Part shown: positions 1-64,000 of the stretch, piece after piece | How the letters are laid out: each line of letters starts with the position of its first letter | Numbering within the stretch: the stretch's first letter is position 1 | Assembly: GCA_017871115.1 (NCBI GenBank) | Contig: JAFCIZ010000010.1 | Span: forward strand, 337,001-401,000 | Source: Cunninghamella blakesleeana | Lineage: Eukaryota; Mucoromycota; Mucoromycetes; Mucorales; Cunninghamellaceae | Direction: 5' to 3' | DNA: 64,000 nt | Made by a program: the position numbers and the translations under genes | The notes under the pieces: generated by a model | What the model was told of the DNA's origin: nothing | Seen by the model: only the letters and a program-made list of their open reading frames with translations | Databases searched by the model: none

Positions 1-71
1 TTTTATAATCAGAGATTTTTTATTTATATTTTAAAATAAATAACTCTGTAATAACTAGCAGTGATAGTGGC

Positions 72-109
<38 letters not shown>

Positions 110-1747
110 GGCTCGTAAGATCCCTTAGAATTTCAAAAAAATAAAATTAGAAGGTAACCTACGACCATTTTTTTAGCTATACATGTATTATTTTTTAATA
201 TCATAATAACAAACTATATATCTAAACTATATTTAAATTTATTATTTATTTAGATACAAGTTTATTACAAATTAATGATGTAAAAACATAATTTTGTTAT
301 TTTTTCTGTAAAAAAATGATTATTTTCTTTTGAATTTTTTTTAAAAGATAAAAATTTTTATATTTTTTTTTTTGACCACTTGTCATTAATTAAAATATAT
401 AAAGAATAATATTATTCTGCTATTTAAATCTAATATATTATAATATATATTTTAAAATAAATAACTTTATAATAAACATGTATAGAAATAAAGGTATAAA
501 TAAAAGCTGTTGGAAGAGTCTTGATTTTCAAAAAAAAAAAAAAATTTCATAGATCCTGACCACGTTTTTTTTAGCTGTCGAAGCTTTCCTTTTAATTTTT
601 TATTAAAAAATTTATAATAAAATATATGTATCAGATATGTGCTTAAATATACAATCCACTTATATAGATAAACTAGCAGTATAAAATTTGATTTTTAATT
701 TTTTCTATTTTTAAAGAAGATATATTACCATTTCATACAAGCAAATGAAGTATAGACAGTATATTTTTTAATAATAATGAAACAAAATAGAAAAAAATTA
801 TATAATAATTTATTTTTTTCATCATACTTATGTATTCAGAACAACCAGAAGTAATACACATTCGTCAAGGCACTTTGAATTTATATCACGGAACAAATTA
901 AATAATAGCAATGGCTATATAGTAAATCAGTTAATAAAAATGAAATCTTATTCAGTTATATAGATATTATTAAAAAATAAATTAAATCAACTAGTCTTAT
1001 CAGCCAAGAGCAACTATTTCAATAAAAAACCATTTAATCTATAATATAAGAATCTTCAAAAAAAGTGAATAAACGTGATACGTTATACATTAAATAAATA
1101 AATAAATTATAAATATGAATTCTGCAATCATTACTAGTTTGTATTTCTTTTTATGGATTTTTTTATATTAGAGAAAGAATTGTAAGTGTATAAAAATCTA
1201 GTTAAAACCCCTCATATCTAATTTCTTTTTTCTTCTTCATTAAGTTTATATGGACAAATATAAAATAAAAACATATATAAACAAGGTAATTCTTTGAAAT
1301 TTTATTGTTTAAAAAAAACTTTCTTCGATACATCTTTTTTTTTTTTTCTTTGAAAAAATCCCATTAATAATAACCTATAAATCATATTCATTCTATAATA
1401 TCGCTAGATATTACAAAGCCATTTCTTTTTAGTTTACTTTATTTTATTCAATTTATACTTTATATTTTTAAGAGCATACTACAGTTATCTTTTTATTCTT
1501 TCTATATATACATATATATATCAGAAACATAAATCAGTATATTGATTTTTCTGTATGGGAAAACTAAAAAAATATTGATGGTGGTGTTTAAATTTAAGCA
1601 TTAAATTCCATTTTAAAAAGAAAAATAAAAAAAATATTTTTTTTCTTTCGTAAATTCATTTTTTATTGTTATTATTATTATTATTATTATCATATTTTCT
1701 TTTATTTTTATTGTTACTAATTAATAGTAAATAATATTCTTATATAA
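1..1747. other. AT-rich intergenic region, no gene seen
   Basis: No open frame with coding character and no RNA gene is visible. The stretch holds A/T homopolymers (for example a run of A near 75-104) and scattered short ORFs. The last ~75 bases before 1748 recur almost unchanged before the second F-box copy (before 3962), so the tandem duplication includes part of the promoter or 5' UTR. Confidence 0.7.
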
Positions 1748-3724
1748 ATGGATATTTTACCTATCGAAGTACTAGAAAATATACTTGGTCATTTATCACA
1801 AAAACATGCCGCAACAGTTGCTTCAATCGTGTGTAAAAAATGGAACAAAGCTATATTACAATCTTCTTTTTATTATTCTATTTGTATTCTTACCGAACAT
1901 CAATTAAAAAGGTTTATTAATGTAGCAAATGAAAAAATTATAAACAACCAACCTATCGGTTGTTATGTACAACAACTAAAACTTCATCGCTCTATCAATA
2001 TAAATGTAGATGTATTGATAAATATAATGAAAGTATTTCCAAATATTCATTTCATTAGTGGATTATCATATTGCACCTATAATTTTGACATAGTTTATCC
2101 TCATCTGAACCAACTTACACATTTTTCTCGCTGGTATAAAAACAGCCAGTGGATGGACCACCTTATTTACAACAAAGAAATTGTTAAATCACTTGATATA
2201 AATATTAATAAAGATATGTTTCATTTCAACCCACAAAGTCCTCCACCTATTCATTTTAATTTGATTGGTAATGAAAGATTAAGAACAAATCAGAATCTTC
2301 CTATTCAGCTGTTAGTATTGCCCATATTAATTAACTTGGTCAAGTTGGATATTAGCTTTTATCGCTTGGATTCCTTTGTTTTATTGGATGAACATGATTC
2401 TATCGATTTATTTGCTATCGATGAATGTACGTTTGAATCTGTCCATAAAGCTTGCCCACAGCTTACAATATTAAAAATTTCATATATCAAAATGGCAATA
2501 TCTAAGGAATACCATAACCGACCATTTATACCTGCCCATCAACTAAAAGAATTACATCTCCATGGTACCTTTACTGATCCATCATGCTATACGTATTTTT
2601 TAAACAAATATAGTCACCTTGATTCATTTTACATACAGCTGGAATTACAAGCATTAATAAATAATAGTGACAATCGATCTTTTCAACTAGCTATTACTCG
2701 TATGTTGTTTGGATTTTCAGTATTAAAAATCATATCTATTAATTTTTACGTATCATCTGGCAAATATTCATATGGTGATTTAACAAAATTTAAAAAGCAC
2801 TGGCCACATGATGAATTTTTAATGTGGTTAAAACAATATTCTGAGCAGATAACTCACTTAGAATACCCTTGTGATTTCATCCCTAATGGTGATACAGGTA
2901 CAGAATTATTACAACAACCTACCTTTTTGACTTATTTAACAAGTTTATCACTCTGTCTTGATAATGCAGTTCATCTCTTATCAACTTATTATTTACAAAA
3001 TATAGGTCATTCAATCGTTGTATCAGCTCTTTTAAAAACATTAATCATTCGAAAACATACCTCCATTATTATCAAAAACTTTTACATCTATGACTTTTTA
3101 ACTGCTTTCCCTAATTTGGAATCATTACAACTATACTCTATCCGATTTATATATGATGAAATTGGGGATATGTTCCAGAAAGATAACCGATGGAAATGCA
3201 CAAAATTACATCATATGATCCTACAAAGGTTACTTGGTGCTGGTTTTACCGCCTTGAATAACCAAAATGAAAACGATACTTATAAATTGAAACATTTGAA
3301 AATAACTGAATGTGATATTTATTTTGGAAACGGGTTAAACGGTTTTTTAAAAAAATGTCACCAATTAAAAAGATTAAATTTACAAAATATTAAATATGTT
3401 ATTTCAACAAGCGATATAACCTCATATATTCATTATGCTCCATCTTCACCATCATTTTTACAACTTGTATGTTCCCTTGGAGAATTATATTTTGACATGT
3501 CGCATCTTTATTTTGAACGGATCACCATAAAAAGATTTCATTGTATATCATGGAAAAGAAAAGAGAAAAAACTTCGATACCTTGTTAATAAATTGGTCGT
3601 AAATGAAACAATACCTGATCGTGAATCGATTCTTAATGAAGACATGCATAACCAATTTACAAATCAACGCTGTTGTTTAGCACTAAAATGCAAATATATT
3701 GACGAACTAATCTTTAATAAATAG
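1748..3724 (+). CDS. F-box/leucine-rich-repeat-like protein, copy 1 (intact)
   Basis: Single-exon 658-residue protein. Residues 1-45 are an F-box (MDILPIEVLENILGHLS, then KKWN at 30-33). The rest is a leucine/isoleucine-rich series with irregular LRR-like strands (for example LVKLDIS, LTSLSL, LKHLKI). F-box proteins of this type are usually substrate receptors of SCF (Skp1-cullin-F-box) E3 ubiquitin ligases, with the LRR part choosing the target; the target here is unknown. The family is often expanded in Mucoromycota. The start is the first ATG of the F-box. It is followed at 3962 by a near-identical tandem copy. The first ~207 codons are identical between the copies and differences then come in patches, which suggests recent duplication plus local diversification or gene conversion. 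Confidence 0.85.
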   Translation: MDILPIEVLENILGHLSQKHAATVASIVCKKWNKAILQSSFYYSICILTEHQLKRFINVANEKIINNQPIGCYVQQLKLHRSININVDVLINIMKVFPNIHFISGLSYCTYNFDIVYPHLNQLTHFSRWYKNSQWMDHLIYNKEIVKSLDININKDMFHFNPQSPPPIHFNLIGNERLRTNQNLPIQLLVLPILINLVKLDISFYRLDSFVLLDEHDSIDLFAIDECTFESVHKACPQLTILKISYIKMAISKEYHNRPFIPAHQLKELHLHGTFTDPSCYTYFLNKYSHLDSFYIQLELQALINNSDNRSFQLAITRMLFGFSVLKIISINFYVSSGKYSYGDLTKFKKHWPHDEFLMWLKQYSEQITHLEYPCDFIPNGDTGTELLQQPTFLTYLTSLSLCLDNAVHLLSTYYLQNIGHSIVVSALLKTLIIRKHTSIIIKNFYIYDFLTAFPNLESLQLYSIRFIYDEIGDMFQKDNRWKCTKLHHMILQRLLGAGFTALNNQNENDTYKLKHLKITECDIYFGNGLNGFLKKCHQLKRLNLQNIKYVISTSDITSYIHYAPSSPSFLQLVCSLGELYFDMSHLYFERITIKRFHCISWKRKEKKLRYLVNKLVVNETIPDRESILNEDMHNQFTNQRCCLALKCKYIDELIFNK

Positions 3725-3961
3725 TCTGAAAGTATGAAAAAAAAACTACTATCACGATAATTAGTAATTAAATTAATATATATATACATATTCTTTTTTT
3801 TTTTGCATTCTTTTTTTATTGTTTTTCTTAAATTTTTTTTTTTTTTTATTATTTTATATTTTTTATATATAAATTTATTTTATTTTTATTACTATTACTA
3901 TTATCATATTTTCTTTTATTTTTATTGTTACTAATTAATAGTAAATAATATTCTTATATAA

Positions 3962-5929
3962 ATGGATATTTTACCTATCGAAGTACTAGAAAATATACTT
4001 GGTCATTTATCACAAAAACATGCCGCAACAGTTGCTTCAATCGTGTGTAAAAAATGGAACAAAGCTATATTACAATCTTCTTTTTATTATTCTATTTGTA
4101 TTCTTACCGAACATCAATTAAAAAGGTTTATTAATGTAGCAAATGAAAAAATTATAAACAACCAACCTATCGGTTGTTATGTACAACAACTAAAACTTCA
4201 TCGCTCTATCAATATAAATGTAGATGTATTGATAAATATAATGAAAGTATTTCCAAATATTCATTTCATTAGTGGATTATCATATTGCACCTATAATTTT
4301 GACATAGTTTATCCTCATCTGAACCAACTTACACATTTTTCTCGCTGGTATAAAAACAGCCAGTGGATGGACCACCTTATTTACAACAAAGAAATTGTTA
4401 AATCACTTGATATAAATATTAATAAAGATATGTTTCATTTCAACCCACAAAGTCCTCCACCTATTCATTTTAATTTGATTGGTAATGAAAGATTAAGAAC
4501 AAATCAGAATCTTCCTATTCAGCTGTTAGTATTGCCCATATTAATTAACTTGGTCAAGTTGGATATTAGCTTTTATCACTTTAATGCCTCATTTTTATTT
4601 CCTAGATGTGAATCTATCGATTCATTTGCTATCGATGAATGTACGTTTGAATCTGTCCATAAAGCTTGCCCACAGCTTACAATATTAAAAATTTCATATA
4701 TCAAAATGGCAATATCTAAGGAATACCATAACCGACCATTTATACCTGCCCATCAACTAAAAGAATTACATCTCCATGGTACCTTTACTGATCCATCATG
4801 CTATACGTATTTTTTAAACAAATATAGTCACCTTGATTCATTTTACATACAGCTGGAATTACAAGCATTAATAAATAATAATGACAATCGATCTTTTCAA
4901 CTAGCTATTACTCGTATGTTGTTTGGATTTTCAGTATTAAAAATCATATCTATTACATTGTCGGATGAACATTCATATGGAGATTTAACAAAATTTAAAA
5001 AGCACTGGCCACATGATGAATTTTTAATGTGGTTAAAACAATATTCTGAGCAGATAACTCACTTAGAATACCCTTGTGATTTCATCCCTAATGATGATAC
5101 AGGTACAGAATTATTACAACAACCTACCTTTTTGACTTATTTAACAAGTTTATCACTCTGTCTTGATAATGCAGCTCATCTCTTATCAACTTATAATTTA
5201 CAAAATGTGGATCATTCGATCGTCATTTCAACGTTTTTAAAAAAATTAAGCGTCCGCCAATACAACTTCAATAATGTCAAAAAATTTTATATTTATGACT
5301 TTTTAACTGCTTTCCCTAATTTGGAATCATTACAACTATACTTTATTCGATTTATATATGATGAAATTGGAGATGTGCTCCATAAAGACAGCCGATGGGA
5401 ATGCACAAAATTGCACCACATAATTCAACATCGATTATTTGATACTGATTCTATCACCTCGAATAATCAAAATGAAAACGATACTTATAAATTGAAACAT
5501 TTGAAAATAGTTAGATGTGGTATTTTTTTTGGATACGGGTTGAGTTGTTTTTTAAAAAAATGTCGTCAATTAAAAAAATTAAATTTACAAATTATTAGAT
5601 ATGCTATTTCAACAGGTGATACAACCTCATATTTTCATTATGCTCCATCTTCATGAATACTTTTGCTACAAGCATGTTCTCTTGGAGAATTATGTTTCGA
5701 TTTATCACATCTTTATTTTCAACACCTCTTTATAAGTAACTTTTATTGCACTTCATGGGAAATATATGATACGGAAATGCAATATCTTGTTAATAAATTA
5801 GTCATAAATGAAACTTTACCTGGTCGTGAATCGATCCTTAACGGAGACATGTACAAACAATTTACAAATCGACGCTGTTGTTTAGCATTAAAATGCAAAT
5901 ATATTGATGAACTAATCTTTAATAAATAG
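3962..5929 (+). pseudogene. F-box/LRR-like protein, copy 2, with in-frame TGA
   Basis: Tandem duplicate of the gene at 1748, offset by 2214 bases and sharing upstream sequence. The frame is open for 564 codons, then meets TGA at 5654-5656. The same frame continues without shift to the normal stop at 5929, and its last 90 codons still match copy 1 (CSLGEL, then KCKYIDELIFNK at the end). In copy 1 the TGA position is a proline codon. The product could be a 564-residue protein lacking its last repeats, or a full protein by readthrough; a recent pseudogene is the simplest reading. Patch-wise differences from copy 1 begin near codon 207 (positions ~4579-4620) and increase toward the 3' end. Confidence 0.8.
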
Positions 5930-6482
5930 TCTGAAAGTATGAAAAAAAAATTGATATGCAACATTATGATAATTAGTAAAAACAAAATATATTCAGTAGT
6001 ATTATATTTAAGGAAAAATAATAAAAATGAATGTAATAAGTGCTAATTTACATATATTATTATGAATATATATATTGTCCTTTCATACTTTTTTAAAAAC
6101 GTTTTTAAAAATAAAAAATGAATAAAGTATTACTTTTTATTTATTTATCTCTCTTTTGTATGAGAATTTAATTTATTATGTATAACTACACTTTATAATT
6201 TTTATTTTTATACTACTATTTTATATATATTTATTGATAAAAAAAAATGAAATATGTATGATACATAACAAAATAATAATAATAATAATAAATCATCGAA
6301 AAAAAAAGAATATATATATGTATGAAAAATAAATGCTAAAAAGTGTATTAAATAAATAACTTTTCTTAATAAAAAATTAAAAAATAATAATGATAATGAT
6401 AATAAAACATGACTTTAAATATTATATAACAATAAGTCCTTTTTTCCTTTTTTTGTTTTCGTTTTCGCTTTCTTTCTTTTTT
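5930..6482. other. Intergenic, convergent 3' ends
   Basis: The region lies between the end of the second F-box copy (plus) and the end of bystin (minus). It is A/T rich with poly-T/poly-A stretches likely to hold both 3' UTRs. No coding frame is supported. Confidence 0.5.
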
Positions 6483-8468
6483 TTAATCAATCATCATAAC
6501 ATCATCTTCCATCACTTCATCACGGGTATTAGAATGAACAATTTCGCGACGAACTTCAGGGCTAATACCAGGATGGAATTGATTTTTGACTACAGCAAGT
6601 AAAATTTCTTTTTGTTCAGGTACCATATCTTGTTTATATCTATTTTTTTTTTTTTTCAATAGTAATAGAGCAAGAAATATTAATATTATGTATATAAGTA
6701 ACATCATTATCATTATTAATTATTATTATCAGTTTATAACCCCTGATTTTTAAAATATTCTTTCTCTTTATTATGAAGATTCTTCTCTTGTAACCTTCAT
6801 TTTTTCACTTCTCCATGACTCTTTCTTTCCCTTTTCTTCCTCTATGTATTTCTATCCTTCATTACCTTTGACAAAAGACAAGTAAAGATTGATGCCATAA
6901 GACGGGCATAGTACGATCATCATTCTGAAAACGAGCGAAATGGGAAACCAAAGCATCTACAACCTTATAAGGTAAAGCATATTTTTTATCCAATAAGATA
7001 CGAATAAACAAACTATTAGGACCAGTATATTCCATATCAGCCAAACGAAGTAAAGCCGCAGAAGAGTGTAATACGGGAATAGACACACGCGTCAAGACGG
7101 AACCAATAATAGAAGCTTCTTTTAAAGTACAGGAACCAGATTCACATAATGGGAATAAGACACCTTTAAAAAAGGCAGCAGGTTTATAAAGAGCCTTTTT
7201 TAAAGCCAAGAATAAATGATAATTTAATTTTTTATTTTCTTCAATGTCTTCGCGAACACGATCTAATAGTACCAAAGAAAAAAATCGTTGGGCTTGCTGC
7301 GCTTTTAAATTAGAAACAAAAATGCGTGTGGCTTCATATGTAGCGTGAGGTGTCCAGGCTTCAGGGTTGGTTAAATAAATGATTTCTTCCCAGTTGTTTA
7401 AAGATGGGATAATCTTGAATGCTTTAGGTAATTTTCCAGATTTGTATCTACTTAATAATTGACCAACCCTATATTAATAGGAAAAAAAAAGAGAGAGAGA
7501 GAAAAAAAATTGAGTATTATTGATCTATTGTCATCATTTCTTCCTTTTTTTCTATTCTTTTCTTTTCTTACTTTTTATAAACTTCGACTACTTTAGGATT
7601 CATATAAGGAGATAAAGTATTATCATCTTCAGCTAATCGTAATAATAATAATAAAAGTTAGAAATATATATCAACATGGTTATATTCTTTTCTTTTCTTT
7701 TAATTATGACCATCATACATAATTATATATATATAATTACCTTCTTCATTTATAATTTGTTCGTTATTGGCTTGCTTTTCATTGATTTTTTCCATAATAA
7801 TATCAGCTAAAGTACGTCTTTCCTTTGGAGCACTAGGTAAGAATTTTTCCAATACACCGGCATCTTCTTCTTCAATTTCTATTTCTTCGTATTCGACTCC
7901 CATATCAGCTTCGTCTAATTCATCATCACTTGGATCAAATCCTAAAGGGAAACTTTTACCCGATTTCTTTGGTCTATAGTTGTAAAAAAAAATAAACATA
8001 AATAGATAGATATTAGCTTCTTTAATAATACATATAATAATAATGATAATAGTAATAGTATTTATTTTATATATTTAACTTTACACTTCATCTTCTTCTC
8101 TATTTTGTTCTAATTGTTCTTGTTGTTGTTGAGCAATTTTTAAAATCTTTTTAGAGAGTTTTGGATCTAAATATTCCTATTTATTTAGAGAATACATATA
8201 TAAATGTATATGCGTATATAAAAGATCAATAAGTTTTTTTTTTTTTTTTTTTTGCTATTATCATTATTATTATTATTACTATTGTTCAATATTGTTATGA
8301 ATATTATTTTATTTTCCTTACTTCAACTTGATCTTCTTTATTATTACGATCAACGAATTTTTGTCTAGGAGCTTTACGCATACCACGTTCAGGGTGATCT
8401 GCTAATTCTACATGTAAAGGATCATGTCTTTGAGAACGATTTTTTGTCTTTCCAATATCTTTTCCCAT
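6483..8468 (-). CDS. ENP1: Bystin / ENP1, 40S ribosome biogenesis factor
   Basis: Six exons (minus strand): 8468-8322, 8176-8085, 7973-7741, 7632-7572, 7468-6866, 6639-6483, giving 430 residues, close to human bystin (about 437). Bystin/Enp1 is a nucleolar factor of the 90S and pre-40S particles, needed for 18S rRNA maturation and 40S export. The family block covers about residues 190-420 and includes [81 protein letters not shown] and [13 protein letters not shown] residues. The N-terminus ([18 protein letters not shown]) is basic, as usual, and the middle is acidic. All junctions restore the frame and use GT-AG borders. The neighbouring SNRNP35 gene lies 297 bases upstream on the same strand. 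Confidence 0.95.
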
Positions 8469-8765
8469 AGTGTTAATAATTATAATGATATAATAGATAT
8501 ATATATATTAAAAAGATAATATATATATAATAGAAAAAATTTATATAAGATAAAAAAATAAATAAATAAATGAAAGAGAGTGAGAAATAAGAAAAAAAGT
8601 TTCAAGTTTAATTTTTTTTTGACAAGACCTGAAAATTTTTTTTTTACTCTGCTATTTAATTGAAGTCCCGCACTGTGGATGCTGAACACAATAAAAAAGA
8701 AAGTTTATATTGTTTGTTTTTATCTCATTATTTAATTACCATTTTAAAAAAAAAAAAAGAATTAT

Positions 8766-9891
8766 TTATTTATATGAATGATGTTTATGTGAAGAAGTAG
8801 AGGAAGAGGAAGAGGAAGAATGCTTATGCTTATTGTGATGATATTTATCATATTTATGATGACTTGTAGACAATTTATCATCATTATACCTTGATGAACT
8901 ACTACTACTACTTTCTTTTTGATCGTGTTTATGCTTATATCTTGAAATCCTTTCCTTATTATTATATGATACTGACGATGATTTTAAATTATCATGCTTT
9001 TTAGAGTGAAGGGATCTATTTTAAAAGAAAAAAGTGAATGAAAAATGAAAAATAAAAATGAGTAATCCTTAGCATTTTCTTTTTCTTTTATATAGATACA
9101 TATATTAATTACCCTGATTGAAAAGGTTTATCTCTTCCACCAAATCTTAATTGTCCACTTTCTTTTTTACCGGAAAACCCACCACCTAATCTTCTAGGGA
9201 TCCAGCCTTTCATCGTTCTTCCTAGCTCATAATCCACTAAAATATGATGATCATCCAATATACGTTGATTGGCTCTTTTATAGGCTTCTTGACATGCATG
9301 TGATCTTTCAAAAGTAATAAATCCATATCCTTCCGATAACCCTGTCACTATAATAAACGAATTGAAAGGTAGGTGGTTATTAATTAATTATTAGTTATTT
9401 TTTATGTTTCTAAAACGAAGAGGATGATATATAAAAACATTTACCAAAATTACGTATAATCACTGTCTTGGTTATTTTCCCATATCTTTCAAAAAAATCC
9501 GTTAAAGTTTCTAATAATTTATATTTATATATTATGCATAATTAAATATATATAAATACTAAAACCAATAATGATAAAGAATATAGAAATAAAAATAATT
9601 TACCTTCTGTTGTATTAAAGTTTAACCTTCCTACAAAGAGTGTCTTTAAAGGATTAGTAGTGATAACATGTTTAGAAGGTGGATGAACTAAATACCTTTT
9701 TTAAAATAATAATAATATAATAAATATATATATGAGTATATACTATTTTCTTTTTTTAATAAAGTATTATTATTATTATTACACTTTGCGCGTTGAGCTC
9801 TCGCAATAGCATGGTCATGAGGAATATCTTGATTGGGATTACCATTAATGGTTCCTACTTGAAGAGGATTATATACTTTTGCATAGGACAT
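8766..9891 (-). CDS. SNRNP35: U11/U12 small nuclear ribonucleoprotein 35 kDa-like protein
   Basis: Five exons (minus strand): 9891-9785, 9695-9604, 9510-9445, 9347-9113, 9015-8766, giving 249 residues (human protein about 246). The order matches U11/U12-35K: an N-terminal YNPLQVGTINGN...PHDHAI stretch, an RNA-recognition motif with RNP2 LFVGRLN and RNP1 GYGFITF, then the family signature GRTMKGWIPRRLGGG followed by GKKESGQLRFGGRDKPF. The tail is a His/Lys/Ser-rich low-complexity region. U11/U12-35K occurs in the di-snRNP that recognises U12-type introns and is not part of the major spliceosome, whose relative is U1-70K. Its presence implies a minor spliceosome in this organism. No U12-type intron was recognised in this window. 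Confidence 0.93.
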
Positions 9892-10092
9892 ATTTCTTTT
9901 ATTAAAAAAAAAAAAGGAAAGAAAGTTAGAGAAATTAGAAAATAAAGGAAATAAAGACTTGCATATATAAAAAGGGAGAGTGACTAAACTATTTTATTTT
10001 ATTTTTTTAGCACTAAATTACAAAAAAGGAAACAAGCATTTTTAATATTCACTACTTTATTTTATATTATTAATAAACTATAAATTGAATAT

Positions 10093-10123
<31 letters not shown>

Positions 10124-10416
10124 ATATAATATAATATGTATATAACAATGATAATTAATAAGAATAATAACAATAATAATAATAATATTATTATTATTAT
10201 AAAGTAAAATAAATCAATGGTAGTATAGGCTTAAAAGATCACACTCATAAAAAAGTGGCTTGTTCCTTAGTTTTTTTTTAAAAAATAATGGATCTCAGAC
10301 TCCGCAGCGAGCAAAGCAACGTAAGTTCTGTGTATATATTATAATTTTTTTTTGTTATTTTTTTTTCCTCTTCTTTTCCTTTTTTTTTTCTTTCTATATT
10401 ATATATTTTATTCATT
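9892..10416. other. Divergent promoter region between SNRNP35 and eIF1A
   Basis: The two genes are transcribed away from each other across this 525-base gap. It contains a short (ATAC)n/(AT)n tract at about 10093-10135, polypyrimidine stretches just before the eIF1A start (10345-10396), and a locally GC-richer segment at about 10288-10325 ending in AACGTAAGT. That segment resembles a splice donor and could mark a 5' UTR exon of eIF1A. The UTR exon is a guess. Confidence 0.45.
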
Positions 10417-11156
10417 ATGCCTAAGAATAAAGGAAAAGTATGTTGTTATTTCATATATTAATCATTTTTTAATTAAGAAAATATAAATAAAAATAATAAA
10501 AATAATAAAAATACATCATTATACAATATCATCATCCTCAGTAATAAAAACAAACAAAATCGCTTATACGAATCAACATTTTTATTTATTTATTTTTATT
10601 ATTAATAGGGTGGTAAAAACCGAAGAAGAGGAAAGAACGAAAACGAAGATAATAAACGTGAACTTGACTTTAAAGAAGAAGGCCAAGGTAAATGAATAAT
10701 AGATTAAATAAATAATAAAAAAGGAGAAAGTGTGTTGTGGAATAATAAAGAAAAGGGAAAATGATTATTATTTTTCATCCATATAAAAATACATTTATAA
10801 ATCATTGACCACTTTACTTATATTTTTTAATAATAATAGAATATGCTCAAGTAGTTAAAATGCTTGGTAATGGACGTTTAGAAGCTCAATGTTTTGATGG
10901 CGTAAAACGATTAGCACATATTCGTGGTAAAATGAGAAAGAAAGTATGGATCAATCAAGGTGATATTATTTTATTATCATTACGTGAATATCAAGATGAT
11001 AAAGCAGATGTCATTCAAAAGTATACACCTGATGAAGCTCGTCAATTGAAACAATATGGTGAATTACCTGATACCACTAAAATTAATGAAAACGAAACCT
11101 TTGGTGGTGAAGATGAAGAAGAAATTGAATTCGATTTCGATATTGATGAAATTTAA
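10417..11156 (+). CDS. TIF11: Translation initiation factor eIF1A
   Basis: Three exons: 10417-10437 (21 bases, MPKNKGK), 10609-10687, 10840-11156; 138 residues (yeast 153, human 144). eIF1A binds the ribosomal A site in the 43S complex and works with eIF1 in scanning and start-codon choice. Visible are the basic N-terminal tail ([29 protein letters not shown]), the S1/OB fold ([31 protein letters not shown], cut here by description only: [39 protein letters not shown]) and the acidic C-terminal tail ending DFDIDEI. The gene starts with a very short coding exon. Junctions are GT-AG and in frame. Confidence 0.96.
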
Positions 11157-12397
11157 ATCAACTCCTTTTACATTTTTTTATCATCACCATCATCATCTAG
11201 ATTTTTTTTTTATTATTATTATTTAAATTAAGAAAAAATTATAATAATTGGAAAAAAAAAAAAAAAAAAAAGACACACAGACCCTCTATTTTATTCTATT
11301 TTCTTTTCTCACACTCACTCTCTTCCCCTATTGATATATATATAATTATATCTTTTTTATTTATTATTTCCCTTATTACACATCACTTATTATTTTGTTT
11401 TTTTATTTTTATTTTTTTTATCCATTTGTACGTTTCTTTTAATACTTTATTATATAATAATAATATAGTATAACTTGTATATGGCATTTTTTTCTTTTTC
11501 TTTTTTTTAAATAATAAATAAATAAAAACCTCAAAAAAATAACAATAATAATAAAATAAAGAAAAGAAAAGATAATAGGTCTATTTTATATTATTTTATT
11601 TTTTAACCATAATCAATCATAAAGGACGAAAATAAAATATTCTAGACGAATGCTTTCAACAAATCAAAAATCATTTTGTCTTTTTTAAAGTTTATATTTT
11701 TTTTTTTTTTTTTGATGCATGTGCGGTGAGTGTGTGTGTGTTGATTCATTTCAAATGATTAAGACCGAGGAAAGCATGTATATATTTTTTTGAAACCGAG
11801 AATAAGTTTAAAAATGGGAAAAAAAAAGATTTTCCAATCAAAAGATTTGAAAAAACAACAATAAAAAATATAAATATATTTATATTTATAATACAAAATT
11901 CAAAAAAAAGATTTATTTTATAATAAAAAATTGAAAAAAGAAAAAAAAAAAAAAAATTATAAACACATAATAAAGGAATAAAACTACATACATAAGAAAA
12001 AAAAAAAGATTGCCATTTATTAATAATTCGGTCATACCTGAATGTTTAAAGATGATAAAAAAAAGCTTGTTGAGTTTAAATCTTAAAAAAAATAAAAATT
12101 GTAACTTTTTTGATTTTTCCCTTTTTCCTTTCCTTTTTCTTTCCTTGGTGTAATATATATATATTTAAGACTATTTGTAATATTTTCATTTAATATCATC
12201 ATCACTCAGTAAATAATTAAAAAAAAGAAAAATAAATAAACATATATATATATGTATACATATATGTATAAATATAATACAATTCATACTTTTTGAAGAA
12301 AACGATATAAAGCTATTTGTAAATATATAAAAACAACATACGTACACTTTATTTAAAAACAACATTACTACAACTATTTTGGTATACTTGACAAAAA
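11157..12397. other. Intergenic, nothing recognised
   Basis: A/T-rich stretch with several poly-A/poly-T runs and a short GT-rich tract (about 11718-11740). It holds the eIF1A 3' UTR and the upstream region of the methyltransferase gene. No coding frame or RNA gene could be supported. Confidence 0.6.
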
Positions 12398-12533
12398 ATG
12401 GGATCAACTCATTCAAAACGTAAAGAAAATTCAAATAGACGATCTATTGTACCTACCATGAGTAGCAATAGTTCAACAACAGCTGGATCAATTAATGTAA
12501 TATAGTTGGTTCATCTTTTTTTTTTTTTTGAAA

Positions 12534-12586
<53 letters not shown>

Positions 12587-14107
12587 AATAGTAATAATAA
12601 TAATAATTTATATATATATATATATATATATATTATTTTATATTATTTTATATTATTTTATTTTATTTAGCAGCAAGCTTCAATATCAAGTAACGAAGTA
12701 TCGATACCTCCTAGCCGACCAACGATTTTTGCCGGAGTTCAATCCAATAGTTTCTTTTTACCAAAAGATTGGCAAGCGGAAGATGAAGAGCATGGTGTAA
12801 AGTTGGCTACCAAATATATATATATCACTATTATTATTATTTTTATTATTATTATTATTATAAAAAAAAAATTAATTAATTTTTTATTATTTTTATTATT
12901 ATTATTAGTTACACTTTGCTCTAAAACAACTCTTTAACTCGTAAGTTTTATTACTATTTTTATTGATTTATTACAAGTGAACACTATATAAATAATACTA
13001 AATCTCATTTTCTTTCTTTTTGATTATTATTAGAAATATATTATCATTAGTATTACCTAAATTTACATCAAAAGCACGAATTATAGAATTTGGATGTGGT
13101 CATGGGGCGTGGATTTTGGTAATAATAATAAAAGATTTTCAGGAGAGAAAAAAAAGAAATTTAAATAATTAAAAAAAAAACCTTAATATTATTATAATTA
13201 TTAGGACATGGCAACACAATTTCCTGAATGTGAATTTATTGGATATGATAATAGTATAGAAAAATTACCAGAAGGATTACCGCCATTACCAAATGCACGT
13301 TTTGAATTAGCATCTCTTACCAAGGAAACACCTCAACTACCTTTACCAGATGAATCAGTTGATGTAGTGAATATACGATCACAGAATGGATTTATGAATC
13401 ATGATGATTGGCATCGATTTTTTGAAGAAGCCTATCGTATTTTAAAACCTGGTGGAATGGTTCATATTGTGGATTATTATTATAAGGTATGAGAAAATGC
13501 CATATAATAAATAATTATATATTATTCTTATTTTTTTTTCATTTTTTTATAGCCAAAGGGAACAGTTTTTATTGAATCATTTGTTGGCACAAGTAAGTTC
13601 ATTAAAAAAGGAAATACGGGAAAAGAAAAAATAATTGGAAAGGGAAAAAAAAAAATGATCATTCGATTTATTATTAAACATTTATCTTGTTTTATTTTTA
13701 GTTCAAGGTATTATGACTTCATTGAATCGAGATACAGAACGTGCTAAAAAATTCGGACCACAATTATCTAGTTTTGGTTTCCAAGTGATTCAATCTTTAT
13801 CAAAAAAAGTTCATTTTGGTAAGCAAAGAATATATATATATATATACATATATATAAAGAATAGGCAATAACTTGCAATTTTTTTTTTTTTAAAATAATA
13901 GGATCAGACGGAAAAATGAGTGAAGCCTTTACAGCTGTTTCTTTAAGAAGATTTAATGTTATGGCACCTGTTTTGGCACCAGCAATGGGATTATCATTAG
14001 AAGACTATCGTAATCGAGTAGAAATGGTAGTAGCTCAATGTGTAAATAATAATTCATATATTACTTGGTATGCTTATGCTGCGAAAAAATTAGCTACCCC
14101 ATCTTGA
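12398..14107 (+). CDS. SAM-dependent methyltransferase with N-myristoylation-like start
   Basis: Eight exons: 12398-12496, 12671-12796, 12909-12940, 13034-13118, 13205-13486, 13553-13592, 13702-13818, 13902-14107; 328 residues. A class I methyltransferase fold is visible: motif I IIEFGCGHGAWILDMA (about residues 103-118), motif II FIGYDNS, an acidic D at the expected ribose-binding place, then LPDESVDVVNIRSQNGF and FFEEAYRILKPGGMVHIVD (motif for the strand following SAM binding). The substrate is unknown. LaeA/UMTA-like fungal methyltransferases share this layout. The first residues MGSTHSKRK fit the consensus for N-myristoylation (Gly2, Ser6, basic residues after), so the enzyme may be membrane-anchored. 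Introns contain long (TA)n tracts. Confidence 0.88.
12539..12632. repeat. (TA)n microsatellites inside methyltransferase intron 1
   Basis: Two long alternating TA runs (about 12539-12582 and 12608-12632), separated by an (ATA)n segment. They lie wholly within the first intron of the methyltransferase gene. Confidence 0.85.
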
Positions 14108-14152
14108 ATAATAATAATAAAAAAAAAAAAAATCAATCCTTAGATCCTCATT

Positions 14153-14183
<31 letters not shown>

Positions 14184-16346
14184 CATTTTATTTTATTTAT
14201 TTTATTTTTTTATTTTTTATTTTTTTTATTTTTTTTTATTTTTTTTATTTTTTATTTTTTATTTTTTAATATACTAATAATAATAATACGTAGTAAACAC
14301 ATCATTAATTTTTTATTTCTACACATACACATACACACATATATATTTGTGTATATGTGTATGCTTGTATGTATACGTGTATGTTTGTATGTATGTATTC
14401 TATATATTATAAATGAGAATAGAAATCGTTTTTATATAAAAAAAAGACTTGGTGTTTTCTTACTTTACTTGGCCAAGGAAAAAAAAAATACCATTATGAG
14501 TAAAACTGTCAATCAAAAATAGATTAAACAGGTACCTTCTCGATCATTTTAATTTAAATAATGATAAATTAAAAATAAAAACCAATGTGATATATTTTTA
14601 AAAATAAAAAAAAAACTTCGTCATATGAACTTTACATCCACATATGACCAAAAGAATGATAATGACTACATCCAGAGAAGCTTTTACTTAATCTTGCATC
14701 AATCCAAGAATAGAAGGAACAGTACTCGATAATTTTTAAAAAAAAAAAAAAAACTAGTTTTATTCATATTTGTTTACAAGTAAAATATATATATATATAT
14801 ACTTGTCTTTTATACTATTCACTAATACTGTTTCATCTTTTTTTTAAAAAAAAAATTCATATTCAACTCTTTGATAAGAGAACAAAAATAAAAAAAGGTT
14901 GGCCCAAATTTGGAAATCCATTTTAGTCGATCACTTACATATTCATTTTGTATAATCATATAAAAAAGATGATCATATAAAAACTTTTCTTTATATTATA
15001 AAGTTTAATAACTATAATATAATGATAACAATAACAATACTACTACTACTACTACTATTATTATTATTATTATTTATTTTATTTTAATTATCACTTATTA
15101 TTATTGATTATAATCATAGGTAGATGTATTCTTTTTTTCAAAAAAAAAAAAAATAATAAAAAGATGTATTTATAGTCGCATTTGTTTTTTTAGAGAAAAA
15201 AAAAAAAAAAAAACTTTTACCTGCATAGGTTTATATTTAGGATATTAAAATTATTATATACGCGTATATATATATATGTATATATTATTATATATATTAT
15301 TACCCTCGACGATTCTTGTCTATAATACGTTTATATACACTCATACTTGGGTACAACTATATACATGTGTATACCGATTATATACTCATATCGATAAAAT
15401 GGTTCTTTTTTTTTAAAAAAAAAAAAAGGAATAAATATAAAAATAAGGACGAAAAAGGAAATGAAAGAATCGATATTTTTCAAGTATTATTATTTTAAAA
15501 CGTCAAAGCCTTCTACACACACACGTCCCCGATCGTATCTGTAACAAAAAAGAATATTTTTTGACGTCAAAAGCATTCATCTCTCCGATGAACTCCATAA
15601 ATAAAAAGCAAAAAAGAAAGGAATCTTTTTTGAATCGAATGGATCTTTTTTTGAATCATGATGATCACACACAACATGGCTTAGTAGAAAAAAAAAAAGT
15701 TTCGTTCTTATTTGGTAAGAATCCTTTTTATATTTTTTGTGGATGTATTTGTTTACGTGATCAACCATTACAAGTATAGAAAGAAAATAGAAAGAAAAAA
15801 GGAACTAAAAATACACAAAAAAAGGAAATGAAAGAATAAAAAAAGGTATATGTTATTTTTTCGGTAGTTTGGGGAAATATGTAAGATATCATTTCATTCT
15901 CCGATGTTTTTTTTTGTTACAAAAGCTTAGATCATATGTTTCAACTAAAATACATATATAAATATATTTATATATATTTTTATATAAAAATAAAAAAAAA
16001 AGATTTACCCGCTTTTAATCATATGTATTTTTGTTTCATGTTAATTTTTATTTTATTTATAAAAAAGTTTAAAAAAAAAAATATATGACATTTAAAAAAA
16101 GTATGTAAAAAATATTTATAAAAAGAGAATATATAAAATAAAACAATAGTAAATAAATGGATTTTGATTTACTTTGGGAATAAGAAACGATGCATGATAA
16201 AAATATAGAGATCTATAAAAAAGTATATATAAATAGAAGAAAAAATGGGGTATAAAATACAAAGATAAATATATATATATATATATAAAAATAAATAAAA
16301 TAAATATAAACAAATAATATATAAAAATAAAAATAAAAAATTTTTT
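14108..16346. other. 2.2-kb intergenic region between convergent genes
   Basis: The 3' sides of the methyltransferase (plus) and the C2H2 gene (minus) face each other here. It contains T-rich imperfect repeats (14190-14270), a GT/TGTA-rich tract (14335-14400), (TA)n runs, and a perfect palindromic TGACGTCA (CRE/ATF-type site) at 15562-15569, with a half-site ACGTCA near 15499. Short open frames around 15561-15779 show no coding character. Confidence 0.5.
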
Positions 16347-17060
16347 TTAACAGGAACCACAGCCATTTTCAACTTTAAGGTGACGATTTAAAGCATCCAT
16401 TCTAGCAAAAGATTTTTTACATTTTGTACAACTATAAGGCTTAATACCCCAATGTAACTTTTCATGGCGGTTACGATCATGTTGACGAGCAAAACGACGA
16501 CCACAGTTAGAACAAGCGTAAGGGCGTTCGCTTGTATGAGTCTTCATATGGGACTGTAAGTTGTAAGGACGATTGAAGGATTTACCACAGCCAGTATGTT
16601 GGCAATTATATTGGATAGGTAAATGATCTAATTTGGAAGCCTTTTTCACGGTAGTGGTTTTCTTTTTCATTGTTGATTTTTTGACTTTTTTATTGGTAGA
16701 CTTTAATGAAGCAAGAGAGTCAGAAGAAGAGGAAGGAGAAGGGCAAGGAGAAGGCATCTGTAAAGCAGGCACCATTAACAAATCTTCATGGTGTTGAATA
16801 AATTGATCTAAATAATCCATAGGTGGTAACATGCAGGGCTGATGATGATCCAAAGGAGGAACCATCATATCTTGCAAATAAAGATCTAAAGGAGGACTAT
16901 TCATCATCATAGTATAGTCATCGCTTAGACAAGGCGAGCCATTAGGGCTTGGGTAATAGTAGCCTGAGGTTAATAACTCAGTATAAGGTTGTTGTTGTTG
17001 TTGTTCTTCCCATTGAGGAGGAGAAGGATAACTATCAACCATAGTATTCATCATCATCAT
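16347..17060 (-). CDS. Crz1/CrzA-like C2H2 zinc-finger transcription factor
   Basis: Single-exon 237-residue protein. Three fingers close the protein: finger 1 about 153-175 (Cys-x4-Cys, RPYNLQSHMKTH), finger 2 about 183-203 (Cys-x2-Cys, RQHDRNRHEKLH), finger 3 from 211 (Cys-x2-Cys, RMDALNRH) with the last ligand probably Cys234 in ENGCGSC. The order RPYNLxSH / RQHDRxRH / RxDALxRH is the pattern I know from Crz1-type calcineurin-responsive factors, so Crz1-like is the best guess. Residues 1-110 are rich in Gln, Pro, Met and Ser (activation-like) and 120-142 are Lys/Thr-rich (possible nuclear localisation). No PxIxIT calcineurin docking motif is evident. It starts with MMMMN; a (CATA)n tract lies about 20 bases upstream in the sense strand. 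Confidence 0.85.
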   Translation of the reverse strand: MMMMNTMVDSYPSPPQWEEQQQQQPYTELLTSGYYYPSPNGSPCLSDDYTMMMNSPPLDLYLQDMMVPPLDHHQPCMLPPMDYLDQFIQHHEDLLMVPALQMPSPCPSPSSSSDSLASLKSTNKKVKKSTMKKKTTTVKKASKLDHLPIQYNCQHTGCGKSFNRPYNLQSHMKTHTSERPYACSNCGRRFARQHDRNRHEKLHWGIKPYSCTKCKKSFARMDALNRHLKVENGCGSC

Positions 17061-17079
17061 TATAAAAACAAGTAAAGAA

Positions 17080-17080
<1 letters not shown>

Positions 17081-17110
<30 letters not shown>

Positions 17111-17134
17111 TGTACGTATGTACGTATGTATGTA
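17081..17134 (-). repeat. (CATA)n tract in 5' leader of C2H2 gene
   Basis: TATG/TACG tetranucleotide repeat on the plus strand, reading (CATA)n in the sense of the C2H2 gene, about 20 bases before its start codon. Similar tracts lie in the same sense in four other transcription units of this window. Confidence 0.85.
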
Positions 17135-17847
17135 TATAAATTTATAAATATATAAAGAAAAGCTTATGTAAAGATGTACAAGTGGTAGTAGGTTTTTATT
17201 ACAAATATAAAGAAGAAAGAAAGAAAGAAAAAATGAAATCTCTTTTTTATATTTATAGAAAAATAATTTTTTTGAAATTCTGACTTTATTCATGCTTGTC
17301 TATGAAATAAACTTTAAAACTATTTAAATCCCAGTTTTATTTTTAGTTTTCTTTTTTTTTTTTTTTGTTTATGCTCATATGTTCACCTTTACATACAACA
17401 GTTCCCTTTAAAAAAAAAAATAAAAATAGATTTATCTATTGTCAAAACTAGCCACAATCCAATCCAGAGTGGCTTATTACCGCTTGTTTCCTTCTTCTAA
17501 TCATAGAATAATAAAAATATCAACAAATCATAAAATAAAGTGACTTACATTTATTTGTTTTTATTATTATTATGAATGTTATTTTAGTATTATAGTGAAT
17601 AAAGTGGTTTTTTTTTTTTTCTTTTATTTATTTTTGTTTGATATATAAAGTAAGGTAAAAAAAAAAAAAAAAAAAAAAAAGAGAAACATTTTGTTGTACA
17701 AACATATTACCTTTCAAGGTAAAAAAGAAAAGGTAAAAATAAAATGGTTGTGTAGAAAAAAAAAAAAAAAAATAGTTATAAACTCCTTCGTTACTTCTCT
17801 ATCTCATCTTTTTTTTTTTTTTTTTAATAGTAACCATAATCATAATA

Positions 17848-17882
<35 letters not shown>

Positions 17883-18446
17883 TATATGTATCAAAATCAA
17901 AATCAAAAAAAATCAAATAATATAAAAAAAAAAAAAAAAAAGATCAATGCTTTATATGTTTATTATGCAAGTAAACTAGCTTTTTACATTGGCCAGCATC
18001 TTTTCTCAGATGCATATAATAAAAGAAAAGGGGAAAAGATTAGAATAGTCGCTCATAATAAGGTTTGTTTTGTTTTTTTTTTGGCTTAGATGAAAAAAAA
18101 AGCTCCATTTAACAATGATGGGCGGGCGGGTCTCTACAAAAAAGGGTACGGTCAAGCGGAAGATGAAAATCCCACTGGATTTTAGCAAGTCCAAAAAAGT
18201 ATTTGTTATACAAAAATACTATAAACAAATATGTAACATTTTAAAAAAAAAAAAAAAAATGACATAATTTTTTTAAAATGAAATGAAATGAAATGAAATA
18301 GAAATAGAAATAGAAATAGAAAAAAAAAAATCTATACAATTGTTTATTATGAAATAAATATTAATATTATGATGATGATGATGATTATTTTTATTATTAT
18401 TATCATTATTATTATTATTATTATTAGATTAATGAAATGATTCTTT
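17135..18446. other. Intergenic, nothing recognised
   Basis: This is the region upstream of the C2H2 gene (minus) and downstream of the KCH-type gene (minus). It contains long A and T runs, an (ATA)n run at about 17846-17880, a (TGAAA)/(AGAAAT) run at 18276-18320 and a GC-richer patch at 18118-18180. No coding frame is supported. Confidence 0.5.
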
Positions 18447-19800
18447 TTAATAAGGATGAGAATATGATGGTTGATAAAGTTGCTGGTGTGGCTGGGATGT
18501 TGGTTGAGCATAATAAGGTATATTTGAAACAGATAACTGTGGACCCAGTTGATATGGATAAAGATAATCCTCTTGTTGTGGGGGATAATAAGGCGATGGC
18601 TGATAACCAGATCGCGGCTGAGATTGAATGTTGGAGGTTAAACCCATTTGATCATGACTTTGAAACGATGACCCGCTATACCTTCGATTGTTATTGATCT
18701 GAGGTAAGGTGGGTTGAGGAAATGCTTTCATTTCAATATCTTGTTCTTTTTTATGATGCTGATGATGATGGTGTGGATGCGTCTTATTTTTTTTATTTCT
18801 TCTTCGTTTTTCCACTTGCTTTTGAAGTAAATAGCTGATTCTAAAAATAAAAATAAAGTTAAGGTTTGTTGCTATAACTATCAATCTGATGCTTTTTTTT
18901 TATATAAATATATTTATATTTACCTTTTATCCACTTTATGACAACAATACTCTTTCAAATTGCCCTGAATATGGCATAACAATGGAAGGTACAAAATCAT
19001 AGCAATCACCACCGACACAAACGAAAAGGCAAAAATCACAAAAGAGAACGCCATGGTCCCCGTCATGATCTTTTGTATCAAGGTTTTTCCCAGAGCCGAA
19101 TTATCCAACGTCAGAGATATTCCGTCTCCTTGCTTGAGCTGGATCCAGTTGGGAATCAGTACTTTTAAAGTAACCACATTAATCACTTGCCTTGGCGCTT
19201 CTGCCAGCAGAAGTCGCTTCCAGCCTTTTAAGGTGAAGAAACAAAAAAACGCTATACTATCTACAAATTTCCTGGAATTGCTGATTTTGTAAAATAAACA
19301 ATAGTAGTTGTAATCCTTTAAACTATAATAACGACTGGCAATCTGCGATGTATAGGCCCATGAGATGTCTCTTGTTGCAATCACCCCTCTGGCCTTTCGA
19401 ATATCCCAAAATAATAATAAAAACGATACCATGATGGCCCCCAAGAATATCCATTTCGAAACATTGGGTGGAATTGCTGCATTTTCATTATCTGACGTCT
19501 GCCCAACCACTAGTAAGGATACTGTTTACAATAATCATCACAATAGCAAAATAATTAATAAAACTGAATAAATAAATAATATCCTCTTGTATAGAATAAT
19601 TACCTCCTGACCATAAATCCGCTACATATACTAAAAATGATTTTAATACCATGAAATAGATGGATAAATATCCTAACCTTGTTAAACAGGATGAATCATG
19701 AAATTCCTCTATATCAATATAATCAAATTTATGTTCTCGTACTTGTTCACGTTTCCATCTACTTGGTCCACACTTTTTAAAAAAAAAAAAAAATTACCAT
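18447..19800 (-). CDS. Fungal KCH-type potassium channel-like membrane protein (Kch1/Prm6 family)
   Basis: Proposed exons (minus): 19800-19798 (ATG only), 19772-19604, 19521-18924, 18840-18447; 387 residues. The Kch1/Prm6 family consists of fungal plasma-membrane proteins linked to low-affinity K+ influx. Matching blocks are REHKFDYIDIEEFHDSSC near the N-terminus, several hydrophobic segments (GYLSIYFMVLKSFLVYVADL; IFLGAIMVSFLLLFW; the pair near FSFVIFAFSFVSVVIAMILY), the stretch RDISWAYTSQIASRYYSLKDYNYYCLF, then FFCFFTLKGWKRLLLAEAPRQ and the end block HIQGNLKEYCCHKVDKR. The tail after residue ~260 is basic, then Pro/Gln/Tyr-rich and cytosolic in style. The start is the weakest part: ATG directly abuts a GTAATT donor, so the initiation codon would be a whole mini-exon. 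Confidence 0.85.
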
Positions 19801-20694
19801 TGAATATAATATTATTATTATATTTTTCTATACATGTAATAAAAAAATAAAAATCATAATATTATTTCTTTTTTTTTTTTTATTTTATTTTACCATTGTT
19901 TAATTATATTTATATATAATTATATATAATTATAATTATGATGTATATAAAAATAGAACTTTTTTGAAGGTATAATATTAATAATAATAAGAAAAAAATA
20001 AAAAAAAAAAAAAGTAAAGAAAAGAGAAAAAAGAATGTATAGGTAATAATTTAAAGGAATGGAATGGATTAAAAGGTATAATATATTTCTGTTGTTTTTT
20101 TATTTTTTTTAATAAAAATTATCAAAAAAAAAAAAAGAGAGAGAGAAAGAAAAAAAAAAAAGAGAGAAAGGAGAGAAAATAAAATAATAAAATAAATATA
20201 AAAAAAGTAAAAAAGGGGATCCTATTTATAAAATATTATGAATGCTTTTAAATCCCGAGGTAATAAAGACAGACAGAGAGAACTGTTTATTAATGCAAAA
20301 AAAAAAAGACCACTGTTTGTACAACTAAAAAGACTACCTGATAAGTCTATCGAACATGGTTATTCTTATTTTACTATATTTAACTACACACTTTCTATAT
20401 AAAAAAAAAGAAAGCTTATATATAATATAATATGGTAATATTTTATATATATATATTTTTTAATTTCTTTATTTTTAATTAATAAAGATTTAATCACTAT
20501 TGAATTTTTTTTTTTTTAATAAAGATCTTTAGTGTGTAATAAAGATTTACCATTTTTTATACCGAGAATATATAACTTGGCCTATAATAAGGAGACCTAC
20601 TATCCTTTTATATCAATGACTATTGTAAAAAAAAAAAAAAAAAAAAGGGTGCTCAATGTTTAAACTTCATGTTAAAACACCGATGTCTCTTTTC

Positions 20695-20725
<31 letters not shown>

Positions 20726-20801
20726 TTGTCATGGCAACGTGCTGAATATCTTTAAATGAAAAATACATATTTGTTTATTATCAAAATAATCTTATTAAAA
20801 T
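19801..20801. other. Intergenic, nothing recognised
   Basis: The region lies upstream of the KCH-type gene and downstream of the first CAP gene. It holds A-rich and AG-rich runs (20110-20210) and two long poly-A tracts (about 20626-20646 and 20700-20725). No gene is supported. Confidence 0.55.
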
Positions 20802-21456
20802 CTATTTCTTGGGTCTAAGGACATTCTCTATATAAAACAATTCAAATAAAAAATCATGATAAATACCTGTTCAACAATTACATAATATATTTGCTCAAAA
20901 ATATCTTACTTTTAAACTGGCCCTCATAATTTCCTGGTTGTTTGTAGTTGCAGCTATATAATTTAGCTCCATTGCGACACTTTGTTACGCCACAGCCGAT
21001 CTTTGAAGTACTCTTCCAAACCACGGCGCTGAAATGTCCAATTTTTTCGTTGTAGCCAGGGTTATTATAATCATAGTGCTTTTCTTCATCATACCAACCT
21101 TTAACCACAGCATTCCAACTATTTTGTCCCATAGCAATATTTTCACCTATTTGTTGAAATAATAATAAATACGTAAATAAACAATTCTTTTAAATGTTTT
21201 CTTTTTTTTAAAAAAAAAAAAGAAAAATAACCAACTTGCCTAAACCTTGCTTTCTACTATGTTCAAATTTACATTTGTTAGTATGAGATTGTGCAAAACG
21301 AGCAATAGAAGCATCCCATTTTAATGCCGGAGAACCATGTCTTTTACGATATTTATTGTGAAGATTTAATATAGTTTTGATGTCTTTTTTGGAAGCTGCA
21401 AAGGTAAATTGAACCAATGCAAATATACCAATCAATAAAATAAATAATTTATTCAT
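20802..21456 (-). CDS. Secreted CAP/PR-1 (SCP) domain protein, short form
   Basis: Three exons (minus): 21456-21240, 21146-20910, 20827-20802; 159 residues. The signal peptide is residues 1-20 (MNKLFILLIGIFALVQFTFA). A CAP domain follows: LNLHNKYRKRHGSPALKWD, the histidine in KCKFEHS, GENIAMG, GWYDEEKHYDYNNPG, GHFSAVVWKSTSKIGCG and YSCNYKQPGNY. CAP proteins are secreted; fungal members bind sterols or other lipids. The first intron begins GCAAGT rather than GT: exon 1 ends ...TTAG and joins GTGAAA to restore GENIA, the conserved residues. This is a GC-AG intron. The last exon is 26 bases and ends like the paralogue at 30583 (QF..NVL). Function beyond the family is unknown. Confidence 0.9.
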
Positions 21457-22927
21457 TTTTTATATACAAAATAAAATATATAAAAAAAAAGAAGAAATAG
21501 AAATTTTTATAAAAAAATAAGTTTAAATAAATATAATTTGGTTCATGTTACAAGTACACTGGATAATATATTTCTCATAATTAATGTTTTATCTGAATCC
21601 AGAATTATGTTTTTATACGATTATTACCTTTTCTTACTTTTATCATCATTAATATTAATGTAATTATTAATTTTACAATGAAACCATGTTTATTATATAC
21701 ATATATATATATATACTTGTAATAAATAGATACTTGCAAAGTCTTTTCTCTATTTATCAAAAAGCTTTAGAACTCAGTTGATCAAATCTTAAAATTTTTT
21801 GAAACCTATTAAATAACAATAATCTATAGTTATTAATTGTTTAATAAAACAAATCATTATTATTTTAAAACACAGTAAATAAATGATCTCATCATAATTA
21901 AAAAGAAATTAAAGTTATTGTTGGTAATCTACATAATATATTAATTTATTAAAAAAAAACCTTGTCATTTTTTTAATTTTATATTATGTCAATATACAGT
22001 AATTTTTTTTTTTTATTATTATTATTATCAATTCACATACAGCTCGTATAAAAAATCATCCAATTCTGATAAAATAAATTTTGAAAAAAAAAATTTATAT
22101 ATGTATTATTACTCTTATAAAAATCGTATTGATGTTCATTAGAAACAAGTCTTTTAAGATAATTTGTAAGAGTAATAGTATCCTAATCATAAGTTAATCT
22201 AGTAATTTGAGAGCTTCACAAAATCTACCCACGGATACTTTGGGCAAACAGTCAGCTAGCGTTAATTAGATGATGATGATGATGATTATTAACAATCTCT
22301 TTACATTTTATTCATGTTAATATGTCTTATAGGTATTTATATATAAAAAAAATAATGAAAAATAAAAAAGATTTAATAAAGTCAATCTTCTTTTCAAATT
22401 TAATAATTGTATAATATATTGATATTACTTTAATTAGCTGTTGAACATCTTCATATAAAGAATATATATATTTATCACCGTCTATCATCAAAACAGAATG
22501 ATTAATATCTATTTCTTAAGATTACAAACATATTCTAAATTAAATAAAATAAAAACTATAATAAATACCAGTTCAATATTAATTTTTAAATTTGAATATA
22601 AATTATCTTTCAAGAAATTACAGCTTACATCTATCACAAGAAAGATTTTAAAAAAAATTAACATCAAAAAATATTTTATAATCTATTTCTTAATAATGCG
22701 TATTCTCTAAAAATAATGAACATTGTTTTCATTTTTTACAATCCTTTAGAACTCTTTTTTTTTTTTACTATATGGAAATTGGAGTATATTCAACTCTCTT
22801 TCAAGTCAATTATTATGGTAGTAATATGCATGAACCCAAGTTTATAAATACCAATATAGCATTTATTAAATAAAAAATTCAATAGCCAATTTATATGTTA
22901 TACCATTTGTAGCAAATTCATATTTTT
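21457..22927. other. 1.5-kb gene-free stretch
   Basis: Very A/T-rich. A 70-codon open frame at 22498-22710 has only A/T-driven codons (Ile, Lys, Leu, Asn) and no recognisable features, so it is not called. A short (ATG)n run lies at about 22271-22285. Confidence 0.55.
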
Positions 22928-24760
22928 TTATTCAGTAATTTCAATAACTATTTCGCTGTTTTCTTTCTCCGAAAAATAATCTGATTCCAGTAAACAAATA
23001 CCGCCTCCATTCGATAGTTCTCTAGTTATTGTGTTCCTATTTATTCGAATGGCTCGACAACAATCTTTAATGGACCCAAACGTTTCATTGTTATCCATGT
23101 TATATACATCAGTAATAGTAACTCGTATCCCAACTGCAAATTGAACATTCTCTTTTTGAGTGACCCATCGTAAATTTCTATAATGGTTATCATGTCTAAT
23201 TCCATTGATATGATCAACAACAAGACCATTTTCGTAACTATCGTATGAAAATGTATAAGCAACAATTCTATGTACTAGTTGTATTATTTCTTTATCATCC
23301 TTATCTTGCAAGGCTATTGATAGATACCCCTTTCTACCTATATATGAATTAACAATTTTTTTGTTGTCAGTTTTTCTGATTCTTCCATGCGTGGATATTT
23401 TATAATTTTTGAAAAATACACTGCGATATCGCTGTAATGGAATCCATTCTTCTTCATCGTCATATTGTATAGCATCAGGCATCGGTATAGGTTCTCTATC
23501 TTTTCCATAATCAGATACATGGTAACGTCTGGTGTTTTCCTGTGATGTCACGTATTCCAAATTACCAACGCGATTATCTTTTTTATTGCCATTTACATGA
23601 TCAATAACCATTCCAATTGGTCTCTTCTTAATAAAAGTGTGTGCTACTAGACTATGTATAGATACACACTTAAATAAATAATATGTATGATGTTCATTGA
23701 ATTTAAGGTCAGGGTACAAGTCAATCCAATAATATTCACCTCTCTCTTTTGGTTTCAATATTGTTCCCATTGTCATTGAATAAACATCTCCGTCGGACGA
23801 AATGAGGTAGTTACCAAATGTTCTTCCATCCACTATATCATTAATAGTTTCAAACTCTTTACAAGGATACAATTGGTTTAGTTTAACTTGATGATAATTA
23901 ACAAACTGATCATAATTATACGCCAATAAGTTTTGAAGAGTATTATCATTCTTTACTCCATTTTTATGGATTATATAATAGGGTCTAATCATTGGTTCAA
24001 AGAATGTTTCTACCATTGCTTCTGCAATTGAAAAACTGTATCTACCACTGTCAAAAGATGTAGGTAAGCGAATATAACTGTTCTTATCATCACCTTCCAT
24101 GTTTTGATAAGCTGTCAATGTATCATAGATGCCGCGATATACATTTCCTTTTGTATCAATAAATAGATGTTTTTCTACATGATTTAAATAATGGTGCTTC
24201 AATATTTTAACATCTATATAATTTAAATACAAATTACTCAATATATATATATCCTATTAGTGCCATAAATTATATTATAGTTGCTTTTAATTAAGAAATT
24301 ATATAATGAATTACCATTTCCTGTATTATTTTTTATCGAATTCATTATATATTCGTCCGCTTCATTCTTGCTGAATTTTAAAATATTATCGACATTCGTA
24401 TCTTCTTCATCATCATTCAAAAGAAATATTCGATCATTTTTGTTCATACCAAAAAAAGTTTCTGCAACAATTTCCTTTAGTAGAGGTGTAGTACACCCGG
24501 AAGCACCATTTAATTCATATGGAATTTGCATCTGCCTTGCTCCATGATTCACTCTATTACCTTTCTTTTCTTTACCTTTGCTGTTATATATTTTTCCTTC
24601 TTCTGTAATAGTGTGGGTAATTATTGCATTTTTTGGTATTTTAGGGTGTTTTAAAGGAAAGCCTATATGTATGTATGTATGTATGTATATATTAGTTTTT
24701 TTGTTTAAAAATGTATTTTTTACTATGTGGCATATACGTACATTTTTTATTTGAAGACAT
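22928..24760 (-). CDS. Four-module NUMOD/HNH-like endonuclease protein
   Basis: Three exons (minus): 24760-24742 (19 bases), 24662-24315, 24213-22928; 550 residues. Two intact HNH_3-type modules occupy about residues 240-345 (DHVNGNKKDNRVGNLEYV at ~327) and 380-480 (DHINGIRHDNHYRNLRWV at ~456), each preceded by a NUMOD4-like strand (FGNYLISSDGDVYS; YKISTHGRIRK). Two upstream copies are degenerate: ~124-230 keeps only IIHKNGVKNDNTLQNLL and ~15-115 keeps the order GKIYNSKG, VAETFF, NVDNIL. The end (about 490-525: SIKDCCRAIRINRNTITREL) looks like a NUMOD1 helix-turn-helix. Such proteins are homing-type endonucleases, common in phages, organelles and giant viruses and less so in nuclear genomes. 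Joining exon 2 to exon 3 turns two overlapping short frames into one protein. It is divergent from the topoisomerase II-like gene, 565 bases away. Confidence 0.85.
24667..24689 (-). repeat. (ATAC)n tract next to intron 1 acceptor of the HNH gene
   Basis: Plus strand ATGT/GTAT repeats, reading (ATAC)n in the sense of the HNH gene, immediately before the TAG acceptor at 24663-24665. Confidence 0.8.
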
Positions 24761-25325
24761 TATACTTGTTTTTTTTTAAGGAATAAAGAATAAAGAATAG
24801 ATAGAGTAAAATGATATAAAAAGTAAAGTTTGAATTGTAAAAAAAAGAAAAAAGAATAATATTTTATTATTTTATTTTTATCTTTATTATTTATAAAGGC
24901 TAAGCATGTATGCTTAACCTTTTCCTCTAATTTCAATACAATTTAAAGCTAAAAAAATATAACAGGGGTTCTTGGGTCACGATAATTCTTTTTTTTCGTT
25001 TTTTTCATTGTTCGTATCTTGTTTATTATTATAATTTATAAATAGAAGAAACAATAAATAAATATAAACAAAATAATAATGATTTAATTACTGAATAATG
25101 AAATTATATCATGCATACCAATTATGATACACAAACTGTATAAAAAATAAAAATAAAGACGAATATATTTTCAACATTACTTTTAAAATATGCAGCACAT
25201 TAGTTTAGTCCTAATTTAGTAAATAGCTCCAAACCTGCTAAACAATGAAAATATATTATTTTTAAAATAAAAACATATATTAACGCTGCTTTCCTCTCAT
25301 TCTTTTAACTTTACCTTAATATTAA
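24761..25325. other. Bidirectional promoter region of HNH and topoisomerase II-like genes
   Basis: A 565-base gap between two divergent start codons. The only striking element is a near-perfect palindrome at 24895-24922 (separate entry). The rest is A/T rich with T runs. Confidence 0.55.
24895..24922. promoter_or_regulatory. 28-bp near-perfect palindrome between divergent genes
   Basis: Arms of 13 bases around a 2-base centre (core TAAGCATGTATGCTTA) with one mismatch between arms. It could be an operator-like binding site for a dimer, a hairpin at the end of one leader, or an endonuclease recognition site. The sequence alone does not decide. Confidence 0.5.
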
Positions 25326-28300
25326 ATGAGATCTAAGAATAAAACCCATAAACACAATAGTGATGATGAAGACTATAAACCAACTGATGAACAAGGAGTT
25401 CATGAAAGTGATGAAGATGATTTCCAACCACAGGTCAAAGTAATGGCAGCATACTGACTAACTAGTGAACTCGAAAATTAATATTAAAAGAGATAATTAA
25501 TTATGTCTTCTTTTTAATTTTAATTTATATATTTATAGAAAAGGACCAAAAGGCGTATTAACGTAGATAGAAGTACATCATCCCAATCTACTTCAACCCC
25601 TAAAGGTGGTACTTCAACTCAACCTGTTTCAGTTTCTGAAGATAGTACTTCAACGGTATCGACTTCCACTTCTAATACATATAATGTAAATGAGCCTCAA
25701 TCAACAAAGAGGAGGAAGATATCATTATCTCTTAATAAACAAAGAAAGGCTGATATTATGAATGAAACTACTAGTCAAGGTAAAAAATCTATCAAGAAAA
25801 ATGACAACGAGGATGATAGTAGTGATGATGATAATGCAGTCAAAGCTATTAGCCAAACTACAAATATTATCAGCAAAAATGATGATGAAATTCCTGATCA
25901 AAGAACAGTTTATGATACCATTTATAGAAACGTAAATGATTACGTTGGCTCAGTTGACGATGAAGAACGTGAAGAGTGGATATTAGATGAAAATAGACAA
26001 CAATTTGAAAAAAAGAAAATTCTCTGCACTCCAGCAATATTGAAAATAGTGGAAGAAGTCCTCTTGGATATAATGCAAAATAAAGTATTATATTTATTTA
26101 TATGTATACATGAATTATTGATACTAATAGTTTCTTTTACTAACTTAATTTGTATTATTTTTATTTTTTTAAAAATAAAATAAAAAGAAACCAAAAAGGC
26201 ATTTTACAACAAAGTTAAATATTGACTACGAAGAAAAAGAAATCACCATTTATAGCAATGGAGAAAACAATCAACCATTAATAGAACGATATGGTACGTT
26301 ACCAATCAATGTAGCTCAACAAAATGAGAAATACTGGCCAGCTTTATGTAACATGTTTTGTAGTGAATTCATGGTGGAAACTGTTAAAAAAGATGAAGGA
26401 ATAGGTCGCAAACAAGTATTCAAAACCCTTATGCAAGAAATTCTGCCATTGGAAGAATATCAATACAGAAAACACTCTTCAGTGACAATCACCTTTAAAC
26501 TTGATAAGCATACATTCTCTCTTTCGGAAACTGATTATAAAAAATACATAGCTTTATTTAAAAAGCGGTGTTATGATTTATCTGCTTTGATTCCTTGCGC
26601 AGTATTGCATTTGAACGATTCAAAAATACAAGTTATGAATTTTATGGAATATACACAATTTTATACTAGTGCACTTATCAGTCCAATTTTAAAAGATAGT
26701 GATCCTATTATTTTTGATGGTGGGCACAAAAAAGATGAACATTGGGTAATTGGAATAGCAGCTAGTAAAGGCACGTTTAGCCATGTAAGTGAAAGTTACT
26801 CTATATAAATTAAAAATACAGTTTTGATAATTATTTATTTATTTATTTTATCATTTAATTTTTTAATACTCGAAACAGATAAGTTTTGTTAATGGTATAT
26901 CAACGAAAGATGGCACTCATGTTGAACATGTCAGTGAAAAAATATTGGCAAGCATTTATGATGATATTCAAAAAAAATATGAAGGTGAAGATTTGGAAAT
27001 GGATCAAATAAAAAATTGCATTTGCCTTTTTATTAAATGCGACCTTAATAAATTTACATTCAATAATCCACTAAGAGAAAAAATGACGCTACCAAAAGAA
27101 CAGATATCTCCATCATATGAGCCATCAAAAGTCTTTTTAAAAAAAAGTATATAAATTATCTGATAATAGTCATATAAACAATTGTATTTTATTATTTATT
27201 TATTTATTTATACGTATATATAAATAGTTAAAGAATCAAATCTAATAGATAATATTATAAAGATGATAAATTTTAAAGATTATTCCAATTTTGGCCAAGA
27301 AGAATATATGGAAAGGTAAACATTATAGTTTAGTCATATAACCAATTTTTATTGATGACAATTTGCCGACTAGTGTTTAAATAACTGCTACCTATATAGA
27401 TTTGTAGATATGCCTAACTTTTATGATGCTACTATGGCTGGTGTTCGTCCATATAACAAAGAATGTACTTTAATTATTGTAGAAGGAACCAATGCTATCT
27501 CCTTCGCAAAAACTGGAATAGCCACATGTAACAATGAGATATTTGGGTTATACTTCCTAAAGGAAAAGTTAACAAATGTGCGAAATAGTAGTCCATCTAG
27601 GTTTAAACAAGCGGCAGACTTAGCGAATGTTATGAAAATTATGGGTTTAAATTTTGGAACACAATATAACGACGTTAATGACATAAGATATGGAAGAGTA
27701 TTGGTCATTACCGAAAATGTATGTTTTTTTTTTTCTATCTACGTAAATATTATGATTTACTTTATATATATATATATATATATTTATTTATTTATTTATT
27801 TATTTATTTTAGAATTATCAAGGAGCTCTATCAAAGGGCCTCATATTAAGCTTCTTTGAAAAGCTATTCCCGTCTTTATTGAAAATAAGGGGTTTTATTG
27901 GAGATTTAACCACACCGATAAAAAAAGTAAAATCGTGCTATTCACTTATATCTATCTATATATCTAATTATTATTATTATTATTATTATTATATAATTTT
28001 TAGTGCGTAAACATGGATGATGGTCAAGAAAAATTATTCTTCTATAATACTGATTACGAAAAGTGGTCAAAGAATGTTAATGAATCTATATGGTCAATCA
28101 AAGAGATAAAAGTAAATACTACATAATATATCTTAAAATTATTATTCATATATTTGTTTATTTGTTTGTTTAAAAATAGAATCTTAACTCTTTGAATGAA
28201 AATGATGCACGCCTAATCTTTGGTAACATTAAAAGGTATCACCGTAAAATTGAACCGCTTACAGAAAATGACGCTGAACTTCTGGACTTGGTCTTCTCTG

Positions 28301-29984
28301 CACATGAAATAAGAGAAAGGAATGAATGGATAAAGAATTTAAACAAAGTAAATAATAATATATAATATAACATTCTTATTTTACAATTGGTAAAAACTTT
28401 ATTTATTTAATAATAAATTTTATGATAATATATATAGGAGGATCATATTAACCAAAGAGGACCAGTGAACATTATTACAACATTTTTGAAACCCATTCTT
28501 GCCTGTTACTTTATCGATAATAATTTACGTGCTATCCCACATCTTATGGATGGCTGTACTACTACACAACGAAGGATAGTAAATGAATGCTTTAAGAAAG
28601 ATAAGGAATTCCATATTCTGGAATTAGCCAATAGTGTTTGTCATTCAACAAAATTGTACTATGAAGCAAACCAATATATTGCCGACATTTGTAAGATGGT
28701 TCAACCTCACAATATAAACATAATAAATTATTTTGGCAAAGTTGATACTGATTACTATGTAAGTTTTTTTTTGAAAAATATATAAATGTGAAGAAAGAAT
28801 ATTTTTATTTATTAATGATATTATCCATTAGACATTCAACGATAACATTAAATATAATAACCTCTACATCCGTGTATCTCCTTTGTTAAGATCCATTTTC
28901 CTACAGGAAGATGATGATATATTACCATATTGTGACAATGACAATGGTGCCCTTGAAAAAAAATAGTAAGAATGTTTTATATTATATTTTAAAACAATCT
29001 ATATTGCTAATTGATCCTTATTTTAATTAGTTTTCTACCTATTTTACCCATGATTCTTGTTAATGGAAGTAATAATATTGGTGATGGTAATAATGATAAT
29101 AAACAATGAATTACCTCTGATGCATTTTTTTTTACTATATGTTAATTTTAATTTTATTTTTAAAGGTGTTGTATCTTTTATACCAAAATTTAATCCAAAA
29201 GATATTGCTGAATGTATTATATCGATGCTTGATGGTAATGAACCAGAAGAATTGAAACCTTGGTTTGCAGATTTTAAGGTAATAAATTATCAAACAAGTG
29301 CTTATGTATTAAAATTCATACTTCATTTATTGATTTATTGCTTTATTGCTTTATTGATTTTTATTCTACTTTAACTTAAAAAATTCATTAAGGAGACTAT
29401 AAAGAAAAATGAAACTGAAGAGTTCTACACAACTTATGGCGATGCCCATTTTCAAGATGATACTTCTATAATCATTTCAAGACTACCTTACGGACAAAAG
29501 GCTACTGATATTATCGATCATTTAAAAAAACTTATTCCAAATGAAAATCAATATGGCATTTATATTGAGGTATTTCAACTACACAATTATACATGTATAT
29601 ATCAATTTTATGTCACTTACACTTTAATATTATTATCACTCTTTTTCATAGTCTTATAAATGTATGAATTCAAATGAATATTCAATATGCATTCAAGTTT
29701 CTGTGAATAAAGAAAATGGTGAAAAAATAAAAGAAAAAGGGCTACATGACGTATTTAATTTGAAAAGTAGCATTCATTTTAGAAAATTATTTTGTGTAAA
29801 TAATAATGATCAAATTAAAAAGTATGAATCTCCTATGGAAATCCTCAAAGACTTTTATGATTATAGACTAACTTACTATCAAAAAAGAATTTCTACCCAT
29901 CAAGATAATGAAGGTTTATTGGCTTCAAATTGCTGGAAAATGGATCTCGAAGCGTTCATTGAGGAATATAATAGTTTTTTTTAA
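25326..29984 (+). CDS. Degenerate DNA topoisomerase II-like protein (predicted catalytically dead)
   Basis: Fifteen exons: 25326-25439, 25539-26084, 26188-26784, 26879-27146, 27228-27315, 27400-27718, 27813-27926, 28004-28111, 28180-28347, 28438-28758, 28832-28965, 29031-29086, 29166-29278, 29393-29569, 29652-29984; 1151 residues with no stop. After ~165 charged residues it is collinear with eukaryotic TOP2: DYVGSV, EVLLDIMQNK (~211-220), CNMFCSEFMVET, SFVNGISTKDGTHVEHV (~421), VEGTNAISF (~565), LKEKLTNVRN, LMDGCTTTQRRIV, YFLPILPMILVNG, SPMEILKDFYDYRLTYY, stopping inside the C-gate coiled coil. Catalytic residues are changed: GHKL Asn is Asp215, the GRNGYGAK loop is replaced (~264-272), the QTK loop is missing (~483), EGDSA is EGTNA, DxDxD is E643-x-N645-x-Q647, and the Arg-Tyr pair is Asn890-Asn891. 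The open frame across 15 exons argues for a retained non-enzymatic role (inference). Confidence 0.88.
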
Positions 29985-30582
29985 ATAATTTTTTTAAGCT
30001 AGAGATAAATAATAAATAATAAATAAATGAAATAACCTGATATATTTTATACTTAATCTATATGAAGTTGATACTTATTATATGTGCCATTTACGTAAAG
30101 AAAAATAAATAAAGAATGAAACAAAGAAATATATTAATGCTCAAGTACAGATTATAGATATCGTTATAGAATGACTATATGACTATATTATAAATCATGA
30201 TTTTCCAAATATCTTAAATAATACCATTGGCCAGAACTTTTTATAAATTTAATGCTACAAGATTTTTTTATTTCTCATTCTTTCGTTCTCTTCACTTTTT
30301 TCAAAACTATTTATTTCCTTGTTATGTTTAATAGCCATAAGTAACCAGCTAAATACTAATACTTATTTTTTTAATAAATTAATTCAAAATAAATACAAAG
30401 TATCTTTTTATATAGGAAATGATAGTCAGCTTTATTCGATACAAATCTTTTCCCAATATTCCCATTTAAAATTCAGAAATGGAATTATTGGTAAAGTTTC
30501 TTTTATTTAATAAAACATAATTGAGATGGGAAAAATAACAATCTAACCTTATCGTATATATAAAGTAGAATAAAATACACCA
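29985..30582. other. Intergenic, convergent 3' ends
   Basis: The gap lies between the ends of the topoisomerase II-like gene (plus) and the second CAP gene (minus). A 63-codon open frame at 30319 shows no coding character. Nothing else is recognised. Confidence 0.55.
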
Positions 30583-31609
30583 CTAATTGGTCTTGGGAAG
30601 AACATTTTCTCTAAATTGATCCATATAATTTCCTGGTTGATAATAGTTACAACTGTAGTATTTACCATTTGGACAATCATGAACTGCACAACCTACAGTT
30701 TTAGTGCTCTTCCAAACGACGGCACTGAAGTGGCCAGTGCGCCCACTGAAGCCAGGGTTATTATAATTATAAAGAGGTTCTTCAGAATCGTACCAACCGT
30801 TCATGACTTGGTCGAAATTTCTATAGCCTAGAGCAATGTTTTCGCCATATTTACGCTATTTTAGTATTATAAAAGGGAAAGGGAAAAAAAAAATAGAATG
30901 CAAAGTCAGTCTATTGGTTATTTATGTATGTATGTATGTATGTATGTATGTATGTATGTATGTTATTGATTGATTGATTTAAACTTACATTTTGACTATG
31001 ACCCCAATTACATTTTGCAACCCAAGAAGCAGCGAAAGCGGCAGCTTCTTCATTCCAGGTTAAAGGAGGGGATGAATGCATGGCTCGACGAGTATTATGT
31101 AAATCCAAAATATGACTAATTTCACTGGATGAAAGACCACTAACAGATTTGGAAGGAATATTTGAATTTTTTGAACCATTTCCGCTACGAGAGTTTGTAG
31201 GATTAGGGGTGGAAGTAGGAATAGAAGTAGCAGAAGGAGGAGGAGTAGCAGTAGGAGTAGGTTTTTTCTTTTTATGATTAGGGCGTTTTTTGTGTTGAGG
31301 TTTCTTCTTTTTATTACCACCACGTCTTTTAGGGGGACGGTAGGACTTGGATTTTTGATTACCAAGATGTTTACCGTGATTTTTGCCATGATCTTTAAAA
31401 TGGCCAAGGTGTTTTCCATTATCTTTAGGGTGTTCTATACCATGACCTTTACCATGGCCAAGATGTTTACCATGGTCAACATGAGTACCATTTTTACCAA
31501 GATGTTTATCAATGGAAGGGGAAGCATCTTTATCATGAGGTAAACTACCAGCATTTACCATAAAACTTGTACCAACCAAAGCTAATACTAAACCAGTGGA
31601 GAATTTCAT
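30583..31609 (-). CDS. Secreted CAP/PR-1 domain protein with His- and Lys-rich extension
   Basis: Two exons (minus): 31609-30989 and 30855-30583; 297 residues. The signal peptide is about residues 1-20 (MKFSTGLVLALVGTSFMVNA). Residues ~30-85 are a Gly/His/Lys repeat region (HGKHLGHGKGHG, GKHLGHFKDHGKNHGKHLG) that could bind metal ions or acidic polymers. Then comes a strongly basic block (~90-115, KRRGGNKKKK, HKKKK), then a Pro/Thr/Ser linker (~117-145) likely to be O-glycosylated. The CAP domain follows (~165-297): ILDLHNTRRAMHSSPPLTWN, KCNWGHSQN, YGENIALG, GWYDSEEPLYNYNNPG, GHFSAVVWKSTKTVGCA, YSCNYYQPGNYMDQF. It is paralogous to the gene at 20802, with the same exon junction just before the GENIA block but a normal GTAAGT donor. 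Confidence 0.92.
30923..30962 (-). repeat. (ATAC)n tract in CAP gene intron
   Basis: Ten TATG units on the plus strand, (CATA)n in the gene's sense, inside the single intron of the second CAP gene. Confidence 0.9.
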
Positions 31610-31972
31610 TGTCGTTTTTTTTTTTTAAAAAAAAAGAGAAAAAGGAAAGGGAAGGGTTATAAAAAAAAAAAAAAAAAAGTAATAAAGAAGAGTAGAGTAA
31701 AGAAAGAAGAAGATAATTTTTTATTTTATTTTTTTGACATATTTATATTTGGCATAATTTCTTCTAGACTAAATTTTTGATCGAAAACATTTTAATAAGG
31801 TGTAACCATGATATCATTTTATTATTATTATTATTATTATTATTAAAAATGATAATATAAAATTTAAATGAATCAATATATATATCAAAATGTTGTACAA
31901 ATAAAAAAAAACGAGTTTCATTCAAAAAAATATTAAGAATAATAAATGAATAATATAAGTTTATGCTTTTAT
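31610..31972. other. Upstream region of CAP gene; end of TMEM18 gene
   Basis: A/T-rich, with an A-rich leader directly before the CAP start, an (ATT)n run at 31821-31845 and no coding frame. Confidence 0.5.
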
Positions 31973-32765
31973 TTAATCGTTTTTAGTTTTATTATTGTTG
32001 TTCTTTTTATCTGGTGTTGACTTTGCCTTGTTCATTAATTGTCGGCGCTTCATTTCTATCATTAAACCAAATGATGCTTTTAATATAAACATCTATTATT
32101 AAAAAATGAAAAAAAAAAAAAAAAAAAAATATATGATTAATTAATTAACAACTTAAAAATAATTTTTTCTTTTTAAATTACCAAAGTAAAAAACCCATTC
32201 AATATTAAAGGAAATGCATATAAAGAGACGATAAATATTCCAGATTCGTCAAAATAATTAGCCGAAGCAAAAGATTGCCAATGGTTTCCACCATATTGAT
32301 TTAATGGCTGTGTTAATGCTGCTAGTCCCACTATAAAGTTTAAAATATAAAAAGGTAAGGAAAGGGAAATCAAAAGTAAAGATTATAAATATTTAAATAT
32401 GTATATATACATTATTTTCACTTACATAAAATAAAGAAATAGTATGATAAAATTGTATGTTTATTACGGAGTATGATAACTAAAAGAAAGCATACGATAT
32501 GAAATATGACAAGTCCTATTAACCATGTTTGTGACCAATCAATCTATTATTTGATAAATATATAAATATGCATTTATATTATTAAAGATAAAGCAGAATT
32601 ATACGTATACAAGTATATATATATTATTATTATGTATTTATTTACTGCTTGGAAAAACTCTATAGTTTGATATATTTGTTCCTGTAATAAGGAACTAGCT
32701 TTTGATTCTGATTGTGGTAGCTTTGATAGTATATTTTTAACAAGGTCTTCTTTTGAAATAGTCAT
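31973..32765 (-). CDS. TMEM18: TMEM18 family membrane protein
   Basis: Four exons (minus): 32765-32646, 32543-32426, 32330-32182, 32092-31973; 168 residues (human about 140-160). TMEM18 is a small protein of the inner nuclear membrane / ER with three transmembrane segments; its molecular role is not settled. Family landmarks are FFQAIDWSQTWLIGLVIFH (matching the TDW..PWLMGL..FH block), hydrophobic IVCFLLVIIL and SYYFFIL, NQYGGNHWQSFASANYFDESG (matching N..NW..F....YFD..G), FIVSLYAFPLILNGFFTL, and a basic Lys/Arg tail (EMKRRQLMNKAKS..DKKNN). The conserved blocks are each split by introns, so the product is only visible after joining. A 40-residue N-terminal extension precedes the family start. 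Confidence 0.9.
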
Positions 32766-33133
32766 GAGGTTTATATTTATAAGAGAGTAATTTTTTTATT
32801 ATTATTATTTATATTAAATACTTTATTTATTTATATAATTATATATATATATATACAAGTGTTGTCTAAAAAAAAAAAATTGTTCAGGTAACGTATATAC
32901 ACATAAAAACAGTAAAGGGAAAAGGAAAATAAAGTCAATTTTTTTTTAAATTTTAATTTTTTTGAAGCTTTTAACCAATCAAATTGACCAATGGTATTAA
33001 ACCACATTTTTTTAGCTGGCGTTTTTTAAAAATTTAAATATTTCCCTCTTTTTTTTTTTTTTTTTTCTTCCTTTCTTTTCTTCCTCTTTATCTTATTTTT
33101 ATTATTTGCCTTTCCTTTATATTAAGATCCATC
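32766..33133. other. Divergent promoter region between TMEM18 and DNAJC3-like gene
   Basis: A 368-base gap with a CCAAT-type element (ACCAATCAAA about 32974-32983, CCAATGG about 32989) and a polypyrimidine tract (33042-33090) before the DNAJC3-like start. No coding frame. Confidence 0.5.
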
Positions 33134-33353
33134 ATGAAGCATCATCGTGTATTGATTGCTTGTGTATTACCATTTTTATTTCCTGTGTCAACTTTTGGAC
33201 AAAAAACTACACAACAACATCTTACTGATGGTAGTCAGTTTCTTGCAAGTGGTAAATTCCAAGATGCTTTAATAAGTTATGATGCAGCTATTTGTAAGTT
33301 TTCTATAATAATAATAAAAATAACGAAAAATAGCCGGGTTATTAAACTATTAT

Positions 33354-33393
<40 letters not shown>

Positions 33394-34982
33394 CTATCTA
33401 TGTATAGCCCAAGATCCAATGAATTATATCTCTTATTATAAACGAGCTACTACATATTTATCCTTGGGTAGAAATCAAGCCGCTGCGGAAGATTTTACAA
33501 AAATTCTTTCTTTAAAACCTGATTTTGATAAAGCATTATTCCAACGGGCAAAGATTTATATCCAAAATGGTGAATTTGATTTGGCTAAAAAGGATATAGA
33601 ACAATATTTAAAAAACCATTCAAAAGATAACGAAGCTTTACAAATGGTAATAATAATAATAATAACAATATATATGTATATAGAAAAAATCGGGAATCAC
33701 TTTATTAATTTATTTACCTTATTTATTTATCCAGTTGAATGATATTGAAGATACAACAAAAAATATAAAAAAGGCAAAACAAACTTTAGAATCGGGATCT
33801 TTTGATGAATGTATTGATCATATTTCATCTGCTATCAGAGTAGCTTCAAATTTGGGAAGTATACGTAAATTAAGTGCAAAATGTCATATTGGAAAAGGAG
33901 AATTTGATTTAGCAGTTGGTGATTTATCGTAAGTGAAGGAAAAAAAAAAATGAAAAAGATATATTTATGATTGATCATTTATTTATTTATTTATTTATTA
34001 TAGTCGGGCAGCACATATCACACCATCTGATAATGAATTACTACTTCAATTGGCCAAAATCAACTTCTTTTTATTAAATGAACCTGAAGGCGCCACGGCC
34101 AATTTGAAGCAATGTTTACATTACGATCCCGAACAAAAACAATGCAAAGCTTTATTTAGACAATTTAAAAAAATCAACAAAGCCTTAAAATTAGTGGTAG
34201 AAAATTATGATAAAAAGAAATACTCCACATCTAGTAATCAATTAATTGGTACTGCCACACGCCAAGGCCTTATAGAACAAATCAAAGAACAGTTTGAACA
34301 AGCTAAAAAAGAATTAGAATTAATTAATGTCAGTTACCCTATTCCCCAACGCCTTTTAATTCAATGTTATGAATTAGCATGTAAATTACAAACACAATTA
34401 AAAAAGGATGATGATCAAGTCATTGAATGGTGTACCACTACTTTAAATTTACAAGATGATAATGTAGAAGCCTTAAAAAACCGTGGGAAAGCTTATTTAA
34501 ATCAGAATGAATTCGAAAAAGCCGTAAGGGATTTAGAAAAAGCACAAGAATTAACACAAGGACAAGATCATAGTGTATTACAAGATTTACAAAGTGCCCA
34601 ACGATTATTAAAACAAAGTAAGAAAAGAGATTATTATAAAATCTTGGGTGTTTCTCGCGATGCCGATGCACGTCAAATCAAGAAAGCATATCGCCAGTTA
34701 GCTATGGAAAACCATCCTGATCGAAATACCGGAGAAGAAGCACAAAAAAAGATGGCGGAAATTAATCAAGCCTACGAAGTATTGAGCGACGATGATAAAC
34801 GACAACAATATGATAATGGGTTTGATCCTTTCGACCCTGAAGCACAACAAGGTGGTGGTGGAGGTGGTCATCCTTTCCATCATCAAGGTCATCCTTTTGC
34901 TGGTTTTCAAGGCTTTCCTTTTGGTGGTGCAGGTTTTGGTGGTAATGGCGGTGGTAATTTCGAATTTAAAATGCACTTTTAA
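33134..34982 (+). CDS. DNAJC3: DNAJC3/P58IPK-like ER co-chaperone (TPR + J domain)
   Basis: Four exons: 33134-33293, 33408-33646, 33735-33928, 34004-34982; 523 residues (human DNAJC3 504). The signal peptide is about 1-22 ([22 protein letters not shown]). Tetratricopeptide repeats run from ~27 to ~400, for example [41 protein letters not shown] and [20 protein letters not shown]. The J domain is ~419-485 ([23 protein letters not shown] in [22 protein letters not shown]). A Gly/Phe/His-rich tail follows. DNAJC3 acts in the ER lumen, binding unfolded clients through the TPRs and stimulating BiP through HPD. There is no KDEL-like retention tail (ends FKMHF), as in the animal protein. Intron 1 carries a long (TA)n run. 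TMEM18 is divergent upstream. Confidence 0.94.
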
Positions 34983-35218
34983 TCCTAATCTTATATATAA
35001 AAATATATTTATACACGCATACATACAAACTCTTTCTTTCTTTTAATAATATTGTATATTTTCACAACTATAAATAATAATCCATTTTAATTTTCAAGTC
35101 TAAAATGCGAAATAAAACCCTTTTTTTTTTTAATACTTTTAACCCCCGCTTTAGTTTATTTTATTTTCCAACTTCTTTTTCTATTTTTCTTTTTCTAAAT
35201 TATAAAAAAATAAAATAA

Positions 35219-35239
35219 ATGGTAAATGGAAAACAATAA
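35219..35239 (+). promoter_or_regulatory. Short upstream ORF overlapping the next start codon
   Basis: ATG at 35219 opens a six-codon frame (MVNGKQ) that ends at 35239, overlapping in another frame the ATG at 35226 chosen for the next protein. If transcribed, it would reduce initiation at the main start. This could be chance. Confidence 0.35.
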
Positions 35240-35954
35240 AATACATGAAATAGAAGAAAATTTTAACAAAAAACTTGGAGAGTATAATGGAGTGGTACTA
35301 TTCATTGGCCATGGTAGTAAAAACCAGTATAAAAAAGAAGAAAAAGGACCACTAGACATACTTTTAAAAAAAATCGACAAGATAGTGGAAGGATTTAATA
35401 AAACATATAATAATAACTGGATTGCAGTTTATGGAGGGGATAAAAATCAAGGTGAACATCACCCTGATATTGGGTATATCATGTATTATTTAAAACACCA
35501 TCATCGTATCCCTATAGCAGCCATAATAATGAAAGATAACTCTACTATCGAAATAAAAGATGCCTTTTGGTTAGATCATATTTTTTATACAGAATTTAAT
35601 AAAGATTTAAATGGTCAGATACTTTATGGTGGACTCTATCAAAATCAATTGGTAGGAGCGACAAAAGTTTATTTAAGTGATCAATGGACTGACCCTTCCC
35701 TTTCCTCATTAATAGTAAAAAATAAAAATAAAAGACGATTATTGGATCATGTAATGGCCATTGGTGGAGGTAATATTTCCTTTCAAGAAATTAAATATGC
35801 ATTTGAAAAAGGAATCTCAATTACTTATCTTCCAGCGGAAATCAATCATCAAATCGATCATGAGCCAGATCCTCTATGTAAAAAATATGGCCCAATTCAT
35901 CAATGGGCTTTGGAACATAAAGAGGAAATCACTATCTTATCTTTGGATGAATAA
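35226..35954 (+). CDS. Unrecognised 242-residue protein, possible Rossmann-like fold
   Basis: Single-exon protein that I do not recognise. It has balanced composition and regular strand-helix alternation, unlike random A/T-rich frames. Gly-rich turns follow hydrophobic strands: VVLFIGHGSKNQ (~23-34), WIAVYGGDKNQGEHHPDIGY (~65-84), GQILYGGLY, VGATKVYLSD and HVMAIGGGNISFQEIKYAF (~178-196). This pattern recalls a Rossmann-like or SLOG/LOG-type nucleotide-binding fold, but that is a fold-level guess. No signal peptide or membrane segment is seen. The short uORF at 35219 overlaps its start. It lies 243 bases downstream of the DNAJC3-like gene on the same strand. Confidence 0.75.
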   Translation: MENNKIHEIEENFNKKLGEYNGVVLFIGHGSKNQYKKEEKGPLDILLKKIDKIVEGFNKTYNNNWIAVYGGDKNQGEHHPDIGYIMYYLKHHHRIPIAAIIMKDNSTIEIKDAFWLDHIFYTEFNKDLNGQILYGGLYQNQLVGATKVYLSDQWTDPSLSSLIVKNKNKRRLLDHVMAIGGGNISFQEIKYAFEKGISITYLPAEINHQIDHEPDPLCKKYGPIHQWALEHKEEITILSLDE

Positions 35955-36601
35955 AAAAATGAAAATGAAAATGAAAATATTCTATCTATTTAAAATAAAA
36001 TAAATAAAAAAAATAATAAATTATTTAATATTAATAAAATAATGATTACAACCATAATCATAAAGCATTCATAATGTATAGGATGCCGGAAAATAAATAA
36101 ATCGAAGATCATTACTTGGTATGGTTTTTACTGTTCTTTTTTTTAATTTTTAAAATAAAAATATTATATCCACTGGCCCTTAATAATAAATATGAAATGA
36201 TTATAGTAATAGGAGATGTATTTTTATTTCCAATTTATTATATAGAATAATATTATATAATATCATATCTTAATATTCTACAAAATCTTTATATACTACA
36301 ATTTATTAATGTAATATGATACTTTGAAAATTATAATACTTCAAGAATTAATAGTATAGATTTTAATAAGTTTATAACGTATTTATTTATATAAATATGA
36401 CAATACTTTATTTTTAATATTTTGGAACATATATAATAGTGGTTGACAATACTACTTTTTTTGGAAAAAATGGGTCAGACAAAAAAAAAGTACAAGTTAA
36501 AACCCCCCCTTTTTTTTCTGCGTTTTACTTTTTTCTTTTTCTCTCTTTTTCTTTTTTTATTATTATTACTATTATTACAAGCTTATATATATTTAAATAA
36601 A
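35955..36601. other. Intergenic, nothing recognised
   Basis: A/T-rich. The last ~100 bases form a pyrimidine-rich leader (36500-36570) before the KIX gene start at 36602. An upstream in-frame ATG at 36443 would add a low-complexity Phe/Leu-rich sequence and was not used. Confidence 0.5.
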
Positions 36602-37163
36602 ATGAGTCCACATGCAACTACACCAGATGGTCCACCTAATCATCAATATAATAATGGAATAGGTTCTAACTGGCGCGATGAAATGACAATCTACGAGAGA
36701 GAACGATTCGTTAGTCAACTGTAAGTAGAGATATACTTGTTTTATTTTTATGTCCAGAAAAAAAAAAAGTATGAATATATAACTAAAAAATACTATTATT
36801 ATTATTATTTTAACAAATAGCGAAGATGTTCTGAAAGAACTTTCACCTGTTGCTAATGATGAAGATATACACGATGCAGCTAGTAACTTTGAAAATACCC
36901 TTTATCAAAGAAGTACTAATAAGGTAATAAAAAGAGGAAAAGTAAAATAAATTGTATTTTTTTTCACGAATTTTAAAAAAATTATCATATAAATTTTTAT
37001 TAATTTATTATTCTACTATTTTAATATTTTTATTACATAAAATTAGAATCAATATATCCTTGCCTATGCTCACAAATTTAATCAAATCAAATACCAAGTA
37101 CAATTGAACAAACAAAATGATGTGGTCCCTAATATCGACTCATCTAGTGAACAAAATGATTAA
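36602..37163 (+). CDS. Med15/Gal11-like KIX-domain protein, KIX only
   Basis: Three exons: 36602-36720, 36821-36923, 37047-37163; 112 residues. Residues ~22-90 fit the fungal KIX_2 domain of Mediator subunit 15: NWRDEMTIYERERFVSQL, ISP-like LSPVANDEDIHDAASNFE, TLYQRSTNKNQYILAYAHK, with the typical Trp-Arg start and the ...FE...Y.R..N...Y..AY pattern. In Med15 this three-helix bundle is the docking surface for activators. Full Med15 is far longer with a C-terminal Mediator-binding part; this protein ends 20 residues after KIX. It may be a stand-alone KIX protein that competes for activators, or a duplicate. The family assignment rests on pattern recognition. Confidence 0.78.
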
Positions 37164-37361
37164 ATATTTATTATTAACATTTTATTTTATTTTAGTTTAT
37201 TTTAATCAAATTATTTTAAGTTTATGACATATATATATATATCTATATATTTGCCTTATCCTTAATTTTTCTTGAAATAATTTATAAGAATATATATTAT
37301 TTAGGACAGTTTTAATATTATCAATCTCTTAGATACCCAGTCAAAAAAATTTACAACAAGA

Positions 37362-37435
37362 GCTCGCTTAGCTCAGTTGGTTAGAGCGTGGTGCTAATAA
37401 CGCCAAGGTCGGCGGTTCGACCCCGCCAGTGAGCA
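37362..37435 (+). tRNA. tRNA-Ile (anticodon AAU)
   Basis: A 74-base cloverleaf without intron. The acceptor stem GCTCGCT pairs with AGTGAGC, the D arm is GCTCAGTTGGTTAGAGC, and the anticodon stem TGGTG/CGCCA encloses loop CTAATAA with anticodon AAT. The T arm GGCGG-TTCGACC-CCGCC holds the B box. A T-run follows at 37439-37442. The 3' end (CCCCGCCAGTGAGCA plus CCA) is exactly complementary to the primer-binding site of the retroelement inserted 145 bases downstream. Confidence 0.97.
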
Positions 37436-37514
37436 TTTCTTTTTATATTTTTCAACATTTTTAATGTAACCACAATTTGGCTTTATTTAATTTTTTTAAT
37501 ATAATCTTTTTTTA

Positions 37515-37551
37515 CTGTGTTTTTTTCCAAATTTTATGGAAAAAAACATAG
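37515..37551. other. Hairpin between tRNA gene and retroelement
   Basis: Inverted repeat with ~15-base arms (CTGTGTTTTTTTCCA and TGGAAAAAAACATAG, one wobble) and a short A/T loop. It directly precedes the TGTTG that probably starts an older LTR fragment. It might be a chance A/T structure. Confidence 0.45.
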
Positions 37552-37580
37552 TGTTGTGGAATTATTTAGTAGAGTTGTGT
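37552..37580 (-). repeat. Remnant of an older LTR, edge interrupted by the intact element
   Basis: Begins TGTTGTGG like the LTRs here and is cut at 37580 by the full-length element. The matching continuation appears to resume at 46349-46624, which carries the same internal CAGTGAGCACCA motif. The GTGT at 37577-37580 is the target duplication. The reading of an older LTR as landing site is inference. Confidence 0.5.
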
Positions 37581-38357
37581 TGTTGTGTGTGTTTTTGGTA
37601 AGAGTTATTTTTGTTAAAATAAAATAAGAGAGTTTGTATTTATATTAATTATAAATAAGATAATTCCAGTGAGCACCAGTTCTTGTTTTGTAAGTAGAAC
37701 GACTTAATATAACGTAAAAGTAAAAAAAAATAAAAGGATAAAAAAAATAAAAATATTTAAAAAAAATTCAAAAGTATATGCAAATGAATTTAAAAGTCAG
37801 AGAATAGATTATTATATAAAAAGAGTAATAATCAAATAAAGTAATAATAAAATTAAAAAATAAAATATAAAAGTTTATATATGTTGTATATAAATAAAAA
37901 TAGAGATTTCACTTAAGAAATAAAAATATATCTGTTATAGTAATAAATATGATTTCAATTAAGAAATTAGTATAAAGTTAAAATAAAATAAAAATAAAAA
38001 TTGGTTTGGACAAATAAAATATTTATTATATAAAATATTATCTTAAAAATTTGACATTTATATTTGACAAAGAAAAAAAAAAACAAAAGAGAAAGAGAAA
38101 TATTCTTTCCTATTTATATTAAAACAAAATTTATTTTTGAGAGAGAGAGAAAGAAGTCATACGGTCAAGGATGTGCGGTTGTGGATGTACATCTGTGGAT
38201 GTGCGTCTGTGGATGTGCGTCTGTGGATGTGCGTCTGTGGATGTGCGGTTGTGGATGTGCGTCTGTGGATGTGCGGTTGTGGATGTGAGCTTGACCAATT
38301 AAAACAAAAGTTAAAAAATTTTTTTAAACACCGGTAGGATCATTATCCTGCGCGACA
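37581..38357 (-). repeat. 3' LTR of the retrotransposon (left copy)
   Basis: 777 bases, identical by eye to the right copy apart from one A in a poly-A run. It contains eight 14-base minisatellite units (38169-38280, consensus GGATGTGCGTCTGT) and, at 37666-37678, CCAGTGAGCACCA. That motif equals the 3' end of tRNA-Ile including CCA and thus reads as a second PBS-like sequence in the element's sense. Confidence 0.95.
38169..38280. repeat. 14-bp minisatellite in LTR
   Basis: Eight tandem 14-base units with GCGTCT/GCGGTT/ACATCT variants. Because 14 is not a multiple of three, the spurious frames over it give Cys/Trp/Val-rich repeats. The same array lies in the right LTR at about 46159-46270. 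Confidence 0.95.
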
Positions 38358-38854
38358 CCCTCACCACCAGGAGAAGATGGACCTCCATCGTTATTATTGT
38401 CATTAGCGACACCGACAAAAGTCATAGGAACTTCCACATCATTTTCTTCTTGTTCCATGAGAATAGTATCCTTTCCCCAAGGATCTTCTTTACGTAATTT
38501 TTTATAAAAAACTTGGTTAAAACGAGGTTTAGCCAAAGGACTTAACAACTCATTGAGTAATTCCATACGTTCACGTCGATAATTAATTAATTCACCAAGA
38601 TTGGTTGGTTTTCCCAAGGATGTATGAAGAAGCTTGACCACGTTAGGTAAAATATGCTTGGCATAATTTTCTTGCATACTCTTTTGTATTTCAATTACAC
38701 GATGGTGATCATCTACATACATATGGTAGGAATACTTGATAAAGAGTTTCAAAAGTTCAATTTCCGAGAGATTTTCTGTAAAGGCTGCAAGAACTTCTTC
38801 ATAGATGGGATCTTGATCCACAGAAGGTCTGTTAAAATTAAAAGGTAGATTCAT
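38324..38854 (-). CDS. Extra ORF of the retrotransposon, overlapping polypurine tract and LTR
   Basis: 176-residue protein downstream of integrase in the element's sense, the position where some elements carry env or accessory genes. I do not recognise it. It has no signal peptide or membrane segment, so it is not an envelope. It looks like a soluble helical protein (EEVLAAFTENLSEIELLKLF, LLNELLSPLAKPRFNQVFY) with an acidic Asn/Asp/Gly tail. Its last codons read through the polypurine tract (GGEGV) and 34 bases into the 3' LTR (38324-38357). The separate solo LTR at 46625-47386 begins, in the same sense, with an open frame of similar residues (..GNGDTNGAP, stop), which suggests the coding overlap is conserved between element copies. 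Confidence 0.8.
   Translation of the reverse strand: MNLPFNFNRPSVDQDPIYEEVLAAFTENLSEIELLKLFIKYSYHMYVDDHHRVIEIQKSMQENYAKHILPNVVKLLHTSLGKPTNLGELINYRRERMELLNELLSPLAKPRFNQVFYKKLRKEDPWGKDTILMEQEENDVEVPMTFVGVANDNNNDGGPSSPGGEGVAQDNDPTGV
38358..38368 (-). promoter_or_regulatory. Polypurine tract
   Basis: In the element's sense GGTGGTGAGGG directly abuts the TGTCGCGC start of the 3' LTR, the place of the plus-strand DNA primer in LTR elements. It also encodes codons of the extra ORF. Confidence 0.85.
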
Positions 38855-39154
38855 TCTTGTATAATGCTTGAATTGTATAAAAATAAGTGAGATATGTTTA
38901 TATTGTAAATATTTTTTTTTTTTGAAATAAAATTTTTTTTTTTTGATATTTATATAAATTTTTTTTTTGTAATTATCATATATATCTATCTAAATATTTC
39001 TTTATCTTTATAATTATTTTTATTTATTTATTTATTATTATTATTGCTGTTATTTTTTTTTTTTGATTGTATTTGTTTTTTTTTTTTTTTTAAAAAAAAT
39101 TTTCTTTTATCTTATTTTATTTTATTTTATTTATATGTAAATTTTTTTTTTTTT
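38855..39154. other. Non-coding gap between integrase and extra ORF
   Basis: 300 bases of T-rich sequence (in plus strand) with several runs of 10-16 T. In the element's sense this is A-rich and could be the leader of the extra ORF. No coding frame. Confidence 0.5.
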
Positions 39155-40474
39155 TTATAGATCAATTCCATAAGTTTTAGATACATGTGTATTCCAATAT
39201 ACATCTGGCATTTGTAATAATTTGAGTCGGTTTCCATGTACACGCTTTATTCTTATGTTATTAGAGTCTAGAGATTTAATCAAATAGGTACCTTTTCCTA
39301 AAGATTGATGTATAGTATACCTTCCTTGCCACATATCCGATATTTTACCTGACCATGAGTTTGATTGTATTCCTGTATATAAGGTTACTATTTCACCAAT
39401 TCTAAAAGCTGGTTTCCATTCGCGGTCTCGTTTATTTACTTTCTTATCTATTGCCTTTTTCTGGTTTTCTTGCGACCTTTTGATTTTTTCTGCTGATTGT
39501 TGTCTTATTAGATTTAGTGCAGTAATTTCCTTTTTTGTTCTGAGCATTATCTGATTTTCAAAGTTATAAGAGTTAAAATCTACTATTGTGTCTATATGAT
39601 CAAAAGGAGTCTTTGGAATGTAACCATATGTTAAATAAAATGGAGATTGTTTTGTTGAATTTTGTTTTATTGTGCGATAGGAAAATAATACAGATGGTAA
39701 ATATTGATCCCATAATCCCTTTTCTGTTGTTGCAATCTTTTTGATAATTGATCCAAGTGTTGAATTAAATCTTTCTATTAATCCATTAGCTTGAGAATTT
39801 CCAACAGTAATAGTATTATGATGAATATTATATTGTCTACAAACTTTATTGATTAAGTCACTAATAAAAGGAGTACCATTATCCGATATAATAAGATGAG
39901 GCGTACCATGCCTACATATAATTTCTTCATATATAAATAAAGCAATTTCCGAAGTTGATTGATACTTAAGTGCTCGTGCCTCCACCCATTTAGTAAGATA
40001 GTCAATAGCGGCTATAACGTAACGATATCCACTTTTAGACGTTGGAACATGCTTGACATCAATTCCCCATTGTTCGAAAGGTTTTGATTTCACAGGAACA
40101 GGATATAAAAATTCGTTTAATTTCTTAGGTCCAGTAGTTTGACATCTTTTACATTTTTTAACATATTCTTGTATATCTTTAGCCATAGCATTCCAATAAT
40201 ATCTAGTTGATACCTTATATAAAGTATTATGATAACCGAGGTGACCTCCTAAAGGATGTTGGTGACACATAAATAAAACTTCCATAGCTTGTGTTTTATT
40301 TAGGACTTTTCTTAATGTTTGATGTTCTATATTATATTTATATAATTGATTTGATCGTACCACAAAGTTATGTGAATTTCGTTGTATATATCTTTTTTCT
40401 TTTGGTGTAATGTTGTTTGGTAGTTTTAAAGTGACTAAATATTGCTTCATATTATCTATTAATTGTTGATCCAT
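39155..40474 (-). CDS. Integrase of the retrotransposon, as a separate ORF
   Basis: 439 residues starting with its own ATG. The N-terminal zinc-binding motif is visible (HQHPLGGH, CKRCQ). The catalytic core has Asp in WGIDVKHV, Asp in IISDNGTPF and Glu in NSQANGLIERFNSTL (D,D-35-E type). A GPY/F-like C-terminal module follows (GEIVTLYTG...WQGRYTIHQSLGKGTYLI in pieces). No chromodomain. The start residues (MDQQLIDNMKQYLVTLKLP) correspond to the point where integrase normally follows RNase H in a Ty3/gypsy polyprotein, but here ~635 non-coding bases separate them and the frame differs. Integrase must therefore be made from a spliced or separate transcript, or the copy is rearranged. Confidence 0.92.
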   Translation of the reverse strand: MDQQLIDNMKQYLVTLKLPNNITPKEKRYIQRNSHNFVVRSNQLYKYNIEHQTLRKVLNKTQAMEVLFMCHQHPLGGHLGYHNTLYKVSTRYYWNAMAKDIQEYVKKCKRCQTTGPKKLNEFLYPVPVKSKPFEQWGIDVKHVPTSKSGYRYVIAAIDYLTKWVEARALKYQSTSEIALFIYEEIICRHGTPHLIISDNGTPFISDLINKVCRQYNIHHNTITVGNSQANGLIERFNSTLGSIIKKIATTEKGLWDQYLPSVLFSYRTIKQNSTKQSPFYLTYGYIPKTPFDHIDTIVDFNSYNFENQIMLRTKKEITALNLIRQQSAEKIKRSQENQKKAIDKKVNKRDREWKPAFRIGEIVTLYTGIQSNSWSGKISDMWQGRYTIHQSLGKGTYLIKSLDSNNIRIKRVHGNRLKLLQMPDVYWNTHVSKTYGIDL

Positions 40475-41109
40475 ACTAAGTAATTAAATTTTTGATAGGT
40501 GTGTTGATGTTATTGTTTACTAATTTTTTTTTTTTGTGTTACTAGCTTATTTTTTTTTTTGATAACTGATATTATAATTTTTTTTTTTTTTTTGTTGATT
40601 TTGTTGAATTAAGATAGGTAAAAAGTTGTTATTAAGTGATATATATGTTGATTGTATGGTGTGAGTATAGCTTTTTACGTCTTCAATCGTCTTTGGACGT
40701 TTGTTGTATTAAATAATTTATAAGTTGTGTGTTATTGTTTTTTTTTTTTTTGACTATATATATATTGTTGATTAAAAATAATTGTTGTATTATATAAAAA
40801 TTGTTTGAATAATATTGTTGTATAAAATTTGTTGTAAAACCAATAAAAATAAATGTAAAATAATTGTTAATAATATAATGTTATGTTAATAGATTAGCTT
40901 TTAACGTCTTCAATCGTCTTGGACGCTTGTTGTATGAAATAAACTATTGTGATAATAAAAATAAAAATCTTGATATTAATTTGTTGGATTAGCTTTTAAC
41001 GTCTTCAATCGTCTTGGACGCTTGTTGTATAAAATATATTTATTCATTTATTATTTCTTTTTTTTTTTTTTTATATTTTATATATATATATATGTATTTT
41101 TTTTTTTCT
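40475..41109 (-). other. Non-coding gap with three direct repeats between RNase H and integrase
   Basis: A/T-rich spacer. A ~40-base unit containing CGTCTTCAATCGTC and TTGTTGTAT occurs three times (plus-strand starts about 40669, 40894, 40989). The last two are identical over ~44 bases and the first carries a few changes. Each unit holds CGTC...GACG arms able to form a small hairpin. A TTACTTAG acceptor-like sequence lies right before the integrase ATG. The role could be an intron, an internal promoter or a translation signal; none is shown. Confidence 0.7.
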
Positions 41110-41247
41110 TTAATAACCAAGTCTTGAGAGAAAATCAGCCGATTGTTGTTTTTTACCACTTCTATATATAACTTCAAATTCATAATCTGCTAAATAAGTG
41201 ATCCAACGAGCTACCATACCAGTAGGTTTTGGTGATTTAATAAGTCA
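41110..41247 (-). pseudogene. C-terminal RNase H part behind an in-frame TGA
   Basis: The pol frame meets TGA at 41245-41247, where the family normally has tryptophan (SDHSPLK then W). The frame stays open afterwards (LIKSPKPTGMVARW, YEFEVIYRSGKKQQSADFLSRLGY in pieces), ending at 41110-41112. A TGG-to-TGA change would truncate RNase H by 45 residues, or the stop may be read through. Confidence 0.8.
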
Positions 41248-44241
41248 TTTGAGTGGAGAGTGATCTGATAATACTGTAAATTTTTTCCCAAGTAAATATG
41301 GTCTAAAAATTTGCAAACTCCATATAAGAGCCAAACATTCTAACTTAGTTGCACTATAATTTGCTTCACTTTCTTTTAAACCACGACTGGCATATATAAC
41401 AGGATGTTCTAGACCTTCTTCATCCAATTGTGATAATATAGTTCCAAGTCCATCAGTAGAAGCATCACAAACGATAATAAATGGTTTGTTATAATCAGCC
41501 CTTTTCAATATAGGTGCTTCAGTTAATTTTTGTTTTAATAATTCAAAAGATTTTGTTGTTTCCGCAGTCCAAGGTATTTTCTTTTTTGTTTTAGTGACAT
41601 TATGTAATGGTCTAGCAATAGCTGCAAAGTTTTGTATAAATCTTCTATAATAAGAAGCTAATCCAATAAATCCTCTTATTTGCTTGACTGTAGTTGGTAT
41701 AGGATAATTCTTTACTTTTTCTATTTTTGTAGGATCAGTTTTTATTCCATCTTTAGTGATTATATATACAAGGAACTTCAATTCATCTTTAAAGAATACA
41801 CATTTTTCAATATTGAATAGTAATCCGCCAAGTCTTGCACATTTAAATAATTCTTCTAAATCCAATAGATGTTGATCCAAATTATTCGAGTGTACATTAA
41901 GATCATCAATATATGCTACTAAGCATCTATTGATCATAGTTTTAAAACATATATCTATTAAACGTTGAAAGGTAGCTGGACTATTTACTAAACCCATAGG
42001 TAACATTTCATATTGATAAGTTCCAAACTTGGTGACAAAACCAGTTAATTCTTTACTATTTTCTTTCATAGGTACTTGATGGAACCCTGATCTAAGATCC
42101 AAAGCAGAAAATATTCTTGATACACCAATTTCATCAATTAAGTCATCTATTCTTGGTAAAGGATATGCATCTACTTTAGTTTGAGCATTAAGCTTTCTAT
42201 AATCAACTACCATTCTATAATCACCATTCTTCTTTTTGACTAAAATTATGGGAGCAGTATAAGGAGTGTTAGCTGGTTTGATTATTCCAAGTTCACATAA
42301 ACGATCCAATTCTGATTTTAAATATTCTTGTTCCATAGGGCTCATACGATAAGGTCTATGTCGTATTGGCATTGCATCTTGTTTTAGTATTATTTCATGT
42401 TCAAGAAGAGTAGTATGTCCCATCTTGTCATTATTCCAATCGAATACATCTTGATATTGTTGTATTAATTTCCAAAATTTTATTTTGTATTCCATTGGTA
42501 TATTTCCAAGTTGTAGTTTATTTTTAAAAGATTCATCCAAAGTGTCTTCTTTAATATCTGTTTCAATATTATTAAATTCTATATATGTTTTATATGGACT
42601 AAGCTGGTCTACTAAATTGTATCCTTCTATACCTTCATTATTCCCATTTTCATCTAAATTAAAAAATTCACTAATGATTTGATTAGGTGGTAGATCCATA
42701 TTATTATCAGACTTATTAATTAAATTTATTGTTGTGTGATCATAATTATTTTTTATTTTTGATTCATTTAATATGTTGCTTGTAGTTGTATGTATATCTT
42801 TATTAGAATCGATTTGTATTTGACATATTGAATACGGTGGTACAGTTAATCCATCTTTTCCTGTTGTAATAGTTGTTGTATCATCATCTTGTTGTATTTT
42901 TAAATTATTTTCTATTGTTGTAATATTATAATAATCATCTTCATCTTCGTCAGAATGTTCATCATGTTCCCATTCTTCTTCATCTGTTTCAAGGTCTGTT
43001 ATATCAGTATCACTTTCATCTAAAGTTTCTTTTTCATTAATTGCAATCTTGTTGTCTTGTTGATAATTTCCATTAATAGATTTAATTGATATGAGTGGTC
43101 TATCAGTTGATTTTAGAAATATAATAGGTAGTTCAGCTATTTTATGTTTGTATGTAACCTTTAGAGTACTTGTTTTAAAATTAAGGAGAGCTTGTACATG
43201 ACTTAACCAATTATTACCAAGAACTATATGAGCAGGACATCTGGGTAATACTTCCATATTGACCGGTATATTTATATCAGGTGTTACTTGTATATTAACA
43301 TCATGTACAATACCTAAGGTTGGTTGTTTTGTTCCATTTCCTAATACAAATATGTTAGTAGAAGGTGCATCTATTTCTAATCCTAATAGCTTCATCATTG
43401 CTTTTGACATACATGATTTAGCTGCTCCACTATCAATTAATACTTTGACTTTTTTATTTTCTATAATTAAATTAGTGTAAGCTGCAGTTGTTATTACATC
43501 TTCATTATCTAATGTATTTAAGTGTGATGATTCTGTTATTTGTTGATCCAATTTATTTTTTACTGATCTTCTTTTAGGTTTACATGCTGTTAATAGTTGT
43601 TTTCTTAAATGATGTGATGATTTTATTAAATCTCCAACTTCTATGTTAGCTTTTTGTTTGAATACATCTTTAATAATATCATATTCTATATCAATAGTTG
43701 CAGGAGGTGATCTTTTTCTTTTGGGTTTATCATTATTTTCAGATATTTTATTATGATTAGATGGAATAGTTGTTGTATCAAGTGAAACGATATCGATATC
43801 ATCCATCATTTCTTCTTTTTCTAAATCTTTATCTGTAATTTCATCATCCATTCTGATTCTTTTAGCTGATCTTGATTTTTCTGTAACCCTTTTTGTTTTT
43901 GCTGATGTTTCATGATGTTTAACAACAGGAGGTTTTTCTATTCTTGCAGCATATAAATCATGATTATTTATATGCGGTCCATAATTATATTCATCTTCTA
44001 TTTCTTCATTATTTAATAAAACATTCATGTTTTGATGGTTATCCATATTACTTGTATTTTGTTGATTTTTTTGTGTATTATTTATTTTTTGTTGAGTATC
44101 CATATGATGTTGATTATTTATATTTTGTTGGTTATTTATATTTTGTTGGTTATTTATATTTTGTTGGTTATTTATATTTTGTTGGTTATTTATATTTTGT
44201 TGTTTATTTTTATTAATGGATTTATTATCAGGGACTGCCAA
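41245..44241 (-). CDS. Pol: protease, reverse transcriptase, RNase H
   Basis: Open frame without a needed ATG; it is in the -1 frame of gag and is open upstream through the slippery site at 44271. The N-terminus has five QNINNQ-type repeats from an 18-base array. A retropepsin follows (VLIDSGAAKSCMSKAMM, about residues 265-281). The RT domain is complete: RMVVDYRKLNAQTK, FSALDLRSGFHQVP, FGTYQYEMLPMGLVNSPATF, LVAYIDDLNVHS with the YIDD catalytic pair, and YYRRFIQNFAAIARPLH. RNase H follows with DASTDGLGTILSQ and SDHSPLK, then TGA. An Asp/Glu-rich linker lies between protease and RT. Pol replicates the element RNA inside virus-like particles. Confidence 0.93.
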   Translation of the reverse strand: MAVPDNKSINKNKQQNINNQQNINNQQNINNQQNINNQQNINNQHHMDTQQKINNTQKNQQNTSNMDNHQNMNVLLNNEEIEDEYNYGPHINNHDLYAARIEKPPVVKHHETSAKTKRVTEKSRSAKRIRMDDEITDKDLEKEEMMDDIDIVSLDTTTIPSNHNKISENNDKPKRKRSPPATIDIEYDIIKDVFKQKANIEVGDLIKSSHHLRKQLLTACKPKRRSVKNKLDQQITESSHLNTLDNEDVITTAAYTNLIIENKKVKVLIDSGAAKSCMSKAMMKLLGLEIDAPSTNIFVLGNGTKQPTLGIVHDVNIQVTPDINIPVNMEVLPRCPAHIVLGNNWLSHVQALLNFKTSTLKVTYKHKIAELPIIFLKSTDRPLISIKSINGNYQQDNKIAINEKETLDESDTDITDLETDEEEWEHDEHSDEDEDDYYNITTIENNLKIQQDDDTTTITTGKDGLTVPPYSICQIQIDSNKDIHTTTSNILNESKIKNNYDHTTINLINKSDNNMDLPPNQIISEFFNLDENGNNEGIEGYNLVDQLSPYKTYIEFNNIETDIKEDTLDESFKNKLQLGNIPMEYKIKFWKLIQQYQDVFDWNNDKMGHTTLLEHEIILKQDAMPIRHRPYRMSPMEQEYLKSELDRLCELGIIKPANTPYTAPIILVKKKNGDYRMVVDYRKLNAQTKVDAYPLPRIDDLIDEIGVSRIFSALDLRSGFHQVPMKENSKELTGFVTKFGTYQYEMLPMGLVNSPATFQRLIDICFKTMINRCLVAYIDDLNVHSNNLDQHLLDLEELFKCARLGGLLFNIEKCVFFKDELKFLVYIITKDGIKTDPTKIEKVKNYPIPTTVKQIRGFIGLASYYRRFIQNFAAIARPLHNVTKTKKKIPWTAETTKSFELLKQKLTEAPILKRADYNKPFIIVCDASTDGLGTILSQLDEEGLEHPVIYASRGLKESEANYSATKLECLALIWSLQIFRPYLLGKKFTVLSDHSPLK
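44114..44203. repeat. 18-bp tandem repeat in pol 5' end
   Basis: Five tandem 18-base units (plus strand TTATTTATATTTTGTTGG, last unit one change) encoding repeated Gln-Asn-Ile-Asn-Asn-Gln blocks in the linker after gag. Confidence 0.9.
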
Positions 44242-44267
44242 TTGACCATTATTAACAATTGCCCTAT

Positions 44268-45425
44268 CTAGTTTTTTGATTGTTGGTTATCATATTGTTG
44301 ATTATATTGTTGATGAGATTGCTGTTGTTGATATTGTTGAATTGGAACTTGTTGAGAATTAGATAAGTTCTGAGCTGAATTGTAATAATCATTATATTGT
44401 TGAGGTTGAGGTGGTTGTTTATCATTATAATAATTATTATTATGATAATCTTGATTTTTCTGTTGTTGACGATAGAATCTTTTATTGTTGTATTGATTGT
44501 TATGTCTATTATAATTATTATTATTTGAATTATTAATTGGACCATTAGATTTAGCTAATTCAGAACGTACAAGTTTGATTATATCATCACTAGACATATT
44601 ATCATTATTTTTAGTTTGTTTTTTAGTATGCTGAATCTGTTCAATTTTGTCATTCACATTCTTTTCCATAGTCTCAACATTAAGAACCAATCGTTCTAAG
44701 AGTTTTACTATTGGGTCAGAGTTTGAAGATAAATTTGTAACTGATTCGTTTTTACTAAACTCCATAACATTAAATGAATTAATATTATTATGTGGATTAT
44801 CAATTGTATTTCTATCCATAGCGTAACCAGAGTACAATAATTGTTCATGTTCAGTTGTACGGTTGTTTATCATTCCATAATTCATTGATTTGTTAGCTGA
44901 CCACCAAGCTTCAGCATTTTTTAACCATTGTTCAGCAGTTATAGAAGCAAGAGCAATGCAATGTTTACTAATATTAGGATTCAATCCATATCTGAATCGC
45001 ATAAGAATAATATCATCATCTTCTTTCTTAGCTAATCTAGCAACTTCTTGTAATCTTGAGTAAAAGTCCCTTGGATGTTCCTCGGTACCTTGTTTCATTT
45101 CGTTTAGCATTAATTTATAAGATTCTAAAAGTTCAGCAGTAACGAATTTTGTTTCAAAAGCCGACATAACAATATCAAAAGTTAAAGAATCCTTGTATTG
45201 ATCCTTAAGACAGTCCAAATAAGTTTTTGCAGACTTGTGTACTTGAGTTCTTAATATGGCTAGTTTTCTTGAGTCACTTGTAGTATTTGTGAGTTCTAAA
45301 TAAGTTTCCAGCATTTGTCTGAAGTGGCGAAAGTCTTCACGCTCACCTCCAGTAAAAGGAATGAGTTTAGGAATGAGCTTGAGCAAAGGTTGTTCTTGAG
45401 CCAACGCGGTATAATCGTAAGACAT
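44268..45425 (-). CDS. Gag of the retrotransposon
   Basis: 385 residues. N-terminal part with typical Ty3/gypsy gag capsid features: LIPFTGGEREDFRHFRQMLE near 24-43, then helices including FDIVMSAFETKFV and GTEEHPRDFYSRLQEVARLA, the latter matching the usual Q...ES..EY..R...L region. The C-terminal ~130 residues are Asn/Gln-rich low complexity with some Arg, without a CCHC zinc knuckle, so nucleic-acid binding would rely on the basic/Asn-rich tail. It ends ...SKN at TAG (44268-44270), directly after the slippery heptamer A AAA AAC. Confidence 0.88.
   Translation of the reverse strand: MSYDYTALAQEQPLLKLIPKLIPFTGGEREDFRHFRQMLETYLELTNTTSDSRKLAILRTQVHKSAKTYLDCLKDQYKDSLTFDIVMSAFETKFVTAELLESYKLMLNEMKQGTEEHPRDFYSRLQEVARLAKKEDDDIILMRFRYGLNPNISKHCIALASITAEQWLKNAEAWWSANKSMNYGMINNRTTEHEQLLYSGYAMDRNTIDNPHNNINSFNVMEFSKNESVTNLSSNSDPIVKLLERLVLNVETMEKNVNDKIEQIQHTKKQTKNNDNMSSDDIIKLVRSELAKSNGPINNSNNNNYNRHNNQYNNKRFYRQQQKNQDYHNNNYYNDKQPPQPQQYNDYYNSAQNLSNSQQVPIQQYQQQQSHQQYNQQYDNQQSKN
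44271..44277 (-). promoter_or_regulatory. -1 ribosomal frameshift slippery site (A AAA AAC) at gag/pol junction
   Basis: In the element's sense, gag reads TCA AAA AAC TAG. The heptamer A AAA AAC fits the X XXY YYZ rule in the gag frame and lies immediately before the stop. After a -1 slip the ribosome enters the pol frame, which is open from here through protease and RT. Known retroviral -1 sites include this same heptamer. A downstream stimulatory structure was not worked out. Confidence 0.85.
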
Positions 45426-45548
45426 TTTATGGTTGATAATCTTCAGTTTTAAAATGAATAAACTTCAAAGAGTGTACTTGCAGAATGTAATAGTTTTGAA
45501 ATTTTCCTTAGTAGTTTTTAAAGTTTACCCTGTAGTTTTTTGAAGTTT

Positions 45549-45566
45549 CCCCGCCAGTGAGCACCA
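45549..45566 (-). promoter_or_regulatory. Primer-binding site complementary to tRNA-Ile(AAU)
   Basis: In the element's sense TGGTGCTCACTGGCGGGG, the exact complement of the last 18 nucleotides of the mature tRNA-Ile encoded at 37362-37435 (with CCA). It sits four bases inside the 5' LTR. Confidence 0.95.
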
Positions 45567-45570
45567 AATA

Positions 45571-46348
45571 TGTTGTGTGTGTTTTTGGTAAGAGTTATTT
45601 TTGTTAAAATAAAATAAGAGAGTTTGTATTTATATTAATTATAAATAAGATAATTCCAGTGAGCACCAGTTCTTGTTTTGTAAGTAGAACGACTTAATAT
45701 AACGTAAAAGTAAAAAAAAATAAAAGGATAAAAAAAATAAAAATATTTAAAAAAAATTCAAAAGTATATGCAAATGAATTTAAAAGTCAGAGAATAGATT
45801 ATTATATAAAAAGAGTAATAATCAAATAAAGTAATAATAAAATTAAAAAATAAAATATAAAAGTTTATATATGTTGTATATAAATAAAAATAGAGATTTC
45901 ACTTAAGAAATAAAAATATATCTGTTATAGTAATAAATATGATTTCAATTAAGAAATTAGTATAAAGTTAAAATAAAATAAAAATAAAAATTGGTTTGGA
46001 CAAATAAAATATTTATTATATAAAATATTATCTTAAAAATTTGACATTTATATTTGACAAAGAAAAAAAAAAAACAAAAGAGAAAGAGAAATATTCTTTC
46101 CTATTTATATTAAAACAAAATTTATTTTTGAGAGAGAGAGAAAGAAGTCATACGGTCAAGGATGTGCGGTTGTGGATGTACATCTGTGGATGTGCGTCTG
46201 TGGATGTGCGTCTGTGGATGTGCGTCTGTGGATGTGCGGTTGTGGATGTGCGTCTGTGGATGTGCGGTTGTGGATGTGAGCTTGACCAATTAAAACAAAA
46301 GTTAAAAAATTTTTTTAAACACCGGTAGGATCATTATCCTGCGCGACA
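45571..46348 (-). repeat. 5' LTR of the retrotransposon (right copy)
   Basis: 778 bases, the counterpart of 37581-38357, with the same minisatellite (about 46159-46270) and the same internal PBS-like CCAGTGAGCACCA at 45656-45668. It should carry the element's promoter. Confidence 0.95.
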
Positions 46349-46624
46349 GTGTAAATTTTTGGTTGTTGTAAAAGTAGAATTTCCTTTTATAGTTTTGGAA
46401 AGTAGATAGTCTTATAGTTTAGTTTAGTTGTCAGTGAGCACCAGTATCTTGTTTTATAAGTAAATACAACTTAGTTTAGATTAATAGTTTAAAATAAAAA
46501 TAAAATAATAAAATAAAATAAAATAAATTATATAATTGGATAAAGATCAACAATTATATAGCCAAAGTAATAAAATTAAAATAAAATAAATATAATATCG
46601 GATAAAGATCAACGATTATTATAA
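46349..46624 (-). repeat. Older LTR fragment downstream of the intact element
   Basis: Starts with the GTGT target duplication and contains CAGTGAGCACCA (46432-46443) followed by TTGTTTTATAAGTA, clearly related to the LTR interior but diverged. It is probably the continuation of the fragment at 37552-37580. It is interrupted again at 46625 by a solo LTR. Confidence 0.65.
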
Positions 46625-47386
46625 TGTTATGTGGGTTTTTGGTTAAGATTTATTTTTTTGAAATGAGGAATGAGTATTATAAGTTATATTTGGAGTATAT
46701 AATAAGTTTCCAGTGAGCACCAGTTCCTGTTTTATAAGTAGAACGACTTAATATAAAGAAAAAAAAAATTAAAAAAGTAAAAGAAAATTAAAAAAAATAA
46801 AAGAAAATAAAATAAGGATTATAAGTAAAATATAAGCAGGATTAAAGCAAAAGTTTAATGACCGCCGAATAAAATAGTAGTAAAGAGTTTAAATGATTTA
46901 TATCAATAGTATGAAATATTTAAGTGAATAAATATTATAAAATAAAATAGTATATAATAATATGAAATATTATTAAGTAAAAATAAAATAAAAATAAAGT
47001 AATTTGTTATATAAAATAGATAGATTCAATAATCGAATATGTTATAGTAAGTTAAAATAAAAAATTTAAAATTATAAAGTTTGTTTTATAAAGTGGACAA
47101 GTTCAATAATTATTTAGTAGATAATAATTTATTATAAAAATTTGACAATTTAAGAGAAAGAAAGAGAAAAAAATTGGTTCTATTTATATTAAAAAAAAAT
47201 TAAAAAAATTATTTAAAATATATTGAGAGTAGGGAAAAAAGATGAAAGTGACCATCGTATGGAGTGGCCACTCCAGGTGCGGCTACTCCAGGTGCGGCTA
47301 CTCCAGGTGCGGCTACTCCAGGTGTAGCTACCCCAAAAAGCAGTACCTAATTTTAAGGAGCGCCATTGGTATCACCATTGCCGACA
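46625..47386 (-). repeat. Solo LTR of a related family
   Basis: 762 bases with TG...CA ends, flanked by the 4-base repeat ATAA (46621-46624 and 47387-47390). It is alignable with the intact LTR at both ends (TGTTATGTGGG start, GCCGACA end), with CCAGTGAGCACCA at 46710-46722. In place of the 14-base array it has four 15-base units (47270-47329, ACTCCAGGTGCGGCT). No internal region remains, as expected from LTR-LTR recombination. Confidence 0.85.
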
Positions 47387-47390
47387 ATAA

Positions 47391-48268
47391 TAAAATAATA
47401 TAAGGTAATATTGGATAGTAATCAACAATATTAATATAAGTATAATCTTTAGTAAAAAGATGAGTTAATAGACTTATTTGTTACAAGTTCTTTTATTTAA
47501 AATTAACTTCGTATTAACTGATTTTTCAAAAATAAAATAAAATTTCGCTCCTTTATATATAAAAATGATCTGAATTCAAACCCAGATTGGTATGTAAGTT
47601 ATAAAGAGAAATAAATAATAACGAGTCTGTGTTATCTAATTATCGGTATAATTTAAATTTCCACCTATCGTATTTATATATAGACATACTTGAAAAAAAT
47701 TATTAAGATAAACGTTATTGTTTCAATTATTATACAGTAAGGAGTATAAACTATCTAATTTTTTATATAATGATAAATATTTAGACATAGTTTTATATAT
47801 TATAAATGAGCATATTAAGTTGCATGATATACATAATTTTAATAATTAATATTATTCGAATTATTCAAAAAATAAATGCATTATTAAGGATTCATGAATT
47901 GATTTTAATTTCAAGAGGTAGCTCATAGCAATTGATTAATGCCAGCATACAAAACTTGCGTGTCTGTCTCAATCACATTAATTTAATCTATTAATACCTG
48001 GGGCATATACCTATGCATAAAAATATCTGTACTTAAAAAGAGCATACTATTTCAAAAAATCATCCATAAAACTGTGAATAAATCATTACAATTTGTTTAA
48101 ATGATATTTTATTTGTATTTATTAGTATTTAGATTCATCTTAATTTAATAAAATGAAACTTTAAAAAATTATATGTTAGTCATATTAATTCATTAGATAA
48201 TTTTTGAACAAACTTAAAATACAAAGTTTCTAGACTGTTTTTTGAATTTAAGTCATAAAACTTATACC
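47391..48268. other. Intergenic, possibly more LTR-derived sequence
   Basis: A/T-rich. The first ~60 bases may continue the older LTR. No coding frame or RNA gene is seen. Confidence 0.5.
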
Positions 48269-49129
48269 TTAGTTGATAAATTTTCTAAAACTATAATAAC
48301 ATTGAAAAATTAATTTTTTATAAATATTATTGTAAAAGACATCACCTATAATAGATAAAGTAACAGGTATTTGATATTTCTTTATAACAGTAGCATCTTC
48401 AGGAATTATCCCATTTTCAATATCATCAGCCAATTGTTTTGTTATATTAAAAAGATAAAATATAGGAAATGTTCCTAACATTATAATGCATGGAAATATA
48501 CACGAATCAATTTCGTGTAAATTAAATGATTTTCTTAACCTATTATTGTTTTGGAATGCGGCGATTGCTTCTGCTACCATTTGACATTCCGTAATTTCAA
48601 TATCAAAACTACTTCCACTTCTATTATTAAAGCTTTTATCTTTTTGTATTAATAGTTTGATAGTAGATTTTACGTTTTCAACACATATATCTGGTTTAGC
48701 GCTTACATTTATTCCAAACATTCCAAGTGTTAATTCTTGTCTTGATCTAACGATGTTATCACTTTTATTATATTTAAAGATATTTAATAAATGTTTTGCA
48801 AAGTCATCCGCAGCACTCTCTTCATTAATATGTGTTTTTGTTGCTGATACCAAGTGTTTTATAAAGTCTGATAGTTTTTCAGATTCAATATCATCATAAT
48901 TTATATTATAAAGATTTTCGATATTTGAGGTATCGTAAGTGAGAATTTCGTTTATATCATCTGAAAAAGTTAATGTTGGAGGCTCATTAAAAAAATCTTC
49001 AAAATTATTGACAGGTGCTATGCCAATTCTAAAATATTTAAGTTCATTTTTACCCCAATCATTCCCAGATTTTGGTGTAATTATCAAGTTTGTTCTCTTA
49101 GGTAAGAGTTTATTCCAATTATCAGACAT
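48269..49129 (-). CDS. PD-(D/E)XK nuclease-like fungal protein of unknown function
   Basis: Single-exon, 286 residues. The middle matches a pattern I recall from many fungal hypothetical proteins with a PD-(D/E)XK fold: DFAKHLLNIFKY, RSRQELTLGMFG, AKPDICVEN (motif with Asp), IKLLIQKDKSF (strand with the distal Lys), then ECQMVAEAIAAFQNNN and CIIMLGTFPIFYLFNIT. In that family the second motif normally reads like QEDK; here the position before Asp-Lys is Lys (QKDK), so the acidic residue may be missing. Such genes are often multicopy and lineage-specific in fungi. The exact family and activity are unproven. No signal peptide. The gene stands alone, 880 bases from the nearest LTR remains. Confidence 0.72.
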   Translation of the reverse strand: MSDNWNKLLPKRTNLIITPKSGNDWGKNELKYFRIGIAPVNNFEDFFNEPPTLTFSDDINEILTYDTSNIENLYNINYDDIESEKLSDFIKHLVSATKTHINEESAADDFAKHLLNIFKYNKSDNIVRSRQELTLGMFGINVSAKPDICVENVKSTIKLLIQKDKSFNNRSGSSFDIEITECQMVAEAIAAFQNNNRLRKSFNLHEIDSCIFPCIIMLGTFPIFYLFNITKQLADDIENGIIPEDATVIKKYQIPVTLSIIGDVFYNNIYKKLIFQCYYSFRKFIN

Positions 49130-49948
49130 ATTTTTATTTAATATATAAAATCCAATTTTTTAGATTAAAAAAAAATTACGCTATAAATTTACATTCCCTT
49201 TTAATTAATTGCGGCAATTGAAATTGGACTGTTCTTTACATTATACTTTCAGTTATAATTCATACAGCAATATGCAGAATGTCTGTTTCTTACAAGTTAT
49301 TTACATGATAAAAATCATTTTTATTGAATTAAAATACTAACTGATTCAATAAAATAAAATAAAATGAGGTATCGTAAATATGATACTATTATCAAGTATA
49401 CTGATAATCATGATAAGATAGAATAGAGTATAAAGTTAACTATAAAATAGTTGAGATAAAATAAAATAGTAATAATTAAAGTTTGCAATATTTAAAATAA
49501 TTAAAATTAATCAGCTTTCCAATATCTCTTTAAAGAATAGCTAAGTTTTTCAATAAAAAAATATAAAAATACAAAAATGAGTATATAGAAATAATTATCT
49601 TTTTAAAACATAAAAGCTAGTTCCTATTTAGAAAATATAATGGCCTAAAAAATAAAATAATAATAAATAAAAATTTGATCCAAGCTTATTTTTGAAAAGA
49701 TAGGATTGAGAATTTTCCAACCCAATGGTTTAATATAAGGGTTATTTATAAATGCTTTACAGAATTATAGTTAATTTCATATTATGTAGTGTTTCTTGTA
49801 TTTTTCATTTAATAAGCTTCTTGAGTGTTTTTGTTAGGAAGCAGGCTTGTTTCTGGTAATTATTTGTGAAGGTTTCTTAAAAATTAGAACTTTTAGAAAA
49901 CTAAATAAAACCAATAAAATATCTAATAACCATATATACTGGAACTAC

Positions 49949-49987
<39 letters not shown>

Positions 49988-50321
49988 TGGTAGGGAAGCA
50001 TTTGTAGGTAATTTTCTGATTGTAATTTGTTTATTGCTGGCTTTAACTAATAGTATTTATTACATACGAATAAACTCATGTAGTTGGATAGATTTTTATT
50101 AATAAAGTATTTTAAATTAAATCATATAATGTCACGTTGTTGGCGCATATATACAATCATACGTAAGATTTACTCAAAAACGAAACAACAACGTATTACT
50201 ATTTATATCCTTTCCGCAGTTTTTAATCCTTGAAATAAATATAATTTTTTTTATATTTTCAAACCTTCTAATCTTTTTTATTTTTATTTTTACAAAAGAG
50301 TTCTAAAAACTAATATTAAAA
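49130..50321. other. Intergenic, nothing recognised
   Basis: Includes a T-run/A-run pair (49950-49987) able to fold back on itself. No coding frame is supported. Confidence 0.55.
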
Positions 50322-50537
50322 ATGGGTCGCAAATGTTGGGGCTATTATCAAGGTAAAAGTAGGCAATTGAAAGTAGAATATAACTGTTTTACAATAAACG
50401 TTGGTTGCCATACCTGTGCAAATATTATGTGTAAGCATAGCTATTCAAAACATATGAAATCTAAGCAACATTACCATGTTTTAAAGGATGCATATGAAAA
50501 CTACCGTTATATTATTCTTCAAGAAAGTAAAAAATGA
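50322..50537 (+). CDS. Small putative single zinc-finger protein
   Basis: 71 residues, no intron seen. The segment CHTCANIMCKHSYSKHMKSK followed by QHYH has the Cys-x2-Cys ... His-x5-His spacing and the HMKSKQH wording of U1-like (matrin-type) C2H2 fingers found in RNA-binding proteins. The rest is basic and aromatic. The start context is AAAAATGG, with a promoter-like pyrimidine stretch upstream. No family was recognised beyond the finger. It could also be a short remnant of a transposon-encoded BED/zinc-finger protein. Confidence 0.55.
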   Translation: MGRKCWGYYQGKSRQLKVEYNCFTINVGCHTCANIMCKHSYSKHMKSKQHYHVLKDAYENYRYIILQESKK

Positions 50538-53500
50538 AAGATACTTTTAATAATTGTAACATTTGGGTTTGTGGAATAATTTTGATATAAAAAATAAAAT
50601 TATTTTTTTATAACACTCCTTTGTCTAAAATTTTATACCCTTAACTTAATTTGTTTAAACGAATAAAGATTTTTCTTAAACTACAAGTATTTTAAAAATT
50701 CGCCATATGTATAATTTATGTCCCATTCAAATATATATTTTTTTAAATATTGTAGATTTCTCGAAATTTGTGTCGTATTAGATGATTTTTTATCCAGATG
50801 CTCTTCCTATTTTCTTTGTAACAAACAATTTTCGATACTTTTTACAATTATCTATGAAATGTGATATTTTACTTGTACTATAATCGAGTACAGCATATGT
50901 TCCTTTTTTCGTGTTACGTTGTGTTAGTTGCTTTTTATCCAAATTCTCATTTTAAAATGTTCTGTTCGCCATACTTTATTAAAACCGTCTACTAGACAAG
51001 CAACTATGCTGTAGTTATTGCTGATTAGTTCATAACTATAAATTCGTCGCCTTTTTGCTACGTTATACGTAGCCCCAATTGATATTATTATATCCATCGA
51101 CTACTATCATTCTTCCACTAATTATTTGATTTTAAATTTAATATCACCCAAAAATATAATAGCAGTATATACAAATATATTGATATTATTATTATTATTG
51201 TTGTTAATACATATTTTCTTTGATAATCATTACTGCTATGGATAGTGTTTAATAGTGAAACTTTGCTGTGTTGCCAATATTTTCTTTTACTTGATTGATT
51301 CTTGTTTTTTTTTTTTTTTTTTTTTTGGTTATAATAGTGAGTAAGTTTTCTTCAACCTCTTTCAAGTAGCTGTTTAGTTTTTTTTTTAATAAATAAATAA
51401 CTAGGTAAATATATATAAAGTAAAGCTATGAAAGGTGCTCTAAAGTAATATCTTTAACTATGATGACATAGATATTACATATAAGATGGCAACACAAGTA
51501 TAATTCTATAAACATGTAAATATAACAAGATTGATTTGCTTTTGTTCAAAATAAACGCCGTTACGAAATATAACAACAAGTATATATAGAATTATCACAA
51601 AAGAAAAGAAGAACCTTATTTTTTTAATTAAAAAGGAGAAGGAAAAGATTACTTATCAGATTTATTTAGGAATTGAGCTGGGTTTTAAAATTTTTTCACC
51701 ATATTTTTAAGCGAAAATAAATATTGATTAGATTGAAGGAAAGAAATTCTCACTTTTTTTTTTTAAAAAAAAAAAAAAAAGAAAACCTATCAATAATATT
51801 AAGCAATTTACTTTATCTTTCATGAACAACAACACAAACATTTAATTAATAGTAGGACAAATAATAAAATTATTATTTTACTTTACTGTTTCTTTTGTGG
51901 ATATATATAGCCATTAAAGCTTGTAGATAAATATAAATTATTCAGGTATTGTAAAAAATTAATTATTTTTTTTAAAATATATTAGATGTGATTGAATTGG
52001 AAGGATATAGCCTGTGAATCATTAATCATGACACCTTTTTGCTTATATTTATATATATTAACTAGAGAAAAATAAATAAACAGTAGTACTATTTTAAGAA
52101 ACAAGATTCATATCTCTCTCTCTATTCTATTTTTTTTTAAAAAACAAGGCAAGACGACTTGTATATATAAAACTATAAAACTACCGATGAATTTATTTTA
52201 ATATACACCAAGTATAACCATTAAAAGCATATTGATTTAGTGATAAAAAAAAAATAACGACTTCCAATTTGTATGTATTATTTCTTTAAATATAATATTT
52301 TTAAAAAGAAATTATTTTTAAAACAAGAACGATTGTCTCATATTGTGTAAAAAAAAATTACATAGGAATGGGAAAATTAATTGGATTGGATATATACTAT
52401 AAGATTCAATGTTGTGAACCAGTCTCACAAAGTGCGACATGGTTATTATCTCGATAAAAAAAAAAAAAAGAAAATCATATTTAAGATCATCATTCAAAGA
52501 GTCATTTTCATTATTATTTTTAAAATCATCAATAGAATTAATAAAGAATAGTATCGAAAAAGGAAACAGATCAATGCATCTAGATGTGAATGACTCTTGA
52601 AAACAATTATGACTAAAAAAAAATCCAAATAAAATTCAAACCAATGATATTCATTTTATGTATATATATATATTTATAGTCATTGTTTTATATATGTCTA
52701 TATATATATATATATAAAAGAACATAAATATATAAAGCAAGGTTTATACTGTACAACGTTTTTTTATTCTTCAGGAACAAAAAAAAAAAGAAAAAGAGCG
52801 GATATTTTAAAAAAAAGGTAGAATAAATAATAATCATTCGTCCGAAATTGTGGAGAATTCATTTTTTTTTTTTTCTCCTAATTTATAAAAATAATAGAGT
52901 CTGAGTCTTGTAGGAGGATCAATGCTCTTTAGATATCTATTAAGCTTAAAATTATAATAGTAATAAAAAAAAAAAACTTAGTAATAAGATAAATAAAATG
53001 ATTAGTAAATGATAGACAAAGAGTCATTTAAATGATTAGATCAAAATTATAAGAAATTTTTTGCATGAATCATATCATTTATAATGGAATGTCATAAGTA
53101 AATTGATTAGTAATTTTTTTTTTTTTAAGTTTAAAATTATTTCCACGTGTAGCCAGAAGCCGATGAATCGGTTTTAACATTTTTTTTTGTACATGTATAT
53201 AAAAAAAAGTATCCATGGATCATGAATCTACTTAAATATATCTATATTAAAGATAAAAAGAAAAACCAAAAAATCAGATGTCATTGAGAATTTATATTTT
53301 TTTAAAAAAAGTAAATCATTTTCTCTCGCTTATATCTGCGAAATACCGGGTTTCGTGAGTCATTAGTAACTTTATACCTTGTGTCACCATGGTATTTAAA
53401 AACCTATTTGCGTTTTGTTGGCGCAGCTTTTCTTCAAAAAAAAAAAAGATAGATCCAAATCATCAATCATTTTCAAGTAAAGAATTAGTAATTCACGATG

Positions 53501-53707
53501 ATGATCATATGTGACCTTTTTTATAAATCAAACCAAAAAAAAAAAAAAAAAAGATATTCATTTAAATAGATCCTTCGTAGAATTTTTTTCCTTTTCTTTT
53601 GTTTCTTTTATATTTTCTTTTTCTATTTATTTATACACAGATACATACATACATACATACATACATACATAAATATCTATATTTAATATCAATTTTATAT
53701 CTATAAT
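50538..53707. other. 3.2-kb gene-poor stretch
   Basis: No open frame with coding character on either strand, no tRNA or repeat family recognised. It has homopolymer runs, (TA)n runs (52664-52716) and, at its right end, the (ACAT)n tract before the arrestin gene. It could hold a large regulatory region or an unrecognised non-coding RNA. Confidence 0.5.
53641..53670 (+). repeat. (ATAC)n tract in 5' leader of arrestin gene
   Basis: Seven ATAC units in the sense strand, 38 bases before the ATG at 53708. Confidence 0.9.
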
Positions 53708-55829
53708 ATGATCTTATCAGATATAATGAATCAATCACAACCACAATCACAATCAACATCTAATTTTAAAAAAAATAAAAAACCTTTTCGATTAGTACTT
53801 GATGAGCCCGTTTTATTTATAGAAGATAAACCTGCTATGGTACGCGGAGAAGTCATTGCTAATATGTCTCATGAAACTCATATACAAGGTCCTATTGAAA
53901 TTGTTTTTGAAGCAATACAGATATTTTATCCTTGGGAAGGTAAGCTATCTAAAAAAAAAAGCAACAATTGTGTGATCTGGCTGAATTTAAAAAGTTTCCA
54001 TTTTAATGCCTTTTTTTATATCTCGCTCACTCACACTATTTTTTTTTTTCCCTCTCTCTCTTTATTATTTTATAGAAATTATGGGTGATCGATCACTTGT
54101 TAATCCTATTCAAACCAAACTTCAAGTAATTGAGCTTTCTTTATTACCACCAAATAGTCAAGGTATTATACCAGCTGGAATTCATCGATTTCCATTTGAA
54201 TTTCCTATCCCACCAACTTTACCACCAACTATTTCTATTCAAAACCGTTTATCTATTTTTTACAAATTGACAGCTAATTTAAAAAAAACACAACAACAAC
54301 CACAGCATAGTCATTTCAATATCCTCGATTGGGCAAAGCAATCTGTTAGTAAAAAGAAGATGACTGACGTATCTTATTTAAGATTAGTTCGTGCTATTGA
54401 AGGAACACCTGCAGCACCAGCTTTTATTTTACCAACTTCATCATCGCCTTCTTCTTCAGCTTTATCTTTATCCTCCTTAACTGGATCATCTGAATCTTTA
54501 TCATCACCATCTTTACCCGAAACACCCACCATAGAAAATAATAACAGTTATCAAGATTTATGGTCACAGTATAATAATCGACTTTCCATCGATGAACAAC
54601 ATGTTCAATTAGTCCATTCCTTTGGCGGTAGAACGGCCGATAATTTATCCAAACCATTACATGAATTAACTAAAGAAAAGGGCGTACGATATAAATTAAG
54701 TGTCGATCGAACAGCTATAGCTTTGGGAACCAGTGTCGGATTAGAAGTGGTATTACAACCTACACAAAAAAAAGTAAAAATCAAATCCATATACATGATC
54801 ATTGAAGAATCAAGAAAATATCAAATGAAAATTCCTCGTCAACGACATAAAAGCCATTCTTTTGAAACAAGACGTCATACAGAAGCGAAAAAAATGTTAT
54901 TGAAATGGGCTTATGCTTATCCAATTCCTGTGGATGATTGTGGTTATTGTTATACTAAAGGGTTAAAAATAGTTGGCGAAACAAAGAAAAATAAAACAGT
55001 ATTAGGGGATGCTTATTCTCATGGAATTCAGCATTGTCATACCTTACGTCAGTTGGAACAACCTCCCCATATACAGCAAAAATTAAGATTACCTTCTTCC
55101 TCGTCCTATACATCAACTACAGCAAGCAATAATAATACTAGTAATAATAATAATAATAATAATAGAAAATCAACAGTATTAGGAAAACATGATATTGCCA
55201 CCACCATCATATCTAATTTAACAGCACTTCAAACTCCACCATCATCTACATCAACCGCAGTTATGGATGATAAAGTATCTAATCCCGCCTCTGATGAAAA
55301 ATTATTAAATTTAAAAGTGTTGGATCATATTGTAGAATTAGGAGACTATTTTGATGGAAGATTCGTTTTACCAGTTCCACCTTGTGGAGGTTTATTAAAT
55401 CCATCCATGGACCATGAAGGTCTTAAAATTCAACATTGGTTAAAAATGATTGTGGTTTTAGAACAAGAAAATGATGACGGTACTCTTTCTTTGTTTGAAA
55501 TTGTCTTGGAATCGCCTATGCATATGTTGGATTGTCGTTTGGTATCCGATGATGAAAGACAAACCATTTTACCACCACCTCCAAGTTATAATGAAGAAGA
55601 TCGATTAACTCAATATGATACCTTTTGGGCTCAAAGAGAAAATATTACTACTATGGCTCAATGGGGGACTTGCCGAAGGCCTTGCCCTTGCCAAATTAAG
55701 CAATCTCTTGAAAATTCTCAACAACAACAAAAAGAAAAACAACAGCAAAAACAAAAGCAACAAGAAATGAAAAATAATAATAAAAAGATACCTCATGAAT
55801 TTGGTGCTCCTCCAGCTTATTCTCAATAA
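53708..55829 (+). CDS. Alpha-arrestin-like adaptor with PY motifs
   Basis: Two exons: 53708-53939 and 54076-55829; 661 residues (an internal start at 53726 is possible). The arrestin N domain is about 20-210: FRLVLDEPVLFIEDKPAMVRGEVI, then GIIPAGIHRFPFEFPIP and FYKLTANL. The arrestin C domain is about 280-540: VRYKLSVDRTAIALGTSV, KVKIKSIYMIIEES, then DGRFVLPVP, LKIQHWLKMIVVLE. Ser- and Asn-rich loops are inserted. The tail carries PPPPSY and, at the very end, PPAYSQ; PPxY motifs bind WW domains of Rsp5/NEDD4 ubiquitin ligases. Fungal alpha-arrestins (ART family) recruit Rsp5 to plasma-membrane transporters for endocytosis. The cargo cannot be told from sequence. The C-terminus also has a Gln/Lys-rich coiled stretch (~620-645). 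Confidence 0.92.
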
Positions 55830-56120
55830 ATAAAAAAAAAAATCATTGTGTATATTTCCCCTTTCCTTTCTTTCTCCCATTTTTCTCACTCCTATATAGT
55901 TTTTTTTATTTTTTTTATTCCATTCATTTATATATGTATTTTTTGAAACAACGAAAACTCCTTTTATGTACTATTATTACTATTATTATTCTTATTTTAC
56001 TTAGACTATTTAATATTTATTATTCACTTTTATTTTAAAATAAATTATATATCACTTTTATATTTGAAGATAATATACCTTTTATTTTTTTTTTTCATAT
56101 ATAATAAAGTGAAATATTTA

Positions 56121-56152
<32 letters not shown>

Positions 56153-57049
56153 CACCTTCTTCGTCATATAAAATAAAGCATCGTAAGAAAAAAAAAACTC
56201 TAAATAATAACTAAGACAACTAAAAATAGAAAATATCTATTTTTGCATAAATCAATAGATATTTAAATATAATTTTGACATGAGTTTTTATAATGTTGAG
56301 ACAGCTACCAACTTGATTTTCGAAAATGAAAAAAAGATGGTCATTTTTGATAGTCAATCTATTTTTTTAAGGAGTAACCGTATATTGATTTGATTTATTT
56401 TCATTATATATATGTTTTTTTTTGTAAAATAATCATTCTTATTCTCGAGAAAAACTTGACATATAATTGTTTAAATCATATAATAAAATTAATCAATTAA
56501 AAAAAAGAATATTTATTCTGTCATTGATAAAGTTTATATCTGTATTGGCAAAATTTTTTTTTTAATCTCAAGAAGTTAAATAATTTTATTTAATACTACG
56601 TCCTCTCTCCTTTTAATAAATAATACAAGTCACTCCAAGTCAATCCCCTTTTAAAGTTTTGATTTGAAGAGATGAAAGGAGAAACAGAACCATCTTTTTT
56701 TTTCTTTTTGTGTTATGAATATGGATGCTAAGAAAAAAGGGGCGGGTTTATAAAAAAAAAAAAAGACTATTACTGCTTTTTTTTTTTTTTTTGACATCAA
56801 GTAGTTGAAATAATTAAACTTGCTCCTGTTAATATATTATAAACTGGTTATTTTTCTCATCACTAAAGAGTATAGTTCCCCTTTTCATTATATTAGAAAG
56901 AGGTTCTACTCTCCTGAGCAATTCATTTTACATATGTATATATAAAGAGAAAAGAAGAAGAATAAAATGAATTTTTTCATCTCTTTCTTTTATTCTCTTT
57001 TTATTTTATTCCAAAAAATTCACCTACCTGCAATATAAATATATAAAAA
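55830..57049. other. Intergenic, nothing recognised
   Basis: 3' region of the arrestin gene, then A/T-rich sequence. A TATA-like TATGTATATATAAAG (about 56933-56947) lies ~105 bases before the small secreted-protein start and is a plausible promoter. Confidence 0.5.
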
Positions 57050-57322
57050 ATGATTGGCATTAAGACATTAACAATGGTTATTGGTTTATTTATGATAATG
57101 GCCATGATGATTACAACTACTGATGCTTTAGATAGAAGAACTTCACGCAAAAGAACTACACCTTTTGCTGTACGTCGAGGAATGGTCGAAGATGCTGCAA
57201 GATGTAACCTTTCATGTAATGATAATGAAGCCTGCCAAAATAGATGTAATGGTTCTGGGGTTCAAAAAATCCTTCTAAGTGTTTGTTATGAAGGTCAATG
57301 TTATTGTGGTTTTATGCCATAA
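57050..57322 (+). CDS. Small secreted cysteine-rich peptide, defensin-like (CS-alpha-beta pattern)
   Basis: 90 residues, single exon. The hydrophobic signal peptide is about 1-26 (ending TTTDA). A short basic pro-region contains Lys-Arg and Arg-Arg sites; the last, VRRG (~41-44), is a good Kex2-type cleavage point just before the cysteine-rich part. The predicted mature part has seven cysteines: C-x3-C-x5-C-x3-C-x11-C-x4-C-x-C, the last reading CYEGQCYC. The C-x3-C ... C-x-C core with preceding Gly is the cysteine-stabilised alpha-beta signature of defensin-type peptides; one cysteine is unpaired in the standard six-cysteine scheme. The likely role is antimicrobial or signalling. Target and activity are unknown. 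Confidence 0.75.
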   Translation: MIGIKTLTMVIGLFMIMAMMITTTDALDRRTSRKRTTPFAVRRGMVEDAARCNLSCNDNEACQNRCNGSGVQKILLSVCYEGQCYCGFMP

Positions 57323-57708
57323 AAGTCAAGTCATGTAATCTTTCTCTCTCTCTCACTCTCTCTTTCTCTTTTTAAAATCTATTTTATTATTATGTGTGAA
57401 TATTATAATTTCTTTTTTTAATTCTTTAATATTGTTCCTATTCCCTTAAATTTTTCTTTTTTTTTCGTTTTTCCTTTTTTTTTTTATATATCTTTATTAT
57501 TACTATCCATTTTTAAATTATGAAAATAAATTTAATTTTACAAGTATGGAACCGAAAATGGTAGCACGTACGGAGTTTTAATAACATGTCAATTTTTTTA
57601 GTTTTAAAGGCTTTTTTTTTGTTATGATACTTTTTTCCTTTTTTTTTTTTTTAATACTTGATAATAATAATAATAATAACAATACAATTATTATTTATAT
57701 AAATATAT
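57323..57708. other. Intergenic between small secreted peptide and MYG1
   Basis: A CT-rich stretch follows the peptide stop (57340-57375), then T runs. No gene. Confidence 0.5.
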
Positions 57709-59415
57709 ATGTCAACAATCATGTCAGCTGTATCAAAAGTTATTGGAACACATAGTGGTCATTTTCATTGGTAAAATAGAGTTAAATCTTTTATTATAAA
57801 AAGATCTTTTTCCAACTTTTGATCTATATTTTTTATTTATTATTATTACTATTATTTTATTAGTGACGAAGCTTTAGCTGTATGGATGTTAAAACAAACT
57901 CCTTTGTTTAATCAAGCCAGTTTAATTCGTACGCGTGATGCTAATAAATTAAACGAATGTTCCGTTGTTGTAGATGTAGGCGGTGTTTATGATCCTTCCC
58001 AACATCGTTATGATCATCACCAAGTAAGTTTATGCAAATAAAATAAAACTCGTAATTTTTTTTTTATATTATGGAAAATACTTATATTATTATTTTAGCG
58101 TGGCTTTTTTGAAACTTTTGACGACAAGCATGAAACCAAATTAAGTTCTGCAGGTTTAGTTTACAAGTAATAATAATATAGAAAGGATAAAATGAATAGA
58201 TAAATCAATCTACATTCACTTGCTCACCTCTCCTATTTTTTATTATTTTTGTTTTAAAATAGACATTTTGGTCGTGAAGTGATTCAAAGTATTGTAGGAG
58301 AAACCAAACATTTAGAAACTATTTTCCAAAAGACTTATAATGTAATAAAAATATGTATAAAAAGAGAAAGAAAAAGGATGAAAGAAAGGAGTTGTAGTGA
58401 TTTTAACTGATCAACCATGACTATTATTGTATTTTTTTTTAATAGGGTTTTATTGAATCATTGGATGCTCATGATAATGGTATTAGTGCTTATCCTAACA
58501 ATTTAACACCTTTATTCAAAGAAAGCCCTACAAGTTTACCATCTCGTGTTGGACAAAAGAACCCTGATTGGAATGAAGAATTGACTGATGCTGAAATTGA
58601 TGTAAGGGGAAAGATAGAGGATAGGAAAAAGGAAGAAAAAAGCAACAGCACATATACTTTTACATGTGTATATATAAACCCTATCTAATCTACATATTCT
58701 TCCTATCATTTTATTATTATTATATAGGCTAGATTTATCGAAGCATCCAATATGGCAGGTAGTGAATTAACCAATTATATTCAAAACCTTAACAAAGCAT
58801 GGCTCCCAGCACGTACATTAGTGGTCGAAGCTTTAGAGAAACGCTTTGATGTAAATGGTTCAGGTCAAGTAATTGCTTTAGAACGTAGTTGTCCTTGGAA
58901 AGAACATTTAATGGATTTAGAAAAGGAACAACATATTAAGGATCCTATTTTATATGTTTTATACCCTGAAAGTTCTGTTGATGGAAACTGGCGTATTCAA
59001 TGTGTACCTACTCGTCCCGAAGGATTTGAAAATCGTAAAGGGTTACCTGAAAAGTAAGTTTTTTTTTAAATGTATATATCAGAGAGTGAGAATGGAAAAA
59101 AAAAAAAAAAATGAATGGGAATATTATTTTTATTAAACATACACACTCTTTTTTTTTTTTTCCTTCTTTTTTTCCATTTTTATTTTTATTTAAATCTAGT
59201 TGGAGAGGTTATAGAGATGAAGAATTAAGTAAAATTTCTAATATTGAAGGATGTATCTTTGTTCATGCTGCTGGGTAAGAATTATATATAAATATTTTGA
59301 GAGTATATATAAATATATAAATATTAACATCTTTTTTTTTTTTTATAGGTTCATTGGTGGAAATAAAAGTCGTCAAGGTGTTTATGAAATGGCCAAGCAA
59401 GCTATTGAAGCATAA
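57709..59415 (+). CDS. MYG1: MYG1 exonuclease (UPF0160 family)
   Basis: Eight exons: 57709-57770, 57864-58023, 58099-58166, 58263-58341, 58446-58601, 58728-59053, 59200-59274, 59349-59415; 330 residues (yeast homologue about 338). MYG1 is a 3'-5' RNA exonuclease of the DHH-like class acting in nucleus/nucleolus and mitochondria. Catalytic and family motifs are visible: GTHSGHFHCDEALAVWML (~13-30), VVVDVGGVYDPSQHRYDHHQ, RGFFETF, KLSSAGLVYKHFG, SLDAHDNGISAYP, LERSCPWKEHL, VPTRPEGFENRKGLPE, WRGYRDEEL, CIFVHAAGFIGGNKSRQG. All junctions are GT-AG and restore these motifs. A second ATG at 57721 is possible as start; the longer N-terminus might aid mitochondrial targeting. Confidence 0.96.
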
Positions 59416-60689
59416 TGTATATATATATATATATACATACATTTCAACTATTTGTTTTAATAAAAAAAGAATCTTCTAATTTGATATAGTGATAACTTGA
59501 TAAGGAAATTAATATTCTAGACATTTCTTTATCATTTCTTTTTATTTTAAAAATGATGTCAACTTGGAGAAAGAGGATATTCAAAAGCAAAAAGGTTCTA
59601 TAGAAAAAAATTAATAAATAAAAAACGGACCAAGAACTCCGAGTTAATTTTGGTGATGATCCGATAATATACTCTATTATTTCTAAATAGGTTTCATTTT
59701 ATTTCTAAATAGATGATACCTCATAGTCATCGTTTCTTTAAATGGAATAGATTTATAACAAACAATGACATATAATATATATTTATATATACAAAGCACA
59801 GATCATGCCATGTTTAACCTTTTTTTAAAATGATGTCATTTTAACTATTAAAAAAAAAGGTATATATATCTAGCTATCTCCTGATTTTTATATATAAAAA
59901 ATATATAGAAGGAACAGTATTTATTACATTTTATATATTTATTTATTTTTCTTTGATTTCCACAGTTTGTTGATTTCCATTTTTGATGAAATATCCCACT
60001 TGGTGGAACCAATTATTTTTTCAAGAACGGATAAATATTTAAATATAAAAAAAGAGAATGTATTATCAAGCAAAAGCCATAATTAGAAAATGTGGCGAAA
60101 TGAATAATTTATATACTTGTGGATTCCTCACGTGATATATATTCTATAATTCCGAATCTATTTACTAAACTAATGCTAATAGTCTACACAAGTATACTAT
60201 ATTTTTGCATGGATTATCTTTTTTAGACCCAGCTTATTATTTCTTTTATTATATGTTCCATAGATATGGGGTTTTTTTTTATTCATTATTTTTTTCAAGT
60301 ATAGTAATAAATTGATATTAAAAAGTTTATCATTATTATTTTAATATTAATAATGTAAATCTTTTTATTTTTTTAAAAAAAAAGATTGAAAAACGAAACC
60401 AAGTTTCAAAATAAAAAGAAAAGAAAAAAAAAAACCCATTTTATATTCAACTCCGTTAAGAAAATCTTTTTTCTTGATCGGGAGCATTCGCTTGCATTGT
60501 TTACGGATGAATAGTAGAGGAGGGAAAAAAAAAAAAAATTCAAATTCAGAGTCGTTCCATTTTTCTTTTTTTTATATAAACTTTTTTTCTTTTTTTTTCT
60601 CTTTTTCACTTGCTCTTTTTCCTTTTTATTTTTAATAATTTATAATAATACATACATACATACATACATACATACATACATAAATATTA
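59416..60689. other. Intergenic, nothing recognised
   Basis: 3' UTR of MYG1, then A/T-rich sequence with a pyrimidine-rich leader (60557-60630) and a (CATA)n tract before the SAP gene. No coding frame is supported. Confidence 0.5.
60650..60682 (+). repeat. (CATA)n tract in 5' leader of SAP-domain gene
   Basis: Eight CATA units in the sense strand, ending about 8 bases before the ATG at 60690. Confidence 0.9.
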
Positions 60690-62121
60690 ATGTTTATTAG
60701 TCAACCATTTGAACGTAGATTAGCACAAGATGAATATCCTTATTCATCTTCATTACCAACCATGGATCATGGTTATTCTTTATTAACTAGTTCATTTCAC
60801 CCTCCTCCTACTACATCGATTGATGATACTTTTTTACCATCATCATCTAATCCTCTTTTTATGGATGAAAATGAATGGTTTACTTATCCTAATCAAGAAG
60901 AAAATGATGTAAATTTATTTCCAACTACCACTACTACAACTATGAATAATAATAATAATAATAATAATGTAACTTCACCAATGCCATCATCATCATCGGT
61001 AATTTAAAAAAAAATAAAAAATAGTACAATAGAATATATATATAGATAAAAATTTATTCATGCTAAAAAAAAAAAAAAAAAAAAACTATATTTATTTATA
61101 GATACCACCTTTAACAAGTAATTATTCACCCCAATCCGAATTATCGTCTATGGTTTCACCACAACTTTCTTTAGATACAATGCAAACTATGATTCAACCA
61201 TCTTCATCATCTACTTCACAACAACAACAACCACAAGAGGAAGAAAAAGAAAAGGATGTTTTTCATTACATTATGATGCAACAACAAAATAATAATTTAC
61301 ATGATCATCAAGATAAAATGGTTCCAACAAAAGGTCATCGACGTAGAAGATCATCATCTGTCCCATCGTTATTCCATAGTATTAAAAAACATATACCAAT
61401 GTCTCCCGTTTACGATACAAACCAAGACCCATTGTATGTACCACCTTTACCTCAACCTTCAAACATTAACTCATCAAATTCTACTTCACCTTATTTAATT
61501 TATTACCCACATTATCCACATCCAACACACCATCATCATCAATATGATCCTGCTACTACAAATAATAATAATAATAATATAATGATGATGAATAACAATG
61601 CAAATGCAACAATGAAAAAGCCATTACCTATAAAAATCAAAAGACATTCCCCACCAATGAAACAAACCACATCCACGCCTTTAAATCAACAACAATTAGA
61701 TGAAAAATTGTTAAGAATTAATTTTAATGATGTTACGGTTGCTGAGTTAAAGGATTACCTGAGAGAAAGAAATTTATCAGTGGCTGGTAGAAAAGCCGAA
61801 TTGACCAATCGTTTATATAAAGAAAAACAACGTATAGCTTTACTTCAAACTCAAAAAAATAAAGAAAACCAAGAAGAAAAAGAACAACAGGAAAAAGAAA
61901 TTAAAATGAAACACACTGATATTAAAGAACAAAACCCACATCATCTTTATCCTATAGTTCCATCTCAACAACAACAACAGCAACAGCAACAACAACATTC
62001 TCCTATTGCTTCACCTCATATTCATCATTTAACAAATCAAATTAATCATCTTGCATTTCAATCACCTTCTCCTCTTCAAAGCGAACTTCCTTCACCTACT
62101 TGTACAGCTACATCTATTGAC

Positions 62122-62160
<39 letters not shown>

Positions 62161-62280
62161 CAACAGCCACCACCATCACAACAATTTATATTTTCATTTG
62201 ATGATCATATGTATCCTCATCCTTCATCATCATCATGGTCTAATCAAGAAGATTTAAATATGTTTCAATATTTAAACTAA
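60690..62280 (+). CDS. SAP-domain protein with Gln/Asn-rich regions
   Basis: Two exons: 60690-60998 and 61102-62280; 495 residues. The only clear domain is SAP (~ residues 297-335: NFNDVTVAELKDYLRERNLS, then VAGRKAELTNRLY), a helix-extended-loop-helix that binds A/T-rich DNA and is found in MRTF-like coactivators, PIAS and Tho1-type proteins. It is followed by a long charged helix rich in Glu/Lys/Gln (probable coiled coil). The rest is low complexity: Ser/Pro/Thr, poly-Asn and two poly-Gln runs (CAA/CAG tracts near 61967-61996 and 62123-62166). RRRRSSSVP (~170) is a possible phosphorylation and nuclear-localisation spot. A nuclear regulator or coactivator is likely; no specific family was assigned. 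Confidence 0.85.
62123..62166 (+). repeat. Poly-Gln CAG/CAA tract in SAP gene
   Basis: About fifteen glutamine codons, the first part pure CAG and the rest CAA, a likely length-variable site. Confidence 0.9.
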
Positions 62281-62414
62281 AAGAAAAGCTTCATTAATCA
62301 TCATCATTATCATTTCATTATTATGTACATTGTTTTTTTTATTTTTTTATTTTTATTAATAATATTTCCCTTTTTTTTTTTTTTTTTTCTATCATTCATT
62401 AGTATAATAGTTTC

Positions 62415-62447
<33 letters not shown>

Positions 62448-63743
62448 TTATATAAGTATATTTTATTTTTATTTTTATTTTTAATATGTATTTTATTAAA
62501 TAAATAATATATTATCATCATTATTATTACATAAAAAAAAAAGGCCAATCTGGATGATTCCTTTTTAAGTTATCAAAAGAAATAAAATTTTAGTTTTTTT
62601 AATTCATTTCAAATATGTTTAGAATGCTGCATAATATTTTTTATCTCAAGATTTTATTTTTTTTCGGCACCAAAACAGAAATATCCGCCCACTTTTTTGT
62701 TTTTGTTTTTTTTTGGGGGGGGGGGAGGACAAGTTTGAGTTTGAATCGGTTTACTTTTTTAAAGAGTTGTGATGAATTGAATTTCGTTATTATTATCCTT
62801 AAAATATTAATTACATATATATATAAAATTCATTTATAAAAGTTTTTTTTATGACCTCGACCTTGATCTTTCGGCTTGAACCATCTGAATGATTTCAATG
62901 CATAGAGAATTGCCATATTAAGTTAGACTCCTGTTTTCCATCTTTTTTCCAACTCTATAATAAAAATGAATATTTTAATAATGGGTATGAAAAAAAGGGA
63001 GAGAGAGAGAGCGAGTGAGAGAGGGGCGGGGAGAACAGGGGGAAAGAGAAAGGAAGGGGAGTAAAAAGGAAAATTAGAATTGCCATATTTTATATATGTA
63101 TATATATTTTTTTTTTCATTGTTATTTAGAATCGAGAAGACTATAGTTTTTTTATACTACATTCTCTATTTATTTATTCATTGTTTTTTATTATATTCAT
63201 TCCATACTTTCTAATCATCCAAGAAAACTTTAATCTCGTTTAATAGGAAAAGGCGGACTTTTTATTAACCTTTTTTTATTATTGAAGGCCACGTTTTTTT
63301 TTAACCTAAGCCTAATTTGGTTTAAACCGCTTTAACGGAATTGTATTGTATTTTTTTTGCTACGCATGTTATTTAAGGAGGTGACTTTTTTTTTTTTTTT
63401 TTTTTTTTTTTATAAAAGAAAATAAATAAAAACATTCAACATTGACAAAAAAAAACTTTAAAGAGAGAGAGAGAAAAAAAAAAAAAAGAGAGAAAGTGAG
63501 AAAGAGAGTGAGAGAGTGAGAGAGACACTATGAATAGAAACAATATGTCAAAAATTAATTCATTGTTTAAAAAAAAAAAAAATTGTGTTCAAACTTTCTT
63601 TTTTTCAAAAAAAGAAAATGATAAGAATGTTATTTTTATTATTTTTAATATTATTATAACTATGATTATTGCAATAAAAGGAAAAAAAAAAAAGAAAAGA
63701 GAAAAAAAGCAAATGTAAGGGAAAGGAAAGGGAAAGAAAATGA
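62281..63743. other. Intergenic between convergent genes
   Basis: Contains (TA)n and T runs, an 11-base G run at 62715-62725 (unusual in this A/T-rich DNA), and GA-rich purine tracts at 62998-63060 and 63461-63525. A 62-codon frame at 63530 is Lys/Ile-driven and not called. Confidence 0.5.
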
Positions 63744-64000
63744 TCAAGTTGCAGAAAAGCGTTGTTTTTTAGTTAAGGTTGAATCATAAGTAGGAAATTC
63801 ATGTTTTATATTGTCTACATAAGGATGATGATGATGGTGAGGGGGAGGAGGACGATTCATGGATGGATGAGTATTGGGAGGCCATTGGAAAGCATGCTGT
63901 TGTTGTTGTTGTTGATTAGGATGATGATGATGTGATGGAGGTAGAGGTATAGAAGTAGGAGGCAGTTGATGAGAGGTTGAATTGGAAGTTTGTTGCTGTT
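63744..64000 (-). CDS. C-terminal end of a His/Pro/Gln-rich protein (partial, runs off window)
   Basis: On the minus strand one frame is open from the window edge to a TGA at 63744-63746, 85 codons. It has codon use and composition like the Gln/Pro/His-rich regulator tails elsewhere here: poly-Gln, PPSHHHHP, MNRPPPPHHHHHPY, then a less biased end (FPTYDSTLTKKQRFSAT). The composition suggests the tail of a transcription factor or other nuclear regulator; the conserved part lies beyond the window. The frame enters at position 64000 without a start. Confidence 0.7.
   Translation of the reverse strand, partial: QQQTSNSTSHQLPPTSIPLPPSHHHHPNQQQQQQHAFQWPPNTHPSMNRPPPPHHHHHPYVDNIKHEFPTYDSTLTKKQRFSAT

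Follow-up and report, generated by a model that had tools for sequence, protein, structure and literature searches.

A gene in a 64,000-nucleotide stretch of a Cunninghamella blakesleeana contig (the window) raises the question of how a topoisomerase II (TOP2) that has lost most of its catalytic residues has come to keep a long reading frame. The type II topoisomerases, essential enzymes, serve as drug targets, and it is debated whether TOP2 also has structural, non-enzymatic roles. The 15-exon gene is located at positions 25326-29984 (+) and encodes 1151 residues (Table 1). Its splice sites were picked by eye with the frame kept, and joining the exons at 14 GT-AG junctions gave exactly this length without a stop codon, bearing out the frame described in an earlier note on this DNA. 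The own frame had the top codon score in 14 of the 15 exons, exon 7 being the exception; the score of the gene is about half that of the canonical TOP2 of the same genome, which belonged to the training set. Splice acceptors ending in AAG, perhaps weaker sites, are present at three of 14 introns, compared with none of 14 in the canonical gene. One tRNA was detected in the whole window (Rfam, gathering threshold).

Table 1. Exons and altered motifs of the TOP2 paralogue (window positions)
Feature	Position	Strand	Remarks
Exon 1	25326..25439	+	residues 1-38, acidic N-terminal region; intron 1 phase as in canonical TOP2; own frame best
Exon 2	25539..26084	+	residues 39-220; charged N-terminal region and first GHKL part; own frame best
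Asp215	26067..26069	+	at GHKL Mg-binding Asn position (canonical N194, invariant in 116/116)
Exon 3	26188..26784	+	residues 221-419; GHKL and transducer start; own frame best
Residues 264-272	26317..26343	+	ATP-lid glycine box replaced (canonical GGRNGYGAK, 263-271); Tyr alone kept
Exon 4	26879..27146	+	transducer; own frame best
P483-L-R485	27068..27076	+	stands at QTK loop (canonical Q481-T-K483)
Exon 5	27228..27315	+	corresponds to exon 5 of canonical TOP2; own frame ahead of the other two, score near zero
Exon 6	27400..27718	+	TOPRIM; own frame best
E566-G-T-N569-A570	27482..27496	+	stands for TOPRIM EGDSA
E643	27713..27715	+	first Asp of DxDxD replaced; exon 6
Exon 7	27813..27926	+	TOPRIM end; only exon of 15 without own frame best
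N645 and Q647	27813..27821	+	start of exon 7; later DxDxD positions
Exon 8	28004..28111	+	P0205 identical here
Exon 9	28180..28347	+	comparison with canonical TOP2 and P0205
Exon 10	28438..28758	+	winged-helix region
Exon 11	28832..28965	+	comparison with canonical TOP2 and P0205
N890-N891	28856..28861	+	at catalytic Arg-Tyr (canonical R897-Y898)
Exon 12	29031..29086	+	FLPILPMILVNGSNNIGDG; I942 inside
Exon 13	29166..29278	+	tower; own frame best
Exon 14	29393..29569	+	tower; own frame best
Exon 15 with stop	29652..29984	+	tower end, C-gate base
15-residue linker ISTHQDNEGLLASNC, residues 1121-1135	29889..29933	+	replaces canonical C-gate arm 1127-1259

Duplication of the canonical TOP2 gene

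A separate canonical TOP2, for which the earlier note had suggested a search, was found on contig C11; it is intact, contains all catalytic motifs and is 99% identical to the C. echinulata TOP2 (P0086). The two C. blakesleeana proteins share 32% identity (blastp, 551 bits over 998 positions), a likeness that is thus not due to chance. All 14 introns are common to both genes, in the same order and phase, and the genes sit at distinct loci on distinct contigs. The window gene is therefore an old DNA-level duplicate of the fungus's own TOP2, intron for intron, and not a retrocopy. The shared introns also speak against a viral origin; TOP2 genes of the NCLDV type are not known to carry the introns of the host.

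Profile and structure searches agree with the collinear TOP2 homology claimed earlier. The best PDB match is yeast TOP2 (4gfh, 1.6e-119), and the Pfam matches are DNA_topoisoIV (PF00521, 158 bits) and TOPRIM_C (PF16898, 63 bits), with no others. The canonical protein is additionally matched by HATPase_c, DNA_gyraseB and Toprim; a Pfam profile search of the paralogue gave no HATPase_c match at E 0.001. By descent, as judged from collinear homology and gene structure, the paralogue belongs to the type IIA topoisomerases.

A tree was calculated from 32 of 115 database TOP2s, the canonical protein and the paralogue, whose end branch amounts to about 10 changes per column, so that its placement is unsettled. 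The free tree puts it within the Mucorales (fork 99/99), next to the Cunninghamellaceae (27/100). Under AU tests, neither grouping it with the canonical protein (p 0.634) nor keeping it outside a Mucorales clade (p 0.64) is rejected, and both constrained trees are slightly likelier than the free one. The duplication may accordingly be as young as Cunninghamella or older than the Mucorales.

Catalytic residues and the C-gate

The earlier note had stated that every catalytic centre was erased. All the residues it named were confirmed in place, but E211, at the GHKL general-base position, E566 and R819 are kept, so that the statement is too sweeping. Invariance was counted over 116 proteins, namely the canonical TOP2 and 115 database sequences with a length of 1100 residues or more (P0001, P0086-P0113 and P0119-P0204; P0002-P0085 and the fragments P0114-P0118 were left out). 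At the invariant positions that we take to be catalytic, set by canonical numbering, the paralogue retains six of 31. In the GHKL ATP site three of 19 invariant sites are kept, and the site therefore differs from that of an active enzyme; the lid helix upstream of residues 264-272 is shortened as well. The TOPRIM metal site has E566 together with D643>E, D645>N and D647>Q, and the cleavage Arg-Tyr is replaced by Asn-Asn. In exon 10, R805 and R819 are kept and canonical K816, H851 and H852 are replaced; I942 is kept at what is presumably the DNA-bending Ile position. Splice forms restoring the motifs were considered by eye, and each changed motif is either internal to an exon or placed at a junction that the canonical gene has too.

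The protein, which the earlier note had followed into the C-gate, runs to the C-gate base but has 15 residues (1121-1135) where the canonical protein has 133 (1127-1259, between TYYSKR and WKKDLDKFLIEWD), followed by WKMDLEAFIEEYN. The C-gate arm is thus about 118 residues shorter, the C-terminal tail is shorter too, and the C-gate coiled coil of active TOP2 is absent. A search for the missing part in 29600-32000 yielded weak short matches alone (26 columns, E 10; 9 columns, E 7.8). The earlier note had taken the charged N-terminal region for an innovation, which is wrong, since the canonical protein also begins with a charged stretch, about 124 residues long and likewise encoded by exons 1-2; in the paralogue, exon 2 contains the NLS-like motifs KKRTKRR and STKRRK (by eye).

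A structure model was built from an alignment of P0205 and 37 relatives, 18 of these from other search hits, and has a mean pLDDT of 70; its fold is partly imposed, because a TOP2 alignment was used in building it. The stretches 875-887 and 908-948, which flank Asn-Asn, are poorly predicted.

Selection and the C. echinulata counterpart

The selection on the protein that had been deduced from the open frame is supported over the long term. Neutral drift to the divergence from the canonical protein produced 34-77 stop codons in simulations, the lowest count coming with CDS-like mutation, compared with none in the gene. Conserved hydrophobic positions are kept at 240 of 281 sites (45 of 68 in the GHKL part), glycines at 18 of 38, inside the neutral range, and basic positions at 27 of 56 (neutral range 10-29). 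The core charge is -17, compared with -1 to +21 in the 116 TOP2s. Long-term purifying selection has acted on this protein, a probable pseudoenzyme.

A counterpart is on record in C. echinulata. P0205 spans residues 616-1041, beyond the ATPase part, and agrees with the paralogue at 412 of 426 residues without gaps in the aligned codons. Its annotation comprises 436 residues, which start within exon 6 and reach exon 14, ten odd residues being added; the gene may therefore be truncated in that assembly. Orthologues retaining the catalytic residues had been named as evidence against the earlier reading; over its span P0205 shares E-x-N-x-Q and Asn-Asn, but it keeps the TOP2-invariant residues at 849 and 983, which the C. 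blakesleeana copy lost after the split. Protein searches covered candidate lengths of about 633-2014 and 311-990 residues. Besides P0205, no close counterpart was present among the 85 and 24 matches listed, in a search that needs shared 5-residue words and that fast-evolving orthologues may escape; nor was there one above 32% identity in other genera among the matches listed.

Taken together, the catalytic losses, the absent stops, the kept hydrophobic core and P0205 indicate a pseudo-topoisomerase that was long under selection. It probably did a non-enzymatic job and may still do so. We put at about 0.5 the probability that it is kept by selection and works without chemistry, most likely as a partner or decoy of TOP2.

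The strongest competitor, although unlikely, is decay: constraint on a long-selected role would recently have gone, and the gene would be heading towards a pseudogene though still open. Constraint looks weak, because 14 of 426 residues differ from P0205 compared with 10 of 1207 between the canonical protein and the named C. echinulata TOP2, a roughly four-fold excess if P0205 and that TOP2 belong to the same strain. The losses at 849 and 983, the short annotation of P0205, the AAG acceptors and the lack of listed counterparts in other genera point the same way. However, all 15 exons are open, the 14 GT-AG introns are intact and the codons aligned with P0205 are gap-free, and neutrality since the split predicts 1.8-3.0 stops over the two copies where none is observed, which is marginal (P 0.05-0.16).

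Possible roles of the protein

The partner or decoy reading starts from what the sequence shows: an old duplicate of TOP2, alike intron for intron, has lost its ATP-binding and DNA-cleavage residues together with most of the C-gate arm, and over the long term selection has preserved both its open frame and the hydrophobic core typical of TOP2. The expressed product would be a nuclear protein, still under selection today, whose transducer-TOPRIM-tower body would bind protein partners, either TOP2 itself or its chromatin partners, and thereby modulate the real enzyme. At somewhat less than even odds, we tentatively describe it as a nearly full-length TOP2 paralogue of a mucoralean fungus: ATP site, metal triad and cleavage residues are gone, as is the larger part of the C-gate arm, and the folded body, now acidic and retained by selection, would serve as regulator or decoy for TOP2 partners.

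Improbable is a dominant partner, whose monomers would combine with canonical subunits into inactive or altered heterodimers. Human TOP2alpha/90 heterodimerises with TOP2alpha/170 although Tyr805 and two C-terminal dimer regions that have been characterised are missing from it, and a dominant effect is reported (PMC7304410). Likewise, yeast TOP2 forms without activity, among them one that stops at residue 1044, confer etoposide resistance beside the wild type (PMC2074512). The paralogue, however, lacks most of the C-gate arm. In the presence of DNA and an ATP analogue, dimers that lack the C-terminal dimer region do form (PMC7304410), but the paralogue has lost the ATP lid and the QTK loop as well.

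DNA-crossing binding or a chromosome scaffold clamping DNA with the TOP2 shape, which the earlier note had suggested first, is still less probable and is disfavoured because the core is acidic and the C-gate arm mostly lost. The DNA gate region is TOP2-like and R805, R819 and I942 are kept, but the basic positions are retained no better than by drift, canonical K816, H851, H852, R897 and Y898 are all replaced, and the flanks of Asn-Asn are poorly predicted. Misjoined exons or an assembly error masking an active TOP2, or a viral gene, are very unlikely: although the splice sites were set by eye, the altered motifs are internal to exons or fall on a shared junction, P0205, as an independent gene model, continues without a break over introns 6-13, all 14 introns are as in the host TOP2, and locus and contig are distinct from those of the canonical gene.

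The paralogue resembles canonical TOP2 (C. blakesleeana, P0086, yeast 4gfh) in its collinearity, introns, GHKL-to-tower order and charged N-terminal region; it differs by its acidic core and in having lost the ATP site along with the QTK loop, the metal triad and Arg-Tyr, as well as the C-terminal tail and most of the C-gate arm. In 2008 Stanvitch and Moore reportedly described C. elegans cin-4, an additional TOP2-homologous gene to which their title gives a chromosome role. Likewise an extra gene, it is presumably a partial TOP2 that has had a separate history, whereas the paralogue keeps the ATPase-to-tower frame with active sites that do not work. Topo VI B-like meiotic proteins are topoisomerase-derived subunits with a similarly degenerate ATPase; they are of type IIB, and their DNA-cleavage partner is unrelated. 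TOP2alpha/90 is a splice form of an active gene, identical over the first 761 residues (PMC7304410), whereas the paralogue is a separate diverged gene that has lost the ATPase too. Tetrahymena Top2G and Top2S are specialised copies of a duplicated TOP2, but both have ATPase, Toprim and Top2 A domains and are not described as dead in the accessible part of PMC5482572. No TOP2 pseudoenzyme of such extent was described among the literature matches listed.

If the gene is instead decaying, it is an example of a large 15-exon enzyme losing its chemistry ahead of its frame. If the pseudo-topoisomerase reading is true, the gene would be a natural separation-of-function TOP2 body, under selection without ATPase, cleavage residues and C-gate arm, and its role would lie outside ordinary strand passage.

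A second TOP2 locus with the introns of the canonical gene

A search of the 31.9-Mb, 12-contig genome, using WIN (the TOP2-like protein of the window) and the DNA_gyraseB and DNA_topoisoIV models as queries, turned up two TOP2 loci: the window locus itself (contig C10) and one on contig C11. As the earlier note had supposed, the latter is a separate canonical TOP2 (CAN; 15 exons, 1308 residues, catalytic motifs intact). Its best database match is the Cunninghamella echinulata TOP2 (99% identical, 10 differences over 1207), followed by proteins of Gongronella, Absidia, Halteromyces and Chlamydoabsidia at 76-77%. These matches make a Cunninghamella near C. echinulata the most likely host.

The splice sites of WIN were placed by eye and then checked against CAN and P0205, a C. 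echinulata database protein closely matching WIN. The joined exons give exactly 1151 residues, confirming the frame proposed before. Each of the 14 introns has GT-AG borders and measures 65-114 bases. By eye, three of the 14 have AAG acceptors, compared with none of the 14 CAN introns, and these may be weaker sites. The GC content of codon positions 1-3 is 0.40, 0.29 and 0.24, that of the introns 0.16, and with CAN included in the training set the codon score was best for the gene's own frame in 14 of 15 exons.

Aligned over 998 positions, WIN and CAN share 32% identity (551 bits), and all 14 introns agree in order and phase (0,0,0,1,2,0,0,0,0,0,2,1,0,0). Twelve coincide exactly in the alignment; intron 9, next to a gap, is displaced by one column, and intron 1 falls within the poorly alignable N-terminus. 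WIN is thus a duplicate of the genome's own TOP2. Since the introns correspond, a retrocopy is excluded and a viral source is very unlikely. The charged N-terminal region, which had been called new, is not specific to WIN: CAN carries one too, encoded by the same two exons.

The neighbouring HNH_3/NUMOD4 gene is transcribed divergently from WIN, and the genome search gave one further HNH_3 locus (C2:796112-796861). The F-box/LRR-like pair is probably a recent tandem duplication. Protease, RT and RNase H are encoded together in a 1013-residue frame of the LTR-type retroelement; a further frame of this element had no Pfam match.

Coordinates of WIN and other features (window positions unless marked L003, the stretch around the canonical TOP2)
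Feature	Position	Strand	Remark
WIN gene	25326-29984	+	15 exons
WIN intron 2	26085-26187	+	acceptor AAG, by eye
WIN intron 12	29087-29165	+	acceptor AAG, by eye
WIN intron 13	29279-29392	+	acceptor AAG, by eye
WIN exon 15	29652-29984	+	
HNH_3/NUMOD4 neighbour	22931-24253	-	two HNH_3 stretches and NUMOD4 motif, homing-endonuclease-like
Open stretch upstream of this neighbour	24241-24759	-	
F-box/LRR-like frames, tandem	1748-3721, 3962-5653	+	first 60 residues identical
LTR-type retroelement genes	39158-45464	-	integrase core and zinc-binding frame
Frame downstream of canonical TOP2	L003 8463-8690	-	long asparagine run from trinucleotide repeat

Catalytic sites and protein body

The 116 TOP2 proteins compared (115 from the database and CAN) share 184 invariant sites. 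In WIN, 86 of these are unchanged, another 86 carry a different residue and 12 are absent. Among the 31 that we take to be catalytic or ligand sites only 6 are kept, compared with 80 of the 153 others (Fisher p 7e-4). WIN keeps E211 at the GHKL general-base position, one NG-box glycine, one leucine after the glycine box, TOPRIM E566 and G567, and R819. Lost are the GHKL Asn (D215), the glycine box (264-272), QTK (483-485), DxDxD (E643, N645, Q647), Arg-Tyr (N890-N891) and two winged-helix histidines, and the lid helix ahead of the glycine box is shortened. In the last exon, 15 residues take the place of 133 C-gate arm residues of CAN; WIN becomes alignable again from the closing helix on, and its tail beyond this helix is likewise shorter than that of CAN. 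WIN matches only the Pfam families DNA_topoisoIV and TOPRIM_C, CAN five families. Residues that the TOP2 mechanism needs for hydrolysing ATP and for cutting DNA are missing from WIN.

Drift was simulated by randomly mutating the CAN codons, which stood in for the ancestor throughout, toward intron base composition until the observed amino-acid identity was reached. Over 200 runs, 62 stops accumulated on average (never fewer than 39), whereas WIN has none, and the mean BLOSUM62 score at changed sites was -0.95 (sd 0.07, best -0.74) compared with -0.19 in WIN. Two more 200-run sets gave 39-77 stops (intron-like mutation) and 34-63 (CDS-like). WIN keeps 240 of 271 aligned conserved hydrophobic positions (240/281 with gaps counted), the drift sets at most 220 and 195; for acidic positions the values are 27/47 and at most 24. 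Retention of basic (27/56; drift 10-29) and glycine positions (18/38; drift 5-21) is no better than the upper drift range. By domain, hydrophobic positions are kept at 40/41 in the transducer, 44/47 in TOPRIM, 47/49 in the tower and 45/68 in GHKL. The stop-free frame, the conservation beyond drift, and the codon GC and codon score show that WIN was selected as a folded body through most of its history, least in the ATPase part.

Recent constraint

P0205, annotated as 'DNA topoisomerase', matches WIN 616-1041 at 412 of 426 residues with no gaps, reads through the junctions of introns 6-13 without a break and shares the dead metal triad and the Asn-Asn. Assuming one strain for both C. echinulata proteins, differences between WIN and P0205 are about four times as frequent as those between CAN and the named C. 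echinulata TOP2. At the 14 differing sites the CAN-like state was lost by WIN in 5, by P0205 in 3 and by neither in 6. The annotated P0205 model is short and closes with ten residues (427-436, MNIQYAFKFL) which, by eye, match a shifted frame in window exon 15; in the C. echinulata assembly, the acceptor of this exon may be a different one. The difference rate, the losses of CAN-like states, the short model and the three AAG acceptors speak against firm constraint on WIN. Were both copies neutral after diverging, 1.8-3.0 stops should have arisen; none was seen, a marginal departure (P 0.05-0.16).

Charge and possible role

The WIN core has a net charge of -17, compared with -1 to +21 (mean 7.8) in the 116 TOP2s, and drift runs give a more basic core (means +22 and +28, lowest -4). 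Such an acidic core argues for protein contacts rather than a DNA clamp, which disfavours the binding of DNA crossings proposed in the earlier note. Because the core is acidic, the C-gate dimer arm mostly gone and the residues for ATP and cutting absent, we favour a role of WIN as a protein partner or decoy within the TOP2 network. There are precedents: human TOP2alpha/90, itself inactive, forms pairs with the full enzyme and reduces drug-induced damage (PMC7304410), and in yeast the etoposide response changes when an inactive or truncated TOP2 is present beside the wild type (PMC2074512). Inactive TOP2 polypeptides can therefore matter, and by analogy WIN might as well.

No inactive, dead, pseudo or truncated TOP2 paralogue gene like WIN is described among the listed literature, whose coverage mostly excludes subscription papers; the nearest gene, going by title alone, is C. 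elegans cin-4. As a pseudoenzyme paralogue WIN belongs to a known kind. It is unusual in that a large multi-gate machine has lost its active centres and kept its body.
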